NCBI GenBank assembly: GCA_009760855.2
Contig: WPIO01000020.1
Span: 5,527,501 to 5,591,500 of the forward strand
Direction of reading: 5' to 3'
From: Cristatella mucedo
Lineage: Eukaryota; Bryozoa; Phylactolaemata; Cristatellidae
DNA length: 64,000 bases
The notes beneath the pieces are model-generated. The model made no database searches. It was given only the letters and a program-made list of their open reading frames with translations, and was not told the origin of the DNA. The number at the start of each line of letters is the position of its first letter. Position 1 is the stretch's first letter. This document shows positions 1 to 64,000 of this stretch, piece by piece. Both the position numbers and the translations under genes were made by a program.

Positions 1-310
<310 letters not shown>

Positions 311-1460
311 ATCCTATTCATTAGTAAGAGTAGCTCAAGCGAAAAACTATGTTTTAAGAGAAAGCGACTGAACCAACAACAAGTAAAGATGTAAAGGACT
401 GAGGCAGTGCTTTAGCCATCCTGTGAATACTCTACTAGCCTCCAATACCTTGGTTTGGCATAAAGGTACCAAAGGGATTGCGACCATGGCAGACGATCAC
501 AGGTACGTGAGAGCATCCTTAATACTTGGATTTCAGATTTGGTATAACGTACAATAATTGGATCAATTGTGCCTCGAAACCTACTTGTTCCATCACAGAA
601 CCTGCGACTTGTTTCATTTCAGAACCCACGACTTACTGGCCCAAAATAAACAGTTGAATTCGGGGTGATCAGTGATGACAGGGTGTATTTTGAAAGCATA
701 TACAAGCCGGCCTCTCAGCCTTTCTCCAGAGCACCGGGAACAGGTACTTTCGAGGATAGAAGTCTGGTCACCTTGCTATTCCACACTTGTTTTAAGTGCG
801 TGCACAACATAATGTCACTTATTCTGACTTTTCTAGAGTGACCAACTAATTTAGACTGAACGAGAATTCAGAGAATTAAAACCAATCGAGGAGCTCATTC
901 TAATGATGACGTGTTCTGTCTAGTTGATGTTGAATGCAACCCGATTCAGCGAGTTCCTATAATACAGGGAATGTCGGGAATCATTGCTAGGTTCACTTCT
1001 TTTGACAATGCATGCTCTCCTTATTTCCAACGTTTTTTCCAAGCACAATGCAGGCTGTAATTTCCATGCAGGCTTTGCTCGGGTGCTGCTGAGCCTTGAT
1101 CTTTCCCTGCCTTCCAGCATCTCAACCTCACTGAGCTCCCTTGCTGAGAATATTGCCTATATTCGCACTTAAACGACAGCAAACCTCAACTTAAAAGATT
1201 AGACAATAGATTTCTAGTGTTAGGCCCACCTAGTATTACTCGGAAATAGGAAAATCTACCGTCAACTGAGAGCCACCCACATGTTTCTGGTCGTCGCAGT
1301 AGTGAATTGCGGTTTCCTCGTCCAGAGTCACCTTTTGCAAGAAGACGACGTCAACTTCAGAGTCAAGTCGGCTTTCTCTCAGTTACCTGATATTTTGGGC
1401 TTTCTTAGACAGGTAGATGATATTTGAAAGTTCAATGTATTTGCGACATCCGTAATCGAA
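311..1460. other. no recognisable feature
   Basis: About 1.1 kb of ordinary-looking sequence. The open frames at 920-1172 lie on both strands over the same bases, are short, and show no domain or splice context. I see no gene. Confidence 0.5.
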
Positions 1461-1464
1461 TTTT

Positions 1465-1640
1465 GTAACTCACTACTTATAGGTCATCTGCCGTGTGCAT
1501 TAAGGCGTTTACAAGTGGCAAAAAACCGTGATGTCGTGTCTGTCTCTTGTGAGCACAGCAGTGGCCGTCGAACGCTATGTCTTACCCAACTGCTTTTGCT
1601 TTCCATCAAGTAGTGAATGGACTTTAGGATCAAGTACTTC
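1465..1640 (+). mobile_element. LINE-B fragment, C-terminal coding region
   Basis: The stretch reading as 'cells-on-one-locus' LINE text (TGTAACTCACT, then a GCGTTTACAAG run, then GAGCACAGCAGT) aligns by eye with the LINE-B region at about 40910-41000 and with 28610-28690. In intact family members this part encodes a motif like NSLLAxLPxxAIRRLQLVQNSAARLV, after the reverse transcriptase core. It is short, out of frame and heavily mutated, so it is an old fragment. Confidence 0.6.
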
Positions 1641-2319
1641 TAGGTCACTTAGATCACTTGCTTTGACCTACATATTCAGATGGCTCAGGTTTTAAGACTA
1701 CGATCGTTTCATATCAGTTGCGAGCATAAAGTAAAGGATGGCTCACTCAAACCCTAGCAAAACCCGCTTGTCAGATGGCAAAACTTGAGCAGTCAGCATA
1801 CTAAGCTCAGATAATGCCTGTGTATAGTGTAATCATGGCTACCATTAATTGCTCCTTAGGAATATTTAATGGAAATGTCAGCAGCGAGCCTTGCACTGTG
1901 CTTCACATTGTGATACATAGGGCATTCAGATTCAATAAAAGATGATCCCGTATAATAATCACGTGCGAGACGTAATTTACTAAGAAAGATTTTATATGCT
2001 AAAATGCATAACAACTTCCAGTAGAGGAACTCTCTTATGTAGGAGCAAGTGGTGTATAGAGTTTGCGTAGCTTTGAACACATTGCTAAGAAGCACCAACG
2101 AAAAAGATTTATTTTTATTCTTTTTCCATGTCTGATACTGGCAGAGCCACTTTCAGCATTTGATTGAAGTTGAAAGATTATCTTCATTACTGAAGATCTG
2201 TCAAAACCTCAATTATCTATCTTAGTACCGTGTCAATAAGCATAGCTCAAATGGCTGATTTGGCTAGATCGCAGTCGAAACCAGTATTCTGATAATAAAT
2301 CAATAAACAAATGTTAGTT
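1641..2319. other. no recognisable feature
   Basis: No domain, repeat or RNA gene seen. The minus-strand 80-codon frame at 1856-2098 has no family resemblance or splice context. Confidence 0.4.
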
Positions 2320-2482
2320 TATTTAACAGTCTCTTTTGTATAGCGGCAGGAGAGCCTTTATGGCTATCAACACCGCTTGCAGTTTCGATAAAGGATCGCC
2401 CACTGCAATATTCAAACCCACGATCTCTGTTCCGAGGTAGTGAAAAGCAACCGCCTTATCCAGTACGCCAGCAGGGCTCACC
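2320..2482 (-). mobile_element. SINE-2 copy (tRNA-derived)
   Basis: Read on the minus strand, it starts with GGTGAGCC and carries a tRNA-like head with a B-box-like segment (GGTTTGAATATTG region, degenerate). The shared SINE-2 body follows: CACTGCAAGCGGTG-type sequence, then GATAGCCATAAAGGCTC, then CTGCCGCTATACAAAAG. The order matches the copies at 7630, 17215, 48445 and 54631. The copy looks complete but mutated. Confidence 0.85.
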
Positions 2483-3544
2483 GATTAAAATAAGATCAGT
2501 TTTGGAGCTTTAAATGCAGTCATATGGATTCTAAATATTTTTTCATATCGATAAACACGTGTGGTAGAGCATTTTCGGTACTTGGAATAGTCAGTGTGCG
2601 CTGATCAAAGAACTATTTTATTGCACAGCATATCCAGCTTAATGTCAGTGCAAATGAATAGGACTGGCAAACATATGGATGAGCGGGAAGCATTTGTCCT
2701 CAATATTTTTCTGGGAATCGCCAGTCTATCGAGCAAGATGGTAGCCCTTTGAGCTGTCACTTCCCATTGCTGCGGTCAGGCATCGGTATTAATGTAACCA
2801 CACCTGCTATTTCGGGCACATATTGGCTGATGTGGCTAGCAGTTACAGCGTGCCATACCGAGCACCTTTTAAATTAGCTGATATCAAACAGCCTCTGCAG
2901 GGTTCAAAGAAACACCAGTCTACTCAGGTCAGAAAGTAGCCGTTAAAGCATTTGGCACTTCTGATACTGAATGATGCACATGTGACTGCAATTTCCTGAG
3001 ACCGTGATGTTCGACCTCACCTTACCGTAGGCACCAGTGTGAGCCTGCTCATCTATCCCTGGTGAAACCCATACGTACACAAAGACTATGACATTTTTTA
3101 CGAAGACTCATTATTCAAGTGCTAACGCCTAAGTAGCCTGCTCAAGCCCGGTCAGTTAGATTTTGACTTACATTAAACTACAGATAGACGATAACGAGAT
3201 TAAAATATACCCGTTCGATGATGGTTATCAAAGAAATTTGATGACCGATGTGATGGTCTGGCCCTGAGGTCTAAGTGGAGCCCCTAGATATTTATACAGT
3301 ACATATATAATATATTTAAATATATATAAATAAATATAAGCAAACTATATCAATGTTAACAAAAGGAAGGATGTCAGTACATAATCAATTCCTTAACTTT
3401 AAAAAATTTAACCGACAAACCTTTTAATTTGAATATAAATGGTTGGTGAGAAGTTCCTATGAGCAGCTTCAACAATAAATAATAAATGTAGTCTGTAATT
3501 GGAGTTTGCAAGTATTCGACCTAATTTCCCTTCAACTTTCAAAA
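2483..3544. other. no recognisable feature; AT-rich patch
   Basis: Nothing gene-like. An AT-rich patch of TATATA and TAAATA words lies at about 3290-3345. Confidence 0.4.
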
Positions 3545-4035
3545 TATTTAGAGCATCGGAAACTCAATGCTCATTAAGATTGCTTGGAATGGTATGCTTT
3601 TAAGACTCGCTTGCTTATGTTCCATTACCCCACAGTAATTGTAGTGGACAGGAATGCTGGTATTGCCTCGACGATTGGAATCAGTCAACGCATGATTTAT
3701 TCATCCAACCGTGATAGGTTCCCTGTAGGTTATTTTAGTGGTAGTTATTGTAGGGTCAACATACAAGTATGTTTAATGGCATCATCTACAGTGTCAGCAC
3801 ATATAAACACGTAAAGGACGAATCACAGTGACCCATTAAATGCTTGAAATGTCGTGACACAAGTCGAGAGTGAGTTTCAGGGTGTGGACGCCCACGAACT
3901 AAAGGCACGGTCTCCAAATGATTGGAAATTGTTTACGAGGTATAGTTAAAGAGTTACATTCCGAAAGCGGTTAGTAAGATGTTTAGCCTGGTGGGGAGTA
4001 CATAGGATTTTTATGCTTTAGCCACAGAATGAATG
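3545..4035 (-). mobile_element. LINE-B 3' end, inverted and eroded
   Basis: On the plus strand this reads as the reverse complement of the LINE-B 3' region. It runs from a worn tail (GGAAACTCAATGC near 3558), through the 3' UTR repeats (GTCAACATACAAGTATG near 3753, ACAGTGTCAGCACATA near 3788), to the C-terminal coding part (AAGGCACGGTCTCCAAATG near 3902, CCTGGTGGGGAGTAC near 3988). The same order recurs at 34876-35120 and 59440-59905. No frame is open. Confidence 0.75.
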
Positions 4036-4600
4036 AACCTTAAAGTGAGTGACCAAACCTTGATGTCGCTTGACTGGGGGCCAGAACAGCTCGGTGAGAA
4101 GTAGTCTGATGTGCTAACTACAATGTTCACGACAGACAAGCCTAGCTGCAGAGTCTTGCACCAGCTGTAAGCTCCTGAGTCCACAGGCAGGTAGACCAGT
4201 TGTGCCTAAGATTGTATTGCGAAACTGGTTGACACGATGCCGTCAGTTGGTTTTCCTAAGATATCGTGTACACCCGGAACTACACTACACCCGTGGTGCC
4301 ACATTCGCTAGATGTGATGTACAAAATGAAAAATATTCGGTGCTCATTTTGGTGATCCCTGATCCAGCGCCCGTGGACGAATTCCCCCTACCCACCGTTA
4401 ATAAAAGGGTGTTATGTATTTTTGCTACCACTTCCGTTCGATTGTCCTCAAGTGTTGTAATACTACCTCTTCACATTGTTTGGAATAGCCAAAGAAATCA
4501 AAACGTGCCAACGGCAATACGGCTACTATTTAAACCTACGGCTTTGTACAAGTGTGCTTGTGATTCAAAGTTATAAACAACAGGAGTCACCATTCACCTC
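4036..4600. other. unassigned; contains a 124-codon open frame
   Basis: An open frame runs from 4202 to 4576 on the plus strand. Its translation has no motif I know and the composition is not clearly coding-like. I leave it unassigned; it may be chance. Confidence 0.3.
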
Positions 4601-5810
4601 GATAATTGCATGCGATTGCACTCGAGCTCTTTCCAGCTATTGCCTCAAGTGGTTTGGTTCTTTTGGCAAACCAAAGTTTTTAAACAGTGGTACAGTGGCA
4701 ACAGCCACAAAAAGCATAGCCCAACTAACATTTGATTCCAAATTAGAGCGAATGGTAGTACTTGCACATTCTTAGGTTTTGGCCTCAGATGGCCCTGCCC
4801 AAATAAGAGCCCAACCAATTCAAACGGCAACCATGTTCTCAAAGATCTTTGCATAAATGCAGGTTTGAATTTAAATAAAAGATAAAAACCATTAATTTCT
4901 AGCCCATTTTACTTGAGAGTTCTCAAACTATGGGCACTGATAGCCAGGCGCAGATTGCAGCCGTAAGTAGTCAAATTGCAAAACAGATTTTCAACAAAAA
5001 GCTAAATCCAACTGCGTTTTTATTTCATGCGATAAAAATAGTATTCCAGGTTTACCCACTAATTGTCTAAATTTGTTTGCTCGCGCGTTCTTATGCCATG
5101 GCCTCCGAAAGCCTGTTCAAATGGTAGCCAAGAATAATCGGAACGCTATAAAACTGCATCTTTTACAAACCGATTTTTATTTACAGTGATAGAAAATGCT
5201 GTGCAAAGTTTAACCACCAAATAAAAGCCGACCACTCGTCCTTGTTCTTAGGCTGTGGCCTCCGATGGCCCAACCCAAACAGTACCCGTAAAAATGTAAA
5301 CTGCAATCCAGCCACCATTTAAAAAAACTATCCAGGCAACTTTGGTTTATAAGATATTTATAAATTATTTAGAAGAAATTTCTAGTTCAGCTCGTCCAAT
5401 CTAATGTGCTTGTGCAAGTTCTCATGTTATGGCCTTTAATGACATGGGTCAACTTACCACCTAATACAATATTTTGATACAGCTGCCATTTCCATGAAGT
5501 TTTGTTGCTGCGTTTTGATTCCTCATTACAGAAAACAGCATTCCGGTTTTACAACTAAATTCCATACCATATTGCATAGCGGTCTCATTCAATGGCCTTT
5601 GATGGTACTAGCCAGCCAGCCAGATTTCCCTATGCAAACTACCATACAGCTGCCATTTCCACAGAGCCTTGTGCTGTGCCATTTTGATTTCACGTAATGA
5701 AAAAGTTTTCCGAATTTACAAACAAACATCGTTCCAATATGCTCGCTCGACCTCACGCAATAGCCTGGGCCACCGTGCACTTTTGAACAGAGATATAGCT
5801 GCAATTTCCT
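4600..5810 (+). repeat. diverged repeat array of about 150-250 bp units, plus orientation
   Basis: Several diverged copies of one unit follow each other. Each has words like CAGCTGCCATTTCCAC, then TTTTGATTTCA, then AAAACAGCATTCCGG or AGTATTCCAGG, then GTTTACCCACTAA or TTTTACAACTAAATTCC, then a GCNNTGGCCTCNGATGGCC word. Clear instances start near 4960, 5180, 5480 and 5640, with worn ones near 4670. I cannot assign a class: it has no open frame, no tRNA head and no terminal repeats that I can define. Confidence 0.6.
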
Positions 5811-5811
5811 G

Positions 5812-6415
5812 TTTTTAAGTCCCACAGGTTTGACCGCACTTCACCTTTGCTAAAAGAGCTAAGATGGCCACTGACTGATCAACAGATATGCAGCAATGCT
5901 CTTACGCTGACCCATAAGGCCCGCCACGGCTTGGCTATTCCATACCTAGCTGAACGGCTGCACTAATTTCAGCCTCCTCGTGCCCTCAGGTCCTGTATGG
6001 ACAATAAATTAGCTGTACAATTCCTTTGCTGAAAGACCATTGGCAGCATAAGCTTTAGCTCTGCAAGTCCAACACTGTGGAACTCGCTTCCACGATTCTT
6101 TAGCAACGACAACTACTCTCCTGCTGCCGACTATGGCTCATCCCTTTCAATGGTCCTGAGCTGCTACTTCCATGCTACTTACTACCTCAACTGCTCTCCT
6201 GACTCTGCTCTCCTGACTCTGCTCTCCTGACTCTGCTATGCTTCCACTTTCTCTCTGTTGTGTGAGATGAAGCCTGATGGCTACCAAGCTACCTGAGCAC
6301 CAAAAGCCGCTTAGGCTGCGAGTGCGCTATACAAAACTGTGCCGCGTAACAGCCGCATAGTCTTTGTGTTTTTATGAATTTACAGACGGAGATACATTAA
6401 ATCACTTTTCTGTAA
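5812..6415 (+). mobile_element. LINE-A, 3' part with tail
   Basis: This is the C-terminal coding region and 3' UTR of LINE-A. It begins at TTTTTAAGTCCCACAGG (5815) and ends with the family 3' end ACAGACGGAGATACATTA (about 6384-6402). The coding part is broken by stops and indels, and a 14-bp unit (TCTCCTGACTCTGC) is present three times at 6195-6236 where other copies have one. It is 5'-truncated, as is usual for products of target-primed reverse transcription. Confidence 0.9.
6195..6236 (+). repeat. 14-bp tandem triplication inside LINE-A
   Basis: TCTCCTGACTCTGC occurs three times head to tail with no mismatch. The LINE-A copies at 57065 and 63835 have one unit. The extra 28 bp is not a multiple of three and would shift the reading frame, so it arose in a dead copy or killed this one. 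Confidence 0.95.
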
Positions 6416-6561
6416 TGGGTGGAGCCCAAATGCGGTTATATGTGACTTCACTCCACGGTATAGTCACAAGTGTTCCTGATTACTGTTAAATGTCATTGCA
6501 TACCAAATGGTTATTGCTATGCTTTGGCATCCTTTGGACGGGCCAGCTCTCTTTCCTATAG

Positions 6562-6705
6562 ATAAATGCATAATTTATTTGTACAGCACCCTAAGAGAAC
6601 CCAATCTATTCAGGCGCTTCACATATGCCACGGGGCTCAAGCCCATGACCCGGCAGGACCTTGGTGGAGGAGAGCACCTTAACCACTAAGCCAATCACTA
6701 CCCAT
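6562..6705 (-). mobile_element. SINE-1 copy (tRNA-derived, LINE-B-like tail)
   Basis: Read on the minus strand, a tRNA-like head (TTAGTGGTTAAGGTGCTC; B-box-like GGGCTTGAGCCCC) is followed by the tail AAGCGCCTGAATAG-ATTGGGTTCTCTTAGGGTGCTG. It has the same parts as the copies at 7303 and 21752. Nothing is encoded; the 60-codon plus-strand frame over it is incidental. Confidence 0.85.
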
Positions 6706-7302
6706 ACACATTTTAACTGTGATACAATAGCGCTTGCGTGACTGCAGTTTTTATTCCTCTTAGTCGAAATCAGCGTTTTAAGTTAACCTTATTTGTGTGA
6801 CACAGCATGAGCGTGCATATCATGCTCTGGCCCTAAATCAACCGGGCAACCAGCGTCGCCATTTCTAAAATTTGGTAAATCTGCTATGTCAACAATAAGC
6901 TTCGAGCAACTGCAGTTTTAGCTCCGAGTTACCGACAACGGTTCTCGTGCATTACCTACTACAGAGCCTGACATAGCACTTGCCCGTTCGAATGCTACTG
7001 CTTCCCATATCCACGCCTGGAAAATCTCCCTAAGTATTCAAACCGATACAGCCGCCACTCCCAGCAATATACGTTGCTTAGCTGCGGTCAAGCAAAGGTT
7101 CTTCAGGTTTACCCACCAAACTCATAGCATTGCGTACGACTTTTAAATCCTTGGGCCACCTCTAGTCGGGGCCCTAGAGGCCATAGCAAAATAGGGCGTC
7201 AGAGCAATGAATGACATAAAATATGGAATCTTTTTAGTAAGCCGGTACACTAGTTTCTATGATGTGAAATAAATGCAGAATTTTGGTGAAGTTTAAAAAT
7301 TA

Positions 7303-7440
7303 ATAATAATAATTCATTTTTATAGCGCCCCAAGAGAACTTAATCTCTATTCACGTGCTCCACATGTGCCTCAGGGCTCGAGCTGATGACCTCAGCCAGA
7401 CCTTGGTCGGGGCGAGTACCTTTACCGCTGAACCAATTCA
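7303..7440 (-). mobile_element. SINE-1 copy with (ATT)n tail
   Basis: On the plus strand it begins with AATAATAATAATTC at about 7301. This is followed by TTTTTATAGCGCCCCAAGAG, the tail AACTTAATCTCTATTCA, a B-box region (GGGCTCGAGC), and the head ending near CTGAACCAATTCAGC. This is the clearest case of the ATT-repeat tail on SINE-1, the same kind of tail as on LINE-B. Confidence 0.9.
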
Positions 7441-7629
7441 GCTAGTTAAAATAGTAGATGGATTTCAGCCCAAAAATGCTAAGCTGGCAAGAATATAACA
7501 CGCAAGCGGGAAGAAATTTAGTTGATAAACCGGAAGCACTTTATTCTGTAATGTAGAATAAAAACCGTGGTAGCGAAACACTTATAGAGAAATTGGCAGC
7601 TGTATCATAGTTTGATCATGCATGTAATT

Positions 7630-7800
7630 GTGGGCCATATTAGCCCACGAAGTAAGGTGCTTGCTATTTCCGACCGAGGTCGTGGGTTCAAGTCCTGCAG
7701 TGGGCAATCCTGTATTTTTTCAATTGCAAGAGGTGGTGATATCTGTCAATGTTCTTCTGCCGCTAAAAATTCTTGGCGTACTTAATCATCTGGCAATTTA
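7630..7800 (+). mobile_element. SINE-2 copy
   Basis: The tRNA-like head has a B-box-like GGGTTCAAGTCCTGC at about 7684-7698, preceded by CGACCGAGGTCGTG. It is followed by GTGGGCAATCC, the body word AAGAGGTGGTGATATC, and TTCTTCTGCCGCTAAAAAT. Part of the A-box side is altered. Confidence 0.85.
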
Positions 7801-8340
7801 CGGAGGCTGGCCGGCCACATCAACCGGAGATCGTAGCTAGCGTGAAAACGTTCACACCGTATTCCATGAAACTTTGAGGGCAAACTCAGAATTTAGTTTT
7901 TAATAATGTGGATTTGCATTCACATTTGTAGGGTTATTGCAGTCGAAACCCATGGCAACCCAGCCATTGCAGGCAATTGCTTCTTCAATAACGAGTATGC
8001 ACAACTGCAGTAATGGTTATGGTTAAATTAGGACCATTGTTTTCTATATAGCTGAATTAAAACAAGAGTTGCCTAACTATTATAACAAAATCAGCCGCAG
8101 CGTCGCAGTTAGATTACTATGGACGGATGGTTGGCCAGGGAAATAGGAGGCCTCAGAAGGAGGACACTAGTACAATACGCTAAAAAATGTGGTTGGTAAA
8201 CCCGGAATACTTTTTCAAGTGTTTAGAAAAATAAAAACCGCAGCTGCGACATACCCATTGTGCAAACTGCAGCTGTATCGCAGATTAAAAATTTAGGGAG
8301 GGTAGCTGGCTTGGGGAATCGGGGAGGGGGCCATGGCAAG

Positions 8341-9460
8341 ATAATGCTCATTCACTATACTAGACAATTTAGTCTGTAAGTGTGTATAATGTGGAAGCGA
8401 AATTGCAGCAATGCGACGTCAATTGTAGACAATGTAATTGACTATGAGTATCACTGTCTCGTATTTTACAGGTATTCAGTCAAAAACTACAGTCCTGTGA
8501 AGTCAACAGATTCCATATCACACTGTATGTGCCGAACCTCTTGAAAATCCAGACAGTTGTATTTAAGCCGTTCAAATTAAAGACATCAACAGCAATTATT
8601 GCTAGTTAGAATGCAATTATTTTCGTTAAACGAAATGGAATAAAAACTAGTCTTCTGAATTCCAGGGATTGGTGAGGTCGTTCGATGAATTATCATGCAC
8701 ATTCAAGGTGGAGTGGGAATACGCCCAACCGACCAAGCAATCTAAGGGAAAGCACGTAATGGCCACTGCTCTAGACTGAATCAGCCGTCCAAGGATTTAA
8801 ACGGTGCGACGACAGTAGACTCCGCAGCTGCTGCGCATCATCGCGAAGGACTGACTTTTTTCGAGCACTACACACTTCCGGCTAGCCCGGCTAGAAGGGG
8901 TTGTATCACAAATATTAAAAACGTGCCTATAGTAAGAAATTAAAAAAGTAAGAGCCTTGAATAGCCGTTCACCAATGCTGAGGCGCTCACAAAAAAGGCT
9001 GTGCTTCACCGGTTTAGTTTACCCTTCATGATTGTTATAACTACCAGCCGGCGAGTTGACCTCGAGTGGGCGTATCAAATATTTAATATTCAAAAATATG
9101 GATAACTACGATACATTTTCGTGGCTAAACCTCATAACTGAATAAGTAGGTTTCCTGGATAGGTTGAAAGACTTTTTATTTTCTTATGAAAAAGTTCACT
9201 CAGCTATAGCAGCCATAATAGCACATGCACAAGTTAGTCTAAAGCTCAATGCCTATCTACCATAGCACTTAGACCCTGTTCTCAGCTAACGGTCATTTGG
9301 CATCAGTGGAGCTAAATGTCCCGTTCGGGAAGTCGTGTGTAGCGCTTGTAGCTAAATTAATGACCTGGATCTCAAACAACTCTACTCTCCAGAATTCAAA
9401 ATTGCAATTCTTTCTTCGGAAGTAAATTTTATTCGAAAACTTGCCATTCCTGTAAGTATG
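8341..9460. other. no gene seen; 3' flank of the minus-strand gene
   Basis: Nothing recognisable from 8341 to about 9420 apart from short chance frames. The end nearest the next gene holds its likely poly(A) signals. Confidence 0.4.
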
Positions 9461-9467
9461 ATTTATT
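9428..9467 (-). terminator. poly(A) signals of the 9522-10531 gene
   Basis: On the minus strand AATAAA occurs twice downstream of the stop codon: complement of TTTATT at 9462-9467 (about 55 bp past the stop) and at 9428-9433. Both are the canonical hexamer. Which one is used cannot be decided from sequence. Confidence 0.55.
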
Positions 9468-9521
9468 AACTGTGAGATAAGTTCCTTCTTCCGTTTCACC
9501 GCTAGTATAAAGCTTGGCCGG

Positions 9522-10531
9522 TTAAATGATCACGCGAAGGAAAACTACACTCCGTTGGATACCGTTTTCATATAGAACGGCTAAATAGCGGTGCTTGTTG
9601 CAGTCCAATGTCGATAACTTGCTTATCTTATAATGTAAAAGCTCGCCAGGCGTTTTGAAAAAGGTCATCAGTTGACCAGCTAAAGTGTGGTGTAGCTCCT
9701 TAACCACATTCATGCTAACATCAGTTAGATACAAAAACATCCTATCTAAAGAGAAGCAAGTATCCGAGACGTCGTATGTGTAATTTAGATTCCACAACAA
9801 CTTGCCTTTGTGAGTGATACATTTGATGTGATTAAAGTCAAGTTCCCGTTGAATTGTCACTATCCACTGGTCAGTGATTGCAAGGCACTCAATTTCCTCT
9901 TGGCCGTATCGTATGATAACCGGTTCAGTGTCATTACTTGAATTTAGCACGATAACGTAGCGATCAGCGGGGGATCTACCAGCCTTATAGTAATCGAAGG
10001 CTGATTTTGCCATCGCATAGCCATAGGAGGTGGATTTAGCATTCATATAGCGATATGAGGCGGATTCAGCGTTCTTCGGTGCGTTTCTTTTGTAGCAAAG
10101 CAAACCGACTAGATTGCCGTGACAGGTCAGCTGTTTAACCGTACCATGGCTCAGCTGCCATCGCTTGGCCTCCTGCCACGTCCCTGTCAGTTGACCGCGA
10201 GTTGTTGGCTTTAGTGCTACGACAGCTCGCTGTACGTTAAGCCACGTGATGATACTGGGACCCTCTGTAGAGCAATCTCCCAAAACGACGTCCACATGCT
10301 TAAACGTATCTCTTAACTGATCATTTTTGTATCCTGGATTCCAAGTTGAAAGCGAATCTCCATCGTCGTTGCAGATTGTTATGCCTTCAAGGCCACAGGC
10401 AAACGCAACCATATTAGGACTCAATATTGCTACGTCACTGCACTGGAAATTGAGATGGACAATTCGAAGGCTAGTATCAGATGCTTTATAAGGATCACTG
10501 CCTTTACTGTTATCTCCACTTGGATGTATCT
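9522..10531 (-). CDS. 3' exon of an unrecognised protein gene
   Basis: This is the longest open frame in the window that is not retrotransposon or microsatellite. It reads on the minus strand for over 330 codons and ends at the TAA at 9522-9524. The frame stays open upstream of the nominal start at 10424 (there a TTG, so not a convincing initiator) to a good acceptor, a T-rich tract then TTCAG, with the exon beginning at 10531. I therefore call it the terminal exon of a multi-exon gene, with upstream exons not found. The product is soluble-looking with no signal peptide or membrane span. Alternating strand-like segments (VVLGD, IITWLNV, VKQLTCHGNLVGLLCY, RYVIVLN, WIVTIQREL, KLLWNLNYTYD, RMFLYLTD) would fit a beta-propeller, but no WD or kelch signature is clear. 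Three 10-residue repeats lie in the middle. Function unknown. Confidence 0.75.
9981..10070 (-). repeat. three 10-residue coding repeats
   Basis: Within the minus-strand exon, counting from the codon at 10424, residues 119-148 fall into three units: AESASYRYMN, AKSTSYGYAM and AKSAFDYYKA. The 30-bp DNA units are similar too (ATAGCCATAGGAGGTGGAT and ATAGCGATATGAGGCGGAT on the plus strand). In-frame 30-bp expansion suggests replication slippage in a loop that tolerates extra Ser/Tyr-rich residues. Confidence 0.85.
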
Positions 10532-12019
10532 CTGAACGAATGAAACAAAAATCACAATAAAAGTTAGGTATAAAACAGCAACTGTGGATTTAAATTGGGA
10601 TCAGCAAGCATCATTGACGCACTCAATGTCAGTCTAAGGAGGGCTTCTTCTACTAGTATCTAGTAAGTGAGACCACTAGTGATAATGGTCAGTAAGTTGA
10701 AGAATTTTAGCGAGTCTAATGAATAGAAATAACAAAAGATCGACTTCCAATTGCACCTTTATAAACAAGTGTTTACTCCTGCCTCGAGTATTTACATCAT
10801 GGCTTTGAAAGAAGGAATGCCTGAGGCTTTCTGGTAATAATTATCGAGACGATCCCAGAGCTAGTTGGGTACATGCATGCCACCATGCAACGACAATTGA
10901 TTATACATAAATTAAACTTTTATTACGCCCTAATTGGTGTATAGGGCAATAAGTATATGCTTATAAATGCGGCTAATTCACCGTGATTCTAGCAGTTCAT
11001 AGACTATCTAGATGGAGCAAATAAACCAGATAAAGTGTTAGAGGAGTCAGATATTTTCATGTTTCGGGGCAGGAAGACTATCTTGAAGTGATACATGGCA
11101 TACCAAATTATAGGGTGTATTTGATAATATAAAAAACTGCATCAGATATGCCAATTAAAGCAAATAATAATCAAAGGTGGGCCCAGTGTAGAAAACATGA
11201 GTCGAATGGAAACAGCTTAGCAGAATCTCCAACTAGAAACCTAATCTGAATCTTGCTTAGGTAAGCAGGCAAAGTGAGCGCCGAAACGAGTTTCATCTAT
11301 GCATTTGAGTAATGCAAGCCGGAACAGGTTCCTCTTGAGCTACGACTTAAAAAAGATGCAAAGTCATTGCTATTAATGACTGTAAGCCCCACGTAACTGG
11401 AGCTCTAGACTTTGATTGGTGCGAGGTGAAGGTCTGAACACCAAAACAACGCAGTTTATTATTAGGAGATAAGGTTTCTGACTAGCCGTTGGCGTAAGGG
11501 TAAACTGGTGTAGCAAGTTAACCGGATACAATAATAGATGAACCAACGTCTCAATGTTTAGGTAGGAAATGACCTATAACTAATGACAATTATAATGCCA
11601 AATCACGTTGTATATTTGCTAATATAAGTCTGACCCACATAAACCCATGCTCGTATCCATTCCAGACTGTCAGTGCTCTATCGGTACTACGTCCAGTTTC
11701 CTATCGATTAGAATGCTTTGAAAGAACAAGGCAGCTCCTCCCGTTGTACTGTATAGAAATAACACCATGCCCGTATACTAACTACTCTTCTGCCCAGAAC
11801 GGGTAGGCGAGTGTAAGGGAGTACATTTACATATAAAGGCTTGGCATTCTTAAACGTATTTTAATTCCTAGTGGGAAACCACTAGAGTTCACACAGAAGC
11901 CAGTTGAGTTTCAGTAGCTTGATAAACCTTGACCTATATACCAGAAACCTGAAGCTTAAGATAATTAAAAAATATCCACGTTTCACTCAGTTTTAGTCGT
12001 CGAGAGCTAAGAGCTATTT
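10532..12019. other. probable intron or intergenic, nothing recognised
   Basis: Upstream of the acceptor at 10532 I find no further convincing exon on the minus strand and no known repeat. Confidence 0.4.
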
Positions 12020-12605
12020 AATTGTTTGAAATCACTTTGTAAGATAGCTCCTAATCTTAGATAGGGATCTAACATGATTGGTAGCTGCGGGCGCAGTCTT
12101 CTTAATGAAGCTTTTAAAATTTAGGCAGCTGTCGAAAACAACACCTAAATTCCGAGCATAATGTGACGATCGCACAGCAGCATCCCATATAATAATAGCA
12201 AAACTTGCTAGTCCAATCACACGTTTTAGCAGTTCCGTTGTATCCTCATCTAGTTTCAGGAAATTTTCTGAAATGTATGATCGCATATCTGCAAGGCAAG
12301 CGTGAATTTTATCAGTCAGTCACGCAGATTCCAACAGTTTAAATGACAAATACAGTTGAGTATCGTCGGCATAAAAGTGACGAACTATTTCATCGGCCCA
12401 AATCACTTAATAAGGGGTTGAGTATAAAGGGAGAATATCAAAGGACCAAGGACTAACCCTTGAGGAACTCTTCTATTGACTGGTCAGGTGAATGATACTT
12501 CAACCCCCGTGTGGCTCGGACTGAACGCAATTGGACAAGTACAATTTCAACCACGCCAATTTCTTGTCTGGCAGGTCGATCGTTGTTCTCTATTGTTCAA
12601 GTATG
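12020..12605 (-). mobile_element. LINE-A fragment, reverse transcriptase region
   Basis: On the minus strand it runs from a degraded WFKSYLSD-like region, through the palm segment, to the text after the palm. The best frame (12032-12286) shows SENFLKL, ELLKRVIGLASFAIII, and ARNLGVVFDSCLNFKSFI with SLSKIRSYL. These align with the same segments at 43105-43839 and 62288-62692. Stops and indels break it, and neither the 5' nor the 3' end of the element is present. Confidence 0.88.
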
Positions 12606-15600
12606 ATATCATGATAACTAGTGTATAAAGGTTCTACACGAGAGCTCACTTGAATAAACCTCATGTAGCGAGATTTATTTTGCTGAGGACTTTGATAACT
12701 GTCGTCAGATATCCACAGCTGCATGGTTAACCACGCAGGTCTTGCAAGGGGCGATTATGCATTGCCTGAGGCGAGTGGTAATGATAGCGGAGCCATTAAG
12801 ACTCTTGTGCCACTATATTAATAAGGCTGTTAAAACAGCCAAGGTTTTAAATTTCTAATTTTGACGGCTGCACTCTTATCACGGGAAGCCGTGGTGTCAT
12901 TATTGCTACTAAGCTGCATGTATGGTAATAAGCCAGTCTGGGAAGTGTTTTCACCTCATGAAAGCTGGTTTTGGAATGATGTACTTTAATTTATGATAGA
13001 CCAAGTGAGATTTGATAGCGGAACTAATCCAGAGAATTCGGCATTCGCCATTTAGGTAATAAGCGTGTTGACACCGGCTGCATGGGAATTAAGTAAGTCG
13101 AATTAAGAGCAAGGCTCGGAATAGTAGAAGGATAGGTAAAGCTGGGTTCGGGGTCATAGAGATAAAGATAATGCTTTGCGATAACATCATCTAGAGGTTG
13201 AGCCTAGACGAAAAAGGAAAGTGGTCTAAAAGCAACGTTTGAGGAACTTAAGAATTTAAGTGCTTGAGCTATGATAGATGTCTATATGCATCTAAACTCT
13301 GTAATGTCAGTAAAAATACAGCACTAAGTGCAGCACTGTGTCATTAAGACATTGAATTGTGGAGTGAAGAATTTTAAGTATCTGGTGATCATTGGCATTA
13401 AATTTTGCGGAAAAAAACAAGTGGTTCACTAAAGGAGAATCTGTCGTGATCTGAATCATTTAGAAACTAAAAATAAATGATCAAAAGAAGAGCTGACGAC
13501 AGAGGGCTTTGCTCAAAATCTAAACAACTTCATAGCCTATTAGATGAATTTATGTGACCTAAAGATTATCTGGATGCCACTCACTCAATTATTTTGAATA
13601 ATGAAGGTTAAAGTAAGAGTGGACAAAATGTATTTAAATTATCACAATCAGTGCTGTTGTTTGATTTTAAGCAATTTAAAGTAAGCTTGGAACACAGCTG
13701 TCTGCTTCAACTAAGGAGATGACTTTAATGACAATAGGGGTATAAGTTTACAAATTTATTTTATTTGGGCCACAACTAATCTAGCTCAAAAAACATTGAT
13801 ACATTATTTACAGCAGTAGCACTCTTTTTATATAAGTGTTGAAGATAACTTTAAAGACTAGATCACGAGCAAAAAATATTATGAAGACAGCAAGAAGGGA
13901 GGAATCCAGAAGGAAGAATGCCGAGAGGTTGAGATAGTGTAATATTAAAGAGACTGTATTTCGCAAGAAGAGTCTCTAATCCACCTTATTTTACTAATGA
14001 TGAATTTGGAGATATCTTCTCTTACTGTAACCACTCAGATTATTCGGCAGAACGGTTGATATTGTAGCTGTTAAAGTGGTCAAAGCTGTCGCTTAGCAAT
14101 GTTTTGGTAAGAAAGGCGAAAGCATTTTATCACTGACTTATGAGTTAGGCTTCAGCTAATATGGATTATTAGAAATGAAACTATATTATAAACTTTCATA
14201 GTTTGAATTTACGATCTGAATATTTAGGTGAATTTCTTCAGTCGCTGTCTAGTGTTGATTGGTCTTTCAACTCAGCTGTACGAAGGTAGACCGAAAGAAC
14301 AGAGGGTTCCGTTGATTACTGTTAACAGCAGAAATGCCAGGAGAAGTCAGGTTTTGGATTTTCCTGTGATTTAATATGTCAAATGGGGATACGCGTTCCA
14401 GAGAGAATTAAATCTGCACATAACCATATGCATCAAAATGGACTAAGATAAGGTTTAATGCAACATCAGCATTTTGCTAAACTAAAAAGTCTCTACAGAA
14501 CCTGGAGAAAACTCCCCGTTCTGAACAATATTATCACTTGCATTAGCAGTTGAGCGAAAGTTCAGCAGAAATATGGCTAGCTGAAGCAAAATGTTACAAG
14601 AACTAGCAAACCACAGAAGCTCTCATCAAAGTTGAAAACACGTTAAAAAAATTGCTTATCTATGACTGATCGTTGAACTTATTTTACGCAACTTACCAGA
14701 AGCTATCTGAAATGACTGTTGTAGTAGCGATGTTGTTTGTTGAGTGAAATCGCCAGTAGAAATTTCAGAGTGAATCTTACGTATATATTTGCACTGAGAA
14801 GGATTATAACACTGGCCAGCTATTACAATTGCATCACCAGTACCCTCATCTCACTCATTGTGGAAGAAACTGTTTTAGTACTTCATCGGGATTCAAGAAT
14901 CATCAGTTTGAAGAAAGCTATTATTAACTTGAACTAACTAAAACCATTTGTATTACTATCGGTTATAGCATCTTTAATCACCACTTAGCTCAAAATCGGG
15001 AAGTTTCCATTACGGAATAATGCTAAGACAACAGAAACGCCGACTATTTAAAATGCCACAAGAGGCTTCAGTAAATAATTTCACTAAAAGGTATTGAGTT
15101 TTCCTGAAAATTAGACCTGAAGAGAAAATAAACTTTAGCATGGGAGAATTAAAGCCATATCCCAAAAACAAGCCCCGTGGGCAGCTTTTTCTGCAATTGA
15201 GCAGCTTTTGCAGAAACTATAGGAGTGTTGTCACGTGGTACCAGACAGCTGAGGAATACTAAGAGAAGTGGACGGAAGCAGGAAAGATTTATACTGCAGG
15301 ATCAGAGCATGATATCAGTAGTGGCGAGAACGTTTTTGTTCAACTAAATGCTGATCCCACTGGAACCAATGACTTTGGGGAAATATTCTAAACGTTAGGG
15401 GCAAATGGTGCTTAGTATAGACAGTGAGGATGCCGCATGGGGAAGAGTCTATTAACAACATCATGTAGTGCTCCCAAATTACGGTATGTGTTCGCATATG
15501 TTGACATGCTCCGTATTGCCTGGGGCACTATGCATGGTTTGCGAGGGCGCACATAGGCACACATTTGCATTATCCACATACCATAATATCAAGAAGGCAC

Positions 15601-15990
15601 TATGGGGCGGCGATATTGTGTGGGTTACAACTTTATTTCTGAGGGCTTGGGTGCAATCAAACGTTTTGCTGGGCGCTTGGCTATTTCTACGGTAGCAACA
15701 CTTTGAAAAAGTTTGGCAAACGAGATGAGTCACGTTTTCTCATCTCGTCTCGTCTTGACTCGTGTGACTTTTGCTTTGTTCATCTATTTTTTGTTTCTTC
15801 TTGTTAGCCCAATTTTGGCCTCTAGTAACTGCCACCATTTTTGTCGCCACCCCATTTTAAAGTCTTCAATATGATGCTATATTACTTAATTTAATTGTAG
15901 ATTACATGGAATAATATTTTGACCTTTGAACAGGATAAATGTAAAAAGAAGAAGCTATTTCGTCGAGTACAAACCAAAAATTTTAGATGA
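12606..15990. other. no recognisable feature over 3.4 kb
   Basis: AT-rich, many stops in all frames, and no LINE, SINE or domain text. Overlapping frames on both strands at 15468-15733 cover the same bases and neither looks coding. Confidence 0.45.
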
Positions 15991-16021
15991 CTCCTAAGGC
16001 ACGAATCTGATGGATTTATAT

Positions 16022-16260
16022 TTAGAGAAGAGGTTGGTTCTTCGAATAGTCTGGAAATGCCAAGCGGAGTACGAAACCGCAGTCAGCAGGTGGATGAGGG
16101 CATGCTAAAAAGCTCAAGTGTGAATCAGGTCGGCAAGCATCATTTTCTGAGCTACAGGCATCATCACTGAATGGATCTTGGGCAAGAGAACAAGGGCCCT
16201 GATTTTGCGAAAGGCTCATATCATAGTGTTCGGTCTTGCACCAGAGTTAAAAATAATCAC
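16022..16260 (-). CDS. possible coding exon, unrecognised
   Basis: A minus-strand frame of about 75 codons ends at 16022. It is open upstream of the ATG at 16219 to about 16245. The translation is hydrophilic at the start (PFSDDACSSENDAC) and ends KNQPLL before the stop. There is no known domain, no canonical poly(A) hexamer close by and only a weak acceptor, so it may be chance. Confidence 0.22.
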
Positions 16261-16359
16261 AAAAGCATTACAATACTGGCTGGATGGCTTTCTCAATAAC
16301 TATGAACTGTCTCTAAGACCATCGACAACTCTCTTCAGGCTGTAAGATTGTGAAGCTGT

Positions 16360-16580
16360 TAAACTTTGTGCTTATGGTTGCTGACACTGTGTATACAACT
16401 ATTAAAAATATTTGCATGCTGACACTGTGAATATCACCTCTAATCATGTTATGCTTGTTGTCATTGAGCTTGCTACCACTACCCATTCGATAGCACTTCC
16501 TTTGCAGCTAATTAAAAGTGTCTAGAAAGACAGAGTTATATGAGGGTGCTATAAAAAACTTAATTATCATTCTTATTATC
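16360..16580 (+). mobile_element. LINE-B 3' UTR and tail
   Basis: It contains the family 3' UTR text: GCTGACACTGTG twice, ATCATGTTATGCTTGTTG, ACCCATTCGATAGCACTTCC. The worn tail is GTCTAGAAAGACAGAG then GAGGGTGCTATAAAA. The coding part is absent, so this is a short 5'-truncated insertion. Confidence 0.8.
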
Positions 16581-17039
16581 CTTTAACGTTTATTTACATT
16601 TAAGCTCTCTGTTGATGGTATTGATATTTCCAATTGTCAACTTCCCAACATGATTGGGGTGATTGAAACTGCGGTACTCAAGGGCCAAGGCTTTCAAATG
16701 TTTATTGATCATACTCTCCCCGTTATCTCAAATGACTATTGATCAGACGGTGCCTCATCAATCTACGTTCGGTAAACTGGTTATGCACATGCAGATGTTA
16801 TCTGTATTTTGGCGATTCGTCTAAATGGAAAGGAAACCACAACTCTTATCATCAGTAAGGGACAGATATTTAAGAATGAACGTGTTTCATATGTTATTGT
16901 TCTCGAAACCAAAAACGCCTGATGCCCACAACCAGTTATAAAGAAATGAGTCGGTTTGATGCTGCCACTTATTTTGCGAGGTGGGTATAGTGGTCTGCTA
17001 GTCTTGGATTCAGCCAACACTCACCGCCCTACAGACGTA

Positions 17040-17120
17040 AAGAACTTCCGTGCAGGAAGGGGGTGTGAGAGGGTGAGAGATAGTGAGAGAGGGAGAGCGA
17101 GCGAGAGAGGGCGAGAGCGG
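17040..17120 (+). repeat. imperfect (GA)n tract
   Basis: Purine-rich GAGAG tract with interruptions, including GAGAGAGGGAGAGCGAGCG. The 74-codon frame through it is Arg/Glu/Ser-rich because of the repeat. Confidence 0.85.
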
Positions 17121-17214
17121 AAGCAGAATATATCGAACAAAGTTTCTAGCTTGAATCACTATCTATATCCAGACTTTTGATCTTGCAATAAAAAAGCCAT
17201 TAACGGAACATTTT

Positions 17215-17385
17215 CGGTGATAGTACACAAGGTAAGGCGGTTTCTACTCACGACCTCGGTCCCGATGTCGTAGGTTTGAATCTGGCTGCGGGCGATGCCT
17301 TATTGTAGCTAAAAGTGGTGGTAATAGCCTTTAATGCTCTTCTCCCGTTACACAAAAATAGGCTTTTAAATCACCTAGTTTTCGT
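17215..17385 (+). mobile_element. SINE-2 copy
   Basis: The head reads GGTAAGGCGGTTTCTAC then CACGACCTCGGTCCCGATG, with a B-box-like GTAGGTTTGAATCTGG near 17270. It is followed by the GCGGGCGATGCC word, the body GTGGTGGTAATAGCC, and TCTCCCGTTACACAAAAATA. The A-box half is truncated or mutated. Confidence 0.85.
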
Positions 17386-17894
17386 TTTTTTAATGACTAC
17401 ATGGAAAATAGAATGAGAGAAATCTGTGCGGTAACTTTATTAAGTAAGCTTGGCCTGTAAGTGGTCGTTACGCGAGTGAAGAAAGCATGGGATATAATTC
17501 AGACAGCTGTGTTCATAATGCACTAAAAGCGGGCTAAATGGACAAGATGTGCTCAAATAATTCTATTGATAGACATGAAAGACTGTGGCAAAAAGGTTCC
17601 ACTGGAAACGATGTGGCAAGTATTTCATGTAGGAATACATATTTTCGAGATTAACGACGATGTTCCAGAAAAGATTAAATCACTATATTTAAATATAAAT
17701 AGTTTTTTTTTCATAAAAAAAAAACAGATTTATGTATATGAATGAATACAGATTTGACTGCAAGAATAAAATAAGACATCACCTGATAACAAGCCCTTAA
17801 GGCACTTTTAGAAGGTAAACCAAATCTAAGACAATCTCTTATTTTCGGAAAACACAGTAATTATTCTAAGCAAAATCTGCAGACGTAATCTACA
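17386..17894. other. no gene; AT-rich with T- and A-runs
   Basis: Homopolymer runs of T then A occur at about 17704-17724. Nothing else is recognised. Confidence 0.4.
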
Positions 17895-18075
17895 GGTTAA
17901 TTATAATAATAATACAATTGATAAAGCACCCTCGGAGAACTCAATCTATGTCTTGGCACTTTACATTTGTTGCAAAGTAAAACACGATCGAATGTTGAGT
18001 GGTATCAGACTCGATAAGCAACATGAATAGCATGGATAGGGGTGACATGCACAGGTTCGGCATGCAATTTTAGCT
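17895..18075 (-). mobile_element. LINE-B 3' end, inverted
   Basis: It begins with AATAATAAT near 17904. The inverted tail follows (TTGATAAAGCACCC, GGAGAACTCAATCTATG, GGCACTTTACATTTG), then 3' UTR text (CGATCGAATGTTGAG, GATAAGCAACATGAATAGC, GACATGCACAGGTTCGGC). The coding part is missing. Confidence 0.88.
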
Positions 18076-19259
18076 AGTTGCAGGTTTTCTTTGAGTAATT
18101 TTGTGAAGATCTATTGTACCTTAGAAGAATTAATTGAGAATTTCCGAATGCATTGTAAAGTTAAGCTCTTGTGATACCCATGCCGTAGTGCTCAGTATGG
18201 ACCATTCTTTTGCATAGGCATTATGAGACTGTATGTAACCTCAGGAATTGCTGTCGATTCGGTTGCACTGGAAGCGATTTCAGCTCGCTTATTGTCTTGT
18301 GGCTATAAAAACAGTGTATCATCCGTTGCCGATGGCTTTTATGATCAGCAGTTGCTTCAGGGAATGGCCAATATTCAAATATCCCTGTTTGCAGCTTACC
18401 TAATTTACTGTTTAATCTGATCGGTAGGTTTTTGTGTCGGAACTCTTTATATGATGTTTAAAAGTTTCATAAGTTTGAACAGTTCTCTCGACGCTGCAGC
18501 ACAAAATGGTACGTATCCCTGAAGAATGAAGGATGAGGGCATTCGCCTGAATCTTCAGCTTTCTCAAGGAAAGCTTCACTCAGCAGACACAACGTAATGC
18601 TTGAAGGGTACGGGGAGAACATCTGAGCAAGTCATAATGGTGTTTAGTTGATTAGGACACGTCAGGAGCTTGCTCGGTCACAATTCAACCAACGAATGTG
18701 CAATAAACCCATAACAATTCATGAAATACATATAGACTTAATTATCAACTTTTTCTCTTTTACCGAGACCTTGATGAAACCAGCTAATTGCCTCACCATT
18801 TTCAAAGCAAACAACAGGCTTCTCTTACGTCCATAGCAATAGATCAGTCTAAATTAGGAAAATAATTACAATTGCCGAAATTATTTCCCACTATTTCAAA
18901 AACTTTGAAGTCTCCTCGAAGCAGTGCTATATTTAGGAAACTTCACTTGAGTACCTTCGACCACAAGCGGCCACTGGTGGTAGTAATCTGGTGTCCCAGG
19001 TACTAAGTCATCACAGATTTACAACTTGCGTGGCTTCATTTCAATTAAGGGACTTACACATTTATATTCTCTCATTATAGCTGTTTTCAACATTCACTTT
19101 CATCACTTGAACAACGCCTTAAGAGCAGTCCTTTGTGAAGTGACTGACTCAATTTTTTGTGGCTCATGTGCATGACCAAACGCACGATAAGAGACAAACA
19201 CATTTTAGCACACACAAAATTTGTCCCAAAAACGCATGCTGCAATCCTTTAGGTTCATT
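18076..19259. other. no recognisable feature
   Basis: Short frames at 18223-18420 and 18648-18836 have no domain or splice context. Confidence 0.4.
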
Positions 19260-20110
19260 TAATTCTGCTCATATAGATGTACTTGGATTTCATTCTATCT
19301 TCGTGGTGTGATCCTTAACACATGTAAACAAGTGGGTGAATTTCGATATCACTAGGCCGCTGACATCGATGCTGTCTGCACGCAACTATTCTTTTCGATC
19401 ATGCTGCTCAATCCCGCTTCCGACCTGTAACTACTGGTAGAATGCTGCAGCAAGACCCTAGCTGGTATGCTGAACTACGTTTTCAATTCTAACCAGTAGC
19501 CATTAGCCCCTATCAACATGCCGTGCGATCAACTGCAGGCAAAGTCTAGCTACATTTACTGAGCATAAGCTTAAGAAAGCACGTACACATTATCAGAACC
19601 TACTGCCTCCAGCCAGGCAAGAGACGACTGCTGGAGATTCTACGGACTGAATCTGGCTAAGGCCTAATCTATCTTCCATAAAACAAAAATACCGAGGAAT
19701 AGCAGAGGCAAGAGTTATCTCTAGGTCATACGAACCTAAAATCCTTTGAGCATCGTACATTTAGTTGGTATGCTCCCGAAGTCTGTAAATCACTCCCAAT
19801 TGATGTTACGACATCGATAGTCTTGACGACATTTAAAAAGAAACTAAATGTGCACCTGCTGGTCACATTATATGCCAGGTAAATGCAAGTTGTCCTTTAA
19901 ATGCATTCATGTGCTTATACTGAGCTATGCAACCACTAAACGAATTTACATGCTCACACTGTTCATGTTTCCTCCTATCATTGTATGCATTTTGACTTTG
20001 CACATGTTTCCACTAATTATTTTCTTATTCTTCTCGGTCTGCGTGTAAAGTGAATAGACAGAGATTAAGTTATGGGAGCGCTATGCATGACTTTCTCATA
20101 TTACTACGGC
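19260..20110 (+). mobile_element. LINE-B, old partial copy
   Basis: The segment near 19400 (CATGCTGCTCAATCCCGC) matches LINE-B at about 39300. The segment near 19740-19830 (CGAACCTAAAATCCTTTGAG, TATGCTCCCGAAG, GACATTTAAAAAGAAACTAA) is the family C-terminus, normally read as TNLKSF, YAPExWNSL and FKxxLKTHL. It ends with a 3' UTR and worn tail (GAATAGACAGAGATTAAG, GGGAGCGCTATGCATG near 20050-20085). Frames are broken throughout, and parts of the RT region are deleted. Confidence 0.75.
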
Positions 20111-20760
20111 ACACACTTGCACTTAATTTGAGTCATAGGGATATTGGTACAGGTCATCATGCTACTTGTTGCAGATATTCAAAGGTTTCAAATACATTTA
20201 TGCGTAAAAATTAACATAAACATAAACATGTAATTATGTAAATAGGTTCTGTAAATATAAATATTAATATATATCTTCATGACAATACGCCTTCGAATAA
20301 TTGTTCTGACATTCTTGTCATTAGTATTAGTTTTAGCAGTTTACTTATTCACAGCATTCAAGTTAAGCCTTTTTTACAGTTCTAGTGCTAATGAGTCGGA
20401 CTACACAGAGGCTAAGCTGGTGCGCCACAAGAACACGCTCTAAAAAGATACCTAACTACTAAGTAATAAGAATTGCCTTTAAACGCCTGGAAAGTAGAAT
20501 GTTTACAGACTACAGTGGAGCACGAATTAGCCTTGTTTTCATATGGCATTGTATACTAAATCTTTACAGCTATGCGAGCAAAATGGCGGTCGTTTATTCG
20601 CTGACTGTCTCTCAGCGGTCGCAGGCTTATAATTTGTTTATGGTCATGAATTGATTACATTTAACTCGAACACGCATAGCCCAGGCTTAAAAACTACCTT
20701 TAAAGAGCAAAAACATGATACGGTTCGTCTTCGAGTGCCGAGAATGAACGTACCTGCCAT
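20111..20760. other. no recognisable feature
   Basis: Nothing gene-like or repeat-like seen on either strand. Confidence 0.4.
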
Positions 20761-21500
20761 TGGAGCTACCAGTCAGTGCTAGGTTAGGTTCGAGGTTCAA
20801 TGGTCCCCTGGCAAGTTCCGCAAGCTAGAGTCCTTCCAGGGCCGGCGAGGCAGCAGCGCTGCCCAACCAGACTCACTCGCTAAAGTCACGTGCTCAAGAC
20901 TCCCGGCCAGACCTGTTTCAGTACTTGGCGATTATGTTCAAAGCAAGGCAAGCGAATTTATAGTACCCTCGACACAATGATCTGGAGAATAGTCTATAAG
21001 TTTAAAAACCGAAACAACTTGCAGAATGCCTGGAAGCTGTGAGGTCATTGATCGAATAGAGTAAAGCTTGGAACAAATCAAGCATTTTGGCAAGGACATA
21101 CCGAAATAAATATAAATTCTCGCTCTCCCAGAAGCGCAGGGGTGAGCAGCATTACTTATATTGTTACAAGCGCCGTTCGCGGTTTCACGCCCAGTTAGCG
21201 TTCGGCCACTAACGTAGCGCCCGTAACGGCGCTAGTCTCAGCCGCCGCTCGACGAATAATGCTGACGCCTGAACCTTGAACCCCGGCAGAGACTTTTAGT
21301 TACGCAAAGGTACCCAAGTATGCTGTGAAAGATCCTGATGAACAGCTATTGCAGGTGTCCACGTTCGGCTTTACAGATTTTCGTCTTCTGCTGCACTGTC
21401 GCTGTGGCTATCGTCTTGAACTCATCTTCCTCGCCAACCACCGTCCTGCCAATGAGCTAAACTTAAAGCGTTTGCAGAACCGGTAAAATTTCATAATTTT
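20760..21500. promoter_or_regulatory. CpG-rich island-like stretch
   Basis: This stretch is visibly richer in G, C and CpG than its surroundings (GGGCCGGCGAGGCAGC near 20838, GCGCCGTTCGCGG near 21170, CAGCCGCCGCTCGACG near 21240). In an AT-rich genome this may mark a promoter or an unmethylated region. I find no clear first exon next to it, so the call is only compositional. Confidence 0.3.
21169..21233. repeat. GC-rich stem-loop
   Basis: Exact 9-bp arms AGCGCCGTT (21169-21177) and AACGGCGCT (21225-21233) enclose a smaller inverted pair, GTTAG and CTAAC, around CGTTCGGCCA. The result is a nested hairpin within the CpG-rich stretch. Confidence 0.8.
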
Positions 21501-21751
21501 AGGTCCTCATCACTTCCCCTGGCCGGAGACAGCGTTGCAGAGATTTCTTAAAGTACACATGAAACGATACCATAGCAAAGCAAGATTATTGTACATTATG
21601 CAAGGAGAAGGAGAAGGAGGAGTCCAGTCACCGTTGCACGAGTAATGTCGACTTGGACTTATTTGGGTCTGTATTCGAACTTCCTCAGCAATCCAGTCAT
21701 GTTTGCCTTTAGTTTAGTTTAGTTAGTCAGCGAGGCGTAGTAAATAATGCC

Positions 21752-21895
21752 CTTGCCGAGCTGGTTTGGTCTAGCGGTTAAAGTGCTCGCCTCGATCAAG
21801 GTCTGACTGAGGTAGTGGGCTCGAGCCCCGAGACATATGTGAAGCGCCTGAATAGAGATTAAGTTCTCTTGGGGCGCTATATAAATGTATGAATT
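21752..21895 (+). mobile_element. SINE-1 copy, best preserved
   Basis: The tRNA-like head carries an A box TGGTCTAGCGG (21767-21777) and a B box GGCTCGAGCCC (21818-21828), the internal RNA polymerase III promoter of tRNA genes. The tail reads AAGCGCCTGAATAGAGATTA, then AGTTCTCTTGGGGCGCTATA, then TAAATG. A functional tRNA is unlikely: no intact acceptor stem can be paired and the 3' part is not tRNA. The tail is shared with LINE-B. Confidence 0.92.
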
Positions 21896-22024
21896 ATATA
21901 TATTCAACATCTGGCAGGAGCATTAATTGGCAGACTTTCGAAAAGCGGTGAAAAGAACCCCAAAGCATTTCCTTTTAAGATACGACACTTTAGCGACCAT
22001 AGCATGATGATAAGAGCTGCAATT
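21896..22024. other. no recognisable feature
   Basis: Short spacer after SINE-1; nothing seen. Confidence 0.4.
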
Positions 22025-22204
22025 TGATTGAAATTCACGTCATCAACGATGCAGACAACGCGCTCACCAGGTTGCACGTCAATAGCTTTCGCGCCGCCGC
22101 AGAAGTCGCACCGATATTGTGATGAGCGGAAGAAACATTTTCCTCAATTCGGAAAGCGTGCAAACAGTTGTCACCATTCAAACATAGAGCTTCCTAACAC
22201 ATAG
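22025..22204 (+). pseudogene. possible zinc-knuckle remnant of an LTR-element gag
   Basis: An open frame ends at the TAG near 22202 and includes SHRYCDERKKHFPQFGKRAN followed by SCHHSN. This resembles the pattern of Ty3/Gypsy-type Gag knuckles: a Cys, a His, a P-x-aromatic-G-K stretch, then Cys and Asn/His. Several of the expected Cys are missing. No protease or RT frame follows, so if real it is a dead fragment. Confidence 0.28.
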
Positions 22205-23757
22205 GCATTCCTTGATATAATCGTGTAGCAGAGGGATGCGACATACAGCATTGTCGCTGCACTGAATATTGCCAAACGCATTTCCTCATCTGGCCCGTAG
22301 CAACGCTGGGCTTAAGACGCATTACTTGTAGTGCTCACACCTTCAGTAGATGACGGGCAATTAGAGAAAGGAGCTTGTTCATCGGCAGAGCAGCAGTCGT
22401 CAACCTCAGCGACTCGAACGGTAGCAGTCTTCAAGCAAGGTCAACAGTCGCATGCTCTTCAGCGGCTATTAATGGATATGAGTCGCTGACCTCTTCAAAC
22501 CAAGTGAAGCCACCTGCACGTTGTCAGCAGCAATTTCTATGCACTCGTGAAAAATACTTAAACAAATCTCTGGCTTCTGAAGAAATAGCTTCCCGATTTT
22601 GGCACACGGAGTTTCAACTATAGCCTGCACTTGTGCAAAATTGGTTTCTTGATAGCCCTGGATATCTTTTAAATTAACCGTAGTACAGTAAAGCCTGCTG
22701 TCGTCATTAGCAAGCTCAATTTATAAACAGGTACCAGTATCAGCACTACTTTCAGCTGACTGCTTATTAGCTATGACATTGGCAATAGATATTCCGAATT
22801 GCTGCATCAGAGCATTTTGAGCTAACTGCCGCACTGACGTGCAATGTAATAAAAAAATGCCACTGCCTTGGCTGAGAGTGTTTAAATAAGGTCGTCTTTT
22901 CAGCTGATAGGTTCATTTATAGAGCCAACGTGAAGGGAAAAGCTATTAGCATTCCAATATATGAATGATCTGAGCTGAGGTGGTGTGCATCGTATCAGCA
23001 GCTGCGAGTGTGATATTATTACTCTTCATCAATTTCGCTTCCTCGGTGGAAAGCAGTGGTAGCAGGGCCATCCATTGAGGCTCCATGGGCCGTAGGCCCC
23101 TGCTGGAAAAGGTCCGACGACACACGGTTCGTCGGCTACGTCAAACAGACACCAGTCTCCTCAAAATACACTGAGTCGAAAGAGTTAGTGATTGAGTCCA
23201 GTTGTATGTCTTCTTCACTGCTATCAATCCAGCACAGCTCCTCCAGTAAACAGACCGGGACCGGTCTGTTTCTCTTATTGAATGCATCAAAGTGAGCAGA
23301 TGCCTGCTTCAGGCATCTGAAGCCAGCGTGCTGACGAGTGTTGTGTCTCCCTCAAGTACACCATAGCAGCCTGGTGGCAGAGACTTGAGCTAACTTGAGT
23401 GGCAGACTTGATTGCTAGCTGCAGCTAGCACCGATGAACCGGTCAGCAGGCATTGCATGGAAATTAGTTTGTCTCATCCCTTGCGGTAATCCTATGCATC
23501 GCTCTGATCTTGAGCATTTTCGGTCAGGCGCTTGAGAATCCAAGATTGTGCTCAGGGGGCTGATATATTAGTTGGTAGGTTGGCACGAAGGCATAGTTTT
23601 ACTGAGAAGAGTTAGAATTAAGATTTAAGGCACCATCATGACATGCTTGGAAATGACTAGTCATATACGCTCGCTTCCCAAATCCATTGCTGATTACCTT
23701 TAATTTGCTTTGTCAAAGCAGTCTAATACCTCGGTCGACAGGGTTATTCCAACTTTT
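22205..23757. other. no recognised gene
   Basis: Open frames at 22375-22623 and 23056-23295 are Ser-rich with no motif or strong splice signal. The sequence is somewhat less AT-rich than its neighbours. I cannot rule out old transposon or host exon remnants. Confidence 0.35.
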
Positions 23758-23895
23758 ATGATAATAATAATGCACATGATAAAGGGGCCTCGGAGAACTC
23801 ACATCTCTTTCTAGGTGCTGTACGTTTTCTGCAAATGAAAATCGGTATGCGGCAGTATAAGAGTGCTAAGCAATAAATCTAGGGTAGGGAATGTC
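23758..23895 (-). mobile_element. LINE-B 3' end, inverted
   Basis: ATAATAATAATGCAC near 23760 is followed by the inverted tail ATGATAAAGGGGCCTCGG, TCTCTTTCTAGGTGCTG. Only a short piece of 3' UTR remains. Confidence 0.85.
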
Positions 23896-25679
23896 AGAGA
23901 AAGTTCTCAATGGAACAAGGATGCCTTCGCTTTTAGTTTACGGTTAGCTTACTAACCGATCGATTGTTACGGTGCTTTTTAGAGAACCAACTGAAATCGC
24001 TTATTTGCTAATGACTCTTCAGAATTCTTTGAGAGTCAATTGATTTTTTCCTAGATCTATTCATGACATCATCAGAGCTTCTGAAGTGTAATTAGACCTA
24101 CATTGATGAAGCTAACTGGATGCCTTAGGGTTAAAATGCCTTTTTACCCCAAACAATAAATGGACGGTATGTCAAGCAACGCTGCGGAAGCTTCTGGAAA
24201 AGGCTTAGAGACAAAGGTACGTAGAAGACAAAAATAGAAAAAGAGAGAGTGCGAGTGAACTTATCTCAGGCTTCCCTATTACTTTATACCTGCTTTATTT
24301 TATTGTTGGCAATATTCAAGCAGAAAGTCATGCTAGTACCAAAAATCAGGGCCAGCTACAGGGTCTCTCATCCTGACAGTACTCACGCGAAAGCTAGCAG
24401 CAATCAATGACAAACACCTGGTATCCTGCAGTAAAAGACACTATTCAGTGAAAACCTGGTCACCTTGGAGCAACTGAGATAAACATATGCCAATGTCATC
24501 TGTAAAAATATCATTTTTCTCTGCAGCGCGTTTGATCTGCTTTAGCAGCTATTTCTGTTGTAGGTTAAGAATGTGATATCCCAGGACGTATTGATTTAGT
24601 ATTACGAACTTTTTTTAGAGTTTATGCAAGAGCGACGACTAATTTTCTGACTTATTTCTTAGTCTTAATTGCTGCATCGACATGAAACGTAATAAAAAAA
24701 TATTACTGTCTTTGCTGGAAGTATTTAAATATGGAGCACCCGTGGCTCTTCACTGATATGTTAATTAATTTTAAAAGTGAAGAAAAAAGCATGTGTGTCA
24801 GTATTTCAATAAATCAATTATCTGAGCCAAAGTCAGCATTAGCAGCAGTTGTGAGATCTAAATTATTTGCTTTATATAAATTTCGCATTCTTCGCTGAAA
24901 GCTCAGAGTGAACAGCCATTTATGTGAAGCTCGTGACAAGGGTTTATTGCTACACCACCTGATGTGTAGCAATATATCATTAGCTCTTGCTGGGCTTTAA
25001 CAACATGGTAAAACTATAACAATTCTCATTAGCCAAAACTACAAATTTAAAAACGATAACGCAGTGCCTTATGCCGCAGCCTAGCTTATCTGTGTTTAGC
25101 TTATGTAAGTAAGGTTACAAGGATGCATCTCAATATCTCAGTAATATCATGCCGGTGTCAGAATGTGCACGTATTCAGAAAGCAATTAGTTCAGACGAAG
25201 CAAATGCAGTGAGAGACATAAGCTTTGCTAGGTTCTTTGTGAACATCAAGTGAGATAACATCATGAAGTGACCTTGGAGGAATTCCAGTATTCTCCATTT
25301 TAGATTACTGTCCCAAACATGTCAAAAATTAACTACTCTCTTGATAATTTTTCCAGGAGGGTATATTCTTGTATTGTGACCAGCATGAAGTCAAGCTATT
25401 TTTATGTTGCAGTCTTGATTATGTGCTTTCAAAATTTGAGAATTGTACCAGCTTTTTTTATTTATACTTAGCTGAGAAGCATCAGTTCACCTACTTAGCT
25501 ACATTTCGAAGCCTTTGTAAAAGGTCTGGGGTTATGGGAATCACCTGATCTGTGTAGCGATACCTCGAAAAACACAGAAACCGTTAGGAAACTGTGCACT
25601 TTGCTCAACCCGTCACGCGGCTGAAGTCAAGGTATGGCCTGACTTTTCAACATTTACATTTATGCTAACGACGCAACTT
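23896..25679. other. no recognisable feature
   Basis: No domain text, LINE or SINE motif found over about 1.8 kb. Confidence 0.4.
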
Positions 25680-27120
25680 TTTTGTGGCAGCATTCGCTGA
25701 GTCCGTGTGAAGTGCCCCTGTTTTATTTCTTGGAATTGAGAGTTTCACTGCCTTAGCCGGCAACTGTGCAGCTTTTTCAATGGAGCCGTTGTATTAGCAT
25801 CCATCTGACGGCTCGAAAAAACAATTGTCTCCATTGGCCAGCATTACGGCATATACGTGATTGCATTTGTTAAGTTTGAGGAAGTTGACAACGCCGCAGT
25901 GTGATCTGCAAGTGTCCAGCTCTTACTGGGGCACTATCGTGTCGTTGACTTTCTTAAACAGCGATGGAGAGTCGTCTCCACTAACAAGAACTTACGTAAA
26001 GCATAAGTTGTATCCATTTACTTGATCACTTGACCGTGCCGCTAAATGGCCGTCAATTGTGCATCTCATGCAGGAGCAACAACATGTTCGTTTCCGTCAG
26101 TTTGACCTGTGAAAAAGTTATCTTTACTGGAAATAATTATAGCATAGAAGTGATTGTATATAACAACTGTCTGGCTAGCTAGAAGTGCTTACCGAAGCAT
26201 CATCTTGTCAGTTACTATCTTCTGAACCAAAGGGTCAATTTTCTAAACTTGCAGTTAGATCGGAATAGCGAGTGTTTTTTCTTGATGTATTTATCACTTG
26301 AAGCCGCCGCGTGGCCTTCAATTTGGCGTTCTAAATAACCACCAATTTCTCAGTGACCATCTGTTTATGAAATAATGTCTTACCTTAACCGCCGGTCATT
26401 TTCGAAAGCAGGTTCTGGTTTTTTGGCAAAATTAAAACGCTTGACAAGGTCATGCTATGAAGGTCATTGGTAAGCTCTTACAAGTGTCCCGTCATGTCGG
26501 CTGTCATCTTACGGAAAAAATAGTCAGCTGTCTTAACTGGCATGGATTTAGCCTTGCAATCATTTAACTTTGATGTCTTTGACGCCTGTGATCATGCCAC
26601 TGCCTATCTGACGAGTGTTTAGCTCTATTAAAAAGCACTTTCTGTTGGACGGCATGATCAGTCGACTAAACTGCAAGCATTTTTGCATAGCAAGTGTTAG
26701 TTTTTGACAAGCTTGACTCACTTGACCATGCCACAGCCCTAACTGGTGAACGTGCAGATTTTACAGGAACACCATCCTGTCATTGGTCATCTGTATGACC
26801 ATGGGATCAGTAGTCTAAACTGGTAGTGATTTTACCATATCGGGTGCTAGGTGCATATCAGCTGTCCTTAACAAGCTGGAATTTTTAGTAGAATTTGCTT
26901 CATTTTGACTACAGTGGCCCTATTGTCAAGACCACTGCCTGACCGGTGACTGACCAGCTTTTAGATGAGCTCCCTTATGTCAGTGGCTATTTGCTGGACT
27001 AAAAGACCAGTTGCATCTAATTGCAGGCATATTTCAATAGCAAGTGATTGTTTTTCACCCATCTGGTGGGTTCACTCAAGCCACTGACTGACACTATGGC
27101 GTCATTAGCCATCTTCTGCG
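25680..27120 (+). repeat. degenerate tandem repeat, unit about 130-150 bp
   Basis: A theme recurs: a CACTTGACCATGCCACAGCC-like word, then a GTGCAG-TTTTACAGGAACACC-like word, then GTCATTGGTCATCTG, GATCAGTAGTCTAAACTG, and GCAAGTGTTAGTTTTT. Instances of the first word are near 26030, 26442, 26588, 26720, 26925 and 27072. Spacing is about 130-150 bp between most neighbours, with longer gaps. The array is old and does not code. Confidence 0.6.
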
Positions 27121-27480
27121 ATTTTGAAGCAATAGTAGGTTTCCTGTTCCATTACGTCAAGACAAATAAACTGAGTACAGCTCTAACTTATGCGTTCCAG
27201 AGCCAGATATATATTTTAAGGAGCAAATACTCATTACTTAATAATATATTTGGTAGTATAGGCAATTTCGATCACCAGGTGCACAACAGTTTACGAATAG
27301 TGGCTTACTATACCTGCTAGACACAGCATATTTGTTTGACGTTGAGTTTTATAACGGTGTGAACTGCAGGCTTCACAAAACTTTGTTTTCACCAAATACG
27401 AATAGATGGATCTTGCATTCTACATATGCAGCAGCAGTGCTAGTGGATGGCTTGAATGGCATAGGGATATACCACTAAGC
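27121..27480. other. no recognisable feature
   Basis: The 90-codon frame at 27048-27320 overlaps the end of the repeat and has no domain. Confidence 0.35.
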
Positions 27481-27481
27481 T

Positions 27482-27640
27482 TTATAATAATAATAATAAT
27501 GTACTTGATAAAGAGCCCTCAGAGAACTTAATCTCTTTCTAGGCGCTTTACATTTGCTGCAAAGGAATCAACTTCGGAGGCTCTTTCCCGGACCGTGTTC
27601 GATAGGATCAGGACATATTCCAGGATCGTCATCTGAGCAG
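27482..27640 (-). mobile_element. LINE-B 3' end, inverted, well preserved tail
   Basis: ATAATAATAATAATG then TACTTGATAAAGAGCCCTCA, GAGAACTTAATCTCTTTC, TAGGCGCTTTACATTTGC. This is one of the cleanest copies of the inverted LINE-B terminus. The similarity fades after about 27640. Confidence 0.9.
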
Positions 27641-28490
27641 CTCCACTTCTGATATCACCCATTCGGTTGTGATCTGAGTATTTTCAAATCAAAACCCGTG
27701 GTCAATGTAATTGCAGAGCCACTATTCTTTAAAATCAGCCAGTTATGCTATAGAAACTTCAAGATCAAGTAGAGTGTGCCGTGCGGGTTTTCCTAACTCA
27801 AAAAGCATTTCCATTAGATTTGTTTAGCCTAAGTGCATACCAACTTGTAAAAGTAATATAAACACTCTATTTATTTTATCTTGCCGGATAGTTAAGCTCT
27901 TTAAGCCCTGATCTATCTTTAGCCACTGCCTCCGCAAGCATACATAACTCCTGCCCCAGGCTCTGGGTTCAGATCTATCAGGATTTGACTCAGTAATTCC
28001 GAAGACTTGCTGCTTAGCTTTTCAATCATTTCCTCGTGAGTCAGCTGCTGCTCAGCTTCAGGCTAAATTTATTCCTTTTGAAGTTAACTCGTTAATTAGC
28101 GTATGGTCGATTGCCCATCCAAGGATATGCTGGGTAAATGCTGAGGCTGGCTAACTGCTACCAGTGGTGGCTGAATGACTGGCCATGGCTTCTTCAAATC
28201 AAGCTGTCTATCATCGTCGGCTCTCTCTCTCACACACTCTAAGCTCCTTCATGTTGCCTCTGTGGATGTCTTGAAATAAAATGCATATCTGCCAACTTCA
28301 ACTGTGCCAAATGATTTCCAGCCTATCCTAAGCTGTGCTCTGGTACGACCTAAAGCACCTGGCTTATGTGGGTCAGCTTTAACACAAGTTGCAAACCTTA
28401 TCACCATTGGCTTTTAGAAGAAGTTTTATAATCTATTTATTCTAACTTATTGAATATTAATTACCTATCATTTTGTTTCTCTACTGCTTT
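27641..28490. other. no recognisable feature
   Basis: Contains a short CT/CA-rich stretch near 28217-28240; otherwise nothing seen. Confidence 0.4.
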
Positions 28491-28494
28491 ATAT

Positions 28495-29250
28495 TTGGAA
28501 CTCCCAGCTCCCATAGACTCGTGCAAGCTCCATAATGCAGATTCTTAACCCTGGTGCAAAAGTCTTGAATTATGTAACTAACTGCTGCTGGTCTACCGGT
28601 CTGTGATCTCAGGCACTTATAGCTGGTGCAAAACTCTGCAACTAGTCTTGTCTGTTGTGAGCATAGCAATTGTCACATCCCACCACTTCATGCCGACCTG
28701 TGCTGGCTCCCAATCAAGCAATGGATTTACTTCATAGATTTCTCACTCACATTCAGGTCTCTTCCATCTACGGCTCAAGCCTACCTATCAGTTCTACTCC
28801 CCTACCAGGCTAAGCATTGTACCACCCATTTTTGGGAATCGACCTGTTTACCTTAAAATAAATATTACTAGTACAAACTTCAAATCCTTTGGAAACCATG
28901 CCTTTAGTTCGTATGCTCCCGAAGCCTGGAACTCACTATCGACTTGTGTCACATCTTCCGACTTGTCAAGATTAAAAATAAATGAATCTGTTCATTGCAG
29001 CATCTACTGGTTTCCTGCGATTCTTCCTTTACGTCCTTATTCTTGCTGACACTTTGCTTGCTGCTACCAACAATACTTCCATGCTGACCCTATGAATGTG
29101 GCCCCTAACCACGTTATTCTCGTTGTTTATGGGGCGTGCTACCACTAATCATTCGACCATGCTTCCTTTGCTGAAAATGCAGAGTGCCTAGGTAGAGATT
29201 TAATTATCTGATTTACTTATCTATATCAAATGCACTATTATTAAAACTAC
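28495..29250 (+). mobile_element. LINE-B, C-terminal coding region, 3' UTR and tail
   Basis: It runs from text matching the GAKLCN/QNSAARLV region (GGTGCAAAACTCTGCAAC near 28625), through TAAGCATTGTACCACCC, TTCAAATCCTTTGGAAACC, TATGCTCCCGAAGCCTGG and AATGAATCTGTTCATTG. The 3' UTR words follow (CATGCTGACCCTATGAATG, ACCACGTTATTCTCGTTG, CATTCGACCATGCTTCC), then GCCTAGGTAGAGATTTAATT near 29188. Stops interrupt every frame. Confidence 0.88.
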
Positions 29251-29627
29251 TAGAATATTTTGTGCATCAACAGCAAGAGAGCATCGTAATGGTAGGGCTG
29301 GTTTCTTCGTCATAAAGATATCAACAAAAGGACATGCAAACCTGCTTAATGCTTAGATCAAATGCTGTGTTGCAATTCCACTGCTGCCCCTCTGATAGCC
29401 CGAATGCACGCACTGCTGCACAGGCAAAGACTAATTGTCACTTTTTCAATGCAATCATAAGCACCTTGGTGCACAGGGCGCATACAACTAGTGAGTTACA
29501 GAAGATGAGTACGGATGTTAGAATGCATTGGCAAGCTTTTATGTAGCATCTCTATCTAGGCAGGCCCGAGTTCTGAAATATCTCGTTGCTGAGAGGAAGT
29601 CGACTTGAAAGTTGATGCGGTTGTCTT
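29251..29627. other. no recognisable feature
   Basis: The 70-codon frame at 29334-29546 is unassigned. Confidence 0.35.
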
Positions 29628-29745
29628 GGTGAGCCGTGATGACTAGAAAAGGCAGTTGCTTTTCACGGCCTTGATTTCCATGTAGAGGATTCGAATCCTG
29701 TGGTGTGGGATCCTATATTTCTGATGAAAACACATAATAATCAGC
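29628..29745 (+). mobile_element. SINE-2 copy, truncated
   Basis: The head GGTGAGCCGTGATG, then GGCAGTTGCTTTTCACGGCC, then the B-box-like GGATTCGAATCCTG (29688-29701) and GTGTGGGATCC. The body after that is worn and stops matching. Confidence 0.85.
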
Positions 29746-32150
29746 CCTCTCACCAGACTCCGATAGACATACAGGAGTACCCATTCGACTGTGTGCAGAC
29801 TGCTGTGTGTCCTAGCATTGCTGTATGAAACATAGGGCAATCGACGATTCTTGGTTGGCACAGTCTGAAGCTCTGCTACGAAGAGGCAGCTACAGCTGTT
29901 GCAAGAGCTCCATACCCAGTGCTAATAGGGCTGCAGCCCTGACAGGTCAGCAGAGCTGTTCCAGCCTGAATGCTTGGGGTAACTCGGGCAGCTCACCAGC
30001 CTGCTCCCTCAACTACTTATTCAGCAAGCTCCCTCTCCCTGATAGCATCTGCTTGACCTGAAGTAATGATTGTCAAGAGGCAGTTATGCTCATTGGTCTA
30101 GGGAATGTAGCCTCCACCAATTCGGTGAGGCTTAATACTCCCATGACATAACTACATACAGACATGGCTAACCTGACCGGCTGCATTGTTCACTTGGCTC
30201 TTGTCTATTAAAGCAAAGAGCAACTCCGAAATAAGCATGAGGGGTGGGAATCGGCATGCGGGTTCCCTCCCTCGGCTTCCCATAGAGGTGGCACATAAGT
30301 TGTAGGCGATTCGGACTTTGGATGCCTAGGAGCTGCTCTTAAGATGCTTTGTCCAGTTCAGTATGCTGCAACTAGTGTAACAGCTGTCCTGCTGTAAGTT
30401 GTGGTGAATGCATGAGTGTCAGCCGAATACCCTGCTCTTAATTCCCAGCATCTTGATTGGAGCATGCTTTGTTCATTTGAATTTTCAAGTATCTTGCCTA
30501 ATTAATGCCGAAAGGTAAGCACTATGCTATCACAGGTGGCTGAACTAAAATGCATTGCCTAGCCTGACTTTCAATAACCTCTTCCCCTTTGTTTAATCTA
30601 AGCTAAGCTTTGCTGGCGATACGGTGACCCATCTCTGTCGGGATCTTTTGCAGAAAACCGATATCCGAGTATCTTTGTGGGCGTTTTCCAATTGTGACCC
30701 AGCATGAGTCCTGACTATTGATTCCTCGACAAGACCAAAGACAAGACAGCCATCAAAAAGGTATTAGAAGAGCCAACTAGAATCAGCTCCCTATGCAATG
30801 AGCTCGGCCGAATCAGTTCCTTACCTACAGCAGTTGATCACTGACTGTCCCTCGCAGAGACATCCTTATCGTCGGCTCTCCTGGTGTGAATGGTGAGATG
30901 CACTTGTCACCCAGCTCACCATGGGTGTACCGAGCTTTTCAATTTTCGGCCATGTCATTTGCTTGTGAGACTCATAGAGGTGCCGAGGTGGCCGTTCTTG
31001 ATCCACTCGATGCTGATTCCGATTGTCGTAGGAATGCTAAACTCGAAGGCTAAGTCGACAAGGGCGTCGTGTGGCACAGCTTGGCCCTGCTGGGATGCCC
31101 TTGCTCAGCCGGCAATCGAACTACTAAGGAGTGCTGTCAGCCAACTGTACCAGTGCCGAGGCCCTGGAGAACGACTACAGACCTGTAATCACTTTTTGCT
31201 GTCACTCAAGAGTCAAGCATCCAACGTTCGTCTAGCAAACTCTGCAGTTTGCTGCTTCGGCCCACTAACTGCATGCTGCTGTAGGTTGCTATGCGATGCT
31301 GCAGCAACCCTAAAGCTTACTTTGCAGTAGCGCTGTATATACAAAAACGCTTAAGAGCCAATCTCCTCTGGCCCCACCCTGACCAAGTGCTATACAGCAA
31401 TTGACGTTGGCAGCTTGTAGTAAATGCAACTTTAGATTTTAGGTTGACTTTGCTTGAGCATGCATGAATGCGATCGGCACCTACTACCTTTGCTTGGTTG
31501 GCTTCCAGTCTGGGTGGACCATACCATACCAATTCGAATCAGGTCGTTCAGTCACCTAGACCGACAGCTGTCAGGGTTCGACCACTTTTTAGCAGTCGGC
31601 AGCCCGGCTGTGACGATCGGCCTTCTTATGACTACTCTCTTTAGTAGTGCTTTTCTCTGTATCCGCCTCTCTTTTCCCTGCTCGTTGAACGTGGTGCTTG
31701 AATGTAGCTGCCACTGCACCTGCGGCACTCGATCAACAACTCAATCGGTCGGTGCTTTTGAACCAGATGATTGCTTTGAGTGGCAGAGGACAGTAGCGAT
31801 GGCAGAAGTCGTAGTTGTCTGAATGGCTAGTGAATGAAGCATGGTGAAGAGGCAGAGGTGATTGGAGTTATTTCGTGACTACTCTGCAACCGTGTGCTTA
31901 GCCAAATGCCCACTCCCGCAAAGTTCGCTTGTCTATCATGTATTGCTGGTGTCTATTAAATGAATACAGTTGCTGACTCAAATGAGGCTTGTTTTGTGCT
32001 TAACCGTTGGCTGGGCCGAGAACAATGCCAGGGATTGGATTTGCTTCCACACAGAGATATCACTAGGATTAGGCCTATAAATTCACCAGTAGGCTTTATT
32101 TGAGGGGCCCAACGAACCTTGGTGGAATTAGCTAGCCTCTCAAATAGCTT
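29746..32150. other. no confirmed gene; several unassigned frames
   Basis: This block is less AT-rich, with frames of 146 and 122 codons on the plus strand (30890-31330, 31454-31822). Neither translation resembles a family I know. On the opposite strand a 50-codon frame around 30985-31110 also fails to match anything. The block could hold exons or old transposon remains. Confidence 0.3.
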
Positions 32151-32173
32151 ATTCCTGTCATTTTCTCTCACAG

Positions 32174-32277
32174 TCTATATTCCAACGTATGCCTGTTGTA
32201 TGGAGATAGATTTGTCCTGTAATATATTCCTCTATGCATCACCCGTAAAGAAGGTGAGTTTTCACTTGCCTGACCAG
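32174..32277 (+). CDS. exon-like segment with alternative donor sites
   Basis: A strong acceptor (pyrimidine tract then CTCTCACAG, ending at 32173) precedes an open frame reading YIPTYACCMEIDLSCN and on to SPVKK. Two good donors follow in the same frame: AAG|GTGAGT after 32253 and CAG|GTAAGT after 32277. They give an 80- or 104-bp exon. The peptide has no known domain and no partner exon was identified, so this rests on splice signals alone. Confidence 0.3.
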
Positions 32278-32430
32278 GTAAGTATAGCTCATGTGGGAAA
32301 TTGGGTTGAGCATAGAAGATGCATAATGGCCAATCAAAAGCAAGCCACCTTACATGCCCCTTGCAGTATCTCAATGAAATATCTTTGCAGATTAGCCAGC
32401 CTCATTTGTATGGCATCAGAAGAGCTTTCT

Positions 32431-32555
32431 TTATGGGCTATCACAGTGGCTTGCAGTTGACAATAAATAGTCACAAAACTGCAGTATTCGAACCCACGAC
32501 TTCGGTAGTGTGGAGGGAGAACCTTACCTCTTATGCTATCTTGACCCAGGGTTTC
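32431..32555 (-). mobile_element. SINE-2 copy, inverted
   Basis: On the plus strand it reads TGGGCTATCACAGTGGC, CTGCAGTATTCGAACCC, ACGACTTCGG. This is the reverse complement of the SINE-2 body, B box (GGGTTCGAATACTG) and head. The A-box end is degraded. Confidence 0.8.
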
Positions 32556-34770
32556 TGTACAAGCCCATACCTTTGGAAGAGGTGCGTTTTCGTACTTCTC
32601 TCTCACAAATGGAACACTACATTATGAGGAAAGAACGGAAATATCAGTATTTTAGTCATTAATGATAGTCTTTGGCTTCACTAATGCCAACCTGGCGCAC
32701 AAGGCTGGCATCCCTAATGTGGGGGGGGGGGCATCGGAGAGTTCATGTAGATCATCCAGGCATTTCGAGTAGCTGTCACCAGTGTTGCCTCAGGGGCTGT
32801 AAGCTAGAGTTATTTTTGCTACTTGGTCATCCAACACCGCAAATATACAGCCTGCGTTGTGAGGACGTCATCTGGTAAGCTCGCCGGCTAACCAACCACA
32901 TTTAAACCTGTTTTTTCTCATGGCAAGATTGTGGCTTCCGTATGACTAGGCATGCGAAATTAATGTTTCAGTGTACTGACTGCACTAAAATATGCTGATA
33001 ACTTTATCAGCATATTTTAGTGGTTCGTGCCTGATGTTGTGCCTGACCGTTTAAAAAACTGCGATGAATCGACTGGAAGTTGGAAGTAGGCTCTTTCAGA
33101 GTACCCACCAATTACTTGCAAGCATATGCAGATTTTTCCTCAAAGCTACAGATGGCTGCTATTCTCCACGATCATAATTCGATCATTGAGCACATAGTAA
33201 GAGACAAGAACTATATTTAGGGAGCAGCTCAGGCATACATGGAGCAAACGCTTGAAAATGTTGTGTCGGTGCCGCTGGCATAAACTCCACAGATTTAGTC
33301 CAGCCAACATCAGATTCGATGACCGGCTTAGTTGTGCCCTCAGCCCTTGCTCGAACCTAGGAGGCTGGAGGCTGGTGTGGAAGAGTATTTCCCGTAGACG
33401 CCTAGTCAACACCAACAGAAGTTGAGTCTACGGCAGTATTCATCACTCTATATCACTCTATAGTAGTGCGGGAAGAATAGAAATAAAATGAGGATGAGCT
33501 TTTTAAAAAAGCTTTTTACCGGAAAATGAGTCGTACCGAGAAACTTGTTCGGTTGTGCAGGTGTATACTGCTAAGAATGTTCCCAGTTACGGTTCGTTGG
33601 AGGATTTGATAAACAGACGCACGGCGTATGCTATGTAGTAAAAGCTGAAGCATAGGTCAAAACGCATAAGCATTCCATATTCAACGACTTGCTCTGAACG
33701 CTCAAAATAAATCAAGCATAGCAACGTCGGCTACTTTTATTTTGGCCGTGGGGGTGAATGTGATAACACCCGGGTGTTAGTTGGTGGACTGGACCAAAAA
33801 CGTCGGGGAAGATTCTTCTGCTGATGAGTCTAGAGACTTGGCCCTTAATCAATTCTGCGACTTATGATGACGTCGTAGCCCAAATCTGTCCAAAATCTGT
33901 GGAAAAGTCTTTCGTGTAAAGCCAGCTTAAAGAGAAGTTGAAGAGTCACTGTGAGATTCTCAGTAGCAGGGCAATAGGCTAGCAGATAGATTACAGTGCT
34001 TTCTCACCTGATGCTAGAGAAAAGACAATACCTTATAGCAAGCATTAAAGCCGGCGGCTCAGCAGGGAGAGCACTAGAGTGCTGGAGCCAGCTGCTTGAA
34101 TAGTCCAGCCTGTCTGTTAGCCAAACTGCAGTTTCCACGTCAGGAATGAACAGGAGAGTTTTTCCTGAAAAATTCACTGTTTGTCAATGGAAAATTACTC
34201 TCAGCAAATCGGTAGAGGTAATTAGTACTTTTCCTGTGTAGGCATAGTAAGTATTTGTTGGATGAATTAGAATCATGCTATCGGCTTTAAAACGTTTGAC
34301 TGGTGTTGAAGTGATTATTGCAATTTCAAGCTGTCTATAACTTTGAAGGTCAATTCGTTTTAGGACTAATTCAGGGGTTGACTCTCTGATGCCAGGCTAA
34401 AGCTAAGTTAATTTCATCCTAGCCATAGCATAGACAGGTGGAATGGCAAATAATTGGATGGTTAGATTACTTCAACTGGAAACAATGCCCCTCTGCCCTT
34501 GCTGAAGCCCCGACTACTGGGCAACAAAAGTCAGATTTAGTTAAGCTTGTATTTTCAAACGCCATGGCACCGATAGCCACATATAGCCATGTCTGTACTT
34601 GGCAATCATCAGCACATCAATTGAATTTAGCAATTGAAAAATACTGTCCTGAACTTCTTAAAGGATAATGCCAAGAAAATACTTATACAAACTTCTCCAA
34701 TAATCAAATATTTGTTTAGGGTACCATTTCGAAAGACAAATACGTTAGAAGTGGGAGAGACAGAGAGGCT
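32556..34770. other. no gene recognised; contains a G11 run and a palindrome
   Basis: Eleven G in a row at about 32721-32731, and a perfect palindrome listed separately. Short frames at 33146-33415 and 34438-34668 are unassigned; the latter has a WLDYFN word faintly like LINE text, too weak to call. Confidence 0.4.
32983..33022. repeat. perfect palindrome, 19-bp arms
   Basis: CACTAAAATATGCTGATAA (32983-33001) is followed by the spacer CT and then its exact reverse complement at 33004-33022. Perfect arms in a region of worn sequence imply a recent event or a maintained structure. Confidence 0.95.
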
Positions 34771-34771
34771 G

Positions 34772-34781
34772 AGAGACATGG

Positions 34782-34812
<31 letters not shown>

Positions 34813-34842
34813 GATGGAGAGACAAAGAGAGAGAGACGGAGA
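34772..34842 (+). repeat. (ACAG)n and (GA)-rich microsatellite
   Basis: GACAGACAGACAGACAGACA followed by a mixed GAGA tract. The Asp/Arg/Gln/Thr-rich open frame here is produced by the repeat. Confidence 0.92.
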
Positions 34843-34875
34843 TGGGATGGATCAACCGGTAGAAATGAAGGCGGA

Positions 34876-35120
34876 GTAATAATAATGTATTCAATATGGC
34901 ATAGTCAGAGAACTCTATCCCTTTCTAGGTTCTTTACTTTGCTGCTGAGTAAGTACGATCAAATGGTTAGGGGTAGCATGGTCAATGACAAGAAGCATAA
35001 CACGATTGGGGGTAACATGCACAGGGTCAGCATGCAAATATGGTTAGTGGCAGCATGCACAGTGTCAGCATACACAGGCATGTAAAAGACGAATAACATG
35101 GACCTGCTAAATATTGTAAT
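34876..35120 (-). mobile_element. LINE-B 3' end, inverted
   Basis: TAATAATAATGTATTC then inverted tail (AGAGAACTCTATCCC, TTTCTAGGTTCTTTAC), then 3' UTR repeats (GGGGTAACATGCACAGGG, GGCAGCATGCACAGTGTC) and TGTAAAAGACGAATAAC. It is a good view of the internally repeated 3' UTR. Confidence 0.9.
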
Positions 35121-35384
35121 AAGTAGAAGCGCTTTTATTAGGCTCTTTTTTAAATACTGTCAAGTTAAGGGAAATCGTGAAGAAATTTGGTGGTTAGTTC
35201 CAGGCTCTGGGACCACAATGATGACAGCAAAAGATGGTGATGAAAGTGTGAGAAAAGCAGAGATCGCGAGAGATATGAAAACTAAGACGCTGTCTTTGCC
35301 ACAAGAAAAGAAAGTGGAATGTTTTAATGCTGGTATGATGGCCTCATGTTAAAGGAAAAGTTTGGGAACAATAGCCAGTTACTT

Positions 35385-35465
35385 CTATGTAAAGCCCCAA
35401 GAAAGAGATTGAGTTCACTGAGGGCGCTTTATCTAGTGCATTATTATTATTATTATCATTATTAC
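35385..35465 (+). mobile_element. LINE-B terminal tail, plus orientation
   Basis: CCCCAAGAAAGAGATTGAG, TTCACTGAGGGCGCTTTATC, then ATTATTATTATTATCATT. Only about 80 bp of the element remains. It faces the inverted copy at 34876, about 270 bp away. Confidence 0.9.
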
Positions 35466-37159
35466 ATCTAGAAGTAATCAAGATAAGCAACTCCATTCAA
35501 TTTTGAATCGAAAATGATTTTATTTTTGACACCCAAGCACTGCTAAAAGACTAACCTTGACTTTTAGTTATGTATTAGGTCCACAGTAGCAGCCAATTTT
35601 TACAGAATGCCCTATTCATCAAATTGGATACTCTGTTAAGTTTATTTAAAGCATCTAAGGTCGGGAATGTAATATTAAGATCACAAAACAGTAATACAGA
35701 AACTTGAAGCTTTGCGATTACCTCAGAGTCGAGTGATTTGATATTTCCACCAGCAATGATTCACACACATTTGTATTTGTGCATATAATAAATAAATATG
35801 CAGGCTCTTTGCTTTATACCGACAAGAAAAATCAGTCGAGGTCTGATCATGCTTCTAAGCTTAGCCTTCGGAAAACCTACTAAAACAGAGTTCAGTTGCT
35901 TGTAATATGTGTCAACCATGAATAAATTCTAATATTCTAATCTTTCTGCTATTTATGCGTCTTTCGTATCGATCTTCGTGATTCTAATGACAAAGTTAGA
36001 GCATCAATTTTCTCTCTATAGGCTGATTGATGATACTTCTTTAAAGTCCTTGATTATAGCTTTGAAATTGTTTAGATCTGAAAAGGCATAGAACCTTGGG
36101 ACAGGGAAAGACAGAAGAGCGCAGAGCCAAAATCAACTTGATAAGTTCCAACCTTACTCAAATCAGAGAGATCCACTCAAAATTATTACTAGAAGTGGTC
36201 TTTTAGACAGCACTATCTAATTAAGTGGCAGGAAGACCGTACTATCAATTCAGGCATGACCAAATAGTATTTAAAATGTGTAAGGCTCAGATAGAATTGC
36301 TTCTGAAACTAGCAGCCGACATCATGTATCAAACAGTAATAAGTACTTCTGCAACATATGAGACTAAGCCCTTCAGTAGCCTAAAGTCAGTGGTTCACTG
36401 AAGCAGTCTTTTCACCAGGCAGCTACAAGCACCGGGGTGTGCAAGCGAGCTACAGCATCATCAATTTATCTTTGTTTGACCCAGTGGCTATTACAATGAC
36501 GCAGCATACTTTTGTTCCCTCATGCCCCGACATATGCTAAGGAAGATAAAAAAGCGTTCGGTTTATACCACGCTAATCTCTTCATTTACATTTTCTAAAT
36601 GCTTGAGCAATCCTTCCTCAAACATCAACCTGTTTCCATTCCCATGTTGCCTTCCAATGAAGCTATCCAAACATTATGAGAATCCGTCATTAACACCATC
36701 GGGCTTAAAGAATGATCAGTGAAAGACTAATCTTCGTCGGTCATCGATTACTGCATAACAGAACGCCTTTAATTTTATGTATGGGCTTAGTGTTAGGGCC
36801 TCTCAGAATTCTTGGGATAATATCTATGAGCAATCTTTAGGAGTTATTTCAAGGTCTGGTGCTCAAGTCTGTATCGTTTCATTCGTCTAATGTGCACTGA
36901 CATGCTTAGATGAGGGCGCCATACCAATTCAGTTACATTTGAGACCGAAATTATTTGAATAATTGTGACCCTCGAACTTCAGATAGGCCTGCTTTAGCAA
37001 TCATAACCTTAAAGGGGGTACAACCTCACCAGCTAGGCTCGCCCATCACCAATGTTGAATCAGCGAAGCAGCACTGCTTCTCTAAAGCGTGGGCTAGCTC
37101 TCATTCAAGAAGTGCATCGACTTCAACAATCTGTCGCTCAACGGAAGGTCAATTCCAAC
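35466..37159. other. no recognisable feature
   Basis: The small frames at 36522-36722 and 36955-37203 lack domains. Nothing else seen. Confidence 0.4.
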
Positions 37160-37250
37160 AATCAATCTGGCTTGATCTTTTGACAGATATAGTCTGGTTT
37201 TAGAACTAATCACTCAAAGGAGTCAGCCAGGCTTTTGCTGTTTAAAAATA
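37160..37250 (+). mobile_element. LINE-B fragment, RT N-terminal text
   Basis: TCTGGTTTTAGAACTAATC, ACTCAAAGGAGTCAGCC matches LINE-B near 40130-40170 (a segment normally read as SGFRxNHSTESALL). It is short and isolated. Confidence 0.55.
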
Positions 37251-37699
37251 TATAACAATAACAATATATATCTGCATATATATGTAACTGGCTTTTGCTA
37301 CTTCATACCCATCTATATATGATAATATATTTATTTTAGTTATATATATATGTTTGTGTGTGTGTGGAATAAGCTGCATTTTACTTCTTTCAGTTTAAGT
37401 GCTGCATTTGTTGGTAATGCACACAGGTAAACACTCAGCAGGCTTTTGTCTGACCTCAGTGCCATTAGAAAAAGCCGTCAAGGAAAACCTGTTAGTACTT
37501 CTTTCGATTCGCGAAGGCAAACCTTACATTTAGCATTAGCCTTTCACCTCTGATAAGTACATACATACGTTGATTATGTAATCGCTAAGCAAGAACTAGA
37601 CTTCCGGGCGTCCTTCTTGGATTATATTATCTACGTTGAAGGCTTCTGATAAATGTGCCTTGCCTAAGGACTCATCAAACGTAACATAAGTAACATAAG
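37251..37699. other. AT and TG microsatellite patches, otherwise unassigned
   Basis: TATATA and TGTGTG patches at about 37250-37370. No gene. Confidence 0.5.
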
Positions 37700-37838
37700 T
37701 GCATTCACAATAGTTTGATCTGTTGAAAGATATTTTCTGGTTTTAAAACTTAATACTCAACAGAGTCAGCATTGCTTGTGACATACAACAGCACTTTTGT
37801 GAATGGCGACTTAGGTAAAGTTTCTCTGCTTGTTCAAG
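37700..37838 (+). mobile_element. LINE-B fragment, RT N-terminal text
   Basis: TTCTGGTTTTAAAACTTAA, TACTCAACAGAGTCAGC and GGTAAAGTTTCTCTGCTTG parallel LINE-B at 40130-40230 and repeat the theme of 37160. The frame after GKVSLLV diverges. Confidence 0.55.
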
Positions 37839-37938
37839 CTTGCTCTGGTCTCTCCTCTGGGTTCTTCTACTGTAATCGGGTTTTCCAAATTCATCAGACA
37901 GAGCTGTAACATGTGCAACATTGTTGATACTATCTGCC

Positions 37939-38004
37939 TTGACGTTTTCTTAGTTAACATTAGTACTCTGCTTGACGTTTGCTTAGTTAGCGTTAGTACT
38001 CTGC
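37939..38004 (+). repeat. 33-bp tandem duplication
   Basis: Two units start TTGACGTTTTCTTAG and TTGACGTTTGCTTAG and each ends TAGTACTCTGC, differing at a few bases. Thirty-three bases is 11 codons, so an overlapping frame stays open, but I see no sign it is coding. Confidence 0.92.
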
Positions 38005-38864
38005 TCAAACCAGCAATAAGCGAAATTATATTCAGACGTGCTATCTCGGCACTGTCATCTACACAGTGCTGGTCAGCCATTATATTACGCAAAAAAATTG
38101 TTTTTAACTTTTGCCTAAGGCTAAGGTAGGCTTTTGTCTACCCTCTATGCTTTTAGGCCATCCATACTCATGGGGGCAGCCACCTTTCAACATTAAACGT
38201 ACCCATCGTGCTGAAAAAAAACAAGGTCGGACTGATAGGAAAGTGAAACCACTCTGTAACGACCTGTAGTCTAGAGAGTGAATTTGAAGCAACTTAAAAG
38301 CTTTTCCTGGTACCAATTTAGCCTGTTCAGAATTCCAGTTAAAGTGACTATTAAAAGCAGATATGCCAAGCTGCCAATTTTGTCTTAATTGATACTCTGA
38401 TTTCCATGCAGAGGCGAGGCCACGATTCTTAAATAAAAGTATTCTAAGTACTCTATGTCAATAAGTCTCAAATGTATGGACCGGCTTCTCTTTGATACTC
38501 TAATCGGAACACATTTTGTATCATGTTTACCGACTTTAAGTATGCCGAATGGGCAATAAAGGAAGCTCATTGTCCAATAGGTCTTTTTGGAATGACGCTA
38601 GTGGATCGTGAGAAGACTCAATTGAGCGATGCTGGATGTACCAATATTTAGAATTCGATGAAAGCTTTTCAGGTAACACTAATACAGCCTATAACTTGGT
38701 GGTTTTATAATCTAAAGATGTAATCTAAGGACATAACTTCAGGAATTTAGCGGCCATCCTATTGCAGAAAGCTGTCAGTGCAAACTACAGTACAATCCGT
38801 CTGTGGGATGATGCCCACGGCCTAAAAAGTTCAACGGATAAATAGAACAGATATCCCGACAATA
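38005..38864. other. no recognisable feature
   Basis: Overlapping short frames on both strands at 37811-38316, none convincing. Confidence 0.35.
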
Positions 38865-38872
38865 AGCTGCAA

Positions 38873-39136
38873 ATGGTGGCAGTAAGCTGTCTCCACCACG
38901 TACAAAGCCCTCCTTTATCAGATTTATTTGATCTCATTTCAATTTTGCGTGCCAGAAACTCATGTTTCCTCGTTATAGGTAATTTTAAAAGTTATTTTGG
39001 GGACCCAATTAATGCATTTTGTGCTGAAAACCGTGCACTGACTGACTCTTTTTCTCTCGCGGCTCTTGCGCGTTTCACCACTCACAACAAGGGTCACGTT
39101 CTCAATCAAATATTCTCCCACTTGAGTGTTCTATAA
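38873..39136 (+). pseudogene. LINE-B endonuclease domain remnant
   Basis: The 87-codon frame contains CFLVIGNFKSYFGDPIN and FTTHNKGHVLNQIFSHL. Non-LTR endonucleases of the exonuclease-endonuclease-phosphatase fold normally have GDFN at the first motif; here it is GNFK, so the metal-binding Asp is replaced by Asn. THNKGHVLNQI corresponds to the usual strand before the SDH motif. It is dead on both counts: key residue lost and frame broken. Confidence 0.8.
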
Positions 39137-40298
39137 TTCCCTACTATTACCGATTCCTGCTCATCTGATTGTATGCCAATCTTTTTAAATCTGCAGGATG
39201 TTCCTTCCTCCTCATCTTAAATCACCTTTTGAGTTTCAAAACCTCAAGACCTTTGATTGACATTGATGAAGTCAGTGCGAGAATATATGATTTGCCTCTG
39301 CTGCTCAATCCCGCTTGGCACATGTGATCGTTGGTATTGATTGCTTTAACACGAAACTAGCAGAGATGCTCGACAATTTTGCACTTCTGACTAAGTGCAC
39401 CGTAAGCCCTCGCCAAGAAGCGTTTTGTTTACAGCAGAAATTACACTAGCTAGGTCTACAAAGCGAATGCTCGACAAACCATACAAACGCTTACTACTGA
39501 GGCTATTGTAAAAATACCAATCAATCCTAGCAAAGGTTTAGTCTAGCTTGTATAACAAAAATTTTTATTCAAAGAAGCACAGTAAACAAATGCCACTGTC
39601 TACGATCAGCCATCTCCGTAAACGGTTCCAGATTTGCTCCTTACCTGATGATCCTTGAGATGATCTTGCTGATAAACAGGTTAGCTTCTTTTTTAACAAG
39701 ATGGGCAATATCAGGGAATCCATCCCAAGGGTGGCAATAACCCCTAGAATTATGTTTCCCACGTCCATGCAGCACTTCATGCCTCTGTTCAAGTTTGCCA
39801 CTAACGACCTCATTCCGAAGCTCCTATGCCGATCAAAGAAAACAGCTAGTCCGATGGGCCCTATTCCTACTGTCCTGCTTCTCTTCGCAGCATTGATCGG
39901 CTGCTGTCTTGTATAAGTAACTCCATAAATATGTCACTAGCCTCAGGTCGCGTTTAAGCCCATTTCAAGAAGGCTGTGGTCAGGTAACTATTCCTGATAA
40001 TCACGTCAAACAAAGGGAATTTGAGCATCTTACCCCAGCCTTTACCTCCTTTCTACATTTCCTGCAGAAGACATAAGTGTCAGTCTTTGCAGACCAGCTG
40101 AACTCAGATATTGAAAACTCAACACTTGCTAGTCTGTTTTTATAGCTAATCACTCCACAGAGTCAGTATTGCTTCGGGTGTATAAAAACCTACTTAAGAA
40201 TGCCGAATTAGATAAAGTCTTTCTCTTTCTGTTTTGGGCAATCTATCTGCAGAGCGCCATACTATCGGTAAGCAAGTTCTTCTTTAGCGCCAAGCATC

Positions 40299-40556
40299 TT
40301 GCCTGGGATCACTGGCTCTGCATTGCAATGGTTCAGGTACCATCTTAGTGGGAGACTTCAGAATATAGATGTAAGCAGAAACCAGATGCATGTAACCGCT
40401 GAAGTATTGGACTCTGTGCTCGGTACGGTTATTTTCAAAGTTTATACTCTTCCTCTTGCAGATGTCATTGCCAGGCACACTGTAGGCTATCACTTCTATG
40501 CAGCTGACACTCAGTTGCACTATTGCTTGTATCACCCCAGCCCTCAAGGACATTGA
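40299..40556 (+). pseudogene. LINE-B reverse transcriptase palm remnant
   Basis: GSALQWFRYHLSGRLQ, VLGTVIFKVYTLPLADVI and VGYHFYAADTQLHY are the family palm motifs. The catalytic YADD box reads YAAD, so one of the two essential Asp residues is lost. The GVPQGSVLGP loop has decayed to DSVLGT. Confidence 0.85.
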
Positions 40557-40868
40557 ATTCTCTCAACATCCTTTTTGCATGTATTTATGGAATACAAATA
40601 TGGGTGGCTTTCAACTTTCTTAAATTGAATGATGATAAAACCAACTCACTAGCTGCAAACTAAGTGCGATTAAGAAGTTGGAATGTTAACCACTGGCTAT
40701 CGACTCTGCCACCATATGTCCAGTTAAATCTACACGAAATCTCGGTGTCTTGTTCCAAAGTGACCTTTCAGTAAACGACCCCACCAGCTCGAATGTCAAG
40801 TATGCCCAGTTTCAGGTACATAGAATTGCTGTAACTCGGGTTTTTTCAGCAGGAATACCACGCCTCAC

Positions 40869-41090
40869 TTGGTCCATGCATTTTTGACATCATGTCCCGA
40901 GTTTTGTAAGTCACTGCTTGCCAGTCCCTCGGCCTATGCATTCAGGCGCTTACAGCTTGTACAAAACTCTGCAGCAAGGCTCGTCTTTCTTGAGGGACTA
41001 AATTACCACATCAGATGTCTGTTTGCCGACTTCTGCATTGGGTCCCAGTCAGGCAACACATCGACTTCAATGTTTTTAACTCACTTTTAG
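40869..41090 (+). pseudogene. LINE-B C-terminal region remnant
   Basis: Contains FCKSLLASPSAYAFRRLQLV followed by QNSAARLVF, the typical post-RT region of CR1-like ORF2. Frames break before and after it. Confidence 0.85.
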
Positions 41091-41324
41091 GTCCCTTCAT
41101 TATTCAGCTTCAGCCAACCCTATCACATCTAATCCCCCAACAGGCTAAGCATCGTACCAGTCGCTTTTCGGAATCTAATCGCTGATGTATACCTCCTAGG
41201 AATCTAGAAACCTCGGGAGACATCGCCTTTAGTTCGCACACTCCCAAAACCCGGTGTTTACTTCCACCTTGCTTTACAATATTCTCTGACTTTCCCTCGT
41301 TTAAAATAAACCAAAATTCAAAAA

Positions 41325-41624
<300 letters not shown>

Positions 41625-41870
41625 GTGTGTGTGCATGCTGTCACTAATCATATTCTCATGCTGATCCTGTGCATGTCAGCCCTAACCATGTTATCCTTTC
41701 TGCCACTGAGCAAGCTACCTCTACCATTAGACCGCACTATGCGGCATGTGCAAAGTGCCTGGACAGAGATTGGGTTTTCCAATGCTACTATGTCATATGT
41801 TACTATACGTTATGTTATGTTGTGTTATGTTATGAGTACTATAATTATTGTCTTTCTTTAATAATTATTC

Positions 41871-42419
41871 ACGTCAGAACGAATATCTTTGATGATATTA
41901 AATTCAATAAGTAAACCCGAAACACTGGTTCATGATAACGCACAGCTACGTCGGCTGATTCATGGAATTGAAATAAATACATGTCAGTGGATGGTAGTGA
42001 TACGAATGACTTCAAACAGGCAATTGAAGCAAATTGGATATGAAATTTTGCTACAAATAGGGTGTAAAGCTTTTTATGTCCGAAAAAACTGGGATTCAAT
42101 CACAGGCCTCAAAATTATCTATTCCCAGACAACGTCGAAGGAAAACTAGTTAGTTTGGAATCCTTTATTTTAGATTGTGCTTATGTATGCGAACAGTAAC
42201 TGAGAATATCAGCCACAAAGAGCACTGGCATCCAATGGATACTGGCCTATATCCGTAGTCTAGGCGAGCTTATTTGACAGTAATTAAGTGTAATAAGTGT
42301 CCACTAGTAGCTATCGCGTTTGAAAACTCTTGCTTGGCGTAGATAGCACCTATCAACTTGCTGACCTGTGGCTTAGAGCAAAAACTTAGCTTACTACATC
42401 AGTAATTTGGAGCAAGAGG
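41871..42419. other. no recognised feature
   Basis: Short frames at 41869-42149 on both strands overlap and are unassigned. Confidence 0.35.
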
Positions 42420-43760
42420 ATGAATGTAATGTAATGTAATGTATCTCCGTCAGTAACTCACACAAAGTCATAAAGACCATGTGGGTGTTACGCAGGAGAG
42501 TTTTGTATAGCGCACTCACAGCCTAAGCGGCTTTCGGTACGCATTCAGTAGCTAACAGACTTCGTCTCACGCAACAAAGAGAAAGCGGGAAGCAACGCAG
42601 AGTCAGGAGAGCAGTTGAGGTAGTGAGTAGCATAAAAGTAGCAGCTCAGGACCGCCGAAAAAGATGTGCCACAGTCGGCAGTTGGAGAGTAGATGTCGTT
42701 GCGTATGAATTGTGGAAGCGAGTTCCACAGTCTAGGACCTGCAGAGCTAAAGCTTCTGTCGCCAACTGCCTTTAAGCGGAGGAATGGGACAGCTAATTTA
42801 TTGTCCACACAGGACCTGAGGGCACGAACAGGCTGAAACTAATGCAGTAGTTCAGCTAGGTACGAAGGAGCCAAGCCGTGGCGGGCCTTGTTGGTCAGCG
42901 TAAGAACTTTGCTCCGTATCCTTTGCTCAACCGGCAACCATCCTAGCTCTTCCAGCAAAGGTGACACGTGCTCAAACCGCTGGGACTTGAAGACCAGCCT
43001 TGCAGCCATATTCAAAGTCCGCTGTAGTGGCATAATAGCTTTCTTTGGTAGCCCAGCCAAAAAGGAATTACAATTATCAAGCCGAGACAGAACTAAAGAG
43101 CTAGTTAAATTTTTTCAAGCCACTGTGGGAGACAGCTTCTAATCTTGGATAGGGATTGGATGCGATGGCTAGCTGTAGAGGCAGTCTTCTGAATGAAGCT
43201 TTTGAAATTGAGGCAGCTGTCGAACACGACACCTAGATTACGAGCACGTGGTGAAGGTCGCACAATAGCATCACCTATTATAACAGCAAAGCCTTTTAAT
43301 CCAGCGACACGCTTAGGGTGTCCTATGAGAAGCAGTTCGGTTTTATCGTCATTTAATTTCAGGAAGTTTTCCGACATCCAGGATCGAATATCGGCAAGGC
43401 AAGCATTCAGTTTCTCAGTTGCTGCAGCAGATTCCGACGGTTTAAATGACAAATACAACGGAGTATCGTCAGCACAGAAGTGATATCCTATTCCATGGGC
43501 CCTAATCACTTTTCCCAGAGGTTGTGTATAAATGGAGAACAGCAAGGGACCAAGTACAGACCCTTGAGGGACTCCACAGGTGACCCTCCTCATGTCTGAG
43601 ACCTGACCCCCACACGACACGGATTGAACACGATCAGACAAGTATGATTTAAACCACACCAGTGCTTCGTCTGCCAGACCAATCGTTGTTCTCAATCGTT
43701 CAAGCAGAACTTTGTTATCAATGGTGTCGAAGGCAGCAGCGAGGAGCAAAACCTGTCCAT
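42420..43760 (-). mobile_element. LINE-A, young 5'-truncated copy
   Basis: On the plus strand it starts with the inverted tail GAATGTAATGTAATGTAATG, then TATCTCCGTC. It runs through the 3' UTR and C-terminal region to the RT palm, breaking off near 43735-43760. The last 680 bp are almost the same as the copy at 62778-63467. The coding frame carries only a few lesions: two nonsense codons in the C-terminal part and a one-base loss near 43106. It is 5'-truncated, so it cannot move by itself. Confidence 0.95.
42545..43060 (-). pseudogene. LINE-A ORF2 C-terminal region
   Basis: Two frames (42839-43060 and 42545-42808) read MAGLPKKAIMPLQRTLNMAA then RLVFKSQRFEHVSPLL, and GDRSFSSAGPRLWNSLPQF. They are parts of one region separated by one nonsense codon, TAG at about 42838, where the sister copy at 62778 has CAG. 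A second nonsense TGA ends it at about 42546 where the sister has CGA. The role of this post-RT region is not well defined in the family. Confidence 0.9.
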
Positions 43761-43839
43761 TCGATGCATTAATAATAGCCAGTGCAGGGTGCAGGGCAAT
43801 GAAAAGTAGAACGTTGCCCAACTGCGAAGCTCTCGGCAT
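43105..43839 (-). pseudogene. LINE-A reverse transcriptase, nearly intact palm
   Basis: The frame of about 244 codons gives AAFDTIDNKVLLERLRTTIG, WFKSYLSDRVQSVSCGG, CGVPQGSVLGPLLFSIY, and the catalytic box FCADD. It then continues with SWMSENFLKLNDDKTELLLI and ARNLGVVFDSCLNFKSFIQK. RT motifs A to D are all present with both YADD-type aspartates. The N-terminal 30 or so residues after the nominal start do not match other copies and belong to flanking DNA. The frame ends by a frameshift at SCLPQWL. Confidence 0.92.
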
Positions 43840-44460
43840 GCAAGCAAAGCAGCTAATTATGTCAGACCTGTAAGTACCAGCGAGTGCAAGTAAGTGTGAG
43901 AAGAGTCACCCTAATTGCGTGCAATGTTACGGCATACTTGAACGGTAGCAGGCTGTCGATAAGCCGAGCTAGCCCAATGTGCCGCTCTGCCACTATTTCT
44001 TCAGGTCGAAGTAGTGAGGCTGTGAGAGTGACAATACTTTGGTAGGATAGTTCAATCTGGGTTCCCGCATGAGCTAGTTTATTTTTAAGCAGATCGTGAT
44101 TGTAGTATTTTCAAAATGTAATTTACTTTAGTCTGATTTATTGCTAGTTTTTATCATAATAAAGATCGGTTTAAGTTGTTTGCATGCGTGATTGTCTTAT
44201 TGCCGTATTATGGCCGATGGCTTTATGGCTGCATGCTTATGGACCATATCGGTTTATGGGTAATGGTTTAATGATGGTGGGTCACTGCCGGGTCTGAAGC
44301 TGGTGAGGGAAACAGGATTAAGAGGAGAACCAATTTGTGGTGTGATGCTGTGAGTATTTATGGAATACACCAGTGTTGAAGCCCCCCTCGGTGTCTGCAC
44401 TTCGTCTTTTGTGTATCCGCGCGTACTGGGATCAGAGCGTCAGCTTACAGCGTGGCCCCC
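43761..44460. other. unassigned; possible LTR-like end
   Basis: The stretch from TGTCAGACC (43860) to CAGCTTACA (44455) begins TG and ends CA, and is followed by GCGTGGCCCCCC. The last 90 bp are GC-rich like an LTR U5. No matching second LTR or target duplication is found, so this is only a note. Confidence 0.2.
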
Positions 44461-45009
44461 CTTGGGAACTAAATGTCCGTGAACACACCCTGCGACACAA
44501 TGAGAGGAATAGCAAAACCTAAATAAAACAACTTATTACGATTTGACCGATAGGCCGTGATAACAATTATCATCCTTAGAAGATCCGACATTAGTTTTTG
44601 AGAAGACACTGATGGCTTCTGGTTAGCTCAACCACCAGTCAGTAGCCTACACTGAATCGTGTAAGTGAGGGCAGGCAGAGAGCACGTGAACGAAAGGTGA
44701 TATATTAACAAGCTTCTTCTGGAAAAGATCATTGGAATTTTTTCTGAAACAAAACAAATGCTCAAAGTAAGTGGAGGTTCTGGCATAGCCCGGAAGGAAG
44801 TTCCAGTAGGTAAAAGTTTAAAATCGAAAGCCTGGTTGAAGAGATTTTAATTTGAAAGCAGAGGACTGTGAGACGACTGACAGCCATTTTGCGGCTCCTG
44901 AGTGTATACGTGAGGAGGTAGGATAGTAGGCTTGTGGGAACTGATTTCCTAATCTGCCGACATTCAACCGTAGACGTCAAAAAATTTCTTGAAACTCAAT
45001 GACAACTAA
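44461..45009. other. no recognisable feature
   Basis: A minus-strand 72-codon frame at 44762-44980 is unassigned. Confidence 0.35.
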
Positions 45010-45895
45010 TCTTAACAGCTGCTGCTAAGCGTGTGACAGAACTGGAAGGCTTTGCTCTTGAAATAGGTGAGGCTTTTTACGACCATCACCAAGTGCTCGA
45101 AATTTAGGTGTCGTTTTTGAAAACTGCCTAAATTCTAAAAGCGTCATTCAGATGACTGCTTCTACAGCTAGCCAAGACGTCCAAGCTCTATCTAAGGTTA
45201 GAAGCTGTCTTCCGCTGAGGCTTGCAAAAGCGTTAACTAGTTCATAGGTTCTGTCTCAGCTTGATTTCTCTACTTCCCTTTTGACTGGGCTACCGAAAAA
45301 AGCAACTGAGACAGTGCAAACGGCTGTGAATGTGGCTGCAAGGCTAGTTTTTAAATCCCACAGGTTTGAGCACGTGTCTCGTTTGCTTAAAAAGCTAGGA
45401 TGGCTGCCGGTTGATCATCGGATACAGAGCAAAGTTCTCAGGCTGACCCACAAGGCCCACCACGGCTAGGCTCCTCCAAACCTAGCTCAAATGCTACACC
45501 AATTTCAGCTTCCTCGTGCCCTCAGGTCCTGTATGGACAATAAATTATGTTCCACGGCTCTTCTTAAAGACCGTTGGCTACAGAAACTTTAGCTCTGCAG
45601 GTCCTAGACTGTGGAACTTGCTTTCACAATCCTTATGCAACAACTACTCTTACGCTTTCGGCTATGGCACATCCTTTCCAGTGGTCCTGAGCTGCTACTT
45701 CCATACTACTCACACCTCAACTGATCTTCCGACTTTGCTATGCTTTCCACTTTCTCTTTGCTGCGTGAGATGAGCCTGTTGGCTACCTAATGCGAACCCA
45801 AAGTGGCTTAGGCTGTGAGTGAGCAATAAAAAAACTCTCCTGCATAACACCCACATTGTCTTTTCCATAGTGGAGTTAAAGACGGAGGTACATTC
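45010..45895 (+). mobile_element. LINE-A, 5'-truncated copy
   Basis: It starts in the segment after the RT palm (AAGCGTGTGACAGAACTGG) and passes TGCTCGAAATTTAGGTGTCG and AAAAAAGCAACTGAGACAG. It ends in the 3' UTR at GTTAAAGACGGAGGTACATT, with hardly any tail repeat. It is older than the 42.4 kb copy, with many substitutions. Confidence 0.93.
45281..45773 (+). pseudogene. LINE-A C-terminal region
   Basis: Frames 45281-45469 and 45516-45773 show TGLPKKATETVQTAVNVAAR, FEHVSRLLKKLGWLPVDHRI and VGYRNFSSAGPRLWNLLSQ. They belong to one ancestral frame now split by stops and indels. Confidence 0.88.
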
Positions 45896-47259
45896 CGTCG
45901 TAAGCAAACAAATGCGTCCGGGAAGGCAAAGGCGAGATCTAAAAGATGAATCAATATTTATAGAAGCCTTTGAAGCTCTGACAGAAGGTTCGGTGATCAA
46001 ATATTATGAACTTCAAGCTGGGGTCGCAAAACTTTGACTTTGAGAGTGCTCAGGAAATAATGGCGATTTTCAGGATCTTTGTGACAAGCGAATACTTAAT
46101 AACGTGCATCTTACATCATCAGTTAGCCATCTTTGTATGACTTACGACCTCTACGTCATTTACCACAGGAACTAATTTATGCAGATGAGTCTGCTTTGTG
46201 CCATTTTGCCCATCCGTGAGTTATCGTTATGAGTTTTAGCCCCTAACAGTTGCTGGTTATCTGACCGTATTATTCTCCTATGTTGCCTGTTATCTAATGA
46301 CACTTATTTCCGGCTTGCCTAGTTCAGTGGTGTCGATGACTAGTGCTCCTTGCCTAATTAAGTGGCATTTTTGTCGCCTCAGCTAGTTCAGTCTATCATA
46401 TTACTACGACCACTTTCTTAGTCAAGTGGCAATGTTCCGGCTAAGAAAATTGTTTAGTAATACATTACTAAATAATACATCCTCCATGATCCCAAAAGCA
46501 CAAAGAATCGCATCCAAGAATGGCCAGTCCTCATCCTTTTACTATTAACCCTTAAATGATTAATCCTTAAAAGTCCTTAATGTGAAGCGATATATTTTCG
46601 AGCAATTGAAAGGTCACCCATCCATCACCAGCTACACCTACTACTCATTAGGCCTTATTTATGATTGAAGTTGAAACTATAGCTTATTCATCTGGCTCGT
46701 AATTATTTTATTCTATGAGTCGCTATGAAATTTTGAACATACACGGTCAACCAGATTTTTCAGACCCGCATTCCTGTACGCATGAAAGTGAACATCATAC
46801 TGAGTAGAGCTTACAATTCAGCATAATCTTTATATTCCCATAGTTAGTCACGCATAGCCGTTGGCAGATGCAAAGGAACTAATCTGTCATTTATCAAAAC
46901 GCCTTTCGTATAAATAATACGTGACATTGGGTTATTTAAGGATGCATGCAGAAATGCCAAAACAAAGTCTCTCATTGTCCGGCTTTTCCCGAAGACGTGT
47001 ATGCCAAAGTAGGAAGAAGAAGAAGGAGAGAATGAGGTACAGCAAGCTATGCAGGGCCACGCCGATGCAGTATCATTAAAAAGCTATAAGTCATAGCCTG
47101 TCAGGAGATATATTGATGCGAATGGATTTTAGTTAAACTCGTTGAATCTGGCGGTGCTGTCACCGGAATTCTTAGGGACGATGGGCTACGGCATGCCCTC
47201 TCTAACCATCCGAGACCGCGCACAATAAAATGATATAATCTTTAAATAATAAGATATAT
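45896..47259. other. no recognisable feature
   Basis: An open frame continues out of the LINE tail to 46037 (ESIFIEAFEALTEGSVIKYY) and could be chance read-through. Nothing else seen in 1.3 kb. Confidence 0.35.
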
Positions 47260-47584
47260 TTCTTTTATGCCATGGAAATTAACGGTAAATGTGAGTGTCG
47301 CTTTCATTGAAAAGCCGCCCTGAAGTGTCAATTGACCTATTGATACTACACCCTCAGTGAAGCAATAAGCCTGACACCTATGAGTGCTCCTGACAAGATT
47401 GCTCCCCCTCTTTCTATGCATGTACAGTTTCATAAAGTTTCTTTTCAATATACTTTACAACTTAAGAAGATGTAACGCGTTAAGCTTAGGCTTTAATTTC
47501 GTTTTAAGAAATCAGGGTTTGATGCAAATCAATCCAATTTTAAGGACTTCCTACGAGTTTACACCCTGAAACTTAAAAAAGCCA

Positions 47585-47941
47585 ATGCTACTTTTTTTTA
47601 CTCTAAAACTGAAGTCCTGCCAGTCAGACCCAAAACAGTTATACAAGAGAGTAAACAATTTACTAGCTAATGCTGAAAGGTCTGACTCCCCATACACTAA
47701 CGGCTCAGCCGAAACGCTTTCAGATTTCCTTGCTGCAACTATTGCGCACGTGCCTGCCTCCGTAAAGCTATCTCGGAATAAAGCAATTGCGGAATCGCAA
47801 CGTGTGACCTTTGTTTATAAATTTACCAAGGTTTCTGCATGCAACGTTGCTACCTTAATAAGGTCTAGTAAAAAGAGCTCGTCTTCGCTCGTCTTCTTCT
47901 ATGTCATCATCTCTGTAGTCTTCACTGACAGACCAACTTAG
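47585..47941 (+). pseudogene. LINE-A linker between endonuclease and RT
   Basis: The frame carries KSCQSDPKQLYKRVNNLLAN, ERSDSPYTNGSAETLSDFL and ATLIRSSKKSSSS, matching 61320-61600 of the other copy. This region precedes the RT fingers. Confidence 0.85.
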
Positions 47942-48153
47942 CCCTGACATAACCGAGATTTGCAATTTTTCTTAGGAAATAGGCTTCGTAACCAAGCCCT
48001 TCAAATCGGCAACCCTTAGACCGCCACTTAGAAAACCTGCACTAGATACAGATATCCTTGCAAGCTATCTCATAGCTTCCCTTTTCCATTTTAGTCAAAG
48101 ATTCTTAAAAAAGTATCGCTAAGCAGCTGGTATAACCTATTGAAAAGAAGGAA

Positions 48154-48369
48154 ATGTCTGAAACATTTCAACCTGGGTTCAAGAGGCAGCACTCAACTGA
48201 AACTGCTCTCCTTCGTGTTAATAATGACATTCTGTGTATAAACGATGACGGAAATGTCAACGCCCTAGCTCTGCTAGATCTTTCAGCTACCTTTGACATC
48301 GTCTATCATGATGTCCTACTTGCACGATTTAGGACAACCGTTGGTCTTGCAGGCGGGGCCCTGGCGTGA
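48154..48369 (+). pseudogene. LINE-A RT motifs before the SINE insertion
   Basis: FQPGFKRQHSTETALLRVNN and LALLDLSATFDIVYHDVLLA are RT motifs 1-A. The frame is lost at ALA, where a short deletion removes the FKS of WFKSYLSD. Confidence 0.88.
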
Positions 48370-48444
48370 ATACTTGTCTGATCGCGTTCTATCCGCATCG
48401 TATGTGCTTCAGGTCTCACCCACGAGACGGGTCACCCGTGAAGT

Positions 48445-48612
48445 TGGTGAGCCGTGACGTCACACTGGGGAAGACGGTTGTTTTCACGAACTCGGTCCCG
48501 AGGTCATGGATTCGATTCCTGCGGTGGGCGATTCTTTATCGCCACTGCAAGCGGTGGTGATAGCCGTAAAGGCTTTCCTGTGGCTATACAAAAGGAGGCT
48601 GTTTAATCAGCT
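48445..48612 (+). mobile_element. SINE-2 copy nested in LINE-A
   Basis: This is the most complete SINE-2. Head GGTGAGCCGTGACG; the ACACTGGGGAAGACGG A-box region; B box GATTCGATTCC (48509-48519); GCGGTGGGCGATTC; then the body ACTGCAAGCGGTGGTGATAG, CCGTAAAGGC, CTGTGGCTATACAAAAGG, GCTGTTTAATCAGCTAGG. The insertion splits the LINE-A RT region, with a possible 3-bp target duplication (AAG at 48441-48443 and 48618-48620). It is therefore younger than that LINE copy. Confidence 0.92.
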
Positions 48613-48819
48613 AGGATAAGACCCTCAAGGGTCTGTCCTCGGTCCATTGCTGTTCTCTATTACAACACTCAACCTCTGGAAAAAGTTATTAAGGCCCGTG
48701 GTATAGGATATTACTTTTTTTCCGACGATACTCAACTGTATTATTAGTCATTCTAACCGTCGGAATCAGCTGCAGCAAATGGTATACGGTATGCTTGCCT
48801 TGCCGAAATTCTATCCTGG

Positions 48820-49077
48820 ATGGTGGAAAACTTCTTCAAACTAAATGATAATAGAACTGCACTGTTGCTCACATGCAACCCTAAGCGCGTGGCTGGACTA
48901 TACGGCATTTCTCTTCTAATAGGTGATGCTTATATACGACCATCACCACGTGCTAGAAATGTAGGTGTGATTTTTTTGATAGCTAAAAAATGTTTTAAAA
49001 GCCTCATTCGGAATACTGCTTCTTTAGCTATTCATCGCGTCCAATCCCTATCCAAGGTATGGAGCTGTCTTCTATGA
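48820..49077 (+). pseudogene. LINE-A RT, segment after the catalytic box
   Basis: VENFFKLNDNRTALLLTCNP and RPSPRARNVGVIF match the other copies. The frame ends at a stop after SLSKVWSCLL. Confidence 0.88.
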
Positions 49078-49258
49078 TGGCTTGACAAAAATAATCTAGC
49101 TCCTAACTTCTCTCTCGGCTTGATAATTATAGTTTCCTTTTGGCTGGGCTACCAAAAAAAGCAACTAGGCCAGTGCAAATAATTATGAATATGGCCCAAA
49201 GCCTAGTTTTCAAGTCCCGGAGGCTCGACCATGTGTCTCCTTTGCTAAAAGAGCTAGG

Positions 49259-49474
49259 ATGGCTGCAGTTAATCAACGGATACAGAGCAAAGACCTTATG
49301 CTGATCCACAAGGCCCGCCACGACTGGGCTCCTTCGTGCCAAACTGAACTGCTGCACCAGCTTCAGCTTCCTCGCGCCCTCACAACCGGTGTGAACAATA
49401 AATTAGGTGTTCCATTCTTCTGCTTAAAACCTATTGGCGGCAGAAGCTTTAGCTCTGCAGGTCCTACACTGTAG
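49259..49474 (+). pseudogene. LINE-A C-terminal fragment
   Basis: QLPRALTTGVNNKLGVPFFC then LKPIGGRSFSSAGPTL matches the family C-terminus. A stop replaces the codon after PTL. Confidence 0.85.
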
Positions 49475-49744
49475 AACTTTTTTCGACGTATCTTAGACAG
49501 CGACAAATACTCTCCAGACGCCGACTAGAGCTTATCCTTTCCAGCGGTCCCGAGCTGCTAATGCCATGCCACTCACTACCTCAGCTGTTCTCCTTACTCT
49601 GCTATACTTCCCACTTTCTATTTTTGCACGAGAAGAAGTCTGTAGGCAACCAGATGCACACCAAAAGCCGCTTAGGCTGCGAGTGAGCTATACAAAATTC
49701 TATGCGTAACACTTACATGATTTTTGCGGCTTTGTGGAGTCACA

Positions 49745-49830
49745 GAGTAAATATACTGGTAAACCTTGTCTTGACTTCTGTAACTCACTGCTCGCTGCTC
49801 TATCAGCATTTGTAATCAGGCGTTTGTACC
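49745..49830 (+). mobile_element. LINE-B fragment
   Basis: The frame reads CLDFCNSLLAALSAFVIRRL, the LINE-B C-terminal motif. It abuts the 3' end of the LINE-A copy and breaks off at about 49828 where the GC-rich block starts. Confidence 0.75.
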
Positions 49831-50345
49831 CTCGTGTGGGCGGAGCCACTGACATTCGATATATCTGGCTGGGCGACGCCTTGCCCCGGAAGGGCAAAGC
49901 CTGGGGTCAGCTCCCAGAGGCCAGAGGAACGGAGCTTGGGTCGGCGTGCTCGCTCTATTGCGGCGGAAGCTCTCGACGGAAGTAGACATCAGCTCGGTTT
50001 ATCCCAGAGTATTAAGCTAGCCGGATCTTGGACGGCGCCGGTTGTACAGGTGGAGCGAAGTCAGTGCAACGGTGGGGCTGCAGAAGCCGACTGCGAAACT
50101 AACACTTTCGCGTTAACACTTTCGCGTTGTTCGCGCTTTCGGCGTTATTTCGCGCCCCCGTAGTTTACCTGGCGTAGGACCATCCCCTGTAGACTTTTTT
50201 ATTTCTTCCCTTGTAGAGCGCATGCGTGTGTATTATACAAAGTGTTGTGCACTCAGTCGACCGCCAGTGAACCCTTGTTGCAGGAGGGCCCCGCGTAATG
50301 ACCAAGGGGGACGTAGTGGGAATAGGCAACCGTGAACTTGGCAAT
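49831..50345 (+). promoter_or_regulatory. GC-rich block; LTR-like or promoter-like
   Basis: It starts TGTGGGCGGAGCC right where the LINE-B text stops and is rich in G, C and CpG to about 50165. Features inside are a hairpin (GCCTTGCCC/GGGCAAAGC at about 49880-49902), two exact tandem copies of TAACACTTTCGCGT (50100-50127), and a perfect E2F-type site TTTCGCGC (50148-50155). After TTGGCA near 50345 comes ATATTTTGGCGACCC, which resembles the primer-site region that follows Gypsy-type LTRs. It is therefore either an LTR remnant that cut the LINE-B or a promoter for the RING gene downstream. I cannot decide. Confidence 0.35.
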
Positions 50346-50925
50346 ATTTTGGCGACCCTTGCAGTGACGAACATTTTAGCAACCTTCTTGATTTTTGAGT
50401 CGTAATTTGACCACAATGAATTATATTACCACAAACTTCACCAGTCTACATGCATAAAGTACCGCAATAAATAAACCACACACAGGTGTCGATTATATTA
50501 GTGTGGGCGAACAAGATTATGTCATGATTTATGACCTGGCCAGTATATAGGGCACCGGGGCTCCAACCCCAGTCAATGTCCTGGAGTAGACGTCTGCCGT
50601 GCTGTGAGTCCTAGAACTGCACGCGAGCTGCTGGGATCCTGTTGGCGAGTAGCCTGCATATCATCTGTCGTTTCAGCCGTAACATATGAGCTATCGTTGT
50701 ACTTTTTTTAAACCACGTTCTCTTTAGCACTGTGTGAAGAATATCGAACGCAGTGTTCCTATCTTTGACGCATTTTGAGCTTGAGGACTCTATCGCAACT
50801 AGAGACTTCACTAGCTAGCGTTTTTTATTGCGATCCTTTGAGCAGGTAGCCCCATTGGTTTTCATTCACGCTAATGGTTACTATTTATCCTATAGAAATT
50901 GAGCAGACATGTCATTTAATTTTAG
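50346..50925. other. no recognised gene
   Basis: A minus-strand 66-codon frame at 50611-50811 ends LANRIPAARVQF and is unassigned. An AATAAATAAA word sits at 50467. Confidence 0.35.
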
Positions 50926-51115
50926 GCCGCGTTGCGGAAGAATGTCAATCGAGAATTTTTGCTGCTTGCTCAAGGTTGGAAATTACAAGGACACTGCAGC
51001 TATGCCATGCAGGCATACTTTACATACCGATTGCCTGCCTATGTGGCTCAGAGTTAAACAAGGCTGCTCACTCTGCAGAGTTGATCTCGCTCCAGTTCAG
51101 CAGCCACAAAGTCTC
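50926..51115 (+). CDS. RING-finger exon (possible E3 ubiquitin ligase)
   Basis: The exon lies between a TTAATTTTAG acceptor (ending 50925) and an excellent GTGAGT donor (51116). The frame open from 50909 gives a RING-H2-like core: NFCCLL, then MPCRHTLHTDCLPMWLRVKQ, then CSLCRVDL. Counting from 50909 the ligands are C18 (or C19), C34, H36, H39, C42, C53 and C56, with the conserved Trp at 46. In the family this fold binds two zinc ions and recruits an E2 enzyme for ubiquitin transfer. The second expected ligand, three residues after the first Cys, is Leu (or Lys), so one zinc site looks incomplete. Either the gene has decayed or this is a variant RING. Other exons were not identified. Confidence 0.6.
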
Positions 51116-52970
51116 GTGAGTAGCATATCCAATGAAATGGTCTTTGCATGCATGCAGTGCGCTGTCGACTGTCAAAATTTGTTTGCCCGCCCATATCCTC
51201 ATATTTAAAGCTTGCGCTTACTGTACACTGATTTGAATTATCCTTGATTTCCGATGCTAGCAGTCTCAATCTGGTTCGCTTTCTAGTGAGTGATAGCCTT
51301 CATATGACAATTTTTTTTGAAAATGCCCACTACTCAGTAGGTAGACGATCCAGCTTTGCTGGAGTGAATTGCATGTTAGATACCTTTCCTTTTAATCAGC
51401 TTCCTCTATGCACAAGTAGCTTGACCCGTATGGCATCTAACTTACTAACGTCCGAAGAGTAACCTTGCAAACCTTTCAGAGCTGCCACACCACTTATCCG
51501 ACTAGCAAATCCACTTCTACTTTAATGATAGCCACACGATGTTAGTTTGACCATATACGTGCTCCTACCATAGGAAGATTATATGGATATACAGTTGCAT
51601 TAATATCAGAAAATGTTTATAGGGTGGCAATGGGCTTCGAATTAATTATAGGTAGTGCATTTCCCGACTTATGAATTTTGAATTCAGTTTTTCCTATTAG
51701 CTTTCTTGCCTCGGCAACCAGTCCTTCTCTGAAATATTAGTTCCAGTGGTTTAACTACATTTACCTTATTTTTTACAATTCCCCAATTTTTTTAATGTAT
51801 CCTCATGGTTAACACGATAACTTAATCGATGTGCATTACTTCAATAGTAAGTATTGACAAATAAATCTGCTGGAGGCTCTGTTCTAATGCGTGTGAATAA
51901 GGTGTTTTAAACACTGAGTCTTTGAATATGCTTGAATGACATTGTGGCAAATCAATTGCTTCAGAGATTATTAAAAAATAGACACATTTAAGGTGGCTAT
52001 TTAGAGTACTTTTTCATTTTGTCCTGTAGTCTCTAATTAATTGTAAGCATGCACTTTTTTGTCGTGCACATCTCAGAGCTGCAGCGATAAATACTTTGAT
52101 TTACGTTGTACGGCAATCGAATGGTCGCAGACTAAGTAATCTGGCTAATGAGCAGTGCACAGCATTCCTACCCAGAAATCTTTGGCGGCAGAGGCGAGTG
52201 CTCTGAGTGGGGGCACCTGTCCAGGCTTGCATATTACTCAGTCGACAACTGAGCACTAAATTGTTGCCTGCATGCTGTATTCACAGCGGCAGTGATGCCT
52301 TACGTTCCTCCTGTGCTTTTCTAGTCGGTCGCTGAACCTTGCCTCAGTGAGGACAGTGTCAAAGAAAAAAACCATAAGCGAAAATTGATGTACAAGGAAG
52401 GGCTGAAGGCACGTACACGGTAAGTTCGCTTGCGGCGATCATGAAATGCGTTGCCCTTACTTACTCGTCTCTCAAAGTTAAGCGACGAAAGACCAACTCC
52501 GCCTGTTGGGCTTCAGTTCGGCGTTACAGCATTCGTCTTTGCTTTGATCATGGCTGGGCTTTAAAGTACATCGTGCGAATGAGCAGGCTCTGCTTACTTA
52601 CTCGTTGAGAATTTTGACCACTGCAAGTCTCGAGGACAGCGATATGCGAACGTCATGTGGAGCTCAGAGCTGAGCTATTAATTGACTGCACTTTTCCCTG
52701 CAGCTTGCCTATGCTCTGACTCCTTCTATGCGCCTTCTGCCCTGGTGTCTGCATGGTACAGCCGTCTGAGCATATGGTCATGTTGTGGTGCCTTCGAGTT
52801 CCAGGCTGCTGCTTACACAGCCGTGCGCTCGTGTGCACGTTTGGTACTGATGACAAGTCTTTTTGTTTTACCTATACAACGGAGGCAGATGGAATCAGAT
52901 AGTAAATTCACATCTGAACGAACGTCATCATATTTTCTATCAGTACAGATTTTGGTTAAATTTAATTTTG
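51116..52970. other. no recognisable feature
   Basis: Possibly intron after the RING exon. Frames at 51244-51462 and 52682-52990 are unassigned. Confidence 0.35.
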
Positions 52971-52984
52971 AGGGAAGGAAATTG

Positions 52985-53160
52985 ATATAATTCCTGGAGA
53001 TCTTAAAGAAAATTGCCTATCAAATGAGTCATCCTACAAACCTAATTACATGTCTCTAAAGGAAGTGTTGTTTAAACTGATTAGTCAAGCTAGGCAATTT
53101 TTCTGTAATATTGCTGTGGAGTCCAAGCCTGATGACAAACGCAAGCGCTGGACGACCAAG
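52985..53160 (+). CDS. possible coding exon, unrecognised
   Basis: The open frame starts before the ATG at 53050 and gives a hydrophilic peptide containing LKENCLSNESSYKPNYMSLK and KPDDKRKRWTTKAVGSS, rather unlike the AT-driven noise around it. No domain is known to me. The acceptor (TTTGAG near 52970) is weak and the donor is unclear, so exon limits are guesses. Confidence 0.25.
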
Positions 53161-53344
53161 GCTGTTGGTTCTAGTCATGTATCAAGCAGTCCTTTATTGA
53201 TAGGCGTCTTGCTCTTTGACCTCAACGTTAATGAGTCTGCTAAATTGTCATTTTATTTACTAGATTTTAATTCTTATTAAAGAAACCACGAGATGCGTAG
53301 CATAATTTCATTTTACAAAATGTTTGTATTACATAGCTAGCTGG

Positions 53345-53875
53345 AAAGTATTTTGACGCTCACTTTTAGGTTCCGTCCTTTGGCTCTAGCCTGATTATTA
53401 GATCTACTCCACCCCACCAGGCCATGTATCCTACCAGCCACTTTTCGGAATCTAATTGTTTACCCATACCTCGTACGAACCTCAAATCCTTTATAGACTG
53501 TGAATTTATTTCGTATGTTCCCAAAGCTTGGAACTCACTCCGACTTCCATCACGACATTCTCTTACTTGACCATATTTTCTAAAAAAATTTAAAACAGCA
53601 CCTATTTAGGACAGCCTTTAGTGAGTACCTGCGATTTGTTTTTATGTGCTTATGCATGCTAGCACTGTTGCATTCTGCCACTAGCCATACTTGCATGCCG
53701 ACCCTGTGGATGTTACCTCCAACCATGTTATTCGTGTTGCTTATCACACATGATACCACTTACCATTCGATTATATTTCCTTTCAAGGAAATGTAAAGCA
53801 CCTAGAAAGAGGATGAGTTATCTGAGGTTGCTTTCTCAAGTGTATTACTATTGCAACTGTTATTCCTCTCTTTTT
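53345..53875 (+). mobile_element. LINE-B, C-terminus, 3' UTR and tail
   Basis: The coding text corresponds to TNLKSF, a SYVPKAWNSLRLPSRHSL stretch and a LKKFKTAPI stretch. It is followed by the 3' UTR (TTATGCATGCTAGCACTG, CATGCCGACCCTGTGGATG, CATTCGATTATATTTCC) and the tail CACCTAGAAAGAGGATGAG, TTGCTTTCTCAAGTGTATTA. This is one of the better 3' UTR copies. Confidence 0.9.
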
Positions 53876-54630
53876 GAGTCCGTATCATAATTCAATCTAA
53901 ACATGACAAATTTCCAAATTATTACGAACGATCTGAAAACCCATTGAGCAATTAAAAATTACAGAATTGTTTTCGATAAAGTTTTTTCTTATCCCCAGTT
54001 CAATTTCCGATCCTTCATTATTCATGCACGACTGACAGCTATCCATTTGGCCCTGAGATACCCGGGTCTCATAGGAATTTAGCTATAGATCTAATAGGTA
54101 ATAGATTATATTTAGCTATAGATTCATACTGCCATTCAGAATTTACGAGTTTAGCTTTGGGTTTTGGAAGTTATTAATCATGATACAAAAAATATTGATG
54201 ATTGATAGCAGCTTGAACAGACTCATTATTGAAGTTGTTAAATAAGCTGTCCGTTTGTATTAGCTGCATTGACATACTATCGCTATATTTCTCAATGTAG
54301 TTGACCGAAGATGCAAACGATGCTTTAAGAAAGAAACTTATTAACGTTGGGAAAAAACGTCTTAGTGAGAAAAGATATCCTTCTCCTGGTTGATCTAGAT
54401 AAAATATTCTGCAGAATATGTGTCATAAAATGACCAATGCCATTAAGAATACAGTTTTAGCAGCTTCTGAAACTCAAAGCAGGTACAACCCATGTAAAAT
54501 GCAATGGCATGACTCTCGAGATGGCAGGGAAGACTTAATTTTTCTACAATCAGTTACCTCGAGTGTTTTCCAGCAACGGCATTTCAACTGCAGACCGGTA
54601 CTAGAGTACAGAAAAGCATCGGTCCCACCT
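53876..54630. other. no recognisable feature
   Basis: The 74-codon frame at 54418-54642 runs into the SINE and is unassigned. Confidence 0.35.
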
Positions 54631-54800
54631 GGTGAGCCGTGATGGCACATTAGGTAAGGCGGGTGCTTTTTACGACATCGGTCCAAAGGTAGTAGTATCG
54701 ATTCCTGCTGTTAGCGATTCTCTATCGTAGCTTTCAGCTGTGGTGACAGAAATAATGGTCTTCTGTTGCTAAACAAAATTAAGCTGTCAAATCAACTCGT
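54631..54800 (+). mobile_element. SINE-2 copy
   Basis: Head GGTGAGCCGTGATGGCACAT with TAGGTAAGGCGGGTGC, then ACATCGGTCC. The B-box-like word GTATCGATTCCTGC follows, then GTTAGCGATTCTCTATCG, TGTGGTGACAG, and TTCTGTTGCTAAACAAAATT. It is complete in layout with moderate divergence. Confidence 0.88.
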
Positions 54801-55815
54801 TTTTTCCTCAGAAGTTCATTGACCTCATTTTTGTACGTAGCCCTAGCTAAAGCCGCACCTTAAAATGCAAGGTTTGCGAGATCCGGATTCTTTTCTTGGA
54901 ATCTTAAACGAACACTTTTTCAATATTCCAGCCTTTTGCTTTTAAATTGCTGATTCGCGATGTTGTATAAATCTAGGTACCCAGTACTTTTAAATGGCCC
55001 TTGTGGAGATAGGTCCCTATGCTCAGCTTGGTTGTAGCTCAGCCTTATTAAGACATGGATCTGAAAGCTGAAACGAAAACTTAGCCAGACTACAGCTGAC
55101 AGCCAATCACAGCCAGTTTTCTTACCCTGGAACCGATTTGGAAGGAGCAAAACGTAGAAACGCAAACACTAGGAGAAGCAAGCTGGCATGACAGCACGTC
55201 TCTGGCATTGCTTTATTGGCCTCAGCCAGCTTTTTATCTTTTACCTATTGAGCTGCAGAGGAGAGGTTTAGGGTTAAAGATACTTCGGTCCCGGTTAGGG
55301 ATCGTAATCGTTGGTCCATTAACAAGGCAGAATGGCATGTGTAACCTGTTCAATGACTTTTACGTGCACCAATCATCATTTTACTAAAGCATTAGATGCC
55401 ACAATAGTTAAATGCAGCGGAAACACGTGCGAACGGCCTCCGGAGTAAGAATAGAATTTCCGGCTTATATTGCTTCGCTAGTCATAGATACCTCAGATTA
55501 GGCAGAGTTTTATGAAAATTTTTCTTTTGCTACGACTCGGTAAAAGAGTACATAATGCCATTCAAGATAAATGTTCAACTTCTTCCAGTTTTCCTTTCGC
55601 CCACGCGATTTCTTGAAAATGTGCTTATTGCTGCCACATTTTTGTAATTTCATTACTATTCCGTTGATAACCAACAAGTTGTAATGTGTATATATGTGTA
55701 GTAAATATGAGGATAATATGTTCTCTATAAATATTACCTGCAGTTCTTTGCCAGTAGTGCATTTAAGCTATTTACCACGATTCTTTACGATTACAATCCA
55801 TTTAATTTTTTCCAG
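54801..55815. other. no recognised gene; probable intron 5' of the next exon
   Basis: The minus-strand 81-codon frame at 54920-55165 has no domain. Nothing else seen. Confidence 0.35.
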
Positions 55816-56002
55816 GGAAGATAAGAACCTCAAAGGAATCAAGACTTTGAAAGGAGACAATTCCAGATTGCTGCTACTGGAAATGTTGGCCAGCGAAAAA
55901 AGAGAAACACGCGACATAGCTGAAATTTGTTTGCGAATGGAGCTGATTAGCCATCCAAGAATTCCTGAGGTTGCATTTAATTCGGAAACCCAAAAATTAT
56001 GA
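55816..56002 (+). CDS. terminal coding exon of an unrecognised gene
   Basis: A strong acceptor (TTTAATTTTTTCCAG, ending 55815) is followed by an open frame of about 61 codons ending TGA at about 56000-56002. It is charged and helix-like: EDKNLKGIKTLKGDN, then SRLLLLEMLASEKRETRDIA, then ISHPRIPEVAFNSETQKL. AATAAA lies at about 56068-56073. The frame upstream of the acceptor turns hydrophobic and AT-driven, as expected of an intron. I do not recognise the protein, and the upstream exons are not located. Confidence 0.5.
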
Positions 56003-56065
56003 TGAAGTACCAGCAGCAGTTTTACAAATAACCTTTCCTGGAGTGAAATTACAAGTTATTTTATA

Positions 56066-56074
56066 AAAATAAAC
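56066..56074 (+). terminator. poly(A) signal for the 55816 exon
   Basis: AAAATAAAC lies about 65 bp past the stop codon, at a normal distance for a short 3' UTR. Confidence 0.45.
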
Positions 56075-56889
56075 ATCAGTGAAAGTTGTATCTTCTATTA
56101 GCTTGCACGTGTATGCAAAAATCCAAAGGAAAGCTCACAGAGGCACTAGCGAGTTACGTTAGAGGAGCTGGTGGGTGGGGCTATAATCAAGGTGAGCTGC
56201 CATATGTCAGAACCACCGCCTTGAGACTACCAAGTAGCTATTCAATTCCTTGCCGGTTCAAACTCTAGATATTGCCACGGCTAAGTAAAAATTAAGCACG
56301 AAGCGTAACGTGTTAGTTCGATACATTAGCCGTGATATTTCTTCTAATTCTTGGAAATCATCTATTACCACGGAAGGAAATTGACCATTTTATGCACTTT
56401 CAGTAGATGTTATCTGTCGGTTTCTCACTGTTCAGCTCCAGTATCAGGCACCATGGATTGTGCGTTGCGTGTATGAGACAGACATTTAGTTTGACAAATA
56501 TTATTATGTTGCTGAGTACGTTAATAAAAATCCTTAAGTAAAATATTTCATATCAAAATCCACGTTGGGTGGAGTTTAATTTACTAATTTGTGTTATTGT
56601 TTTTATTCATAGCCATATTTCAAATGAACGGAGTTGAAAGCTGCTAGCCTGTATCTCAGCCAGCCGCGATGATGTACCTTAATATGCCAAACCTCAACCA
56701 AATTTAACGCGACTTACGTATGAGAAGTGACGTGGGATTTGTTTATTCGTTTTTCGAGAAAAATGCGTTGAACACAAGTCCTCCAAATGGGCCGTCCTTA
56801 AGCCGATACTTTAGAAGCTTAGATAAAATACAAAGGCCCTTGCGAATAATTCCCCAGTTTTTCCTCTTCCTTTAGTGTCACAGGCAACA
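56075..56889. other. no recognisable feature
   Basis: Nothing gene-like or repeat-like seen. Confidence 0.4.
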
Positions 56890-57245
56890 TCTGGACGAAA
56901 ACCAAAGACCGTTGGCGACAGAAGCTTTAGCTCTGCAGGTCCTAGACTGTGGAACTCGCTTCCGCAATTCTTACGCAAAGACAACTACTCTCCTACTTCC
57001 GACTATGGCTCATCCTTTTCAGTGGTCCTGAGCTGCTACTTTCATGCTACTCACTACCTCAACTTCTCTCATGACTCTGTTATGCTTCTCATTTTCTCTT
57101 TGCTGCGTGAGACGAAGTCTGCTGGGTACCGAATGCGTACCGAAAACCGCTTAGGCTGTGTGTGCGTTATCCAAAACTCTCCTGCGTAACACTCACATGG
57201 TCTTTATGACTTTTTGGAGTTCAGACGGAGAAACATTACATTACA
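56890..57245 (+). mobile_element. LINE-A, short 3' copy with pentamer tail
   Basis: This is a 350-bp 5'-truncated copy. Its coding frame from 56875 reads KTVGDRSFSSAGPRLWNSLP, LRKDNYSPTSDYGSSFSVVL, and ends QNSPA at the family stop, so the C-terminus is intact. The 3' UTR ends GGAGAAACATTACATTACAG, showing the ACATT repeat tail. Confidence 0.95.
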
Positions 57246-58460
57246 GTGGCTACGATGCCTAGATAAATGATCAGACAGTGGTTCATCAACTTTTAAGAGC
57301 AGCAATTTTCCGTCTCTCAAAAATGCCCAACACAACGTAGGAAAGATTTTTCCGCGATGCGTTTGCAGCTTACGGTCTCAAGACGGATCAAAAGTTTCCA
57401 CCGTTGTGTTGCACTTGCAGCAAACGATGGCCCATGGGTTACCGCGACCTAAATTCTGTCTCCTATTATTGACGATAATCTAAGGGTAGTGCTTACCATT
57501 CAAATTTCGTTTTAAAGCCTACCTTATATCCATTCCCGATTGCAGGAATGTTAACTTACATTACAAAACTCTTACAAGAAACACCAGTATATTCCAGGAT
57601 GGCGAAATATAACATCAACCCCCATAACGGTTGGCGAGCTTAACTAGAGGGTATCAGGTGAGTGAATGCAAGCCTCTGCTTAGCATAGAGTTAACCAACG
57701 CAACAACAGAGTGCCAAAATTATATTACCGAATAAGACCTCCAGGCGAACAGGAAAATATGTTCTCGGTGTGACAATAAACCTATTGAAAATGAGTGCAG
57801 ACATTGCGTTTCATGCAAACTCACCGTGACCAGTCGTCCACTAACCTTCTAGAGCCAAATTACCAACATTGGAACAGGTGATAGGTCGAGAAGAAATTGG
57901 ACGAGCTTAGATTAGTGCCCACTCTAAAATTAGAATTATTACTTAATAAAATATCTCATGTCACTCTGCTATTCTGGTATTGGCTGCTGCTGGTCACTAT
58001 TGAAAAGTGCAAACGAAACGCTGCAGCCCATTGATAGCAGGAATCTTTGGCATGCGACTAAGACTGCGATTGGATACTTCGAATTACCCGTGAAGAACTA
58101 ACTCCGCAAGGTAAGATTCTGAAAACCTAATAATCATCTTGCAAACTTTTCTGTGAATATTAATATTTAGAAGTAATTTAACCTGTGTAGGAACTTGTTG
58201 TCGGAGTCTCCGATTCATAGGAACTTTCGACTCTAAATCTTATCATTCAGAGTAGCTATAACATTTTAGTGCTAAAACGTGAGCACCAGTTGACAGAAAG
58301 CATGTAATCTAAGGAAATTCCTGATATTATAATAATATATCTACCACGAAACTATTGTACTTTGGTAAGTGATTGAAATTTGAAAGCTGATTGATTCATT
58401 GACAATACGTCGTTTGCGTGGTGTCTCGTGAAAACATGGTCAATATTAATTCTCTTTAGA
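57246..58460. other. no recognisable feature
   Basis: No LINE, SINE or domain text found. Confidence 0.4.
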
Positions 58461-58462
58461 TA

Positions 58463-58515
58463 TCGCTTCAAGAGATTTAATACCCAAAAATCGCTTCAAG
58501 AGATTTAATACCCAA
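58463..58515 (+). repeat. 28-bp tandem duplication
   Basis: TCGCTTCAAGAGATTTAATA plus CCCAA occurs at 58463 and again at 58491 with no mismatch over 25 bases. This is a recent local duplication. Confidence 0.95.
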
Positions 58516-58837
58516 CCTTACCAACATACGGGATATTAAGGTTAGAAACTGTGAGAATTAGTAGGCTTAGTTTTGAAAGTTATAGCGAACACCTATGAAT
58601 AGCCACAGTTTAATAAGACCTCTTGCTAGTTAAATACAAAGAGTCTGGCATGTGTATACCCTCGAGGCACGCAGAAAGAACTCTAGTTTTCAGGACGAAG
58701 GAAAACCTGAAGAAAAAAATGTGATATTGGCACAAACTTATAAAATGCGCGAAATTTGCAAGTAGCATTTGTAGATGGAAGTGAGTTTTTATTTTTGTGC
58801 GTCAGAGAAGCTGGCTCGATAACCAAAGGATTTAATA

Positions 58838-58965
58838 ATAATGATACACTTGATACAGCGCCCTCAGAGAACTCAATCTCTTTCTAGGCACTTTACATTT
58901 GCTGCAAAGGGAAACGCAATTGAATGCTGAATAATACCATGCTTGATAAACAACAAACCAGCCCA
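58838..58965 (-). mobile_element. LINE-B 3' end, inverted
   Basis: TAATAATAATGATACACTTG then ATACAGCGCCCTCAGAGAAC, TCAATCTCTTTCTAGGCAC, TTTACATTTGCTGCAAAGG, followed by GAATGCTGAATAATACC. The terminus is well preserved. Confidence 0.9.
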
Positions 58966-59028
58966 GAATAAATAATTCAATTGACGTCACTCAATTATTT
59001 CTGACATGAATAAAAAGCCGTGATAATT

Positions 59029-59031
<3 letters not shown>

Positions 59032-59097
<66 letters not shown>
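59032..59097. repeat. (TA)n microsatellite
   Basis: About 64 bp of TA repeats. They lie 20-30 bp after a run matching the plus-strand text near 58980. Confidence 0.97.
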
Positions 59098-59099
<2 letters not shown>

Positions 59100-59218
59100 T
59101 TAGAGGATGTCAGTTCTGCTTCCTTATTATTGAAGGTAGCAGTTATGCACCTGTCTGTGAACTCACACTGATGCATTAAGCTCATGTGAGTGTGTTTTTA
59201 TTAGAGGGTGTGGGTCTA

Positions 59219-59226
59219 AGTGTGTG

Positions 59227-59276
<50 letters not shown>

Positions 59277-59328
59277 CGTGCGCGCGGGCGCGTTCGCATG
59301 CGTGTGTGTGAGTGTGTGTGTGTGTGTT

Positions 59329-59376
<48 letters not shown>

Positions 59377-59412
59377 TGTGTCTGTGTCTGTGTCTGTGTC
59401 CGTGTCTGAGTG
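59219..59412. repeat. compound (GT)n / (GTCTGT)n microsatellite
   Basis: GT repeats with GC interruptions (TGCGCGCGCGTGCGTGCG) are followed by a clean GT run and then TGTGTC hexamer steps (about 59374-59405). The Cys-Val or Thr-His open frames on both strands come from the repeat. Confidence 0.97.
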
Positions 59413-59439
59413 TGCTACATGTATGATGTGTGCTGTGTG

Positions 59440-59905
59440 GTAATAATAATAATAATAATGATGATGCTCTTGATAAAGCACCACAGAGAACCCGATCTCT
59501 TTCTAGGCGCTCCTTGCTGCAAAAGAAAACCGGTAGAAAGGTAAGTGCTACCATGCTCGACAAATAACACGAGCAGCAGTTAGCGGTCAGGGGGACGCTC
59601 ACAGCATCAGCATGCAAGTGTGGTTAGTGGCAGCAGGCACAGCTTCAGCACGCATAAGCTTATAAAGAACGAATCGCAGAGACCCACTAAATGCTCTCAT
59701 AAAGAGGTGTTTTTTGTTTCTTTTAAATGTGGAAAAGTCAGGAGATACCACTTCGAAAGTCAGGAGAGAATTCCGGGCTTTGAAAGCATATGAGCTAAAT
59801 GCACGGTATCCAAAGGGTTCGAGGTTTGAACGAGTTACAGGTAAACAGGTAGATTCCGAAAGCGAGTGGTGCGATGCTTGGCCTGGTGGGGACCTTTACT
59901 TGATT
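59440..59905 (-). mobile_element. LINE-B 3' end, inverted, longest inverted copy
   Basis: AATAATAATAATAATGATG, then the terminus (TTGATAAAGCACCACAGAG, CGATCTCTTTCTAGGCGC), 3' UTR repeats, CGAATCGCAGAGACCCAC, and the reverse complement of the C-terminal coding end (TTTAAATGTGGAAAAGTCAG, GCACGGTATCCAAAGGG, GGCCTGGTGGGGACC). It directly abuts the start of LINE-A. Confidence 0.9.
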
Positions 59906-60027
59906 TCTTCGTAATACCTTCGGGTATTCCGCTGCTATCTTCGCTGTGACTATTTATGAGCTGTCCTCGGCTAAGCTACACAAAACAGGACCTGCTTAGC
60001 ATAAGGTGCGATGTCACCATTAGTTGA

Positions 60028-60666
60028 TACCTACCGGCGGGCCTTCTCCGGCGCGTCAGTGAGATTCTTCCTGCATCCTGCGTTCGCCCTATCTACAGCT
60101 CGGCTATCAAACCTACGACTCGTAAGTTTAAAGCACTGAATAGTACTCGTTGCGGTAGTAGCCCACCCACCGTAGCCCAGCATGCTGTGAAACGTCGTCC
60201 GATTGCCGTTACCAAGGTTCAATTCAAATTCGAAGAGCCAGCCGGGCCGGACGCAAACGGTAGAGAATACAAGCCACTTCATCGCCGTCGCCCAGCAGTT
60301 GGACAGCCTCTGAAATTCCGCCTACTAAATGTCCGCTTGCTAAAAACCAAAGTATTACTTATTCGCGATCAGGTGGTCCATGAGAACCGAGATGAATTTC
60401 TGCTTACCGAAACCTGGATGACGCCTTGTTCCAGTAGCTGTATTTCCAAGACCTCTCCACCCGGGTTCTCATCCTCTCAGTCCATGCGTTCTGACAAGGT
60501 TGGTGGCGGGGTTGCAATTGTTGTTCGCGAATCGTTTGGCTATACAATGTGCAGTTTCTCGCATGGGTCATTGTCTGAATCTGTTGCTATCAGGTCTTCA
60601 TCAAAGATAATGCCTCTCACTGTTGTGATATCCGGCCTCCTTCTGGCTGTCCAAACTTGTTTGTAG
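60028..60666 (+). pseudogene. LINE-A endonuclease domain, first part
   Basis: The frame is open from about 60028; the start usually given at 60187 is a GTG. LKFRLLNVRLLKTKVLLIRD, DEFLLTETWMTP, PPGFSSSQSMRSDKVGGGVA and IVVRES are the opening motifs of CR1-type endonucleases: NVRSL, the metal-binding Glu in TETW, and the GGGVAI strand. The frame shifts near 60660 into the next segment. Confidence 0.9.
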
Positions 60667-61031
60667 AAGAGTTTTCAGAGTTCCTCGCAAAAATATCTGT
60701 GTGTGACAGGCCGTTACTGATTGTAGGAGACTTCAATATTCACGTTGACAACCCTGGCAACAGCCAGGTCCGCTCATTTTTTGACTGTCAGGACAATTTT
60801 TGTTTGGCCCATAAGGTTAATCATAGCACCTACGTCGGTGGCCACATTCGAAATCTCGTGATCACTAAGGATGTCCTCCCGACTGACCTTGTGGTGTGCC
60901 CACTGACCCTCTCAGATCATTGTTCGGTTTCGTTTACTGTTCCTGCTCCCTCGTACGTACAGGGCGTCGAATTTGCCAAACGACGTAACTTACAAAGCAT
61001 TGACATGGAAAGTTTTAAAATCTGTTTGTGA
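60657..61031 (+). pseudogene. LINE-A endonuclease domain, second part
   Basis: PLLIVGDFNIHVDNPG (GDFN at about 60726-60737), THNKG-equivalent NHSTYVGGHI, and LTLSDHCSVSF with the catalytic SDH triad member at about 60920. All visible catalytic positions of the exonuclease-endonuclease-phosphatase fold are retained here, in contrast to the LINE-B copy. The next frameshift is near 60990. Confidence 0.9.
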
Positions 61032-61529
61032 TGCAGGTCTTCTTGATCTGCATTCAGACTCGACCGGTAGCCTCGATACCCTCACTGATGCGATAAACAT
61101 GACACTCAGGAGTGCCCTTAACAAGCATGCTCCCGTTCGCTCTATCCGCGTTCAAAGTCGTGGAGATTCCTTTCAATTTAAAAAAAACTCCTAAAAATGC
61201 TCCGGGTTAAGCTCAGGCTTGAACGTCGTTTCAAGAAATCTGGGTCTGATGCAGATCTATTCAATTTCAAAGACTTCTTTCGAGTTTACACCCGAAAGCT
61301 TAGAAAAACCAGTGCTTCTCTTTTCATTAGAAAACTAAATTCCTGCCAGTTGGACACTAAACAGATTTATAAGACAGTAAACCATTTACTGGCCAATGCT
61401 GTGAGGTCTGACTCCCCAGATATTAAGGGCTCAGCCGAAATGTTTTCATCCTTACTAAAAAAATTGTGCACATTCGTGCCTCTATTAGGCCCCCTCCGAC
61501 CAAAGCAGTCGCCGTTCCTCAACCTGTGA
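60973..61529 (+). pseudogene. LINE-A linker region
   Basis: Two frames (60973-61194 and 61197-61529) carry the Arg/Lys-rich connector: RSALNKHAPVRSIRVQSRGD, LRLERRFKKSGSDADL and QIYKTVNHLLANAVRSDSPD. In intact elements this connects endonuclease to RT. A stop (TAA near 61192) and then a frameshift near 61480 disrupt it. Confidence 0.85.
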
Positions 61530-62240
61530 CCTTCCTTAAAAGATTCTCCGACGTTTCAGCAACCAATGTGGCTGCCTTAATAAGATCTAGCAAAAAGAGC
61601 TCGTCTCTTGAAGACCCTATACCTTCATCTCTGTGGTCTTCACTGGCAGACCAACTTAGCCCTGCCATAACCAAGATTTCTAATGCTTCTTTCGGAAAAA
61701 GGGTCGTCCCCAAGTCCTCCCAATCGGCAATCGTTAGACCTATTCTTAAAAAGCCTCGATTAGACACAGAGGTCCTAGCAAACTATTGCCCAGTTTCCCT
61801 TCTTCCGTTCTTATCAGAGATTCTTGAAAAAATTGTTGCTAAGCAGCTGGTTGAACAAAATTAAAATAATGGAATGTCAGAAACATTTCAATCGGGGTTC
61901 AAAAGGCAGCACTCTACTGAAAACTGCTCTCCTTCGTGTTAACAATGGCATTTTTCGTGGCAACGTCGACGGGAATGTCCCTGCCCTAGCTCTGCTAGAT
62001 CTGTCTGCTGCCTTCAACCCCATTGATCACGAGGTTCTGCTTGAACGATTGAGAACAACGATCGGTCTGGCAGACGAAGCACTGGCGTGGTTTAAGTCTT
62101 ACTTGTCTGATCGTGTTAATCCGTGTCGTGTGACGGTCATGTCTCATACACGAGAAGGGTCACCTGTGGAGTCCCTCAAGGGTCTGTACTCGGTCCCTTG
62201 CTGTTCTCCATTTATATATAAACAACCTCTGGGAAAGTGA
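61466..62240 (+). pseudogene. LINE-A RT fingers and first palm motifs
   Basis: SSLEDPIPSSLWSSLADQLS, SAIVRPILKKPRLDTEVLAN, then YCPVSLLPFLSEILEK are RT motifs 0-1 (usually NYRPVSLLPFLSKILEK). A stop after VEQN (61862) splits the frame. Downstream are ALALLDLSAAFNPIDHEVLL and ALAWFKSYLSDRV. The Asp that ends the AAFD word is Asn here. The GVPQGS loop is lost to frameshifts near 62170-62240. Confidence 0.92.
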
Positions 62241-62287
62241 TTAAAGCCCATTGAATAGGATATCACTTCCTTGCTGACGATACTCAG

Positions 62288-62692
62288 TTGCATTCGTCAT
62301 TCAAACCGTCGGAATCTGCTGCAGCAACTGAGAAACTGAATGCTTGCCTTGCCGATATTCGATCCTGGATGTCGGAAAACTCACTGAAATTAAATAATGA
62401 TAAAACCCAACTGCTGCTCATAGGACACCCAAAGCGTGTGGCTGGATTAAAAGGCTTTGCTGTTTTAATAGGTGATGCTATTTCGCGACCATCACCACGT
62501 GCTAGAAATTTAGGTGTCGTGTTCGACAGCTGCCTCAATTTCAAAAGCTTCATTCAGAAGACTGCCTCTACAGCTAGCCATCTCATTCGATCCCTATCCA
62601 AGTTTAGGAGCTATCTCCCGCAGTGGCTTGTAAAAAATTTAACTAGCTCTTTTTCGTTCCGTCTCGGCTTGATTATTGTAATTTCCTTTTAG
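62288..62692 (+). pseudogene. LINE-A RT, post-catalytic segment
   Basis: The catalytic box just upstream reads FLADD (about 62268-62283). The frame then gives FKPSESAAATEKLNACLADI, NNDKTQLLLIGHPKRVAGLK and ARNLGVVFDSCLNFKSFIQK, matching the 43105-43839 copy closely. Confidence 0.92.
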
Positions 62693-62777
62693 CTGGGCTG
62701 CCAATGGCAAGCTATTATGCCACTAAAGCGGACTATGAATATGGCTGCAAGGCTAGTCTTTAAGTCCCAGTGGTTTG

Positions 62778-63467
62778 TAATGTAATGTATCTCCGTCAGT
62801 AACTCCACAAAGTCATAAAGACCATGTGGGTGTTACGCAGGAGAGTTTTGTATAGCGCACTCACAGCCTAAGCGGCTTTCGGTACGCATTCGGTAGCTAA
62901 CAGACTTCGTCTCACGCAACAAAGAGAAAGCGGGAAGCAACGCAGAGTCAGGAGAGCAGTTGAGGTAGTGAGTAGCATAAAAGTAGCAGCTCAGGACCGC
63001 CGAAAAAGATGTGCCACAGTCGGCAGTTGGAGAGTAGATGTCGTTGCGTATGAATTGTGGAAGCGAGTTCCACAGTCTAGGACCTGCAGAGCTAAAGCTT
63101 CTGTCGCCAACTGTCTTTAAGCGGAGGAATGGAACAGCTAATTCATTGTCCACACAGGACCTGAGGGCGCGAACAGGCTGAAACTGATGTAGCAGTTCAG
63201 CTAGGTATGAAGGAGCCAAGCCGTGGCGGGCCTTGTTGGTCAGCGTAAGAACTTTGCTCCGTATCCTTTGCTCAACCGGCAACCATCCTAGCTCTTCCAG
63301 CAAAGGTGACATGTGCTCAACCCGCTGGGACTTGAAGACCAGCCTTGCAGCCATATTCATAGTCCGCTGTAGTGGCATAATAGCTTTCTTTGGTTGCCCA
63401 ACCAAAAGGGAATTACAATTATCAAGCCGAGACAGAACTAAAGAGCTAGTTAAATTTTTTACAAGCT
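62778..63467 (-). mobile_element. LINE-A inserted inside LINE-A
   Basis: It starts on the plus strand with the inverted tail TAATGTAATGTATCTCCG and ends at GTTAAATTTTTTACAAGC. The host element is cut between CAGTGGTTTG (62777) and GAGCACGTG (63471), and a 4-bp TTTG flanks both sides (62774-62777 and 63468-63471), as expected for a target-site duplication. Length is 690 bp, 5'-truncated in the post-RT region. Confidence 0.95.
62833..63405 (-). CDS. LINE-A ORF2 C-terminal region, intact frame
   Basis: The 190-codon frame is uninterrupted to the family stop: MVGQPKKAIMPLQRTMNMAA, RLVFKSQRVEHMSPLLEELG, WLPVEQRIRSKVLTLTNKAR, GDRSFSSAGPRLWNSLPQFI, ending ECAIQNSPA. It keeps the reading frame that the 42.4 kb sister lost by two nonsense changes. 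It is the C-terminal end of an ORF2 whose endonuclease and RT are missing, so it is not a working enzyme. Confidence 0.9.
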   Translation of the reverse strand: MVGQPKKAIMPLQRTMNMAARLVFKSQRVEHMSPLLEELGWLPVEQRIRSKVLTLTNKARHGLAPSYLAELLHQFQPVRALRSCVDNELAVPFLRLKTVGDRSFSSAGPRLWNSLPQFIRNDIYSPTADCGTSFSAVLSCYFYATHYLNCSPDSALLPAFSLLRETKSVSYRMRTESRLGCECAIQNSPA

Positions 63468-63476
63468 TTTGAGCAC

Positions 63477-63956
63477 GTGTCTCCTTTGCTGAAAGAGCTA
63501 CGATGGTTGCTGGTTTATCAAAGGATACAGAGCAAAGTTCTTATGATGACCCTCAAGGCCTGCCACCACTTGACTTCTTCGTACCTAGCTGAACTGCTGC
63601 ATCAGTTTTCGCCTGTTCGCGCCCTTAGGTCCTGTGTGGACAATAAATTAGCTGTCCCATTCCTCTGCTTAAAGACAGTTGGCGACAGAAGCTTGAGCTC
63701 TGCAGGTCCTAGACTGTGGAACTCGCTTCCACAATTCTTATGCAACGACAAATACTCTCCTACTGCCGACTATGGCACACCCTTTTCAGTGGTCCTGAGA
63801 CGCTACTTCTATGCTACTCATTACCTAAACTTTTCTCCTGACTCTGCTATGCTTCCCACTTTCCCTTTGTTGCGTGAGACGAAGTCTGTTGGCTACCGAA
63901 AGCGTACCGAAAGCCGCTTAGGCTGTGAGTTCGCTGTACAAATCTGTTTTGCGTAA
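63477..63956 (+). pseudogene. C-terminal region of the interrupted LINE-A
   Basis: The host copy resumes: SPLLKELRWLLVYQRIQSKV, SYLAELLHQFSPVRALRSCV, GDRSLSSAGPRLWNSLPQFL. The frame is open to the family-position stop, and it continues directly from FKSQW at 62777 once the insertion is ignored. Confidence 0.9.
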
Positions 63957-64000
63957 CAACCACATGGTCTTTATGACTTTGTGGAGTTACAGACGGAGAT

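Follow-up and report, generated by a model that had tools for sequence, protein, structure and literature searches.

SINE-1 and LINE-B of Cristatella mucedo: a putative tRNA-type SINE with a 3' tail homologous to that of a LINE lineage

The 64-kb stretch of DNA analysed here (the window) contains copies of a short repeat, SINE-1, in which a tRNA-like head meets a tail of ~55 nt at a sharp boundary, the tail being homologous to the end of a LINE family, LINE-B. SINE-1 and the LINE-B lineage very probably form a partnership of the known SINE/LINE kind, in which the tail was captured and the SINE RNA is copied in trans. An earlier note on this DNA had proposed that SINE-1 borrowed the 3' end of LINE-B: the homology with the lineage stands (48 of 60 columns), but SINE-1 does not carry a copy of the present young LINE-B tail. 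The position that it gave for the element is borne out (Table 1).

On this reading, SINE-1 would be a tRNA-type SINE with its 3' third taken from the corresponding end of a LINE-B-lineage LINE. It would be transcribed by Pol III from its internal boxes, and the EN-RT protein of the lineage would bind a hairpin carried by both RNAs, nick the target and then start reverse transcription of the SINE RNA at its A/T-rich repeat end. We infer this transcription, hairpin binding and copying in trans, and hence the mobilisation of SINE-1 by the LINE-B enzyme. The partnership fits because the hairpin tip and loop are identical in young copies, the stem is conserved, the flanks have diverged and the element has a repeat end.

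Table 1. Positions in the 64-kb window of SINE-1, LINE-B and LINE-A features
Feature	Position	Strand	Remarks
SINE-1, first copy	21755-21888 (within 21752-21895)	+	full element, ~135 nt
SINE-1, second copy	7310-7443	-	83% to first copy; placed at 7312-7443 by similarity
SINE-1, third, older copy	6571-6694	-	79% to first copy; placed at 6577-6694 by similarity
SINE-1 tRNA-like head	21755-21833	+	precedes tail in 38 near-full copies (262-kb sample)
A box-like TGGTCTAGCGG	21767-21777	+	by eye against A-box consensus
B box-like GGCTCGAGCCC	21818-21828	+	by eye against B-box consensus, one departure
SINE-1 tail, probably LINE-derived	21834-21888	+	consensus 48/60 columns identical with LINE-B tail
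SINE-1 tail hairpin	21839-21882	+	fold z -5.16; loop TTAAGT at 21859-21864
LINE-B tail, short 5'-truncated copy	27489-27565	-	96% to LINE-B 3' consensus
LINE-B 3' end	58834-58955	-	93% to LINE-B 3' consensus
LINE-B 3' end	17903-18083	-	83% to LINE-B 3' consensus
LINE-B tail, truncated	23761-23842	-	87% to LINE-B 3' consensus
LINE-B 3' end	53592-53852	+	83% to LINE-B 3' consensus
LINE-B 3' end beside degraded RT C-terminus	59454-59715	-	78% to LINE-B 3' consensus
LINE-B 3' end	34877-35135	-	76% to LINE-B 3' consensus
LINE-B tail, example of the earlier note	35387-35451	+	94% over 65 nt
Old LINE-B relative	28998-29243	+	74% to LINE-B 3' consensus
Old LINE-B relative	16367-16574	+	75% to LINE-B 3' consensus
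Old LINE-B relative	41591-41806	+	69% to LINE-B 3' consensus
Very old LINE-B relative	19892-20081	+	65% to LINE-B 3' consensus
LINE-B 3'UTR fragment without tail	3752-3844	-	83% to consensus positions 21-113
LINE-A copies, comparison LINE	62231-64000		repeats; family end GACGGAGAT(ACATT)n, unlike SINE
LINE-A fragments	42461-43905, 45075-45832, 47899-49696, 56904-57233, 60028-64000, 5811-6393		

Homology of the tails and a common hairpin

Homology was assessed in a 262-kb sample, made up of the window and 20 stretches, each of 9.9 kb and surrounding a SINE match; these were picked from the best such matches and are thus biased to young SINEs. The sample holds 88 tail places, with a SINE head upstream of 35. 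Consensuses were built from 27 full-length SINE-1 copies and 17 LINE-B copies, and local alignment scores were judged against 2000 shuffles each. The consensus tails score 34.5, a value that none of 2000 dinucleotide-shuffled SINE tails reaches (mean 7.2, sd 1.39, maximum 15.5), and the tail match that the earlier note had described in single copies is upheld. As that note anticipated, the identity does not extend beyond the tail: when the SINE head is aligned with the LINE-B 3'UTR the score is 7.5, which 1462 of 2000 shuffles reach. Likewise, in a search of the sample with the LINE-B consensus, 26 of 31 SINE matches (E <= 1e-5) start at position 196, the position of the SINE head/tail junction. 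A better match to another LINE, which according to the earlier note would speak against its proposal, is not found in LINE-A, where the SINE tail scores 5.0 with the terminal 60 nt (1968 of 2000 shuffles do as well) and 10.0 with the whole 340-nt end (208 of 2000).

LINE-A is a second CR1/L2-like LINE in the window, present as EN and RT fragments, and two of its copies are mutually inverted at 62789-64000. It was rejected as donor: a SINE-end-like GCGCTATACAAA lies ~65 nt inside the element, the true end being GACGGAGAT(ACATT)n. The window also includes a 355-aa open frame at 9522-10589 (minus strand) without a Pfam match, possibly a host exon, and a long (TA)n stretch at ~72-278.

The SINE-1 and LINE-B tails adopt the same two-step hairpin, in which the outer stem has up to 11 pairs and the inner one 5; in SINE-1 an 11-pair lower stem with one mismatch and a 5-bp upper stem carry a 6-nt loop. 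Fold energies are -20.3 (SINE-1) and -22.4 (LINE-B) kcal/mol, with z scores of -5.16 and -4.99, the folded LINE-B tail having the G-type loop TTGAGT seen in most LINE-B tails of the window. The 16-nt tip AGAGAUUAAGUUCUCU (AGAGATTAAGTTCTCT) is identical between SINE-1 and young LINE-B, and as RNA reads AGAGA-UUAAGU-UCUCU atop a GCGCC/GGCGC lower stem; the 12 of 60 columns that differ between young SINE and young LINE-B tails include none within the tip. For the structural comparison 75 tails of 89 places were aligned, without the weakest 8 and without 6 nearly identical SINE rows. Paired cells make up 86.6% of this alignment, as against 36-66% with one side slid and 86.0% in letter shuffles, of which 15 of 500 reach 86.6%; 7 pairs have changes on both sides, a number within the 4-9 of the slid versions. 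The hairpin signal in these 75 tails is thus one of conservation more than of covariation. RNAalifold proposed no consensus structure for the alignment, and an Rfam search with the two tails gave no credible match.

Genome-wide, with up to 3 mismatches, there are 12,786 SINE and 49,411 LINE-B junctions, and perfect hairpins with free spacer letters number 18,044; reversed-pattern controls gave 0 for all three. The first 100 of the 18,044 perfect hairpins, taken in contig order, were listed; they comprise 82 of LINE type, a class that includes a handful of single-letter variants, and 18 of SINE type, with no third class among them; the loop has an A in 53 of the 82 and 16 of the 18. Upstream of the first 20 listed LINE-type hairpins, all on one contig, LINE-B sequence is present in every case, extending over more than 70 nt in 18 and truncated within 20 nt in 2. 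The earlier note had taken the presence of both partners in 64 kb as a clear case; by these counts a stretch of that length is expected to hold ~1.4 SINE junctions and ~5.5 of LINE-B, so the meeting of the two in the window is unremarkable.

Copies of SINE-1 and recent copying of LINE-B

SINE-1 has no coding capacity (it measures ~135 nt, and the site has no listed ORF of 90 aa) and, as its 12,786 junctions attest, a high copy number. ARAGORN reports no tRNA gene in the 64-kb window and at lowered thresholds only strained folds for the head; a lone candidate in sampled stretch L013, considered as the source tRNA of the head, is probably no real tRNA. Over the compared stretch 7 of 27 copies match the SINE consensus perfectly, these loci being best matches and hence a biased set; very old copies of 66-75% identity also occur in the 262-kb sample and, as either family may then be the older, were counted against the partnership. 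Target-site duplications are short and weakly above permutation, best terminal matches averaging 4.5 nt against 3.7 when permuted (reached 4 times in 1000; 27 copies). The earlier note had both families ending in ATT repeats. This applies to the second SINE-1 copy, which such an end adjoins at 7303-7311, and to young LINE-B copies, which also terminate in ATT-type repeats, but in most SINE-1 copies the 3' terminus, by eye, is a looser T/A-rich stretch.

Some elements are nested: a SINE copy lies within a LINE-B tail in sampled stretch L022 (4850-5012), and another adjoins LINE-B tail sequence in L086. At three places (G000:C77:4932562, C11:922061 and C133:5028548) a complete SINE is preceded, at a distance of 7-11 bases, by an additional SINE tail that points the same way, in a tandem-like arrangement.

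LINE-B-type tails occur at 10 clear and 2 weak places in the window. The example at 35387-35451 is 5'-truncated, similarity to the LINE-B consensus starting inside the tail, and the ~1 kb upstream of the old relative at 41591-41806 also resembles the LINE-B copy of sampled stretch L018. The ORF at 59599-59895, a degraded RT C-terminus beside a LINE-B 3' end, has no Pfam match. The local sample had pointed to a hot spot of truncation immediately above the tail, but only 2 of 20 further copies agreed with it, and the idea was dropped. A long (TGCG)n-type tract lies at 41355-41640, within an old LINE-B copy. Immediately 5' of the tail, for example at 27556-27565 (minus strand), stands CCCTTTGCAG, which is splice acceptor-like, so that host exons might be spliced to the LINE tail.

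A 393-aa C-terminal stretch of the LINE-B RT from L018 (P0001) matches Pfam RVT_1, shares 51% identity with the LINE-A RT across 199 aa, and in a PDB search gave weak matches only, to LINE-1 and R2 proteins. Among the best 105 of 176,299 first-look candidates, which were those scored, amino acid identity to the LINE-B RT is 96-100%, 103 are free of internal stops, and in 5 the frame is open for at least 1016 aa; copy L054 has one 1011-aa ORF with EN at 81-271 and RVT_1 at 555-783. Of 20 3' ends fetched from these 105 copies at the author's choice, 14 have a 3'UTR identical over 182 nt and 19 an A-type loop. With near-identical, uninterrupted copies and identical 3'UTRs, LINE-B has been copied very recently.

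Sequence motifs, the type of tail and a partial match, by eye, to a tail-binding region mark LINE-B as a putative L2-clade LINE. That region, the cTBR, lies between EN and RT and is described in PMC4176376 with Pro324, Trp325, Glu341 and Trp344 (ZfL2-2 numbering); with positions taken from the text of that paper, the ORF of L054 has a Trp and a Glu at the right spacing, Leu in place of Pro and Tyr in place of Trp344.

Probable donor of the tail and alternative readings

At 8 diagnostic positions, 107 of the 120 cells from 15 young LINE-B copies are of LINE type and 2 are in the SINE state, and 7 mid-age LINE copies show SINE states 9 times, 7 of these at two positions (CATATG, GCTATAT). A further 27 copies, LINE or unassigned and poorly matched upstream (48 of 216 cells in the SINE state), were set aside because they include truncated copies and likely SINE remnants; the copy L014:5546, classed as SINE in this comparison, is a LINE-B tail that follows a SINE. 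Intermediate tails, with a LINE-type left half and a SINE-type right half, were found 13 times. By their upstream sequence 8 have a clear SINE head, and in L077 and L086, the latter beside LINE-B tail sequence, it looks like a SINE remnant. In L076, L079 and L080 rare GCGCTATATAAAT tails stand without a SINE head; aligned with LINE-B upstream sequence, L080 scores a good 59, and L076 and L079 score 24 and 15.5, near or at chance. A SINE head joined to a LINE-B-type tail, as a SINE subfamily with the young LINE-B tail would show, was met at one place only. The pattern searches made yielded no LINE whose tail is wholly of SINE type: of 34 exact LINE-context pattern matches 5 had SINE letters, and all 5 were SINE-headed. 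That 48 of 60 columns agree, and that a few older relatives of LINE-B have SINE-like states, makes it probable that the tail came from an earlier member of the LINE-B lineage and not from the present young LINE-B. Tentatively, the parts of the tail that the enzyme does not read drifted separately in SINE-1 and LINE-B after the capture.

The present partner could also be a sister LINE of another L2-like subfamily outside the sample, young LINE-B being a cousin with a related hairpin. We regard this as rather unlikely, but as the most serious of the alternatives. The 20% difference between young SINE and LINE-B tails, the SINE-like CATATG and GCTATAT in several of the 7 mid-age LINE copies, and the three headless GCGCTATATAAAT-tailed copies, of which L080 alone aligns well with LINE-B, would agree with it; the absence of a third class among the 100 hairpins listed argues against it, as do the 8 clear SINE heads and 2 probable SINE remnants among the 13 intermediate tails and the fact that, of the LINEs seen here, LINE-B alone is young and abundant with the hairpin.

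Homology alone gives no direction, and with very old SINE copies present the LINE might in principle have acquired its tail from the SINE. This is very improbable: LINE-B relatives with as little as ~65% identity already have the tail, junctions of LINE-B are more numerous than those of the SINE (49,411 to 12,786), and L2 LINEs tested elsewhere require their own tail to move, as reported in PMC4176376. Nor do we give much credence to SINE-1 as an internally deleted LINE-B derivative (SIDE) instead of a tRNA-headed SINE, a type of element that does exist (PMC6740152) and that would likewise have the 3' end in common with its LINE, since the SINE head has no match in the LINE-B 3'UTR, the part of LINE-B compared, and carries A- and B-box-like motifs. 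Chance, or convergence on a common hairpin, could draw on the A/T-rich termini of both tails, but is practically negligible given that 0 of 2000 shuffles reached the observed score and that 18,044 perfect hairpins stand against 0 reversed.

Known partnerships and the signal that the enzyme may read

The sharing of tails between SINEs and LINEs is well known, and SINE-1 with LINE-B is a good new example of it. PMC3747384 lists shared-tail pairs for 58 SINEs, L2 and CR1 partners included. In its Table 1 the eel elements UnaSINE1/2 and UnaL2 likewise combine a tRNA-type SINE with the tail of an L2-clade LINE; the same source lists the UnaSINEs, which are likened to SINE-1 here by their tRNA type and their tail, as CORE-SINEs, and gives TGTAA repeats as the terminus of UnaL2, whereas that of LINE-B is made of ATT repeats. 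Invertebrate pairs of a tRNA SINE and an L2 element, likened here by description, are SINE2-8_SP with L2-1_SP in the sea urchin and Nve-Nin-DC-SINE-1 with L2-22_NV in the sea anemone (PMC3747384, Table 1). The HAmo SINE and HAmoL2 of carp are a further SINE/L2 pair with a common tail (PMC3747384, Table 1; PMC2653535), in a vertebrate host and also likened by description. Exact tail and head strings had no match in the set of papers searched, and no title in the literature listings consulted pointed to either family; SINE-1 or LINE-B may equal a Repbase family.

As described in PMC4176376, the EN-RT protein of zebrafish L2 LINEs binds their own 3' hairpin; the loop is decisive for recognition, the stem is exchangeable if the fold is kept, and swapping the hairpin abolishes retrotransposition. 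The presumed recognition by LINE-B is likened to that of ZfL2-1 and ZfL2-2 on this description. Whether the active LINE-B enzyme still moves SINE-1 despite the ~20% drift of the tail, the tip AGAGAUUAAGUUCUCU and the GC-rich lower stem being sufficient, we hold to be evenly balanced.

SINE-1 and LINE-B add to this known phenomenon a very abundant pair, recently copied on both sides. If the LINE-B enzyme does still move SINE-1, the pair would be a natural experiment on which tail bases are read by an L2-type enzyme; since the tail differences fall outside the hairpin core and the tip is exactly alike, it could help to define the minimal L2-type RNA signal.
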